Positions 1 to 34,789 of a DNA stretch of 34,789 nucleotides are shown piece by piece. The DNA is from Bacillota bacterium (GTDB lineage Bacteria; Bacillota; Sulfobacillia; JACIYH01). The notes under the pieces were generated by a model. That model worked only from the letters and a program-made list of their open reading frames with translations. It had not been told where the DNA came from and did not search any database. Each line of letters begins with the position of its first letter. The stretch's first letter is position 1. A program made the position numbers and the translations under genes. Location: contig JACIYH010000021.1 in assembly GCA_014360055.1 (NCBI GenBank), forward strand, positions 1 to 34,789, read 5' to 3'.

Positions 1-133
1 CATTGCAGGATTTTGCCTATTAGTGGCCTGACTTGAACACCGGGCTTGAAATGAAGCGGGTCCGCGGGGCATGTTTTTCACCACGGACCCTTCCGGCCGC
101 TGATGACGGGACCAGGTGCTGGAAAGCCAGGGG

Positions 134-1390
134 TCAGTCGCGCAGAAGAAGCGCCGGCGGCGGCGTCACCCCCAGGATGGAGAGGACCTCCCTCTGCTCG
201 GGCCCCGGCCGGGTCACGCTTACCACCCGCTTGCCCGCAAAGACCTGCTCCACCGCCTTGATCCGCTCCAGGATCTCCACCATCCTGCGCCCCGTGAGCA
301 GGGAACCCTTGGCCCGTTCCACGGCCCGCTTCCTTTCCTCCGGATCGGGGATCGCCTCCGCCTGCGCCACCTCGGCCGCGACCTTCCTGCGGGAAAGCAC
401 CTCGAACCACTGCTCGAACAGGTACGCCAGCACGCAGATGAGCACATGCGCCCTCACCCGGTCGGCGTTGTAGTGGTAGATGGGCCTGAGCTTGAGGAAG
501 TCCTTGATCTCCCGCATGGCACGCTCGACCCCGAACAAGTTCTTGTACGCGGTCACCACCTGGTCCGCTGGCAGGGAGCAGTCCGTCTTGATCAGGAACA
601 TGCCGTCCCGCAGCGCCTCGCGGGCGATGGCGTCTTCCTTGCGGGAGAACGCAAGCTGCTTGCCGTCGTAGCTCACCTCGAAGAACTTGGCCAGGCCGTG
701 GTGCAGGATCTTGGCCACCTTGAGCATGACGCCCTTTTGCGTGAGCTTGCGCCCCCGCCGCTTCCTCTCCCCCGAGAGGTCGTCCCTGAGCAGGGCGAGT
801 TCCCTCTCCGCCTCCGCCAGGGCCTTCTCCCGGGAGGAGGCGTCCTCTTCGGCCCGCTCGGGGTTGTAGCACAGGATGTAGCGCACCCCAGGGCCCTTCT
901 CCTCCTCGGGGAACTCGGGATCTTCTTCCACCACGTCCGCCGGTACCTCCAGGTAGCGCAGGCCCCCCTTCCCCAGCTCCCGGTAGCTTCCCAGATCGCG
1001 GTACCGCTCGAGCAGAAGGTCCGACACCACCCGGTTGCGCTTGTGGTACCCCAGGATGTACCGGAACCCCGCCTCCCGGAGCACCTCCAGGTTGTCCCGG
1101 GTGATGACCCCGCGGTCACCCACGAAGATGCACTCCTTCACCTGGAACCTCTGCTTGAGCCGGGCGATGGCGTCAGGCAGGGTCTCGCGGTCGGTGGTGC
1201 TACCGTCGTACACCTCGTGGGCAATGGGAAGGCCTTCTTCGGTAACCAGCAGCCCCAGCAGGATCTGCTTTCTGTCCGGCCTCCGGTCGCGGGAATACCC
1301 GTAGCGGGCCAGGGGACAGGCTCCTCCCTCGAAGTAGCTGCTGGTGAGGTCGTAGAACACCATGCTGAGCTGGAGGCTCAAAAGATCGCT
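134..1390 (-). pseudogene. IS1634-type DDE transposase, 5'-truncated
   Basis: The protein carries the catalytic pattern of IS1634 (IS4-like) transposases: the first Asp in FYDLTSSYFEG, the second in FVGDRGVI, and the Glu region in NLFGVERAMREIKDFLKLRP, followed by an ordinary C-terminus ending LLLRD. Family members carry roughly 150 residues before the FYDLTSSYF block. Here that part is missing, because the reading frame upstream of about 1390 is simply the antisense of a tyrosine-recombinase fragment on the + strand. The listed ORF start (1585) is therefore not a genuine start. I see no convincing terminal inverted repeats. The element is probably dead, left by a deletion or insertion that joined it to the recombinase remnant. 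The family call is secure; the exact junction (1385-1395) is an estimate. Confidence 0.8.
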
Positions 1391-1625
1391 CAACGAGCGC
1401 TCCGCGGAGCGGATGGTGCGCAAGTATGCCCGGCTAGCCGGTCTGGACCGGGTCACCGTGCACACGCTCAGGCATACGTTCTGTAAGATGTTGGTTGACG
1501 CTGGCGAGAGCCTGGACCGGGTTGCGGCGCTTGCCGCGCACGCCAGCCTGAACACGACGGCGCGGTACACGAAGCCGTCGTTCACGGACCTGGAGAAGGC
1601 GGTCGCCAGACTTGCCTGGGAGTGA
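1386..1625 (+). pseudogene. Tyrosine recombinase/integrase C-terminal fragment (copy A)
   Basis: The last 80 or so residues of a XerC/D-like site-specific recombinase remain. HTLRHTF supplies the catalytic His-x-x-Arg, AAHASLNTTARYT supplies the second His and the nucleophilic Tyr, and the protein ends normally at LAWE followed by TGA. The core-binding domain and the first catalytic Arg are absent: upstream, the frame runs into the IS1634-type transposase on the other strand. The fragment has no start codon of its own with a ribosome site. A second, more decayed copy of the same 3' end lies at 2291-2413, on the far side of hicBA. It is most likely the relic of an integrative element or a duplicated recombinase gene. 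Confidence 0.75.
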
Positions 1626-1744
1626 GCGTGAGCGGTAGCGCCCCGGGGCGGGTCGACGCTGGCGTCTCATGGTCCCGCCCGTGGGCGGCGACAATGCGAT
1701 ATACTATTGCGGGCAAACGGGGTCAACAGACGGGAGGTTGACGC

Positions 1745-1981
1745 ATGGCTCGGCGGCGGGTCAGGGTATTGCTCGAGTGGGACCCGGACGACCGGGTGTG
1801 GGTCACGTACGTTCCCGACCTGGAGTGGCTTTCCACTTACGGTGAGACGAAGGAGCAGGCGTTGGAGCAGACGCGTGAAGCCATCCTGGGGTACATTGAG
1901 GCGGCTGCGAAAGAGGGTCTGTCCCTGCCGGCGCCGCGGCCTGGGCCAGAAGTGGTAGAAGTGGAAGTGGCTGTGGGTTGA
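1745..1981 (+). CDS. hicB: HicB-family antitoxin
   Basis: This 78-residue protein has the HicB partial RNase H-like fold: a VRVLLEWDPDDRVWVTYVPDLE strand pair, then a TKEQALEQTREAILGYIEAA helix. It is the short HicB form, with no added C-terminal DNA-binding domain visible. In this family it binds and neutralises the HicA mRNA interferase and usually represses its own operon. The ATG is preceded by GGGAGG at a good distance, which fixes the start. The gene overlaps hicA by 4 bp (TTGA), so the two are translationally coupled, with antitoxin first. A TATACT box near 1700 could be the -10 element, but no matching -35 is clear. Confidence 0.85.
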   Translation: MARRRVRVLLEWDPDDRVWVTYVPDLEWLSTYGETKEQALEQTREAILGYIEAAAKEGLSLPAPRPGPEVVEVEVAVG

Positions 1982-2205
1982 GTCGTGTTTCGAGGGGCAG
2001 CGACCGGGCGGTGCTGCGTGCCTTGCAGCGGCTTGGGTTCGTGGTGACCCACGTGCGGGGGAGCCACTACTATCTTCGGCGTCCCGGAGAAGGCGGATTG
2101 GTTGTGGTGCCCGTGCATGGGCACCGCGACCTGCCCGTGGGGACCATGCAGTCGATCCTGCGGCAGGCTGGGATGACCGCCGAAGAGCTTGCCTCCCTGC
2201 TGTAG
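1978..2205 (+). CDS. hicA: HicA-family mRNA interferase toxin
   Basis: This 75-residue protein has the small double-stranded-RNA-binding-like fold of HicA. The conserved catalytic His sits in RGSHYYLRRP, after the ALQRLGFVVTHV helix-strand start, and VVPVHGHRDLPVGTMQSILRQAGM forms the second half. The family cleaves mRNA and tmRNA when HicB is degraded. Translation starts at a TTG that overlaps the hicB stop codon. Length and motifs are complete, so the toxin looks intact. The pair sits between two recombinase 3'-end remnants, which suggests it arrived with, or was maintained by, a mobile element. Confidence 0.85.
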   Translation: MSRVSRGSDRAVLRALQRLGFVVTHVRGSHYYLRRPGEGGLVVVPVHGHRDLPVGTMQSILRQAGMTAEELASLL

Positions 2206-2290
2206 GAACCCGCCTTCACGCCGGGCTGAAGCAGAGAGATCGTTGCGGCCACCCCGGCACACCCGGGCCAGCGTCAGGTTGGATAAGCAG

Positions 2291-2413
2291 CTTGTCGATG
2301 CCGGCGAGAGCGCGGACCGGGTGGCGGGTCTTGCCGGGGACGCCGGTCTGAACACGACGGCGCGGCACACGAAGCTCTCGTTCACGGACCTGGAGAGGGC
2401 TGTGGCGTGGGAA
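2291..2413 (+). pseudogene. Tyrosine recombinase C-terminal remnant (copy B)
   Basis: The stretch encodes LVDAGESADRVAGLAGDAG and then LNTTARHTKLSFTDLERAVAWE, plainly the same 3' end as copy A at 1491-1625, in the same orientation. The catalytic residues are lost: the His of the GHxS region is Asp, and the nucleophilic Tyr is His. Two codons near the end are deleted and the stop codon is gone. It is therefore a decayed, non-functional direct repeat. Together the two copies bracket the hicBA pair, about 0.8 kb apart. The repeat could have formed by tandem duplication of an integrase, or by capture of hicBA between two related recombinase genes. Confidence 0.75.
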
Positions 2414-2505
2414 TGGCCGGTGCTGCTGGTGGCCTTTCGGCGTGCCCTCGACCGGGAGGTCCAGAATGGTGTATTCTGGTGTCTGGGAGAGGCGGGGTTC
2501 GGGAA

Positions 2506-2784
2506 ATGGGGGCGTCAGAGCACAAAAGTACGGCGTATCACGGGCCCGGTATTCGAGAGGTGGTCACGCGCGTTTATGAGGCCATCCGGGATAGAGGTGT
2601 TCACGATCCGGTGTGCCAGATTGCGGGCTACCTCCTCTCCGGGGAGCCGGCGTACATCACCGGTTTCAGGGGGGCCCGGGAGTTGATTCAGTCCGTTGAG
2701 CGTTACGAGATCGTGGGGGAATTGCTGAGGGCGTATTTTGTAGACGCGGGGGAGGGCCCTGCCGAGCCTGGCGATGCCGGATAG
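2506..2784 (+). CDS. IreB-family (DUF965/UPF0297) regulatory protein, orphan paralogue
   Basis: The protein matches the IreB family of small phosphoproteins that in Enterococcus are phosphorylated by the Ser/Thr kinase IreK and influence cephalosporin resistance. The diagnostic block is VYEAIRDRGVHDPVCQIAGYLLSGEPAYIT, followed by GARELIQSVERYEIVGELLRAY. I place the start at the ATG opening MGASEHKST (92 residues, near family length), because the longer ORF upstream reads through the decayed recombinase copy. The ribosome site is weak (GGGAGAGG, rather far upstream). Canonical ireB normally sits beside alaS and ruvX; here it is alone among toxin-antitoxin and IS genes, so it is probably a second, mobile or duplicated copy. 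The C-terminal tail EGPAEPGDAG is extra. Confidence 0.75.
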   Translation: MGASEHKSTAYHGPGIREVVTRVYEAIRDRGVHDPVCQIAGYLLSGEPAYITGFRGARELIQSVERYEIVGELLRAYFVDAGEGPAEPGDAG

Positions 2785-3254
2785 ATCGAAGTTGGCGGAG
2801 CCTGCTGCCACAGCGGGGGTGGTTGTCCGAATCCGGGCCAGGCCGTGATCCCGAGCCGCTGGCTGGGGTCGGAATAGTGCTGCGTAATCGGCGCGTGCAG
2901 CAGCGTTCGGTGTTTGGGCTGGAGAGGGCACGAGGCCACCCGGGGCAGGGCGGATGGGAGCAACTTGCGAGTTTGTGCGAGCCCTGCGGCCGTGGCCGAA
3001 GCCCTCGCCAACCGGTTTCGCTTCCTGACCCGGGCGGCCACGCCTTGATTCGACATGGTGTGTCACCGGTCCTTGTGGGTTGTAACCATGGCGCGGGGAT
3101 GGCCCCCCGTTGTATTGCCAGGTGCCTTTGCTCAGTGGGTTGGTGGAGGAACGAAGCGTTCTTCGTGCACGGTGCCCCAGCGCCCAGGGCAAGGGACATG
3201 CGAAGAAATGTCGAATCCTGCGTTGGGCGGGCCGAACGGCGGAGGGAATTAACA
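2785..3254. other. Gene-poor stretch
   Basis: No convincing gene is seen. The ORFs reported here (for example 2515-3276 minus and 2823-3461 plus upstream of 3255) have Arg/Pro/Gly-rich composition, no ribosome sites and no recognisable motifs. No clear terminator follows the IreB-like gene. Confidence 0.5.
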
Positions 3255-3461
3255 GTGGCAGATCATCTCCTCTCACGAGCCCCTGATGAGCTTCCCGTGC
3301 TGATGCGCGCCTGCCGCCTCCTGGAAGCGGCGAAGAGCGGCGCGGAGGAGGACGTTTCCAGGGCCCTTGCGGCGCTGAGGGAGGCCGCTGTTTCGGTTTC
3401 GGCCGCGGCCGGTGCCCTGGAGTTGATGACGGAGCGGGCGAGGCTGAGGAAGCCGGGCTGA
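3255..3461 (+). CDS. Small hypothetical protein
   Basis: I do not recognise this 68-residue protein. It is supported by GGAGG nine bases before a GTG start, and by a plausible helical sequence: DELPVLMRACRLLEAAKSG, then an Ala/Val-rich helix (ALREAAVSVSAAAGALELMTERARL). This contrasts with the non-protein-like composition upstream in the same frame, so the long ORF starting at 2823 is rejected and this shorter reading preferred. There are no Cys residues, signal peptide or membrane segment. It could be a small regulatory or structural protein, or a remnant. Confidence 0.45.
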   Translation: MADHLLSRAPDELPVLMRACRLLEAAKSGAEEDVSRALAALREAAVSVSAAAGALELMTERARLRKPG

Positions 3462-3651
3462 GGTTGGAGATTGTGGGCTTGTGGACCGGCGGCGGAAGGG
3501 ATGCACGGGCTTGGTCAGGCGCGGGGACAGCATCGGGCGGGTGTGCTGATCTTGAGCTGTGTGCTCTTCTTCGTCGATCCGTTGGGTTTCGGTGCTTATC
3601 AGACGTTTCACACGCCTTGCCGGGCGGAACGGCGAGGGAGTCCGAGGGGCA

Positions 3652-3679
3652 TTGCGGCCCGGGGTCTGCATGCTAAAAT
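3652..3679 (+). promoter_or_regulatory. Predicted promoter of the VapBC-type pair
   Basis: An extended -10 element, TGCTAAAAT (3671-3679), is preceded at 16 bp by TTGCGG, an acceptable -35. It lies in the otherwise empty 3462-3744 interval, about 65 bp before the antitoxin ATG, and points toward it. The short ORFs overlapping this interval (3464-3719) look non-coding. Confidence 0.45.
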
Positions 3680-3744
3680 GGCGGTGAGAACACGGAGTTG
3701 GTGTCTGGAGGTAGGGTGAGCCGAGGTGGAGGTGGGGCGGTCAC

Positions 3745-3966
3745 ATGGGTGTAGCTTTCGAACGGGTGTTGGAGGAAGCCAGGAAGCTGTCTCGGGAGGA
3801 GATCACCCTGTTGATCCGCAGGCTGGAAGCGGAAGCTTGGGATGGGGCGGCTGCGGAGTCGTTCGCGAGGGCTGCGGGGAGATGGGGTGATGTTGACGTG
3901 GACAGCTTCCTACGGGAGATCTACTCCGCGCGAAAGCGGCGGGGTAGGGCGAGGGTTACCTGGTGA
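3745..3966 (+). CDS. VapB-like antitoxin
   Basis: This 73-residue protein precedes, and overlaps by 4 bp, a PIN-domain toxin gene, the classic VapBC layout. The N-terminal part (FERVLEEARKLSREEITLLIRRLEAEA) resembles the helical segment of small antitoxins that pair with PIN toxins. The basic, aromatic C-terminus (FLREIYSARKRRGRARVTW) is the sort of tail that wraps the toxin active site. I see no clear ribbon-helix-helix or AbrB DNA-binding domain, so the subclass is uncertain and autoregulation cannot be inferred from sequence. The assignment rests mainly on the partner gene. Confidence 0.65.
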   Translation: MGVAFERVLEEARKLSREEITLLIRRLEAEAWDGAAAESFARAAGRWGDVDVDSFLREIYSARKRRGRARVTW

Positions 3967-4457
3967 TGCGGCCTGGCTATCTGGTTGACACCGATTGGGC
4001 GGTATTCTACCTGCGGGGAAGGGAGCCCTTTGTATCCTTGCTGAGGACCCTGCGGGAGCGCGGCTTGGCGGTGAGCATTGTTACTGTGGCTGAACTGTAT
4101 GAGGGTGTGTTCAGGGCGCCTCGTCCCGAGGAGAAAGAGGCCGGTCTATTCGACTTCTTGTCGGGAGTAAGCGTCCTGGACTTGACTGTGCCCGTTGCAC
4201 GGTTGTTTGGAAGCTACCGGGCGCAACTGCGCCGGGAGGGCCGTCTTGTAGGAGATTTCGATTTACTCATTGGTTGCACCGCTGTTCACCATAGTTTGCC
4301 CTTGCTGACGGAGAATGCGAGGCACTATGAGCGCATACCCGGGCTGCGTACGATCTCGGCAAGGGAGTTATCCGCGCAGAACGGACGGTCGTCGGTGGAC
4401 GGCGGGGAAGGGCCTGCTCCTACGGTTCGGAAACGCAGGGGGCGTAAGCCCAACTAG
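3963..4457 (+). CDS. PIN-domain ribonuclease toxin (VapC family)
   Basis: The protein has the PIN nuclease acidic residues in order: the N-terminal Asp in YLVDTDWAVFYL, the Glu in VTVAELYEGV, and the Asp cluster in VGDFDLLIGCTAVHH, followed by LLTENARHYERIPGL. VapC enzymes use these to bind Mg/Mn and cut tRNA or rRNA. The GTG at 3963 has GAGGG at good spacing and overlaps the antitoxin stop (GTGA); the next codon is ATG and could serve instead. The last 35 or so residues (SSVDGGEGPAPTVRKRRGRKPN) go beyond a usual PIN domain and form a basic, low-complexity tail, perhaps read-through into neighbouring DNA. Confidence 0.8.
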   Translation: MMRPGYLVDTDWAVFYLRGREPFVSLLRTLRERGLAVSIVTVAELYEGVFRAPRPEEKEAGLFDFLSGVSVLDLTVPVARLFGSYRAQLRREGRLVGDFDLLIGCTAVHHSLPLLTENARHYERIPGLRTISARELSAQNGRSSVDGGEGPAPTVRKRRGRKPN

Positions 4458-4572
4458 GGGCTTTCGGCGGTTGTTTTGCCGGCTTGTTAGTAGTGGTTGG
4501 TGCCATCCTGCCGGGATATGCTTCTTCTGCGACACGGACTGGCCGCCAGGGGTTGCGTGGGCGGTTCGGTAG

Positions 4573-4683
4573 GTATATCTGCAGGAGAATCCCACGAGTC
4601 CGGCCAGGAACAAGTGGGAAAGGGAGATAGAGACCTACAAGAGGGAGATCGCAAGGCAGCAGAAGCGTCTGGGGGAAAGGTAG
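4573..4683 (+). pseudogene. Short coding remnant (charged helix)
   Basis: Between the VapC-type gene and the next ORF, one frame reads NPTSPARNKWEREIETYKREI and ends in RLGER and a stop. It is strongly protein-like (charged amphipathic helix) but has no start codon and follows an in-frame TAG. It is probably the 3' end of a gene whose 5' part was lost. I do not recognise the family. The rest of 4458-4720 shows nothing else. Confidence 0.3.
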
Positions 4684-4720
4684 TCACGGGCTGTTCATTC
4701 GGTGGGTCCGCAGTTGAGCT

Positions 4721-4948
4721 ATGCATAACAGGCTCGTGACAGAAAGGGTGATGCGCGTGATCCACGATGCGGGGAATGAGGCCGGGTCGGATGTAAGAGT
4801 CCAAAAGACGTTGGAAATGCTTCATGCTCTCGAGGATAAGCTGGCGCGGGGCTTGGGTGTCACCCAGTCTGAGCGGTTGTCTAGCCTTTGCGATGACTTA
4901 GTGCTGCATTTCTTAAGTACGGTGACGTATTATAGCTGCCCGGGATAG
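4721..4948 (+). CDS. Small hypothetical protein
   Basis: This ORF of 75 residues reads like a small helical protein (VQKTLEMLHALEDKLARGLG, then SERLSSLCDDLVLHFLSTV). It has an ATG start but only a weak ribosome site. It runs up to the left end of the IS630-type element, so the C-terminus (TVTYYSCPG) may be element sequence rather than its own. I do not recognise a family. It could equally be a chance ORF. Confidence 0.3.
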   Translation: MHNRLVTERVMRVIHDAGNEAGSDVRVQKTLEMLHALEDKLARGLGVTQSERLSSLCDDLVLHFLSTVTYYSCPG

Positions 4949-6106
4949 GGGAGCTGTGGTACAATGCTCTGGGAAGGGAGGGAGCATTGTGCCGCGGAAG
5001 AGCCCGTTCGTCATTAGCCTGACGGATAGTGAAAGAGCCAGATTGGAGGCGATAGCGCGGAGGTATACGTCACCGTATCGTGACGTGATCCGGGCCAAAG
5101 TGATTCTTTTAGCCGCGGAGGGATGGTCTAACGATCAGATCGCGCGTCGCCTGGACATGCCACGGCAGATCGTTAGCAAATGGCGGAAAAGGTTTTTCGC
5201 CGAAGGAATGGCCGGCCTGCAAGACCGCCCGCGAGGCGGTCGGCCCCCGGCTTTTCCCCCCTCACGTGGTGGTGGAGGTTAAAGTGCTGGCTTGCGAACT
5301 CCCTTATCGGGCAAACGTGCCCTTGGCTCGGTGGACCCTCTCCGAGCTTCGGAGAGAAGTAATTGGGGCTGGCATTGCGGCGGAAGTGAGCGGCTCAACC
5401 CTGTGGCGGTGGCTTACGGAGGATGCGATCAGACCATGGCGTCATCGGAGTTGGGTTTTCCCGCGGGATCCTCTTTTTGCCGAGAAGGCTTCTCGGGTAC
5501 TGGATCTGTACGAGCGCAGGTGGCAGGGCAAGCTGCTAGGGCCTTCGGATTACGTAATTTCGGCGGACGAGAAGACGAGCATTCAGGCGCGTATCCGTAA
5601 GCATCCAACCGAAGGCCCAGGACCTGCGCAGGCCATCAAAGTAGAGCACGAATACGCCCGCGGAGGAGCGTTGAGCTACCTGGCTGCCCTGGACGTGGGG
5701 AGGATGAAGATATTCGGACGTTGTGAGGAACGGACCGGCATAGCAGCCTTTGACCGTCTTGTCGCACAGGTGATGAGTCAGGAGCCCTACCATTCGGCCC
5801 TCCGCGTGTTCTGGATATTGGATAACGGCTCTTCGCACCGCGGGGTGCACTCCATCGTCCGCCTCCAAAGCGCTTGGCCCAACATCGTTCTCGTGCACCT
5901 ACCCGTGCACGCCAGTTGGCTCAACCAAATCGAAATCTACTTCTCCGTCATTCAGCGAAAGGTGTTGACGCCGAACGACTTTTCATGCACGGCCGAGGTA
6001 GAAGATCGCATCCTTGCTTTCCAATCACGCTACGAGGAAATCGCGCAGCCATTTGAATGGAAGTTCACTCGCAACGACTTGCTGAGCCTCATGACCAGTT
6101 GTCACC
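4920..6106 (+). mobile_element. IS630-type insertion sequence (limits approximate)
   Basis: The element is defined by its transposase gene. The right limit is placed where the frame passes into the signal-peptide region of the stalk-domain gene (about 6095-6106). The left limit is placed where GGTGAC (4921) may match the GTCACC near 6101 as a short inverted end. IS630 elements target TA; no clean TA duplication could be assigned here, so both edges are estimates. The insertion removed the start of the stalk-domain gene. Confidence 0.55.
4989..6106 (+). pseudogene. IS630-family transposase, frameshifted
   Basis: The N-terminal part (frame of 4989-5282) is a helix-turn-helix (WSNDQIARRLDMPRQIVSKWRKRFF, then GLQDRPRGGRPP). 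The C-terminal part (frame of 5266 on) carries the DDE domain: Asp in ISADEKTSIQ, Asp in FWILDNGSSH, Glu in HASWLNQIEIYFSVIQRK. The two frames join at a TTTTCCCCCC run (5252-5261), where one extra base puts the second half in +1. This may be an inactivating slip or a site of +1 ribosomal frameshifting, since IS families sometimes use frameshifting. The GTG at 4989 has GGGAGGGA upstream, and an extended -10 TGGTACAAT lies at 4957-4965. The 3' end has no stop of its own and runs into host sequence. Confidence 0.75.
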
Positions 6107-6406
6107 CTGGTCTTGCTCTTCGGCGGTCTTACCGCTACAGTTTTTGCCGCCAGCCCCATCAAACTTATCGTCAACGGCCGGGAAATCCAGCTCGACGTGC
6201 CACCGCAACTGGTTAACGGCCGGGTCATGGTGCCCATGCGCTGGGTGGCCGAGGCCCTGGGTGCCGGGGTGGAGTGGGATGAAATGGCCCAGGCGGTGCG
6301 CGTCACCACCAAAGCGGAGGAGCCGATGGAGCATGTGCCAGGCAGATATTACCGACAGGTCCCGGAAGAAATCGTTACGCCGGAAATGGTTCTCCAGGTG
6401 TCAAAC
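6095..6406 (+). pseudogene. Stalk-domain (copper amine oxidase N-terminal-like) secreted protein, 5' part
   Basis: The frame starts within a signal peptide (VVTLVLLFGGLTATVFAASP; the start codon and N-region are lost to the IS630 insertion). It continues with a clear copper-amine-oxidase-N-like stalk domain (PF07833 type): IKLIVNGREIQLDVPPQLVN, then GRVMVPMRWVAEALGAGVEW and an AVRV strand. Such domains occur in secreted or cell-wall proteins of Bacillota. The frame breaks at 6407, where an IS21-type element begins, and resumes at 9834. Joining the flanks of 6407-9833 restores a continuous frame (QVSN then LQHLQAYF), which supports one original gene. Confidence 0.75.
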
Positions 6407-6463
6407 GTCACGTAATTGACCCGGGGGTGCGTCAATTAATTGACCCACCCCAGGACATGTGGC

Positions 6464-7345
6464 CTAGCCCATTTGTACCATGGTGACCACCCCCTGGTCT
6501 AGTTGATCCTGGGTGTGCTGGTCGAGAAGGTGCGAAGTGGCGTTTTGAGAGGGCGCGGACGGCGGAGGTGCCATCTCTGCAAGTGCAGTGTTGCCGGCCA
6601 GTTGGCTCAGGCGGTCGGGCCTGCGCATAGGCCGGTAGCTTTTGCCCAGCATGAGCACGTGATGGGAGCTGTTAACCAGCCGGTCAAGAGCCCCCTCGGC
6701 CAGCACCGGGTTGGGGAAAAGCGGGTACCAGTCCTGGGGAGCGCGGTTGGAAACCACGATGGTGGAGGCACGCTGGTAGCGCCCGCAGATCAGCTCGTAC
6801 AGGTCCTCCGCCTGCTGGACGCCCAGTTCCCGGAGTCCGAAGTCGTCGATGATCAACAGGTCGGGCTGGAGGTAGCGCCGGAGCCTGGATTCCCAGGTGC
6901 CGTCGGCGTGACCTCCGCCCAAGTCGGCGAAGAGCCGGGGGGCCTTGGTGTACAGCACGTCGTATCCCCGCTGGCAGGCAGCATACCCCAGCGCCTGTGC
7001 AACGTGCGACTTGCCCGTGCCAGCCGGGCCGTAAATGAGCACTGATTCCTTGCGTTCAACGAACCGGCAGGTGGCCAGGTCCCGGATGGTGGCGGCGGGG
7101 ATCTTCGGGTTGTACGAGAAGTCAAAGTCCGCCAGGGTCTTGACCTCCTCGAAGTGCGCCCTCACGAGCCGGCGCGACAGCGCCTTCTGGGCCCTCCGGG
7201 TGATCTCGTCCTCAAGCAGCATCTCCAAGAAGGTCAGGTATCCCAACTCGCCTCTCTGGGCCTGCTCCAGGCGGATTTCCAAGGACTCCAGCATACCTCC
7301 CAGGCGGAGGGCTTTAAGTTTGGGTTCCAGTTGGTGCACCTTCAT
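6464..7345 (-). CDS. istB: IS21 transposition helper ATPase IstB
   Basis: This 293-residue AAA+ protein has Walker A GPAGTGKS, Walker B LLIIDDFG and the IS21 helper N-terminal helices (LEPKLKALRLGGMLESLEIR). The sensor region follows in STIVVSNRAPQDWYPLF. IstB forms ATP-dependent oligomers on target DNA and activates the IstA transposase. The ATG has GAGGAG upstream. The C-terminal tail of 35 or so residues (Ala/Pro/Gln-rich) is longer than usual. It lies downstream of istA as normal, but about 730 bp away rather than adjacent. Confidence 0.9.
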   Translation of the reverse strand: MKVHQLEPKLKALRLGGMLESLEIRLEQAQRGELGYLTFLEMLLEDEITRRAQKALSRRLVRAHFEEVKTLADFDFSYNPKIPAATIRDLATCRFVERKESVLIYGPAGTGKSHVAQALGYAACQRGYDVLYTKAPRLFADLGGGHADGTWESRLRRYLQPDLLIIDDFGLRELGVQQAEDLYELICGRYQRASTIVVSNRAPQDWYPLFPNPVLAEGALDRLVNSSHHVLMLGKSYRPMRRPDRLSQLAGNTALAEMAPPPSAPSQNATSHLLDQHTQDQLDQGVVTMVQMG

Positions 7346-8077
7346 GCTCTCACTCTCCTCGCTGAGATTCGGCGTGGAAAAGCAACCTCAGCCGGGTACA
7401 CGATCCCGTGTGGCGCGCTGGTGAGCCATCCGGGGCCTGCCACCCACTCTGATCGCTGACGCCTTCCCCACCGGTTGCCGAGGCAGGGGCAAGCGACCAG
7501 CCGACCAGCCGTGCCCTGCTTGCCGGCGTGCGTCCTGGGCGTCCGCGGGGTCACAGACCCGACCGCCGGCAGGCCTGCACCGCCGCGCCATGGCCTCTGA
7601 AAGCCCTCCTCGCCGCGCACCGGTACCCGGGTGGGCCGGAAAGGGAGCAAAAGCGCTTTACCAGGTTCGGCAACGCCCCCGTCCGGCCTCCCACAGCGGT
7701 CGCCGCCCCCGGGAACCCGGAAGAGGCCCCTGGCGCCAGGGAAAACGTCCCCCGCGTGAGTGTGGTCTCCGTCGAGATGGCCGTAGTTGCTCTCACCGCC
7801 AGGACACCCGGGGACGCGCAGGGTGGCTGGGTGCGCGCCCGGGCCGGCTGCGGGGCGGCGGTGTTCCACGGCCCCTGTGCCGCTCCTTCCTGCGGAACCG
7901 CGTGCCTCCCGGGCTTCCGCGTTACCAGGAGGCGTTCCCGAGACAGCAGTTGCCACGGAAAGCGCACGGCCGGCCAAAGCCCTCTGCATCCTCCTCCGGG
8001 CCGCCGCGCGCGAGAACCCCATCGCGGCGACCTCCAGCGCTTGTGTCCGGGAAATGGCTGCGCATCGACCTCTCCTC
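7346..8077. other. 732-bp spacer between istA and istB
   Basis: IS21 genes normally abut or overlap, but here about 730 bp separate them. Long ORFs cross it in several frames on both strands (for example 7342-8157 minus), yet none has a ribosome site with a recognisable motif, and composition is Arg/Gly/Pro-rich as in non-coding GC-rich DNA. I see no strong hairpin array. It may be a decayed passenger gene, a structured RNA or filler. Confidence 0.5.
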
Positions 8078-9652
8078 CTACCCTGAGCATTCCTCGACCG
8101 CCGGCAGGGCGAAGTACTGCTGGCCGTGCAGGAACGCCCCCACCGAGCGGCTGCCATCCTGCTGCCTGACGTCGATGGGCCGCCCGTCCATCTCGTTGGC
8201 GAGGATGTTCTTCACCGTGCGGTACCTGGGGTCGCCGTAGGCCAGGGCGCGCTCGCAGGCCGCGTCCAGGCGTTTGGCCCCGTACTTTTCCTCCAGCCGC
8301 AGTATCCCTTGGGCCTGCCTGAGGTTGTAGAGCGTGTTCACCGACAGCACCTGGGCCACGGCCTCCTGCACGTGAGGACCCAGTTCCCCGGCCCGCTTCA
8401 GGCACCACTGGGGCGTGCGCAGGAAGAAGGCGATGCGGTCTTCGGGCAGGTCGGCAAGGTCCGTCTGCCTCCTGCCCTGAGGCACCCGCGGGTGGGTCTT
8501 CACGATCTCCTCGCCCTTGAAGAACTGCACCGTGTTCTCCTTGATGCAGACCTGGAGTTCCGAACCGATCAGCCGCCAGGGAACCGAGTAGAAAGCCTTG
8601 GCCGCGTAGCAGTGGGAGTCCGGCGCCACTTTCGCAGTCGTCCACTCCCGCATCTCCCAGGGCTCGGCAGGCAGGGGGAGCAGGTGGGCCCGTTCCTCCC
8701 GCTCGAACAGCTCCAGGGGGCGCTGCCGGGTGGTCCCGTGGATCCTCCGGCCCGCCACCTCCAGGCACCACCTCACCGCCTCCCGGTTGGCCTCCCCATC
8801 GCTCATGAACTGTCTCCCGCGCCAGAAATTGTCACGTACGTAGCGCACGCTCCTTTCCACGCGGGGCTTGTCCTTCGAATGGCCCGACCGGCAGGGGTCG
8901 ATGAGGAACCCATAGTGCTGAGCGAGCTCAGCGTAGGCTCGGTTGAACTTGGGGTCGTAGATGTCCGGCTTGAGGACGCCGTCGGCCAGATTGTCCAGGA
9001 CGATGCGGCGGGGGACCCCCCCGAAGAATTGCAGGGCCAGCACGTGGCAGGAGAGCCAGGTGCGGGAGTCCAGGCTGAAGACAACCCGCACGAACATGTG
9101 CCTGCTGTAAGTCAGCACCATGATGAACGCGTACGCCATGCGGCGCTTGCCGGTGACGGGGTCGCGCCAGAAGCCCAGCCGGCCGAAGTCGACCTGGGCT
9201 TCCTCCCCCGGGGGCACCTCCGGCCGCCAGATCACCACGTCTGCAGGAGAGACAGTTCCACCGAGCGCCACCTGGACGTAGCGCCGGAAGGTGCTCAGGC
9301 TTACGTCCAGCCCTGCCTCGTCCCGCAAGCGCTGCCATACAACGCTGACGGCACCGGTCTCCGCGAGGTCCTTCCGGATCCGCTCCCGGTAGGGCTCGAT
9401 TCTGGCGAAGCTGCCGTAGCGGAGGCGGTCATCGGCCGCGCGGGGGAAGTGCTGGCGCACGAACTCCGCCCACTCCTGGGGAGAACGGCGCACCCCCGGC
9501 GTGTAGCCCGCCTCCTGGGCCGCCTTGATGTACTTCCGCACCGTATTGCGGGACAGGCCAAGGCTCTTGGCGATGGCCCGGATGCTTCTTCCTGCCTGCC
9601 AGTGTTCGAAGACCTCGACGATGTCGCGCACAGTGAACTCCCTCCGTGCCAC
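8078..9652 (-). CDS. istA: IS21-family DDE transposase IstA
   Basis: The N-terminus has a helix-turn-helix (SIRAIAKSLGLSRNTVRKYI). The RNase H-like catalytic core follows with Asp in EAQVDFGRLG, Asp in IVLDNLADGV and Glu in DKPRVERSVRYVRDNFW. A Mu-type C-terminal beta-barrel region comes after (HCYAAKAFYSVPWRLIGSEL). I prefer the GTG at 9652 (VARREFTVRD) because AGGAGG lies eight bases before it; the ORF-track start at 9700 adds 16 residues with no ribosome site. The resulting length, 524 residues, is normal for the family. It acts on the end repeats of this element together with IstB. Confidence 0.9.
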   Translation of the reverse strand: MARREFTVRDIVEVFEHWQAGRSIRAIAKSLGLSRNTVRKYIKAAQEAGYTPGVRRSPQEWAEFVRQHFPRAADDRLRYGSFARIEPYRERIRKDLAETGAVSVVWQRLRDEAGLDVSLSTFRRYVQVALGGTVSPADVVIWRPEVPPGEEAQVDFGRLGFWRDPVTGKRRMAYAFIMVLTYSRHMFVRVVFSLDSRTWLSCHVLALQFFGGVPRRIVLDNLADGVLKPDIYDPKFNRAYAELAQHYGFLIDPCRSGHSKDKPRVERSVRYVRDNFWRGRQFMSDGEANREAVRWCLEVAGRRIHGTTRQRPLELFEREERAHLLPLPAEPWEMREWTTAKVAPDSHCYAAKAFYSVPWRLIGSELQVCIKENTVQFFKGEEIVKTHPRVPQGRRQTDLADLPEDRIAFFLRTPQWCLKRAGELGPHVQEAVAQVLSVNTLYNLRQAQGILRLEEKYGAKRLDAACERALAYGDPRYRTVKNILANEMDGRPIDVRQQDGSRSVGAFLHGQQYFALPAVEECSG

Positions 9653-9720
9653 CTTGGGCTCCTCCTCTCTGAGTGGGCTCCAAGGTGGCCTGGTTTTCAC
9701 CTGTGCGCCACATGTCCTAC

Positions 9721-9833
9721 GGGGTGGGTCAATTTCTTGGCGTGGGGTGGGTCAATTACTTGGCACGGGGTGGGTCAATTATCTGGTGCTGGGTGGGTCA
9801 ATTATTTGGTGCCGGGTGGGTCAATTACGTGAC
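9721..9833. repeat. Five 23-bp IS21 end repeats
   Basis: GGGTCAATT begins at 9726, 9749, 9772, 9795 and 9818, a strict 23-bp period; each copy sits within a unit close to GGGGTGGGTCAATTACTTGG. The last copy forms the element terminus. They are the likely transposase binding sites. The even spacing (about two helical turns) would place all sites on one face of the DNA. Confidence 0.85.
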
Positions 9834-10460
9834 CTCCAACATCTCCAGGCCTACTTTGATGCCTTGTATTACGCTGCCAACCTGACGCCCACCCAGATGG
9901 GGGCTGCAGGGGGCACCGTGGGCATGAATAAAGAACCCTACCCCGTTGCTTATGCTTATTGGAGCCAGGAGTGGCGGGCCGAACACAGTTACGAGCAATT
10001 CCTGGCCTCTTGGCAGGGTACCGCCAACGTAGAGTTGGTGACACTTTTCCCCGCCGGCGAGGAAAACGGAGAACTTACGTTCTTTGTAGAAACCAAGCAC
10101 CTGGAGGTGGTGGAAGGAAAGCCGCGGCCGGGAATCTTCTATTACAGCGGCTTCTTTACCGTAGGGAAAACAACCGAGGGCTGGCGCCTCACCGGGGGCA
10201 GCCTGGAGCCGGAAAACCTGGCCTGGAGGTTAGGCGGTCACCAGCCCTGGCGGGAGGACCCGCGACAGGTGGCGGTCGTGGAGTTGCACGGGCACCTGGG
10301 GGAGAAAATCAACCTTGATCCCGTGGCCACCCAGGTCACCCGCCTGGATGACGGCCGGGTGGTGGTGATGGTGCCCACCACCGACGAAAAACCGGAGTGG
10401 CACAAGGTCATTCTGGCCCCGTTGATCGAGGGAGCCTGGCGGGTGTTGTCCTGGCAGTGA
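9834..10460 (+). pseudogene. Stalk-domain secreted protein, 3' part
   Basis: This is the continuation of the gene broken at 6407. The frame reads LQHLQAYFDALYYAANLTP, then YAYWSQEWRAEHSYEQFLASW and later PRPGIFYYSGFFTVGKTTEGW, ending in APLIEGAWRVLSWQ and a stop. The middle resembles an NTF2-like or DUF4878-type alpha/beta fold often found at the C-terminus of stalk-domain proteins; the precise family is uncertain. It lacks its own start: the ORF-track start (9525) reads through the IS21 end repeats. Reading frame and codon use are undisturbed to the stop, so the insertion may be recent. Confidence 0.7.
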
Positions 10461-10560
10461 CCAAATGAGGATTCGTCCGCGAGAGCACAAGCTGTTGCAC
10501 AAAAGAGTTTCTCACCACGCTTTTTCATTTTCGCCAGGCAGGAATGGCGTCATTGCTGCA

Positions 10561-10586
10561 TTTTCGGCCCGTCGGGGGGCCGAAAA
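10561..10586. other. Perfect 10-bp hairpin
   Basis: TTTTCGGCCC and GGGCCGAAAA flank a six-base loop. No separate U-tract follows on either strand, but the A/T-flanked GC stem sits between the end of the stalk gene (+) and the end of the RNase HI remnant (-), so it could act as a bidirectional terminator for the converging genes. Confidence 0.4.
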
Positions 10587-10610
10587 CGGCCTTCCGCTGT
10601 CAAAGTCGGG

Positions 10611-10781
10611 CTCGAGCACCCAGATGAGAGCCAGGTATTCCGCCACGTTGTTGGTGGTCACCCCGAGGAAAGCACACAGGTGTGTTTGCCTTCCCGATTC
10701 GTCCCTGATCACTCCGGCGGCAGCAGCCGGCCCGGGATTTCCCCGGGCCCCGCCGTCGATGTGTGCCACCCAGTTCCCCAT
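10611..10781 (-). pseudogene. Ribonuclease HI, 3'-truncated
   Basis: The first 56 or so residues match ribonuclease HI of the Bacillota type: HIDGGARGNPGPAAAAGVI with the first catalytic Asp, then GVTTNNVAEYLALIWVLE with the catalytic Glu. After that the homology stops abruptly and the frame continues with unrelated sequence to 10512. The remaining catalytic Asp residues and the C-terminal half are gone, so it cannot be an active RNase H. An extended -10 promoter element survives upstream. It was probably broken by a rearrangement near 10,610, close to the hairpin. Confidence 0.7.
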
Positions 10782-10857
10782 GCCCGTACTACGCCTGCCC
10801 CCCTGCCGGCGCCCGCTGCGCCCGGTGTCCCCTGCAACCGGAATGGGGCGCGACCAC

Positions 10858-10866
10858 AGTATAGCA
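10858..10866 (-). promoter_or_regulatory. Extended -10 element upstream of the RNase HI remnant
   Basis: Read on the minus strand the sequence is TGCTATACT, a good extended -10. No clear -35 is present at 16-18 bp. It points toward the truncated RNase HI and lies just downstream of pstB1. Confidence 0.35.
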
Positions 10867-10887
10867 TAATGCAGCCGCTCGCAGGCG

Positions 10888-11658
10888 TCAGTGCGGCACC
10901 GGGAGGCGGCGACCGGTAATGTAAGCCTCCGTACGCGGGTCCCGCGGCGAGGTGAAGAGGATTTCGGTAGGTGCCCACTCCACCAGTTCCCCGTCCAGTA
11001 TGAAGGCGGTGAGGTCGGAGGCCCGGGCGGCCTGCTGCATGTTGTGGGTGACGATGATGATGGTGTAGCGCTCCTTGAGTTCCTGCATCAACTGCTCGAT
11101 GCGCAGGGTGGAGATGGGATCCAGGGCGGAGCAGGGCTCGTCCAGCAGGATGACCTCGGGCTCCACGGCCAGTACCCGGGCCAGGCACAGCTGCTGCTGC
11201 TGGCCCAGAGGGAGTTCCAGGGCGGGACGGCGCAGGCGGTCGCGCAGGTTATCCCACAGGCCCACCGCCCGCAGGCACCTCTCCACGATGTCCGCCAACA
11301 GGGTGCGGTCACGTATCCCGTGCACCCGGGGCCCATAGGCCACGTTGTCGAACACGGAGAGCGGGAAGGGATTGGGCCGCTGGAACACCATGCCCACCCG
11401 GCGGCGCAGCTCTTCCAGCAGGATGGTACCGCCGTAAACGTCCTCTCCGTCCAGCAACACCTGCCCCCGGATCTCCACCCCGGGGATGAGATCGTTCATG
11501 CGGTTGATGGTGCGCAAGAGGGTGGACTTGCCGCACCCGGAAGGTCCTATGATGGCGGTGATGGCTTTCTCCGGAAATACCAGGGTGATGTCCCGCAACG
11601 CCGGCCGGCCCCGGTAGGCCAGGTTCAATTGGGAGACCACCACTTTTCCGTTAACCAA
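10888..11658 (-). CDS. pstB: Phosphate ABC transporter ATPase PstB (copy 1, signature-degenerate)
   Basis: This 256-residue PstB has Walker A GPSGCGKS, an intact Q-loop (GMVFQRPNPFPLSVFDNVAYG), Walker B VILLDEP, D-loop SALD and switch His in IIVTHNMQQ. The ABC signature, which should be LSGGQQQRL, reads LPLGQQQQL, so both the Ser and the first Gly are replaced. It is the last gene of the pst operon, 132 bp after pstB2. PstB drives phosphate import through PstCA. Because the partner PstB2 keeps the signature but loses its Q-loop Gln, the two likely work as an asymmetric pair (inference). No terminator is obvious downstream. Confidence 0.88.
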   Translation of the reverse strand: MVNGKVVVSQLNLAYRGRPALRDITLVFPEKAITAIIGPSGCGKSTLLRTINRMNDLIPGVEIRGQVLLDGEDVYGGTILLEELRRRVGMVFQRPNPFPLSVFDNVAYGPRVHGIRDRTLLADIVERCLRAVGLWDNLRDRLRRPALELPLGQQQQLCLARVLAVEPEVILLDEPCSALDPISTLRIEQLMQELKERYTIIIVTHNMQQAARASDLTAFILDGELVEWAPTEILFTSPRDPRTEAYITGRRLPVPH

Positions 11659-11790
11659 CCATCACTCACCTCACGTTCACACGCTCCGCCGCCCACCCGC
11701 ACCCCATCCGCCCGCACCTGCTCCTCGCCCGCGCATAGGGCGGCCGCCGCAGCACACCCGGCGATCCCCCGGGAGGCCGGGCAACCCGGC

Positions 11791-12543
11791 TTAGCCGAAG
11801 CGCCCCGAAATGTAGTCCTCCGTCCGCCGGTCCCGTGGCCTGGTGAACATCTGGGCAGCCGGGGCACATTCCACCAGTTCCCCCAGGTAGAAGAAGGCGA
11901 CCCGCCCTCCCAACCGGGCGGCCTGCTGGGGATTGTGCGTCACGAAGATGATGGTGTACCGCCCCCGCAGTTGCTCCACCGTCTCCTCCACGCGCAGCGT
12001 GGAGATGGGGTCCAGGCCCGAGCAGGGCTCGTCCATGAGGATGATCTCCGGCTCCACCGCCAGCACGCGGGCAATGGAGAGGCGCTGCTGCTGGCCCCCC
12101 GAGAGACTGAAGGCCGAATCCCCCAGCCGGTCCTTCACCTCGTCCCACAGGGCGGCACTCCGCAGGCTGCGCTCAACCGTCTCCGCCAGGTGACGGCCAC
12201 GCACGCCGTGCAGGCGGGGCCCGTACGCGACATTGTCAAAGATGGACATGGGCAGCGGGATGGGGAGTGCGAATACCATGCCCACCCGCCGGCGCAGGGC
12301 GTCCGGGTCTGCTCCCGCCCGGTAGGCATCCTGGCCATCGATGAGCACCTGCCCCTCGCGCGTGGTGCCGGGGACGAGGTCATTGAGGCGGTTCAGGCAG
12401 CGCAAAAACGTGGTCTTGCCGCTGCCGGTGGGACCCATGATGGTGAGTTGCTCACCGGTGCCCACGCGCAGGGTGATACCCTTCAGCGCCTGCACCTTGC
12501 CGTACCAGAACTTGAGGTCGTGCGTTTCCACCTTGGCGGTCAT
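11791..12543 (-). CDS. pstB: Phosphate ABC transporter ATPase PstB (copy 2, Q-loop-degenerate)
   Basis: The gene starts at the ATG at 12543 (MTAKVETHDLKFWYGKVQAL), overlapping pstA by 4 bp (ATGA); the longer ORF reaching 13284 is a shadow of pstA. The 250-residue protein has Walker A GPTGSGKT, an intact signature LSGGQQQRL, Walker B IILMDEP, D-loop SGLD and the switch His in IFVTHNPQQ. The Q-loop, normally VFQxPNPFPMSI, reads VFALPIPLPMSI, so the Gln that senses the gamma-phosphate and contacts the permease is Ala and the adjacent Asn is Ile. This complements the defect in the other PstB. Length is typical. Confidence 0.88.
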   Translation of the reverse strand: MTAKVETHDLKFWYGKVQALKGITLRVGTGEQLTIMGPTGSGKTTFLRCLNRLNDLVPGTTREGQVLIDGQDAYRAGADPDALRRRVGMVFALPIPLPMSIFDNVAYGPRLHGVRGRHLAETVERSLRSAALWDEVKDRLGDSAFSLSGGQQQRLSIARVLAVEPEIILMDEPCSGLDPISTLRVEETVEQLRGRYTIIFVTHNPQQAARLGGRVAFFYLGELVECAPAAQMFTRPRDRRTEDYISGRFG

Positions 12544-13412
12544 CGCCCCGCCCCCCGCAGGCGGGCCAGGTGCCGGTGCATGAGGTAGTAGGCCACGAAG
12601 TTCACCGCGAGCACCGATAGCACCAGCACGGCCGCAGTACCGTAAGCGTTGCGCATGGATATCCCTTCTCTGGCCAGCAGGTAGAAGTGCACCGACATGG
12701 TGCGCACGGGATCGAACAGCGAGTGGGGAACCCGCAGGGAGGCACCGGCGGTGAATATCACCGCTGCCGTTTCTCCCACGCTCCGCCCCACCCCCAGCAT
12801 GATCCCGGTGAGGATGCCGGGGAGCGCATTGGGTAACACCACCCGGGTGATGGTCTGCCAGCGCGACCCCCCGAGGGAATAGCTCACCTCCCGATACTCG
12901 CGGGGAACCGCCAGCATGGCCTCTTCGGCCGTGCGGATAATGGTCGGCAGGATCATACCCGCCAGGGTGAGCGCCCCGGAAAGGATGGACCAGCCCATGT
13001 CCAGGTAGATGACGAAGAACAGGAAGCCGAAGACCCCGAAGATGATGGAGGGTATGCCGGCCAGCGACTCGGTGCCGAAACGGATGAGGGCCACCGTGCG
13101 TCCCTGGTGGGCGTACTCCGCCAGGTAGATGGCGGTGGCCACGCCCAGTGGCGCCGCCACCAGCACCGCCCCTGCGGTGAGCACCACCGTTCCCACGATG
13201 GTGGGGAAAATCCCTCCCGCCCTCCCCATCTTCTCGGGGGCCTCCAGGAGGAAGGTGGGGGTGAGCACAGGAAGGCCCTGCCACAGAACGTAACCCACGA
13301 TGATCACCAGCACCCCCACCGCCAGCACCGCCGAGCCGGTGAGCACCCCCACCATGATCCGGTCCCGCCGCCGGGAAAGCAGGATCACGTCCCGCCGCCA
13401 GGTGCCCTTCAT
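12540..13412 (-). CDS. pstA: Phosphate ABC transporter permease PstA
   Basis: This 290-residue membrane protein has about six transmembrane segments. The BPD_transp_1 features include GGIFPTIVGTVVLTAGAVLV near the start of the domain and the EAA-type coupling loop EEAMLAVPREYREVSYSLGG, followed by SRWQTITRVVLPNALPGI. PstA and PstC form the inner channel for phosphate. The start is the ATG at 13412 (MKGTWRRDVILLSRRRDR), which overlaps the pstC stop by 4 bp; the ORF-track start at 14108 is a shadow inside pstC. It also overlaps pstB2, so translation of the block is coupled. Confidence 0.92.
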   Translation of the reverse strand: MKGTWRRDVILLSRRRDRIMVGVLTGSAVLAVGVLVIIVGYVLWQGLPVLTPTFLLEAPEKMGRAGGIFPTIVGTVVLTAGAVLVAAPLGVATAIYLAEYAHQGRTVALIRFGTESLAGIPSIIFGVFGFLFFVIYLDMGWSILSGALTLAGMILPTIIRTAEEAMLAVPREYREVSYSLGGSRWQTITRVVLPNALPGILTGIMLGVGRSVGETAAVIFTAGASLRVPHSLFDPVRTMSVHFYLLAREGISMRNAYGTAAVLVLSVLAVNFVAYYLMHRHLARLRGAGR

Positions 13413-14260
13413 CGCGATCTCCCCCTGCCGGCCACTGCCTCCGCCACCAGGTTCAGGCCCATGATGATGAGGAACAGCACCACCCCGGTGGCAAAGAGGG
13501 CTTCGCGGTGTTTGCCGGCGGCGTAGCCCAGCTCGAGGGCGATGTTGGAGGTGAGGGTACGCACGGGATCGAGGGGGGAGACGGGAATGAGGGTGGCATT
13601 GCCCGCCACCATGATGACCGCCATGGTCTCCCCGATGGCCCTGCCCATCCCCAGGATGATCCCAGCCAGGATGCCGGAGCGGGCGGCGGGCAGGACGCTC
13701 ATGCGGATGGTCTGCCAGCGGGTGGCTCCCAGGGCGAGTGAGCCCTCGCGGTAGGTGGCCGGTACCGCCCGCAGGGCGTCGTACGAGACACTGGTGACGG
13801 TAGGCAGGATCATCACCGCCAGCACGCAGGATGCCGCCAGCACGGAGAAGCCCGGCCCCCCCAGGAGCACCCTGATCAGGGGCACCAGGATGACCAGCCC
13901 CAGGAACCCGTACACCACAGAGGGGATACCCGCCAGCAGTTCCAGGGCCGGCTTGATGAGCCGGCCCACCGGCTCGGAGGCGATCTCCGACAGGTAGATG
14001 GCGCAGGCCAGGGCAATGGGGACACCCAGCACCAGAGCGCCCCCGGTCACCCACAGAGACCCGGCAATCATGGGCAGGATACCGTAATGGCCCCTGGTGG
14101 GTGCCCACCTGGTCCCCAGCAGGAATTGCTCAACGCCCACCTCCGCCAGGATGGGCACCCCGCCAGCGAAGATGAACAGGGCGATGAGGGCCAGCAGGCT
14201 CAGGGAAGAAAAGGCCATCACCACCAGGACGCGACGGATTAACCACTCCCACCCCTTCAC
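13409..14260 (-). CDS. pstC: Phosphate ABC transporter permease PstC
   Basis: This 283-residue integral membrane protein has the PstC pattern: an N-terminal transmembrane segment (VLVVMAFSSLSLLALIALFIF), a periplasm-facing part with GTRWAPTRGHYGILPMIAGS, and the coupling loop YDALRAVPATYREGSLALGA followed by TRWQTIRMSVLPAARSGI. It starts at a GTG overlapping the pstS stop (GTGA) and ends overlapping pstA. It is complete and slightly shorter than the E. coli protein, as usual in Bacillota. Confidence 0.92.
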   Translation of the reverse strand: MKGWEWLIRRVLVVMAFSSLSLLALIALFIFAGGVPILAEVGVEQFLLGTRWAPTRGHYGILPMIAGSLWVTGGALVLGVPIALACAIYLSEIASEPVGRLIKPALELLAGIPSVVYGFLGLVILVPLIRVLLGGPGFSVLAASCVLAVMILPTVTSVSYDALRAVPATYREGSLALGATRWQTIRMSVLPAARSGILAGIILGMGRAIGETMAVIMVAGNATLIPVSPLDPVRTLTSNIALELGYAAGKHREALFATGVVLFLIIMGLNLVAEAVAGRGRSR

Positions 14261-15150
14261 GGGGAGCCTCCCCCCTCCGTGCGCGCGGGGATGAGCCCCT
14301 CTTCCCGCAAGATGGCCTGGCCCGGCCCCAGCACGAAGGCGATGAAATCCGCCGCCGGCCCGCGGGGCTCGCCCTTCAACACGAAAAGGAATGGCCTCAC
14401 CAGCCGGTACTTGCCGTCCAGCACGGCCTGCACTGAGGGTATCATGCCGTCGATGGAGATGGACTTCACCCTTGCGTCCACCAGGCCCAGGCTGATGTAT
14501 CCGATGGCGGCGGGGTCGTGGGCAACCGTCTCCCGGACGGCGCCGTTGGAATCCTGCACCAGCGCGCGGGGATCCACATTCCGGGTCTCCATGATCATCT
14601 CCTCGAAGGAGGCCCTCGTCCCCGAGCCCTCCTCGCGGGAGACCACGTGGATGGCGCCCGGCGGACCTCCTACCTGGTCCCAGTTGCGGATGCGCCCGGT
14701 GAATATATCCCTCACCTGCTCCCGTGTCAACCCCGTCACGGGGTTGGACGGGTGCACCACCACGGCCAGGGCGTCCTGGGCGATGAGTACCGGCCGCAGG
14801 CGAGCTTCCTCGCCCGGCTCCAGGTGGCGAGAGGACATGCCGATGTCGGCCGCACCGCTGAGGGCCGCCTCGATACCCGCGCTGGACCCGCCCCCCTGCA
14901 CATTAACCGAGACATCGGGGCGGCGGGACATGAACACCTCGGCCAGCAACTCCGCAAAGGGCTGTACCGACGTAGACCCGGCCAGGGTGACGGAATGTGC
15001 ACCCGTCTCGCTCCGGCAGCCGCCCGCTGCCAGCAGCGAGCAAAGCAGGATGACCCCCACCAGCAGGACCCACCGGCGCGTTTCAGACGTTGAGGTCGCG
15101 GAGGTCTCCCGTGACCATGTAGATGACCCGTTCGGCGATGTTGGTGGCAT
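14257..15150 (-). CDS. pstS: Phosphate-binding lipoprotein PstS
   Basis: The mature part shows PstS phosphate-loop motifs: AGSTSVQPFAELLAEVF, GGGSSAGIEAALSGAADIGMSS and SREEGSGTRASFEE. A lipoprotein signal (WVLLVGVILLCSLLAAGGC) ends in a lipobox Cys. The start is uncertain: the ATG at 15150 makes the gene overlap phoU by 68 bp and gives a long hydrophilic leader (MPPTSPNGSSTWSRET) before the signal peptide, while no ATG, and only one very short GTG, lies between the phoU stop and the hydrophobic core. The lipoprotein would sit outside the membrane and pass phosphate to PstCA. Confidence 0.88.
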   Translation of the reverse strand: MPPTSPNGSSTWSRETSATSTSETRRWVLLVGVILLCSLLAAGGCRSETGAHSVTLAGSTSVQPFAELLAEVFMSRRPDVSVNVQGGGSSAGIEAALSGAADIGMSSRHLEPGEEARLRPVLIAQDALAVVVHPSNPVTGLTREQVRDIFTGRIRNWDQVGGPPGAIHVVSREEGSGTRASFEEMIMETRNVDPRALVQDSNGAVRETVAHDPAAIGYISLGLVDARVKSISIDGMIPSVQAVLDGKYRLVRPFLFVLKGEPRGPAADFIAFVLGPGQAILREEGLIPARTEGGGSP

Positions 15151-15736
15151 GGTCTCCCATCCGCTCGATGTGCTGGGTTACCAGAATCAGTTCCAGGGCC
15201 CGGGAGATGTTCCGGGGGTCCTCCATCATGTAGGTGAGGAGTTCGCGGAATACCTGGGAGCGGAGGCCGTCCACCACGTCATCGTCTTGCGCCACCTGCG
15301 CCGCCTTCTGCGCGTCCCGCTCCACAAAGGCATCCAGCGCCTTCTTCAACATGCCCTGCACCACTTCCGCCATGCGCGGCACGTCGATGAGGGGCTTGAG
15401 GAGCGGCTGGCGTGCCATGCGCACAGCCGCCGACGCCACGCCCTCCGCGTGGTCGGCCACCCGCTCCAGGTCGATACCTATCACCATGGCGGCCCCGATC
15501 ACGCGCAGGTCACCGGCCATCGGTTGCTGGGTGGCGATGAGTTCCATGCACCGGTTCTGAATCTCAAGATGCAGGCGGTCGATGGACTCGTCACCCGCGA
15601 TCACCTTCTGCGCCAGGTCCACGTCCTGGCGCTTGAGGGCATCCACCGAGAGGGCCACCGCTTCACAGGCCATATGCCCCAGGCGGAGCAGGTCCTCCCG
15701 CAGATGCGCCAGTCCTTCTTCAAACGATCTCCGCAC
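15083..15736 (-). CDS. phoU: Phosphate-specific transport regulator PhoU
   Basis: This 217-residue all-helical protein has two PhoU repeats, with the metal-binding-like motifs DLERVADHAEGVASAA and HIERMGDHATNIAERVIY. It dampens Pst transport and Pho signalling when phosphate is ample. I take the GTG at 15736 (VRRSFEEGLAHLREDLLRLG) because GGGGGAGG precedes it at good spacing; the ORF-track start far upstream is a shadow of the M20 peptidase on the other strand. It is the first gene of the operon here, whereas phoU is usually last. No Pho-box-like repeats were recognised in the 230 bp upstream. Confidence 0.9.
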   Translation of the reverse strand: MRRSFEEGLAHLREDLLRLGHMACEAVALSVDALKRQDVDLAQKVIAGDESIDRLHLEIQNRCMELIATQQPMAGDLRVIGAAMVIGIDLERVADHAEGVASAAVRMARQPLLKPLIDVPRMAEVVQGMLKKALDAFVERDAQKAAQVAQDDDVVDGLRSQVFRELLTYMMEDPRNISRALELILVTQHIERMGDHATNIAERVIYMVTGDLRDLNV

Positions 15737-15965
15737 GGCCCAGCCTCCCCCGTCGGGCTCTTCCCACTTGGCATTCTCCCCTCGGCCGCCCTTTCCCTGC
15801 CTGACCGGGGCGGCACGGGAGGAGACCCGTCGCATGCCGGCGAATGCTCTCCGCGTGCCTGCCGGCCCCCGCCCGGGGTGCCTGCACGGCTGGCACAAGG
15901 CACGCGTACGTGGAAGCGCACCGGCAACGCCGTCCGGTGACAGCGCACAGAAAGGGGATGCCACC

Positions 15966-17300
15966 GTGGATTTTCCGGGAGAGCAAGTGCACCGAGAGGC
16001 AAAGGAACTACTCATTTCGCTTCTGCAGATCGACACCAGCAACCCGCCCGGCCAGGAAATCCGGGCCGCCCGTTTCCTGGAGGACGTGCTGAAGCGGGAG
16101 AACATCCCGTGCCAGGTCTTCGAACCCGCCCCGGGGAGGGGCAGCATCGTGGCTCGCTGGCCCGGTGACGGCAAGGAGAAGCCGCTCCTGCTCATGGGGC
16201 ACCTGGACGTGGTCCCCGCCCGCGCCGAGGACTGGCAGCATCCACCCTTCGGGGGCACGGTAGCCGACGGTGCCATCTGGGGGCGGGGCTCCCTGGACTG
16301 CAAGGACATGGTGGCGGGTTGGGCCACCATCCTCATCTGGATGAAGCGGCTGGGCGTCAAGACGCGGCGGGACGTCATCCTGGCCGCCACCGCCGACGAA
16401 GAGGCCGGGGGCACCCACGGCATGGCCTGGTTGGCGCGGGAACATCCCGAACTGGTGCAGGCCGAGGCTGCCCTCAATGAGGGCGGCGGTGCCTCCTTCT
16501 CCCTCGGCCAGACCCCGGTGTTCACCTGCCAGACGGCGGAAAAGGGCGTATGCTGGCTTCGCCTGACGGCGCGCGGGCAGGCCGGCCACGGCTCCGTCCC
16601 CCTGGCGGACAATGCGGTGGTGAAGCTGGCCCGGGCCATATCCAGGCTGGGCAGCACGGAGCTCCCCCTGCACCTCACCCCGGTGGTGGAGGCCATGCTG
16701 GACAGCTTCGTTGAAGCGGGCGGGCCCCTCCTGGGCGAGGCCATCAAACAGGTCATGGCACAGGGTGGCCGGCGGGAAGACCTCGAGCGGCTGCTGCCCC
16801 CGGAAAAGGCGGCGAGCCTGGCCGCCACCCTGCGCAACACGGTGAGCCCCACCGTGCTGGCCGCCGGGAGCAAGACCAACGTCATCCCCGCCCTGGCCAC
16901 TGCCGAGGTGGACGGGCGCATGCTGCCTGGCTTTACCCCCGAGACTTTCCTGGAAGAGGTGCGGGCGAGCCTGGGGGAGGACGGTCGCGAGGTAACCCTG
17001 GAGGTGCTTCTGAGCGACCGGCCCAGCGAGTCACCTTATCCCACCCCCCTGGTGGAGTGCCTGCGCACGGCCCTCGGTCGGCACCAACCCGGCAGCGTCC
17101 TGGCTCCCTTCATGTCCACGGGCATGACCGACGGCCGCTTCCTGCGGCGGCTGGGCGTACCCGTGTACGGGTTCTGGCCCTATCTCCCCCACGTCCCCAT
17201 CCACCTGGCCCATGGTACCGACGAACGTGTACCGGAGGACAGCTTCCGCTTCGCCCTGGAGGTCATGTGGGACGCCATCACAGATTTCTGTGCGGCCTGA
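15966..17300 (+). CDS. M20-family metallopeptidase/amidohydrolase
   Basis: This 444-residue protein has the two-zinc M20 pattern: His in LLLMGHLDVVPA, bridging Asp in GRGSLDCKDMVAG, catalytic Glu pair in ATADEEAGG, and the last His in IHLAHGTDERVP. The lid domain starts around GVCWLRLTARGQAGHGSVP. The sequence is nearer to the Cps1/PM20D1 and ArgE/DapE-like branch than to YgeY, so the substrate could be an N-acyl amino acid or dipeptide. The start is a GTG with AAGGGG upstream; the earlier ORF start is a shadow of phoU. It is divergent from the pst operon and followed by a hairpin, so probably monocistronic. Confidence 0.85.
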   Translation: MDFPGEQVHREAKELLISLLQIDTSNPPGQEIRAARFLEDVLKRENIPCQVFEPAPGRGSIVARWPGDGKEKPLLLMGHLDVVPARAEDWQHPPFGGTVADGAIWGRGSLDCKDMVAGWATILIWMKRLGVKTRRDVILAATADEEAGGTHGMAWLAREHPELVQAEAALNEGGGASFSLGQTPVFTCQTAEKGVCWLRLTARGQAGHGSVPLADNAVVKLARAISRLGSTELPLHLTPVVEAMLDSFVEAGGPLLGEAIKQVMAQGGRREDLERLLPPEKAASLAATLRNTVSPTVLAAGSKTNVIPALATAEVDGRMLPGFTPETFLEEVRASLGEDGREVTLEVLLSDRPSESPYPTPLVECLRTALGRHQPGSVLAPFMSTGMTDGRFLRRLGVPVYGFWPYLPHVPIHLAHGTDERVPEDSFRFALEVMWDAITDFCAA

Positions 17301-17370
17301 CCCACGCCCAGGCGGGCGGCGCCAAGCGCGGACGAGTGCGAGGTCGAGCGCGGGCGAACGAAGGGGCTTA

Positions 17371-17397
17371 AGCCGGGGAAACCCCGCTTCCCCGGCT
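17371..17397 (+). terminator. Hairpin downstream of the M20 gene
   Basis: AGCCGGGGAA and TTCCCCGGCT form a perfect 10-bp stem around a 7-base loop, about 70 bp after the M20 stop. There is no U-tract, so termination strength is uncertain, but the place between two + strand genes fits a terminator. Confidence 0.45.
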
Positions 17398-17427
17398 GCA
17401 CTCCGCATAGACAGCCGGGCGTCCCCC

Positions 17428-17457
17428 GTGAAAACCTCCGGCACCCCCACGTATAAT
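17428..17457 (+). promoter_or_regulatory. Predicted promoter of the glycosyltransferase gene
   Basis: A perfect TATAAT (17452-17457) lies 18 bp after GTGAAA (four of six matches to TTGACA) and about 28 bp before the GTG start. It is the best sigma-A-like promoter seen in the window. Confidence 0.6.
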
Positions 17458-17485
17458 CGCAGGGGAGCAACTGGAGGGGGTCCAC

Positions 17486-18724
17486 GTGGAGGCGCCAGAG
17501 TACATATTGAGCGCGGTGCAGTGGCTGTGCCTGCTCGCGCTCTTCTATTACTACCTGCTCGCCTGCCTGGGCATGACCCGTCCGTCCTGCCCGCCGATGG
17601 CCCGCCCCAGCACCCGCTTCGCCCTGCTCATCCCCGCGCACAACGAGGAAACCGTGCTCCCCTTTCTCCTGGACAGCATTGCCGCCCAGGATTACCCGCG
17701 CCACCTGGTTGAAGTGTACGTGGTGGCAGACAACTGCACGGACGGCACCCCCCGGGTGGCGGCCCGGGCGGGAGCCACCGTCCTGGAGCGTATCAGTTCG
17801 CTGCGCGGCAAAGGCTACGCCCTGCAGTTCGGCCTGCGCGAGATCCTGAACCGGTCGCGCTGCGATGCCGTATGCATCCTCGACGCGGACAACCTCCTCG
17901 ATCCCGCCTTCCTCAGCCGCCTGAACGCCCGCCTGGTGGCGGGCGCGCTGGTGGTGCAGGGGCGGGTGGAAACCAAGAACCCGCTCGACTCCTGGGTCAG
18001 CACCTCATACGCCATCAACTTCTGGTTGTCCAACCGCCTGTGGCAGCTGGGTCGTGCCCGTGTGGGGCTATCGGGCTTCCTCTGCGGCACGGGCATGTGT
18101 TTCCGCAGGGAGGTGCTGGCCAGCACGGGGTGGCCGGCCACCTCCCTCACGGAAGACCTGGAGTACACGGTGGTCCTGATCTCCCGGGGTATCAAGGTGA
18201 CCTGGGCGCACGAGGCGGTGGTCTTCGACGAGAAACCCACGAGCCTGGCGCCGTCGTGCCGCCAGAGGTTACGCTGGCTTCAGGGCAAGTGGCAGGTCTT
18301 CTTCACCTACGCCCCCCGCCTGCTGTGGGAAGCCGTGACCGTGCGCAGCTGGACGCGGGTGGATGCCCTTCTCTGCCTTCTACAGCCGGCCCTGCTTATG
18401 GCGGGGCCGGTGTGCGCCCTGGCAGCGGCCACCCACCCCCGCCCGCCCGTCACGGTGGCAGCCGCCCGCGAGCAGAATCCCCTGCTCATCGCGCTCGCCG
18501 TGCTGCCCTACCTGCTCCCGGTGTTAGCCATGTACCTCGAAAACGCCCCCGCGAAAGCCTACCTCTACCTGCCTGCCTACGCCCTCTTCTCCCTGACCTG
18601 GATACCCATCGCCGTTGCCGGCCTGCTCACCTTCTGGCGGCGGCAGTGGTACCGCACCCCCCACACCCGGGCCATCAGCCTGGAGCAGCGCGCCCACCTT
18701 TATTCCCTCCGCCACACCGGCTGA
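17486..18724 (+). CDS. Membrane-bound family 2 glycosyltransferase
   Basis: This 412-residue protein has an N-terminal membrane segment (LCLLALFYYYLLACLGM), then a GT-A domain: FALLIPAHNEETVLPFLLDS, the DxD-type motif in ILDADNLLD, the acceptor-side GLSGFLCGTGMCFRREVL with TEDLEY, and the processive-type QRLRWLQGKW. Three or four hydrophobic segments follow at the C-terminus. This layout fits polysaccharide or glycolipid synthases that use an NDP-sugar at the cytoplasmic face. The GTG start has GGAGGGGG upstream. It ends 5 bp from the convergent nucleoside-permease gene. No partner genes indicate the polymer made. Confidence 0.85.
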   Translation: MEAPEYILSAVQWLCLLALFYYYLLACLGMTRPSCPPMARPSTRFALLIPAHNEETVLPFLLDSIAAQDYPRHLVEVYVVADNCTDGTPRVAARAGATVLERISSLRGKGYALQFGLREILNRSRCDAVCILDADNLLDPAFLSRLNARLVAGALVVQGRVETKNPLDSWVSTSYAINFWLSNRLWQLGRARVGLSGFLCGTGMCFRREVLASTGWPATSLTEDLEYTVVLISRGIKVTWAHEAVVFDEKPTSLAPSCRQRLRWLQGKWQVFFTYAPRLLWEAVTVRSWTRVDALLCLLQPALLMAGPVCALAAATHPRPPVTVAAAREQNPLLIALAVLPYLLPVLAMYLENAPAKAYLYLPAYALFSLTWIPIAVAGLLTFWRRQWYRTPHTRAISLEQRAHLYSLRHTG

Positions 18725-18729
18725 GCGCG

Positions 18730-19656
18730 CTAGTGCCCTTCGCGGTCGTAGGCCAGCCCCAGCGCTCCCGGCGCTCCCAGCCTCCGCCCGCCCCGCGTGC
18801 TGACCAGGAGCACCAGGATGGTGAAGATGTAGGGGAGCATGCTCAGGAAAAACGAGGGGACCACGGTGCCCACCGCCTGGATGCGCAGACCGAGGGCATC
18901 CACGCCCCCGAACAGGTACGACCCCGCCAGTGCCACCAGGGGGTTCCACCCCGCGAAGATCACCAGGGCCACGGCGATCCAGCCCCGGCCCGCGGTCATG
19001 TTTTCCAGCCAGGTAGGAGCATAGGCCAGGGAAAGATACGCCCCTCCCGCCCCCGCCAGGACGCCGCCCGCCACCGTGTAAATGTAGCGGGTCCACCCCA
19101 CGTTGATCCCCATGGCATCGGCGGCGGCAGGGTTCTCGCCCACCGCCCGCATGTGCAGACCGGGCCTGGTACGGTAAAGGAAGAACCACAGGGCGGGAAC
19201 GAGCAGGTAACTGATGTAAACCAGGTAGTCGTGCCCGAACACCACCGGCCCCAGGAAGGGGATGTCAGCGAGCACGGGGACCTCCACCGTCCGGAAGGTG
19301 GACGGTGCGGGAACGCCGATCACGGGTTTCCCCAGGTAGCCGCTCAGCCCGGTGCCGAACAGGGTCAGGGCCAGGCCGCTCACCACCTGATTGGCGCGCA
19401 GGCCCACGCAAAGGGCGGCGTGGATGAGGGCCATCAACCCTCCCGCCACCAGCGCGCCCAGCAGCCCCAGCCAGGGACTGCCCGTACGCACCGTCACCAG
19501 GAACCCGGAGACCGCCCCCACCAGCATCATGCCCTCCACGCCCAGGTTGAGCACACCCGCCCGCTCGGCCAGGATTTCCCCCAGGGCGGCAAAAAGGATG
19601 GGAGTCCCCGCCGTAACAGCCGCCTGGCAGATGGAAACCGCCAGTACCCAGTCCAT
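18730..19656 (-). CDS. BMP-type nucleoside ABC transporter permease (NupQ-like)
   Basis: This 308-residue membrane protein of the BPD_transp_2 type has TPILFAALGEILAERAGVLNLGVEGMM at the start of its transmembrane core, the mark of the NupQ/YufQ branch, and VGENPAAADAMGINV, the usual cytoplasmic loop. About eight or nine transmembrane helices are visible. With NupP it forms the channel of an importer for purine or pyrimidine nucleosides, or related bases. It is the last gene of the transporter set, and its start directly abuts the nupP-like stop. Confidence 0.87.
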   Translation of the reverse strand: MDWVLAVSICQAAVTAGTPILFAALGEILAERAGVLNLGVEGMMLVGAVSGFLVTVRTGSPWLGLLGALVAGGLMALIHAALCVGLRANQVVSGLALTLFGTGLSGYLGKPVIGVPAPSTFRTVEVPVLADIPFLGPVVFGHDYLVYISYLLVPALWFFLYRTRPGLHMRAVGENPAAADAMGINVGWTRYIYTVAGGVLAGAGGAYLSLAYAPTWLENMTAGRGWIAVALVIFAGWNPLVALAGSYLFGGVDALGLRIQAVGTVVPSFFLSMLPYIFTILVLLVSTRGGRRLGAPGALGLAYDREGH

Positions 19657-20829
19657 CTAGTTCCCCCCGAAATCTCCGGCCCGGCCGTTCCGGGCCGGCG
19701 CGACCGCATCACCGGCCCCGGGCGCCGACCCGCTCCCCGCGGCCCCAGCCGCCCGGCGCTCCGGTGCCACCTCACCCGGCACCACCAGCCGGATGCGGTA
19801 CCGGGTGAGGAATTCCCCTCCCAGCACGAAGAACAGAATGGCCCCCTGCAGCATGTACGCAACGGCGGCCGGGATACCGGCCAGTTGCACGGCATAGCCG
19901 CCCACCAGCAGACCTCCGAACAGCACGGCCACCACCAGGATGGCCCAGGGATTGAGGCGGGACAGCCAGGCCACGATGATGGCCGAGTAACCGTATCCGG
20001 GACTAATCTGGTGTTGCAGGCGGTGGACGACGCCCGACACCTCGCAGGCACCCGCCAGCCCGGCCAGGGCCCCGCTCAGGAGCATGACTAGCAGGATGTT
20101 GCGCTCCACGTTCATGCCCGCGTAGCGGGCCGCCCGCGGGCTCTCACCTATCACCCTCACCTCGTACCCCCAACGCGTGCGCCACAGCAACACGCTGAGC
20201 ACGGCAGCCGCCACTATTGCCATCACGAGACCCACGTGCACGCGTGTACCCGGGAAGGTGGGAAGCCAGGCCGTGCGGGGGAAGGGCGGGCTGAGCGGGA
20301 AGTTGAGCCCGGCCGGGTCTCGCCAGGGACCGTGCACCAGGTAGCTCACCCACAGGATGGCGACGTAATTGAGCATGAGGGTGGTGATGACCTCGTTGGC
20401 CTTGAGGTAGGCCCGGGGCAGGGCGGGCAGGAGCGCCCAGAGACCACCGAACAACATACCCGCCGCCAGCATGGCCGGGAGCAGGAGGTATGCGGGCCAC
20501 TCCGGGAAGGACAGGCAGACCCAGGTGGCGGCAAAGGCCCCCATGTACAACTGCCCCTCGGCACCGATGTTCCAGAGCAGCATGCGGAAGGCCACCCCTA
20601 CCCCCAACCCGCACAGCATGAGGGGGATGGCCTTCACGAAGGTCTCCGTGGTGCCGTAACGGGATCCGAATGCCCCCCGCAGCATCATGCCGTACACTTC
20701 CGCCGGGTTGCTTCCCGTGAGAGCCAGGAAGAGGGCCCCCGCCAGCAACGCCAGGGCTACGGAGACGACGGGCGTGGCCCACACCAGGGCGGTGGGGACG
20801 TCCAGCCTTCTTTCCAGGCGCAGCCTCAT
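19657..20829 (-). CDS. BMP-type nucleoside ABC transporter permease (NupP-like)
   Basis: The protein is a BPD_transp_2 permease of the NupP/YufP branch: KAIPLMLCGLGVGVAFRMLLWNIGAEGQ in the first half, LKANEVITTLMLNYVAILWV in the middle and the loop VIGESPRAARYAGMNVERN. Membrane helices end near FFVLGGEFLTRYRI. A C-terminal tail of about 45 residues (Ala/Gly/Pro-rich) is extra and looks disordered. The ATG overlaps the stop of the ATPase gene by 4 bp (ATGA), so subunits are made in coupled fashion. Confidence 0.87.
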   Translation of the reverse strand: MRLRLERRLDVPTALVWATPVVSVALALLAGALFLALTGSNPAEVYGMMLRGAFGSRYGTTETFVKAIPLMLCGLGVGVAFRMLLWNIGAEGQLYMGAFAATWVCLSFPEWPAYLLLPAMLAAGMLFGGLWALLPALPRAYLKANEVITTLMLNYVAILWVSYLVHGPWRDPAGLNFPLSPPFPRTAWLPTFPGTRVHVGLVMAIVAAAVLSVLLWRTRWGYEVRVIGESPRAARYAGMNVERNILLVMLLSGALAGLAGACEVSGVVHRLQHQISPGYGYSAIIVAWLSRLNPWAILVVAVLFGGLLVGGYAVQLAGIPAAVAYMLQGAILFFVLGGEFLTRYRIRLVVPGEVAPERRAAGAAGSGSAPGAGDAVAPARNGRAGDFGGN

Positions 20830-22376
20830 GCCTGCCCACCCCCGCCGGCGTCCTTGGGCAGCTCAATGCCCGCCATCATCAGCCCTATCTCTTCCCGGCT
20901 CGCCTGCGCGGCGGGCATTTCCCCCACTATGCGCCCCTCGTACAGGACCACAACGCGGTCGGAAAGGGCCAGGATTTCGTCCAGGTCCTCGGAGATGAGC
21001 AGGATGGCCGCTCCCTCATCCCGCTGTTCGAGGAGGAGGCGGTGGACGCCGGCCGTGGCTCCCACGTCCAGCCCGCGGGTCGGGTGCACCGCCACCATCA
21101 CCCGGGGCCGCGCGGAGATCTCCCGGGCCAGGAGCAGGCGTTGCAGGTTGCCTCCCGAGAGCTTGCGCACGGGCGCATCCAGCCCGGGCACCTTGACCGC
21201 AAACTCCTCCACCAGCACGCGGGTTCTCCGCCTGATTTCCCCCCGGCGCAGGAAGGGACCCCGCGACACGGGGGGGTGCCGGTAACACTTGAGGATGGCG
21301 TTGTCACACACCGTGAGGGTGGGGACCAGACCGGTACCCAGCCGGTCCTCAGGAACCAGGCTGAGACCGCACGCGATGAGGCGCGCCGGGTGACAGCCGG
21401 TGACCTCCGTGTCCCCCACCCTGATACTTCCCCTCAGGGTCGGACGGAGTCCGCTGATCACCTCGGCCAGTTCCCGCTGGCCGTTCCCCGACACTCCCGC
21501 CACACCCACGATTTCACCCGCATGCACCCGGAGGGAGAGGCCCCGCAGGGCCAGAAAGCCCCGGTCGCCCATGGCTTCCACCCCCTCCAGGCAAAGCAGC
21601 ACCTCCTGCCCCGCCTGCCGGGTACGCTGGTAAGAGACGGACACCTCCCGCCCCACCATGAGTCGTGCCAGTTCCCGCGCCGAGGTGGCAGCCTTCTCCA
21701 GGGTGGCCACGTTGCGGCCCGCCCGCAACACGGTGATGCGGTCCGCCACCTCCATTACTTCCTGCAACTTGTGGCTGATGAAAACCACGGCGCGCCCGGC
21801 AGCGGCCATCTGGCGCAGCACCGTGAAGAGATCCCGCGCCTCCTGGGGTGTGAGCACGGCGGTGGGCTCGTCCATGATCAGCACCCGCGCCCCGCGGTAG
21901 AGCATCTTGAGGATTTCCACCCGCTGCTGCTCCCCCACGGAAAGCTGCCAGATCTGGGCGCGGGGGTCGACCTTGAGGCCGTGCCGGTCGCCCAGCCGCG
22001 CCACTTCTTGTTCCACTGCAGCCAGATGGAGGGCGAAGCGGGGGCGGTCCAGGCCCAGGGTGACGTTCTCGGCCACCGTGAAGGGCTCCACCAGGCGGAA
22101 GTGCTGGTGCACCATACCGATCCCGGCCCGGATGGCATCACGCGGGGAGCGGAACACCACGGGCCTGCCCTCAACCAGGATCTCGCCCCCATCGGGCCGG
22201 TAGAGCCCCGAAAGGATGCTCATCAGGGTGGTTTTACCCGCCCCGTTTTCCCCCAGGAGGGCGTGCACCTCCCCCGCTCGCACCGACAGGCTGACCCTGT
22301 CGTTGGCCAGCACCCCGGGAAAACGCTTGCTGATCCCCCGCATCTCGACCAGGATGTCCCCGGCCAAGCGGTTCAC
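20826..22376 (-). CDS. BMP-type nucleoside ABC transporter ATPase, two domains (NupO-like)
   Basis: This 516-residue protein has two fused nucleotide-binding domains, as in NupO/RbsA. Domain 1 has Walker A GENGAGKTT, Q-loop GMVHQHFRLVEPFT, signature QLSVGEQQRVEI and Walker B VLIMDEPT. Domain 2 has the weak Walker A of this family (GVSGNGQRELAEV), signature KLSGGNLQRLLLAREI, and a Walker B that reads MVAVHPTRGLDVG, where the acidic residues are replaced, as is usual in this branch. The GTG start has a weak ribosome site. It follows the binding-protein gene after a strong hairpin. Confidence 0.88.
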   Translation of the reverse strand: MNRLAGDILVEMRGISKRFPGVLANDRVSLSVRAGEVHALLGENGAGKTTLMSILSGLYRPDGGEILVEGRPVVFRSPRDAIRAGIGMVHQHFRLVEPFTVAENVTLGLDRPRFALHLAAVEQEVARLGDRHGLKVDPRAQIWQLSVGEQQRVEILKMLYRGARVLIMDEPTAVLTPQEARDLFTVLRQMAAAGRAVVFISHKLQEVMEVADRITVLRAGRNVATLEKAATSARELARLMVGREVSVSYQRTRQAGQEVLLCLEGVEAMGDRGFLALRGLSLRVHAGEIVGVAGVSGNGQRELAEVISGLRPTLRGSIRVGDTEVTGCHPARLIACGLSLVPEDRLGTGLVPTLTVCDNAILKCYRHPPVSRGPFLRRGEIRRRTRVLVEEFAVKVPGLDAPVRKLSGGNLQRLLLAREISARPRVMVAVHPTRGLDVGATAGVHRLLLEQRDEGAAILLISEDLDEILALSDRVVVLYEGRIVGEMPAAQASREEIGLMMAGIELPKDAGGGGQA

Positions 22377-22457
22377 CCCCGCCCACTCACTTCAAGGATC
22401 CGACCGTTGCCAGCCTGCGCAGCCGGGCTGAAATACACCCCGCCCCCTGGCACTCAG

Positions 22458-22495
22458 GGGGTGGCCGCGGCGCCCGGAAGCGCCGGGGCCACCCC
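22458..22495 (-). terminator. Intercistronic hairpin between binding-protein and ATPase genes
   Basis: On the minus strand GGGGTGGCC pairs with GGCCACCCC around an inner GGCGC/GCGCC stem. It lies 10 bp after the binding-protein stop and has no U-tract. In ABC operons such structures often stabilise the upstream mRNA or partly end transcription, giving excess binding protein. Confidence 0.55.
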
Positions 22496-22504
22496 TTTCA
22501 GCCG

Positions 22505-23620
22505 TCACTTGATGGTACCTTCCACTCCCTCGACGAACCAGTCAAAGCTGAGCATTTCCTGGTCTGTCATCTTCTGCCCCTCGGCCACACGGACCTTGCC
22601 GGACTGGTCCTTGATGGGGCCCCAGAAGACGTCCCACTTACCGGAGATGATTTCCTGCTTCTTGTCCTCCACCAGTTTCTTCACGTCGTCCGGGACCATG
22701 GGGCCGAAGGGGGCCAGGTCCACGATGCCGTCGGCCATCCCGCCCCAGTACGCCTCGGGCTTCCAGGTCCCGTCCATGACGGCTTTGACCACCCGCACAT
22801 AGTACGGACCCCAGTTCCACACCGGGGCGGTGAGGTGTGCCTTGGGAGCGAAGGAAGACATGTCGGAGTTGTAGCCCACCCCGTACTTGCCCGCCTCCTG
22901 GGCGGCCTGCTGCGGCCCCGGGGTATCCTGGTGCTGGGCGATGACGTCGCACCCCACCGCCAGCAGGCTCTTGGCCGCTTCCTTCTCCTTGGCCGGATCG
23001 TACCAGGTGTTGGTCCACACCACCTTGACCGTGGCCTTGGGGTTCACCGAGCGCACCCCCAGGGTGAAGGCGTTGATGCCGCGTACCACCTCGGGGATGG
23101 AGAAGGCGGCCACGTAGCCGATCTTGTTGCTCTTGGTCATCTTGCCGGCCACGATCCCGCTCAGGTAGCGGGGCTGATACATGCGGCCGAAGTAGTTACC
23201 CATGTTCTTGTCCATCTTGTACCCCGAGCAGTGCATGAACACCCGATCGGGGTACTCTTTGGCCACGTTGAGGGTGCCGTCCATGAACCCGAAGCTGGTG
23301 GTGAACACCACCTTGCAGTTGCTCTGCTCCACCAGGCGCCTGATCTCCCGCTCGCAGTCGGCCCCCTCGGGAACGGATTCGACGAAGTAGGTCTTCACGC
23401 CGGGCACGTTCTTCTCCAGGTACTGGCGGCCCTGGTCGTGGGCCCAGGTCCAGCCCGCGTCACCCACCGGGCCCACGTAGATGAACCCCACGTTGAACTC
23501 CTTGGGTTCCTCCGCCGGCTTGGCCGGCTCCGCAGGCTTTTGGGCGGGCTTTGTGCACGCACCGACCAAAGCCATGCACAGAAGCAGGACCAGCGCGGCG
23601 ACGAGTATCTTCCGCTGCAT
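22505..23620 (-). CDS. BMP-family substrate-binding lipoprotein
   Basis: This 371-residue protein has a lipoprotein signal (ILVAALVLLLCMALVGACTK, lipobox Cys at residue 22) and a Pro/Ala/Lys/Glu linker. The BMP (PnrA/Med-like) fold follows: FNVGFIYVGPVGDAGWTWAHD, CKVVFTTSFGFMDGT and IGYVAAFSIPEVVRGINAF. Family members bind purine nucleosides or, in some branches, free bases and related heterocycles. The WT.AHDQGR and FGFMD loops suit such a ligand, but specificity cannot be read from sequence. It lies 33 bp after a MoaD-like gene and so probably belongs to the same transcript as the AOR genes. Confidence 0.88.
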   Translation of the reverse strand: MQRKILVAALVLLLCMALVGACTKPAQKPAEPAKPAEEPKEFNVGFIYVGPVGDAGWTWAHDQGRQYLEKNVPGVKTYFVESVPEGADCEREIRRLVEQSNCKVVFTTSFGFMDGTLNVAKEYPDRVFMHCSGYKMDKNMGNYFGRMYQPRYLSGIVAGKMTKSNKIGYVAAFSIPEVVRGINAFTLGVRSVNPKATVKVVWTNTWYDPAKEKEAAKSLLAVGCDVIAQHQDTPGPQQAAQEAGKYGVGYNSDMSSFAPKAHLTAPVWNWGPYYVRVVKAVMDGTWKPEAYWGGMADGIVDLAPFGPMVPDDVKKLVEDKKQEIISGKWDVFWGPIKDQSGKVRVAEGQKMTDQEMLSFDWFVEGVEGTIK

Positions 23621-23653
23621 CTACCTTCCTCCCCTCTCCAAAAGTTAAGGATC

Positions 23654-23962
23654 TCACCGGGACACGCGGCCACCCGTCCGACGCGTCGCCCACCCCCTCC
23701 CCTTTGCGCCAGATCCTCCCGCCACCACCGGAACAACGGCCACCTCCACCCCATCTTCCAGCCTCAATTGGGCCGGAAAAGTGTGCAGAACCCTGTCCCC
23801 CACGATCAGCCGGAGGTTGCGCCGCGCCTCCAGGTCCACGCCGAAGCGGGACCTGACGGCGGCCAGGAGATCCCCCAGGGTATCTGCCGGGATCTCCAGT
23901 TCCACCAGCGGCCCTCCCAGCAGGTCGGCGTAATACCCGTAGTTGCGCAGCCTCACCCGCAC
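23654..23962 (-). CDS. MoaD/ThiS-like ubiquitin-fold protein with C-terminal tail
   Basis: This 102-residue beta-grasp protein has the MoaD pattern MRVRLRNYGYYADLLG, ADTLGDLLAAVRSRFG and LEDGVEVAVVPVVAGG. In MoaD the C-terminal Gly-Gly is adenylated and thiocarboxylated to supply sulfur for the pterin dithiolene of W/Mo cofactors. Here the GG is followed by 19 basic residues (SGAKGRGWATRRTGGRVSR), so it would need trimming to work as a sulfur carrier, or it has another role. It starts 5 bp after the AOR1 stop; such proteins are common neighbours of AOR genes. Confidence 0.78.
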   Translation of the reverse strand: MRVRLRNYGYYADLLGGPLVELEIPADTLGDLLAAVRSRFGVDLEARRNLRLIVGDRVLHTFPAQLRLEDGVEVAVVPVVAGGSGAKGRGWATRRTGGRVSR

Positions 23963-23967
23963 TACCC

Positions 23968-25890
23968 CTATCCTCCCCCCGCGCCTTCTCCGGGGCCGTT
24001 ACCAGGCGGGCCGGTACCCTCAAGCCCGAGCCCCAGCACCTCGGATGCCTCCCGCTCCAGGCCCAGGCGCCGCAGGGTCGCGGGCAAAGGCACACCCCGC
24101 ACGTCCCAGCCATGGGCACGGTAGTACTCGGGCAGCATGGTTTCCAGATGGACCACCTGGCCCCGGGCGGGCCCCCGGGGCAGCGGGTGGTGGGTGTAAC
24201 GGCGGGGAAGGCGGTCGTCCCGGGCGGGCAGCATACCCCGCCGGATATTCAGGAGCCGCTCCAGGTTGTAGGCCCGCTCCGCCAGGTGCAAGAGATCCGC
24301 TGCCGTCCGTTCCTCCCCCGTGGCCAGGGTGACGAACCGGGCCAGGTCCTCCGGCAAGAGGGCATAGGTGGCGAAGGTGGTGTACTTGCATATTTCTGCA
24401 GAGTCGCACAGCATGGCGAAGTACTCGTGCCAAACAACCATGGGCACCTTGCCCCGTTCCGTATACGGGTCCACGCAATAGGGATTCCCGAACCAGCGCA
24501 CTCCTTCCTGCTCGCTCATGCCCAGCAACTCGAAGTTGGGGAGGGCGGTCAGGTGATCCCCTCCCCGGTTGGCCGTGGCTTCCGAAAGGCCAAAACCCTT
24601 GCCCGTGCGCACGTCAAAGGCGGGCAGTTCCAGCCCCTTGACCTCAAGGGCGAATTCCTCCGACCCCGGGATGGCGCGGGCCAGGCGGGCCACCCCCTGC
24701 CCGGCCAGTTCGCCCAACCCTTCCCGGTAGGCCATCTTGCGCAGGAGGTCGATGACCACGGCGGCATCCCCCCAGGGGAGCCGGTCGGGGATGAGGTCAC
24801 GCTGGGACGCTTCCATCAGGAAGGAGATGGCCGTTCCGGCCGAAATGGTGTCCAGGCCCAGGTCGTTGCACAGGTGGTTGGCGTACAGGATGGCCTCCAG
24901 GTCCCCCAGTCCCACCCGTGACCCCAGGCACACCAGGGTCTCGTATTCGGGACCCCCACCCCTCATGCGGTGGGGCCCCGTCCTCACTTCCACGTAGTTC
25001 TTGCAGTGCAGCGGGCAGCACCAGCAGGCCTTCTTGGCCACGGTGTACCCGGCGTGCAGGCGCCGGGAGGATATGCCCTCGTAATGCTCGAACACGCCCT
25101 CCTGCGCGTTGCGGGTGGACAGCCCACCCGAGGCCTGGGCGATATCAACCAGGATGGAGGTACCGTACCTGGAGAAGTCCGGGTAGGTCCTGTCCGCCAT
25201 GATCTTGCCGCAGGCGTCGCGCACCGCCTCCAGGAACCGCTCCGGGTCGGCCACCCTCACCTTCCCGGAGCCGCGGGCGGCAATACATTTGAGTTTCTTC
25301 GCCCCCCACACGGCGCCCAGGCCGGGGCGGGCCTGGGCGTCCCAGCCGTCGTTCATCACCGCGGAGACGAGCACCTGATTCTCCCCGGCGGGGCCGATAC
25401 CCAGGTAACGCACGTCCGGACCGTGCCTCTCTTCCAGTAACTCCCAGGTGCGCAACAGTCCCTGCCCCCAAAGGTGGCCGGCAGGAAGTAGTTGGGCACG
25501 GCCGTCCTCCAGGTACAGGTAGACGGGCTCCGGGCTGCAGCCGGTGATGACCAGGGCATCGAACCCGGCCAGCTTCATCTCGGGGCCGAAATGCCCCCCC
25601 GAGTTGGCGTGTCCGACCAGGCCCGTCTTCGGTGAGACCGCTGCCACCGTGAAGCGCCCGGAGGCGGGTGCGAGGGTACCGGTGATGGGACCGGTGGCCA
25701 CCACGATCACGTTCTCCGGGCCCAGGGGATCGGCCCCCGGGGGCACCAGGTCGTACAGCAGGCGCGCCGCCAGGGCCCTGCCCCCGAGGTAATCCCTCTG
25801 CAGGGCGTCGGGGAAAGATCTGCCCTCCACCGTCCCCTTGCTCAAATCGACCCACAGGATGGTGCCCTGGTAGGAAACCCCCGCCACCAT
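23968..25890 (-). CDS. Aldehyde:ferredoxin oxidoreductase family protein (AOR1)
   Basis: This 640-residue protein has all three AOR domains. The N-terminal part (YQGTILWVDLSKGTVEGRSF) and GATGP-like PITGTLAPASGRF bind the two pterins with IGPAGENQ and DLGLDTIS. The [4Fe-4S] cluster ligands are intact: CWCCPLHC (Cys-x2-Cys-x3-Cys) with the distal Cys in SAEICKYTTF. The family oxidises aldehydes, or reduces acids, with ferredoxin; some members act on other C-H or C=O groups. The ATG at 25890 has AAGGAGG upstream and a GTG as second codon. The Gly/Pro-rich C-terminus (GLEGTGPPGNGPGEGAGGG) is low-complexity. Confidence 0.9.
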   Translation of the reverse strand: MVAGVSYQGTILWVDLSKGTVEGRSFPDALQRDYLGGRALAARLLYDLVPPGADPLGPENVIVVATGPITGTLAPASGRFTVAAVSPKTGLVGHANSGGHFGPEMKLAGFDALVITGCSPEPVYLYLEDGRAQLLPAGHLWGQGLLRTWELLEERHGPDVRYLGIGPAGENQVLVSAVMNDGWDAQARPGLGAVWGAKKLKCIAARGSGKVRVADPERFLEAVRDACGKIMADRTYPDFSRYGTSILVDIAQASGGLSTRNAQEGVFEHYEGISSRRLHAGYTVAKKACWCCPLHCKNYVEVRTGPHRMRGGGPEYETLVCLGSRVGLGDLEAILYANHLCNDLGLDTISAGTAISFLMEASQRDLIPDRLPWGDAAVVIDLLRKMAYREGLGELAGQGVARLARAIPGSEEFALEVKGLELPAFDVRTGKGFGLSEATANRGGDHLTALPNFELLGMSEQEGVRWFGNPYCVDPYTERGKVPMVVWHEYFAMLCDSAEICKYTTFATYALLPEDLARFVTLATGEERTAADLLHLAERAYNLERLLNIRRGMLPARDDRLPRRYTHHPLPRGPARGQVVHLETMLPEYYRAHGWDVRGVPLPATLRRLGLEREASEVLGLGLEGTGPPGNGPGEGAGGG

Positions 25891-25933
25891 ACAACCTCCT
25901 TCACGCCGCGGCCGGCACGGATGCGGACGCCGC

Positions 25934-27112
25934 TCAATAAGGCCGGCTCAGGGCGAACTGGGGGCAGATACTGCCGCACAGGCCGCAACCCTGGCACTTT
26001 TGCGCGTCCACGGTGACCGGCCCCACCTCATCCTGGGATATGGCCCCCGCCGGGCAGGAGGGCAGGCACAGGCCACACCCCGTGCAGCGGCCGGTATCCA
26101 CACGGGCGGGCCTCACCTCCAGCTGGACCGGCTGGCCCTCACCCACCGCCCGCAGGTAACGCCCCCGGATCTCCTCCGGAGAACCATAACCGTGGTCGTC
26201 CAGCCACCTGCCCAGTTCCGCGGCCACCCGCCCGTAGATGCCGGGACCCTGGAGGATGGCCCCCGTGCAGATCTGAACCGCCCGGGCTCCGGCCATCAGG
26301 AACTGCACGGCATCCCGGCCCGACATGATACCGCCCACCCCGATCACCGGCTTGGGCGTGGCCCGGGCCAGCTCGAACACGCAGCGCAGGGCCAGGGGCC
26401 TGATGGGCGCCCCCGAGATCCAGCCGTAGCCGAAGGGGCTGCCCAGGTAAGGAGCGGGGTTTTCCGGGTCGAAGTCCAGACACGGCCCCAGGGAGTTGAT
26501 GGCCACGAACCCGTCCACGTAGGGCTCGATGGCCCGCGCCACCGCCACCAGGTCGGGGACGTTGGGGGACAGCTTGGCGAATACGGGGATGCTCACTGCG
26601 TCGCGCAGGGCGCGGGCCGTCTCCAGCACGGGGTCGATGGCGCCACCCAGGTAGTGCACCGAAAACTCGATGGCGTCCACCCCCGCCCGTTCGACCTGCG
26701 GACCCACCTCGCGCACCTCATCGGCCGTGTACCCTATGCTGGCGATCACGGGCAACCGCGTCTCCCGTGCCCGGGGGTACTCGGCGGCCAGCCACCTCTC
26801 CAGGGGAAGCTCCGACCAGAGTTCCGTGTTGAGCAAGGCCTGGCCTGCCTGCACCTCGGTACGCACCACGCGGGCCAGACCCCCGCCTGCGCCCACGGAG
26901 ATGAGGTGCAGGATGCGCCCCCGGCCGGGCACCATCATGTTGGGGTGGGGTACCGGGGCCGGCTTCACCGACACCGTCTTGCACACCAGCCCACCGGCAC
27001 CCCCCTGTGCCGCCCGCACCAGGGCCGCCCCATCCTGGGAGGGGGGCCCGGCGGCGGTGAACACGGGGTTGGGAAAAGTGAGCCCGGCGAAACTCACACG
27101 CAGGTCTGCCAA
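25934..27112 (-). CDS. PreA/dihydroorotate-dehydrogenase-like flavoprotein with 2[4Fe-4S] ferredoxin domain
   Basis: The N-terminal FMN barrel shows LTFPNPVFTAAGPPSQDG, VFAKLSPNVPDLVAVA, VAINSLGPCLD and the phosphate loop GVGGIMSGRDAVQFLMAGA with VQICTGAIL. The C-terminus has two cluster motifs, CTGCGLCLPSCPAGA and CQGCGLCGSICPQFA. PreA is the dihydropyrimidine dehydrogenase subunit that reduces uracil or thymine. However, the catalytic Cys loop (NFSCPQ in PreA) reads EFSVHYLGG, so the proton-donating Cys is missing and the substrate is probably different. TTG at 27112 is the likely start: GGAGGTGAGG precedes it and the AOR2 stop is 4 bp away. No PreT (NAD-binding) partner is adjacent, so ferredoxin may be the donor. 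Confidence 0.85.
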   Translation of the reverse strand: MADLRVSFAGLTFPNPVFTAAGPPSQDGAALVRAAQGGAGGLVCKTVSVKPAPVPHPNMMVPGRGRILHLISVGAGGGLARVVRTEVQAGQALLNTELWSELPLERWLAAEYPRARETRLPVIASIGYTADEVREVGPQVERAGVDAIEFSVHYLGGAIDPVLETARALRDAVSIPVFAKLSPNVPDLVAVARAIEPYVDGFVAINSLGPCLDFDPENPAPYLGSPFGYGWISGAPIRPLALRCVFELARATPKPVIGVGGIMSGRDAVQFLMAGARAVQICTGAILQGPGIYGRVAAELGRWLDDHGYGSPEEIRGRYLRAVGEGQPVQLEVRPARVDTGRCTGCGLCLPSCPAGAISQDEVGPVTVDAQKCQGCGLCGSICPQFALSRPY

Positions 27113-27116
27113 CCCC

Positions 27117-29150
27117 TCACCTCCCGTCGCCCTCGGGGCCCCGACCCGGCTCCGTACCGCCGGGGGAGCACGGCCGCCCGGGCCCTCCGCACCCCGTGTT
27201 CGCCGGGCACGCCGGCCGCGGCCCGCCCGCCAGCCGCCCCAGTCGGGCGAGTTCTTCCGCCACGTCCCCCAGGCCGGCCTCTTCCAGGATCTCCCGGTAG
27301 GGAAGGCCGGTGGCCTGATCGTAGCCGCGTACCTCGTAGTACTCCCGGAGCATGGGCTCCAGGCGGCACACTTCCCCCCGGGCCGGCCCCGAGGGCATGG
27401 GCTCCTCGGTGAAACGGGGATGCAGGGTGTCCCGCGACCGGTCCCAGCCCAGCCGGACGTTGAACGCACGCCGCAGATGGCAGATGCGGCGCCCCAGTGC
27501 CCGCACCGCCTCGGGATCGGCGTACTCCGTCATCCCGGTGGCGGTCGAGATGGCCCGCGCAAACTCGGGGAAGTAGTAAATGGGCGGCCACATGACCCCG
27601 TACTTGCACACGATCATGGAGTCGCACACGGCAAAGCACTCTTCCTGGTCCGCCACCATGTAGCCCTTGTAGGTTTCATCGAGGAGGTTCCCGCACACCT
27701 CCGGGTCCAGGTGGGGGAAGCGCTCAATGGCCTTGGATCGGAACCCCAACTCGTCGATCACCGACAGGCTGCGCAGGTGGTCCGCACCCCGCACGTTGAT
27801 CGCGTAAGTGCAGCCGACGGACTTGTGAGAGCGCGGGTCCTGTCCGGAGGCCTCCAGCCCGTTCACCGAGATGGAGTACCGCCAGGCCTCGCCCCCCAGT
27901 TCCCGCGCTGCCAGGTCGCAGCCTTCTCCGAGCAGGCGGCCAAATCCTTCCCGGCGGGCGATCTGCTCCAGCAGGGCCAGCGCAACCTCGCCGTCCCCCC
28001 AGCGGATCTCCATCCCACCCGTCTCTTCTTTGCCGATCAGACCGCGCTCGTACAGCTCCATGGCAAAGGCCACCGCCGCCCCCGCCGAGATGGTGTCCAG
28101 GCCGTAGATGTTGCACAGGTAGTTGGCCCGCATCACCACGTCCAGGTCGTACACCAGGATGTTGGGACCCCAGGCGTCCACCGTCTCGTACTCGGGCCCC
28201 TCCGAGCGGGTGCCCCGGTACGGGCCCGAGGACACGTGGGAGACGTACTTGCACTGCAGGGCGCATCCGAAACAGGCCTTGTGGGCCACCCGGTATCTCT
28301 GCCTGATGGCCTCGCAACCCACCCTCTCCACGTCGGGGAGGTACCCGTCCTGGTGGTTCTTCACGGGCAGGCGCCCGATGGCGTTCATGGCGTCGGTGAG
28401 GCCGGTGGTACCGTAGCGGCGGGACGTGCGGCGGATGTAATCCGCCCACTCCCCCTCCCGGTGGGCAAGATGAGCTTCCCGGCAGGCGGCCAGGAACCCT
28501 TCGGGATCCGCCACCCGCACGGGCCCAAACCCGCGTACGGCGATGGCCTTCAGCCCCTTGGCCCCCATCACCGCACCCATGCCCGTCCGCCCGGCCGCCC
28601 GCCAGTAGTCGGACATGATGGCCGCGTACCGCACGAGCTTTTCCCCGGCGGGACCGATGCACGCCACCTTGACCTCGGGATCGCCCAACTCGCGGGCAAT
28701 GGTATCGGTGGTCTCCGGTACGGGCTTTCCCCACAAGGCGGCCGCCGACCGCAATTCGGCGCGCCCATCCTGGATGCATAGCCATACCGGCTCGGAGGCC
28801 CTGCCCCGGATCACCAGGTAGTCGAACCCGGCGTACTTTAACTCGGCGCCGAAAAAGCCCCCCGCGTGGGCCTCGCCCCAGTGGAAGGTGAGGGGAGATA
28901 GCGCAGCCGCCATCCAGCGCCCCGAAGGGGGATACAGGGTGCCGGTGAGGGGACCGGTGGCTATGACCAGCACGTTGTCCGGGCCCAGGGGATCCGTGCC
29001 CGGCCGCACCTGATCCCACAGGACGCGGGCCGCCACCCCGTCCCCGCCCAGGTACATCCGCTGCATTTCCTCCGGAACCGGCAGGGTTTCCACCCTGCCC
29101 GCGGAAAGGTCCACGTCCAGAAACCTACCCTGGTATCCGCCCAGAGCCAC
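27117..29150 (-). CDS. Aldehyde:ferredoxin oxidoreductase family protein (AOR2)
   Basis: This AOR paralogue begins VALGGYQGRFLDVDLSAGRV. The GTG at 29150 has AAGGAGG seven bases upstream; the GTG at 29156 overlaps the ferredoxin stop and is too near that site. Pterin-binding parts include TGPLTGTLYPPSGRW, IGPAGEKL and IYGLDTIS. Cluster ligands are ACFGCALQC and the Cys in DSMIVCKYGVMW. After the usual AOR end (LGDVAEELARLGR) there is a tail of about 40 residues with three Cys (PACPANTGCGGPGRPCSPGG), absent from AOR1 and AOR3. It sits directly between its likely electron partner (polyferredoxin) and the PreA-like gene. Confidence 0.9.
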   Translation of the reverse strand: MALGGYQGRFLDVDLSAGRVETLPVPEEMQRMYLGGDGVAARVLWDQVRPGTDPLGPDNVLVIATGPLTGTLYPPSGRWMAAALSPLTFHWGEAHAGGFFGAELKYAGFDYLVIRGRASEPVWLCIQDGRAELRSAAALWGKPVPETTDTIARELGDPEVKVACIGPAGEKLVRYAAIMSDYWRAAGRTGMGAVMGAKGLKAIAVRGFGPVRVADPEGFLAACREAHLAHREGEWADYIRRTSRRYGTTGLTDAMNAIGRLPVKNHQDGYLPDVERVGCEAIRQRYRVAHKACFGCALQCKYVSHVSSGPYRGTRSEGPEYETVDAWGPNILVYDLDVVMRANYLCNIYGLDTISAGAAVAFAMELYERGLIGKEETGGMEIRWGDGEVALALLEQIARREGFGRLLGEGCDLAARELGGEAWRYSISVNGLEASGQDPRSHKSVGCTYAINVRGADHLRSLSVIDELGFRSKAIERFPHLDPEVCGNLLDETYKGYMVADQEECFAVCDSMIVCKYGVMWPPIYYFPEFARAISTATGMTEYADPEAVRALGRRICHLRRAFNVRLGWDRSRDTLHPRFTEEPMPSGPARGEVCRLEPMLREYYEVRGYDQATGLPYREILEEAGLGDVAEELARLGRLAGGPRPACPANTGCGGPGRPCSPGGTEPGRGPEGDGR

Positions 29151-29152
29151 GC

Positions 29153-29641
29153 TCACCCCTCCTTCGCCGCCAGGTCCAGGTAGCGGGCCAGATAACCCAG
29201 GCTCGCCCGCTTGCGCGCCAGCCCTACCCGGTCGGCCCGCACGTACTCGATGGCCCCCACCGGGCACATCCCGGCGCAGCGCGGACTGCCCCCGCACAGG
29301 TCACACTTGATGATTTTCCCCGTCTCCGGGTGAATGGCGGGGCCCCCGAAGGGACAGGCCAGCACGCACATGTGACACCCGATGCACCGCCGCGCGTCCA
29401 CCAGCACCGCCCCCGTCTCCGGGTCCCGGTCGATGGCCCGCGCGGTACAGGCCTCCATGCACAGGGCGGTCTGACACTGCTGGCACACCATGGGCACGTC
29501 CACCCCCTCCCGCTTCCAGGACACCACCTGGATGCGGGAAAGGGCCGGGCTGAATACGCGCTCGTGTTCCCACGAGCAGGCCAGCTCGCACACGCGGCAC
29601 CCGGTGCACTTCTCCGGCCAAACCAGCAGCACCTTCTGCAC
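29153..29641 (-). CDS. Polyferredoxin, four [4Fe-4S] clusters (AOR electron partner)
   Basis: This 162-residue protein of the HycB/PhsB type has 16 Cys in four groups: CTGCRVCELAC, CQQCQTALCMEAC, CIGCHMCVLACPFGG and CDLCGGSPRCAGMC. It should carry electrons between AOR and ferredoxin or a quinone/NAD reductase. I take the GTG at 29641 (VQKVLLVWPEKC), with GGGGGGAG upstream, rather than the TTG at 29659. It ends 2 bp before the start of AOR2, with the AOR2 ribosome site inside its last codons, so the two are coupled. Confidence 0.88.
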   Translation of the reverse strand: MQKVLLVWPEKCTGCRVCELACSWEHERVFSPALSRIQVVSWKREGVDVPMVCQQCQTALCMEACTARAIDRDPETGAVLVDARRCIGCHMCVLACPFGGPAIHPETGKIIKCDLCGGSPRCAGMCPVGAIEYVRADRVGLARKRASLGYLARYLDLAAKEG

Positions 29642-29698
29642 GCTCTCTCCCCCCAACACTCCTCAGCCTGCCCGTCCGCGCTACCTGGCGCCCACCCG

Positions 29699-29926
29699 CT
29701 ATCCACCGCCCGCGGGCCAGAGGAGGGACACCTCATCCCCCGGCTGCAGGACCGTACCCTCACGTGCCTGGCGGCCGTTCACCACCACCACGGGCGGGGG
29801 AAAGCGGGGTAGCCCCAGCACGTCGATGAGTTGCGCGGCCCGGGTCCCTTCCGGCAACTCGACCTCTCCCTCCCCGGCGGGATAGAACTGGGCCAGCGGC
29901 CCCACCACCTTAACCCGTACCTTCAA
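29699..29926 (-). CDS. MoaD/ThiS-like sulfur carrier
   Basis: This 75-residue beta-grasp protein reads MKVRVKVVGPLAQFYPAGEG, then TRAAQLIDVLGLP and VVVVNGRQAREGTVLQPGDEVSLLWPAGGG. Unlike the other copy it ends in the expected Gly-Gly (one extra Gly), so it can be activated by a MoeB/ThiF-like enzyme and donate sulfur for pterin dithiolene synthesis. It overlaps the AOR3 gene by 17 bp and probably serves the W/Mo cofactor of this cluster. Genes of this kind are common in AOR loci. Confidence 0.85.
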   Translation of the reverse strand: MKVRVKVVGPLAQFYPAGEGEVELPEGTRAAQLIDVLGLPRFPPPVVVVNGRQAREGTVLQPGDEVSLLWPAGGG

Positions 29927-31793
29927 GATCCCTCACCAGCTCCGGCAAGCCCAACTCCTGCAGGCGTTCCCGGGTGGGAATGCCATCGGGAGTCCAGCCC
30001 CGCTCCCGGTAATACTCGTCCAGCATGTAGTCAAGTTCCACCACGTGGCCCCGGGCGGGCCCGTCGGGTGCCGGCTCCTTCAGGAGGCGCTCCGGCAGGG
30101 TATCATGGGCCCGGCGCAGGCCCAGCCTCACGTTGTACATGCGCTGCAGGTTGACTACGCGTTCCCCCAGCTTCTCCAGGTCGGCCACCGAAAAGTCCAT
30201 GCCGCAGGTGAGCGCCAGCCCCTCCGCCACCTCCTCGTACCCCAGGGTGGGGGGCACCATGGTGCCGTACTTGCACGCCCCCACCGATTCCACCACTGCC
30301 GCCCAGTTCTCATTGACGTACACCATGTGACCCTTGTGCACGGGCGACAGCCGGTCGGCCATCTCGGGCATGTACTGGGGGCCGTAGACCCGCCTGATCT
30401 CCTCGTCGAAGCCGCCCTCGTCCAGCACGGGGAAGGCGTAGAGGTGGTCGGCCCCCCGCGCCGAGGTGGCCATGGCCAGCCCCATGGACTTCTGCCCCCT
30501 GGGCTCCTGCCCGGCGATCTCCATCCCCTTGACGTGCATGACCAGCTTCTCCGCCTCCGGGCCCAGTTCCCGGGCCGCCCGCAGCGACCCGCTGGCCAGG
30601 AAGTCCCCCAGCCCCTCCCGGTACGCCAGGCGGCGGGTTAGCTCCACCACGGTTTCGGCGTTTCCCCAGCTCAGGTCCAGGTCGCCCACCAGTTCCCGCG
30701 GGAGCAGACCACGCTCCCATGCCTCCATGGCCCACGAGATGACGGCACCGGCTCCGATGGTGTCCAGCCCCAGTACGTTGCACAGGTAACCGGCGTAGAT
30801 CACCGCCTCCAGGTCGTCCACGCCGCACCGGGACCCCAGGGCGGCCAGGGTCTCGAACTCCGGCCCCCCGGTGCGACAGCGAAAGCGGCCTTCCCTCACC
30901 TCCACGTAGCGGCCGCAACGCTGGGCACAGGCGAAGTCGGCCCGCGGCTTGATGAGGTACTCCTGGCGCAGCCGCCTGCCCCCGATGCGGCGGGCCCCCG
31001 GAAACACGCCGGAGCGCAGGTTCCAGGTGGGCACGCGGCCGATGTCCGACATGATCTCCATGAGGCCCGCGGTGCCGTACACCACCCGGGTGCCGGCGAT
31101 GGGGTCGTCGAGCAGCTTCTGGATCATGCGCCGGCAGAACTCGGGATAGCGGGCCCGATCGGCCACCTCGACCCCGCCCGTGCCCCGCACGCAGATGGCC
31201 TTGAGGCGTTTGGCCCCCATCACCGCCCCCACGCCGCACCTGGCCGCCACCCGGTCGCGGTCGTTGACGATGGCTGCTACCAGCACCAGGTTCTCCCCGG
31301 CCGGCCCGATGCTCGCCACCCGGCAGTCGTCACCGTGGGCGTCGAGCAGGATGTCCTCGGTCTCGTGGACGTTCTTTCCCCAGAGGTGACCGGCGTCCCT
31401 GATCTCGACCCGCTCGTCGGAGATGAAAATGTAAACGGGCCGCGGGGACTCACCTTCCACCACCAGCCCGTCGTAGCCGGCGAACTTGAGGGCGGGGGCC
31501 CAGTGCCCGGCGGCGTGGGCTTCCCCCCAGATGCCCGTGAGGGGGGAACGGGTGGTGACCACGTACCGGTTCCCCTGGGGCCACATGGTACCGGTGAACG
31601 GCCCCGTGAAGAAGTAAAGCTTGTTGTCGGGACCGAGAGGGTCAACGTGGGGGCCCACCTCCCGGTACAGCAGCCAGGAAGCATAACCGGTTCCCCCCAG
31701 GAAGCGGCGCACGAGGTTCCCGTCCAGTGGTTCCTTACGCACCTCGCCCCGGGTCAGGTCAACGCGCAGGATCTTACCCGTATACCCGTACAA
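29910..31793 (-). CDS. Aldehyde:ferredoxin oxidoreductase family protein (AOR3), Asp-substituted cluster motif
   Basis: This 627-residue AOR starts at a TTG (MYGYTGKILRVDLTRGEV) inside the end of the upstream ferredoxin gene, an overlap of 20 bp. Pterin motifs are TGPFTGTMWPQGNRY, IGPAGENLV and LGLDTIGAG. The cluster motif differs: AOR2 has ACFGCALQC at the position where this protein reads ADFACAQRC, so the first Cys ligand is Asp, while the other two and the distal Cys (VGACKYGTMV) remain. Asp-ligated [4Fe-4S] clusters are known in some ferredoxins and have shifted potential or easy loss of one iron. AOR3 may thus have a different redox role. No frameshift is seen. Confidence 0.9.
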   Translation of the reverse strand: MYGYTGKILRVDLTRGEVRKEPLDGNLVRRFLGGTGYASWLLYREVGPHVDPLGPDNKLYFFTGPFTGTMWPQGNRYVVTTRSPLTGIWGEAHAAGHWAPALKFAGYDGLVVEGESPRPVYIFISDERVEIRDAGHLWGKNVHETEDILLDAHGDDCRVASIGPAGENLVLVAAIVNDRDRVAARCGVGAVMGAKRLKAICVRGTGGVEVADRARYPEFCRRMIQKLLDDPIAGTRVVYGTAGLMEIMSDIGRVPTWNLRSGVFPGARRIGGRRLRQEYLIKPRADFACAQRCGRYVEVREGRFRCRTGGPEFETLAALGSRCGVDDLEAVIYAGYLCNVLGLDTIGAGAVISWAMEAWERGLLPRELVGDLDLSWGNAETVVELTRRLAYREGLGDFLASGSLRAARELGPEAEKLVMHVKGMEIAGQEPRGQKSMGLAMATSARGADHLYAFPVLDEGGFDEEIRRVYGPQYMPEMADRLSPVHKGHMVYVNENWAAVVESVGACKYGTMVPPTLGYEEVAEGLALTCGMDFSVADLEKLGERVVNLQRMYNVRLGLRRAHDTLPERLLKEPAPDGPARGHVVELDYMLDEYYRERGWTPDGIPTRERLQELGLPELVRDLEGTG

Positions 31794-32190
31794 GCTTCAT
31801 CACCCCCGGGGGGCAGAATCCGGCGCAGGTGCCGCACTGCATGCAGATGAGGGGGTACCCTTCCCCGGGGTGGAAGAACACCGCGCCGTACGGACACGCT
31901 TCCCCGCAGGCACCACAGGCAGCACACAGGTCCCGCTCCAGTTCCACGTGCCCCTCCCGAACCGACAGCGCCCCCGTTGGGCACGCCTCCACGCAGGGAT
32001 GATCCGGACAGTTGCGGCACATCGACACCTCGTCCCGCCCGTCGTCGTACCTCTTCACCCGCACCCGGGCCAGAGCCGGTGCCACCCGGCCGAAGTGCTC
32101 CAGACTGCAGGCGGCCTCACAGTAACGACAGCCCGTGCACTCTTTGGGATCCACCTCGTAGTGCGCCAGCACCTCGCGCTCTCCCGCCAC
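31774..32190 (-). CDS. Polyferredoxin, four [4Fe-4S] clusters (AOR electron partner)
   Basis: This 138-residue protein has 16 Cys in four sets: CTGCRYCEAAC, CRNCPDHPCVEAC, CAACGACGEACPYGA and CMQCGTCAGFCPPG. It is of the same general type as the other polyferredoxin of the cluster but clearly diverged. The GTG at 32190 has AGGAGGGG seven bases upstream, 12 bp after the carbamoyltransferase stop. It overlaps AOR3, with which it most likely forms an enzyme/electron-carrier pair, just as the second polyferredoxin pairs with AOR2. Confidence 0.88.
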   Translation of the reverse strand: MAGEREVLAHYEVDPKECTGCRYCEAACSLEHFGRVAPALARVRVKRYDDGRDEVSMCRNCPDHPCVEACPTGALSVREGHVELERDLCAACGACGEACPYGAVFFHPGEGYPLICMQCGTCAGFCPPGVMKLVRVYG

Positions 32191-32202
32191 CCCGTGCCCC
32201 TC

Positions 32203-33219
32203 CTACGTAAGGGCTCCCAGCACCAGCGCCAGTATGGCTTTCTGCACGTGCAGCCGGTTTTCCGCCTGGTCGTAAACTAAGGACCGGTCCGAATCCACCA
32301 CCTCGTCGGCCACTTCGAACCCGCGCTCGATGGGCATGGGGTGCACGAAATAGGCGTTGGCCGTCCTGGCCATCAGTTCAGGAGTGGTGCACCAGTGCTG
32401 GTAGGGCTTGTAGCTCTCCAGCTCAGCCTCCATCCCGATCTCGTACCGGCGCGGGCTCATCCAGTTGCGCGAGTACACCACGTGGGCGCCCCGGTAGGCC
32501 TCCTCCAGGTCGTGGGTGATCTCGAACCTGCCCCCGGACTCGGCACAGTAGGCCTGCGCCTGCTCGATGATCCTGGGATCCAGGTCGAACCCCGGCGGAT
32601 AGGCCAGGGTGATGTCCCAGCCGTACCGGGATTGGAGCAGGAGGCTCTCCTGAACGGAGCACCAGCTGCGCGCCTTGGTGGGCGAATAGCCCCAGACGTG
32701 CAGGAACTTTTTGCCCCGGAACTCCTTCTGCCCGAAGGCCTCCTGCAGGGTCATCAGGTCGGCCAGGGCCTGGCAGGGGTGGTAGGTATCGTCGCACATG
32801 TTGATCACGGGGATGGTGGCCTGGTCGGCGTACTCCTTGATGAGAGCATACCCTTCCCCGTAGTAGCTGAGCTTGTCCTCGGCGATCCTCACCCCGATGG
32901 CCTGCCCGTAACGGGACATCACCAGGGCGGTGTCCTTGACCACCTCACCCCGGTAGGTCTTGGTCTGGATGCGCATCTTCTGGGGTTCCAGGAACTGGGC
33001 GTGACCACCCAGCTCCGTCATGGCCGCCTCGAATGACTGTCGGGTGCGGCTGGACTCCGAGTAAAAGAGCATGAGCATGGTCTTGCCCCGGAGGAGATCC
33101 ATGTACCGGGGATCCCACCGGTTGGCCTTCATCTCCCTGGCCACCTCGATCACCCGGTCCAGCGCCTCCCGCGGCCAGTCCGGCGTCCTGAGAAGGTCCT
33201 TGCCTTTGAAGTCAAACAC
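32203..33219 (-). CDS. Knotted carbamoyltransferase (YgeW/ornithine carbamoyltransferase-like), copy 1
   Basis: The protein has the carbamoyl-phosphate loop SESSRTRQSFEAAMTELGGHA and the HPCQALADLMTLQEAFG motif, then HVWGYSPTKARSW, close to the WAYSP region of YgeW. The end (LVYDQAENRLHVQKAILALVLG) is like ornithine carbamoyltransferase. The amine-substrate loop, HCLPAD in YgeW and ornithine enzymes, reads HPMPIERGFEV, so the partner substrate is probably different. I choose the GTG at 33219 (VFDFKGKDLLRTPDW) with AGGA just upstream; the ATG 36 bases earlier is possible. It is separated from carbamate kinase by about 65 bp. Such pairs make carbamoyl phosphate from a ureido compound for ATP. 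Confidence 0.85.
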   Translation of the reverse strand: MFDFKGKDLLRTPDWPREALDRVIEVAREMKANRWDPRYMDLLRGKTMLMLFYSESSRTRQSFEAAMTELGGHAQFLEPQKMRIQTKTYRGEVVKDTALVMSRYGQAIGVRIAEDKLSYYGEGYALIKEYADQATIPVINMCDDTYHPCQALADLMTLQEAFGQKEFRGKKFLHVWGYSPTKARSWCSVQESLLLQSRYGWDITLAYPPGFDLDPRIIEQAQAYCAESGGRFEITHDLEEAYRGAHVVYSRNWMSPRRYEIGMEAELESYKPYQHWCTTPELMARTANAYFVHPMPIERGFEVADEVVDSDRSLVYDQAENRLHVQKAILALVLGALT

Positions 33220-33284
33220 TTCTTTCCTGCCCCCCCTCAATTCCCTTGCCAACATGCCTCACTTCAAGCCGGCTACCGGACGGC

Positions 33285-34229
33285 TCAGCAGGGCACGATC
33301 CAGGTACCCGCCCTTCCCGCCAGCGCATCGAGCGCCTGCACGAGCGAGCCGATGATGGCCCGTTTGCCGCCAGCCTCCACGAACCGGCAGCATGCCTCCA
33401 CCTTGGGACCCATGCTGCCCGGTTTGAAGTGCCCTTCCTTTTGCAACGCCCTCGCCTCGGACACGGTCATTCGCGACAGGAATCGCTGGGTGGGCCTGCC
33501 ATAATCCACCGCCACGGCAGGCACGTCCGTCAGGATCATGAACACATCCGCCCCCAGCCCGGTGGCCAGACGCTGGCCGCCCAGGTCCTTGTCGATGACC
33601 GCCTCTACACCCCGCAGCGTGCCGTCCGGCTCCCGCACCACCGGAATGCCGCCGCCACCGGTGCACACCACGATGGCGTGGTCACGGGCCAACCGGCGGA
33701 TGGCTTCCAGTTCCACGATCTCCTTGGGATCGGGAGACGGCACCACCTTGCGCCATCCCCTGCCCGCGTCCTCCACCCAGGTTTCTCCTTCCGCCATCCG
33801 CTTGCGGGCATACGCCTCGTCGTAAAAAGGCCCCACGGGCTTGGTGGGCCTGAGGAAGGCCGGGTCATCGGCCGACACCACCGTCTGGGTGACGATACTG
33901 GCCACCGGCCGAAGCTCCATCCCCCGCCGCACCAACTCGTTGCGCAGGCTGTGCTGCATCATGTACCCGATCATGCCCTGGCTCTCCGCCCCGCAGATGT
34001 CCATGGGCATCGCCGGCACCGCATCCGTGGCCTGGTTCTGGATGATGATGTTCCCCACCTGCGGCCCGTTGCCGTGGGTGAGCACCACCCGATACCCCTC
34101 TTCCAGCAGGGTGACGATCTGCCGGCACGTGGTACGCACGTTCTCCAGTTGCTCCTCCGCCGTCCCCCTCTGCCCCGGCTGCAGGATGGCATTACCCCCC
34201 AGGGCGATCACCACAAGCTCTTTGGCCAC
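33285..34229 (-). CDS. arcC: Carbamate kinase
   Basis: This 314-residue protein belongs to the amino-acid kinase fold: VVIALGGNAILQPGQRGT, LTHGNGPQVGNIIIQNQ, CGAESQGMIGYMM, CTGGGGIPVV, IDKDLGGQRLA and FKPGSMGPKVEACCRFVE are all signatures of ArcC/YqeA. It converts carbamoyl phosphate and ADP to carbamate (then CO2 and ammonia) and ATP, the energy step of ureido-compound fermentation. The GTG at 34229 with AGGAGG just upstream is a firm start; the ORF-track ATG at 34316 is too early. It lies between two carbamoyltransferase genes, which feed it. Confidence 0.93.
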   Translation of the reverse strand: MAKELVVIALGGNAILQPGQRGTAEEQLENVRTTCRQIVTLLEEGYRVVLTHGNGPQVGNIIIQNQATDAVPAMPMDICGAESQGMIGYMMQHSLRNELVRRGMELRPVASIVTQTVVSADDPAFLRPTKPVGPFYDEAYARKRMAEGETWVEDAGRGWRKVVPSPDPKEIVELEAIRRLARDHAIVVCTGGGGIPVVREPDGTLRGVEAVIDKDLGGQRLATGLGADVFMILTDVPAVAVDYGRPTQRFLSRMTVSEARALQKEGHFKPGSMGPKVEACCRFVEAGGKRAIIGSLVQALDALAGRAGTWIVPC

Positions 34230-34312
34230 TTCTTCCTCCTCCTGCCTCCCGGTGCCTTCGGACCGTAATCTGCCCCCGGCATGCGGGCCGGGATCCCCCA
34301 GAGATGCAGCCC

Positions 34313-34789
34313 TCACTGCATGATGAGGGCCATCACCGCCTTCTGGGCGTGCAGCCGGTTCTCCGCCTGGTCGAATACCACCGAGTTGGGACCATCTATG
34401 ACCTCGTCCGTCACCTCGAAGCCCCGGTCGGCGGGCAGACAGTGCATGTACAGCACGTCCGGCTTGGCCAGTTTCAGGGTTTCCTCATCGCAGATCCAGT
34501 GCTTGTTGGCGTCGAACAGCTTCTGGATGGCATCCCAGTCGGCTTCCCGGGCCTGGGGCGGGATGTGCCTGAGCACGCCCCAGCACTTGGGGTACACCAC
34601 GTCCGCATCCCGGAACGCCTTCTTCATATCGTGCACGATCTCGAACGTGCCGCCGAACTTACGCTGGTTCTCCTTGACTTTCTCGATCACCATGGGGTCG
34701 AGCTCGAACCCCTCGGGGTGGGCCAGCACGATGTCCATGCCGAAGAAACTGGCGATGGCCATGGCACTCTGGGGAACCGCCACCGGCTT
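34313..34789 (-). CDS. Knotted carbamoyltransferase (YgeW-like), copy 2, partial at window edge
   Basis: Only the C-terminal half is in the window; the N-terminal part with the carbamoyl-phosphate loop lies beyond the right end. The visible part is KPVAVPQSAMAIASFFGMDI, VLAHPEGFELDPMVIEKVKE, DADVVYPKCWGVL, NKHWICDEETLKLAKPDVLY, MHCLPADRGFEVTDEVID and VVFDQAENRLHAQKAVMAL. The first half of this matches YgeW (KPLSVPQ, VYPKSW, MHCLPAD), while the tail is like ornithine carbamoyltransferase. The substrate loop is HCLPAD, unlike HPMPIE in copy 1, so two different amine acceptors are likely. It is not truncated within what can be seen. Confidence 0.85.
   Translation of the reverse strand, partial: KPVAVPQSAMAIASFFGMDIVLAHPEGFELDPMVIEKVKENQRKFGGTFEIVHDMKKAFRDADVVYPKCWGVLRHIPPQAREADWDAIQKLFDANKHWICDEETLKLAKPDVLYMHCLPADRGFEVTDEVIDGPNSVVFDQAENRLHAQKAVMALIMQ

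Follow-up and report, generated by a model that had tools for sequence, protein, structure and literature searches.

An aspartate at the first iron–sulfur ligand position marks a conserved clade of AOR-family oxidoreductases whose gene neighborhood resembles anaerobic purine breakdown

Results and discussion

An operon with three AOR-family paralogs

The window (the whole 34,789-nucleotide stretch of DNA that was analyzed) carries an operon that runs from part of a carbamoyltransferase gene through genes for a carbamate kinase, a carbamoyltransferase, the polyferredoxin FdA, the AOR-family protein AOR3, a second polyferredoxin (FdB), AOR2, a PreA-like DHO_dh flavoprotein, and AOR1 to a BMP-type importer (Table 1). 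By its domains, this BMP/PnrA-type system is a nucleoside-type importer. Positions 6464-9700 of the window are occupied by an IS21-type insertion element encoding a transposase and an IstB helper. The genome to which the window belongs (G000, 2.7 Mb) encodes at least nine AOR-family large subunits, and 14 and 16 AOR-family matches were found in G001 and G037, respectively; one AOR-family gene of G000 (contig C46:11858-12720) appears broken, its coding sequence being split between two reading frames (stretches of 443 and 79 aa).

Table 1. Features of the AOR3 operon, with positions in the window and the basis for each assignment
Feature	Position	Strand	Basis
Second carbamoyltransferase, C-terminal part, at window end	34313..34783	-	Below YgeW cut-off
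Carbamate kinase ArcC	33285..34316	-	TIGR00746 over cut-off
Carbamoyltransferase (OTCace family)	32203..33255	-	Below every equivalog cut-off
FdA, polyferredoxin small subunit (WorS-like)	31774..32190	-	Fer4 domains; overlaps AOR3 start
AOR3, W/Mo-bis-pyranopterin oxidoreductase large subunit (WorL type)	29910..31793	-	AFOR_N, AFOR_C, 1AOR match, AF2 model
Asp286 codon GAC, replaces first Cys ligand	30936..30938	-	Codon reading and alignment
Cys289-x-Gln291-Arg292-Cys293	30915..30929	-	Clade signature
Cys507 (TGC), distal cluster ligand	30273..30275	-	Invariant in alignment
FdB, second polyferredoxin, upstream of AOR2	29153..29659	-	Domains; AOR2 pairing in archaeal loci
AOR2, paralog with normal CxxCxxxC	27117..29177 (exact start uncertain)	-	Alignment
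PreA/UacX-like DHO_dh flavoprotein with ferredoxin domain	25934..27112 (exact start uncertain)	-	PF01180 102 bits and Fer4
AOR1, third paralog, CxxCxxxC	23968..25890	-	Alignment
BMP/PnrA-type binding protein, ABC ATPase, two permeases	18730..23620	-	PF02608, PF00005, PF02653; synteny in G001, G002

The AOR3 open reading frame begins with a TTG codon and encodes 627 aa, in which both domains of the family score well over cut-off (AFOR_N PF02730, 269.9 bits; AFOR_C PF01314, 431.5 bits). The protein matches 1AOR at E=3e-148, its AlphaFold2 (AF2) model has a mean pLDDT of 93.2 and a TM-score of 0.93 to 1AOR, and the structures matching this model at E<=0.001 are exclusively AOR family members. In place of the usual CxxCxxxC...C cluster motif, AOR3 reads D286-x2-C289-x3-C293...C507; Asp286 occupies the first cluster cysteine column when the protein is aligned to four solved AORs (1AOR, 9MQX, 9G7J, and 8C0Z), and where AOR2 of the same window has ACFGCALQC, AOR3 has ADFACAQRC. 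The original prediction had described an aspartate substituting for the first cysteine, with the remaining two motif cysteines and the distal cysteine present and no translation error involved, and this description is upheld codon by codon on the minus strand (Ala285 GCC, Asp286 GAC, Phe287 TTC, Ala288 GCC, Cys289 TGT, and Cys293 TGC, together with Cys507).

The pairing of a large subunit with an adjacent polyferredoxin is the layout described for ferredoxin-linked Class II enzymes (PMC13328260), whose small subunit has four [4Fe-4S] clusters, and AOR3 shares this WorL plus WorS arrangement: FdA is adjacent, contains Fer4 domains, and has as its best solved match the WOR5 small subunit (6X6U_B, E=1.5e-23). 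A polyferredoxin gene also lies directly upstream of AOR3 in all 16 archaeal loci, each of which was read with several kilobases on either side.

Conservation of the aspartate in bacteria and archaea

Orthologs came from genus mates, from contigs of GTDB genomes, and from 196 Asgard-phylum genomes, and the resulting alignment holds 131 AOR-family proteins: 37 high-scoring AOR3 orthologs, from one bacterial genus, Asgard archaea, and one Hadarchaeum, and 94 others. Aspartate is found at the first-ligand column in 36/37 AOR3 orthologs and in 0/94 of the other sampled proteins, all of which have the usual four cysteines. It is kept down to 52% identity and spans both domains of life at 52-57%, with the three other ligands intact. 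The clade further shares the signature D-x2-C-x-Q-R-C, in which Gln291 is present in 37/37 orthologs vs 0/94 others and Arg292 in 37/37 vs 5/94. An AOR3 ortholog occurs in 45 of the 196 Asgard genomes, and a survey of 300 genomes from the same phylum as the window found none beyond the window's own genome at the threshold used.

With aspartate in 36 of 37 orthologs, the residue is neither a point mutation nor a product of chance, and sequencing error is likewise ruled out. The original prediction had reasoned that cysteine in all close homologs would make this a point mutation and had proposed a homolog alignment to decide the matter; that alignment instead bears out its suggestion of a conserved trait marking a distinct subgroup. 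Judged by the alignment, the substitution is real, conserved, old, and subgroup-defining.

The 37 orthologs are monophyletic (FastTree support 0.99), and their sister is a Hadarchaeum protein with cysteine. The sole ortholog with cysteine at the aspartate position is L122 (genome G383; locus L146), and because this variant belongs to an otherwise intact gene cluster, aspartate is not strictly required in the clade. The locus of this natural Asp-to-Cys variant also contains SsnA-like proteins and two AOR2-like paralogs. On a second tree, the residue must change state twice, with moderate support on the inner branches around L122, and the simplest history by parsimony would be that aspartate was gained once in the clade ancestor and reverted once.

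Neighboring genes resemble a purine-breakdown gene set

The window operon is kept in both genus mates (G001 and G002). Upstream of it, G001 encodes an adenine deaminase and an MTAP-type phosphorylase, both over cut-off, and an NCS2-like permease that was recognized by eye and has no NCBIfam match. The archaeal AOR3 loci commonly include a DHO_dh/PreA gene (14/16), an AOR2 ortholog (13/16), an amidohydrolase (14/16), and a ThiS-like protein (14/16). Mvh-type (MvhD/G/A) hydrogenase genes are frequent neighbors of AOR3 in the Asgard loci (L147-L161), hinting at electron flow linked to H2 or heterodisulfide.

In G000, the window cluster occurs a second time, on contig C67 (L173:1-15730). Relative to the window, this copy's carbamoyltransferases are 96% and 90% identical, its carbamate kinase 88%, and its FdA counterpart (FdA') 77%, and the N-terminus of its AOR3 counterpart (AOR3'), a gene cut by the contig end, is 89% identical. 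The same contig encodes a D-hydantoinase, SsnA, and 8-oxoguanine deaminase, all over cut-off, as well as serine hydroxymethyltransferase and PLP enzymes; in G001 and G002, SsnA is encoded at a distance from AOR3.

These genes recall the reductive urate pathway (PMC12507026), in which the Mo hydroxylase XdhD takes oxygen off urate, YgfK or UacX (a DHO_dh protein) dearomatizes the product, ring opening falls to SsnA and HyuA, and ATP is gained through YgeW and carbamate kinase; its clusters comprise genes for XdhD, YgfK/UacX, SsnA, HyuA, YgeW, and YqeA. In G000, SsnA (TIGR03314 and NF005540), hydantoinase (TIGR02033), and carbamate kinase (TIGR00746) all score over cut-off, and the DHO_dh reductase has the PF01180 and Fer4 domains of a UacX-like protein. 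The carbamoyltransferases score below the YgeW cut-off, TIGR03528 gave nothing over cut-off for the diaminopropionate ammonia-lyase YgeX (PLP enzymes of other kinds are encoded), and no XdhD-type Mo hydroxylase (MoCoBD_1) was detected in G000, G001, or G002. From its gene content, the AOR3 neighborhood looks like an anaerobic purine-breakdown operon similar to that of the reductive urate pathway.

AOR3 and Mo hydroxylases almost never co-occur

Of 61 relatives from the class, 8 encode SsnA over cut-off. In the five of these genomes outside the genus (G026, G028, G036, G045, and G057), a Mo hydroxylase gene shares the contig with SsnA and lies only a few kilobases from it, whereas none of the three from this genus has a Mo hydroxylase (Fisher p 0.018, with the three representing a single genus). 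Among Asgard genomes, a Mo hydroxylase domain was found in 1/45 AOR3-positive genomes, as a 48-residue match, vs 39/151 negative ones (p 0.0002, kinship ignored). AOR3, SsnA, and a Mo hydroxylase are all present in the Hadarchaeum genome G355. AOR3 and Mo hydroxylases thus almost never co-occur, a pattern confounded by phylogeny, as all three bacteria belong to a single genus and the counts from Asgard genomes lack independence. Because XdhD is absent from an otherwise purine-type gene set and Mo hydroxylases are nearly excluded where AOR3 is present, we infer that AOR3, perhaps together with AOR2, takes over the role of XdhD.

Possible function of AOR3

Our leading interpretation, which we give an even chance of proving correct, is that AOR3 is a Class II-like tungstopterin oxidoreductase with an Asp-ligated cluster, most likely replacing an XdhD-type enzyme in anaerobic purine or N-heterocycle catabolism. 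As the catalytic subunit, AOR3 would hold a W-bis-pyranopterin and one cluster bound by Asp286, Cys289, Cys293, and Cys507, with the aspartate acquired in a single gain in the subfamily ancestor, probably independently of WOR5. FdA would pass electrons between this cluster and ferredoxin, and the complex would add or remove oxygen at a purine ring carbon in place of the XdhD type. The PreA/UacX-like flavoenzyme, SsnA, hydantoinase, carbamoyltransferase, and carbamate kinase could then complete the breakdown, with ATP obtained from carbamoyl phosphate. The AOR reaction takes hydride from a hydrated carbonyl, and we reason that oxidizing a purine C=N bond in its hydrated form would be closely similar chemistry. 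More tentatively, and with somewhat more doubt than belief, AOR3 may be specifically a W-dependent urate/xanthine dehydroxylase or hydroxylase that has an Asp-ligated proximal cluster and replaces Mo hydroxylases, within a pathway that Asgard archaea and one bacterial genus have in common through gene transfer. We count against the leading interpretation the presence of both enzyme types in G355, the unrecognized YgeX, the carbamoyltransferases that miss the YgeW cut-off, the separate location of SsnA in G001 and G002, the cysteine ortholog within a complete gene cluster, and the fact that AOR-family enzymes ordinarily oxidize aldehydes. Our literature search, which covered papers available without subscription, found none linking AOR-family enzymes to purine catabolism.

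AOR3 could instead be an ordinary aldehyde or semialdehyde oxidoreductase that is Asp-ligated but performs no ring chemistry, its place in the operon reflecting oxidation of an aldehyde intermediate, or detoxification. This is rather unlikely in our view. In its favor, most characterized family members outside BamB/YdhV oxidize aldehydes (PMC12096430), and the aldehyde active-site residues Thr241, Glu312, and His450 are conserved in AOR3. Yet the column of PfAOR Tyr427 holds Gln in 37/37 clade members (although Gln also occupies 32/95 rows elsewhere in the sample), the known reductive urate pathway proceeds without any aldehyde oxidation step (PMC12507026), and an aldehyde role sits poorly with the near-exclusion between AOR3 and Mo hydroxylases.

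A separate question is whether the site binds a stable Asp-ligated [4Fe-4S] cluster, and we regard it as improbable that it carries a [3Fe-4S] or easily interconverted cluster instead. Such a cluster has a precedent in WOR4, another family member, which has glycine in place of one cysteine and shows an Fe3S4-like signal (PMC12096430), but WOR5 retains [4Fe-4S] with aspartate at the same position. In the AOR3 clade, moreover, cysteine is the sole alternative to aspartate and a non-ligating residue is never seen, which is the pattern expected for a ligand. Finally, neutral drift, sequencing error, or cluster loss is scarcely credible: the one ortholog with cysteine does show that the residue can change, but the conservation of aspartate in 36 of 37 orthologs from both domains of life, with the other ligands intact, already refutes it.

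If AOR3 does act on purines, the AOR/WOR family would gain a function beyond aldehydes, sulfonates, and benzoyl-CoA, and AOR3 would be a candidate enzyme for the missing first step of Asgard purine catabolism. The clade also offers a naturally performed ligand-replacement experiment, with 36 aspartate proteins, one cysteine variant, and a second aspartate lineage (WOR5) for which a crystal structure exists. As a lead to function, the surrounding genes are of more interest than the aspartate itself.

Comparison with known systems

The original prediction knew of no aspartate ligand in the AOR family, and here it was mistaken. Pyrococcus furiosus WOR5/ASOR (aliphatic sulfonate ferredoxin oxidoreductase) binds its [4Fe-4S] cluster through three Cys and one Asp, as crystallography has confirmed (PMC10221389, PMC12096430), and phmmer aligns ADYGCPVNC of WOR5 (6X6U) to ADFACAQRC of AOR3 with the aspartates in the same column. 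This alignment was obtained with a 118-residue fragment as query; searching the PDB with a 22-residue motif returned nothing useful, and WOR5 was absent among the alignments listed when the distant paralogs L007, L113, and L111 served as queries. A cryo-EM paper (PMC10413684) states that the four-cysteine motif is present in all known structures and about 99% of sequences, which disagrees with the WOR5 reports. Since WOR5 lacks it too, the CxxCxxxC...C motif is typical of the AOR/WOR family but not defining.

WOR5/ASOR (PDB 6X1O and 6X6U) resembles AOR3 in its first-ligand aspartate, three cysteines, polyferredoxin small subunit, and fold. The two are nevertheless only 28% identical on structural alignment, AOR3 is nearer 1AOR (498 bits) than WOR5 (238 bits), and AOR3 keeps Arg185 at a conserved arginine column, whereas WOR5 is reported to have a diagnostic Tyr199 (PMC12096430). 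This distance, together with Arg185, rules out membership of AOR3 in the WOR5/ASOR subgroup. As AOR3 is nearer classical AOR and its sampled outgroup relatives have cysteine, its aspartate was probably gained separately, a view drawn from trees built without WOR5; the substitution is not new to the family in principle and likely represents a second origin.

Classical aldehyde:ferredoxin oxidoreductases (AORs; 1AOR, 9MQX, 9G7J, and 8C0Z) share with AOR3 the fold (TM 0.91-0.93 by query length), both Pfam domains, and the Thr/Glu/His active-site residues, but they have four cysteine ligands and, in 1AOR, an active-site tyrosine where AOR3 has Asp and Gln, respectively. P. furiosus WOR4 has, like AOR3, lost one cluster cysteine. 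It was considered as a further aspartate carrier and rejected, as PMC12096430 describes Cys to Gly and Tyr to Trp changes with an Fe3S4 cluster; AOR3, with Asp and Gln at these positions, has neither mark of the WOR4 subgroup. In DPOR, a low potential serving ring reduction is credited to a 3Cys+Asp cluster (PMC4157233), and by analogy Asp286 could tune the cluster beside the predicted tungsten site in AOR3.

Like the reductive urate clusters (PMC12507026), G000 combines a DHO_dh-type reductase, SsnA, hydantoinase, carbamoyltransferase, and carbamate kinase, partly within its AOR3 clusters; unlike them, it has AOR-family enzymes with polyferredoxins in the place of the Mo hydroxylase.
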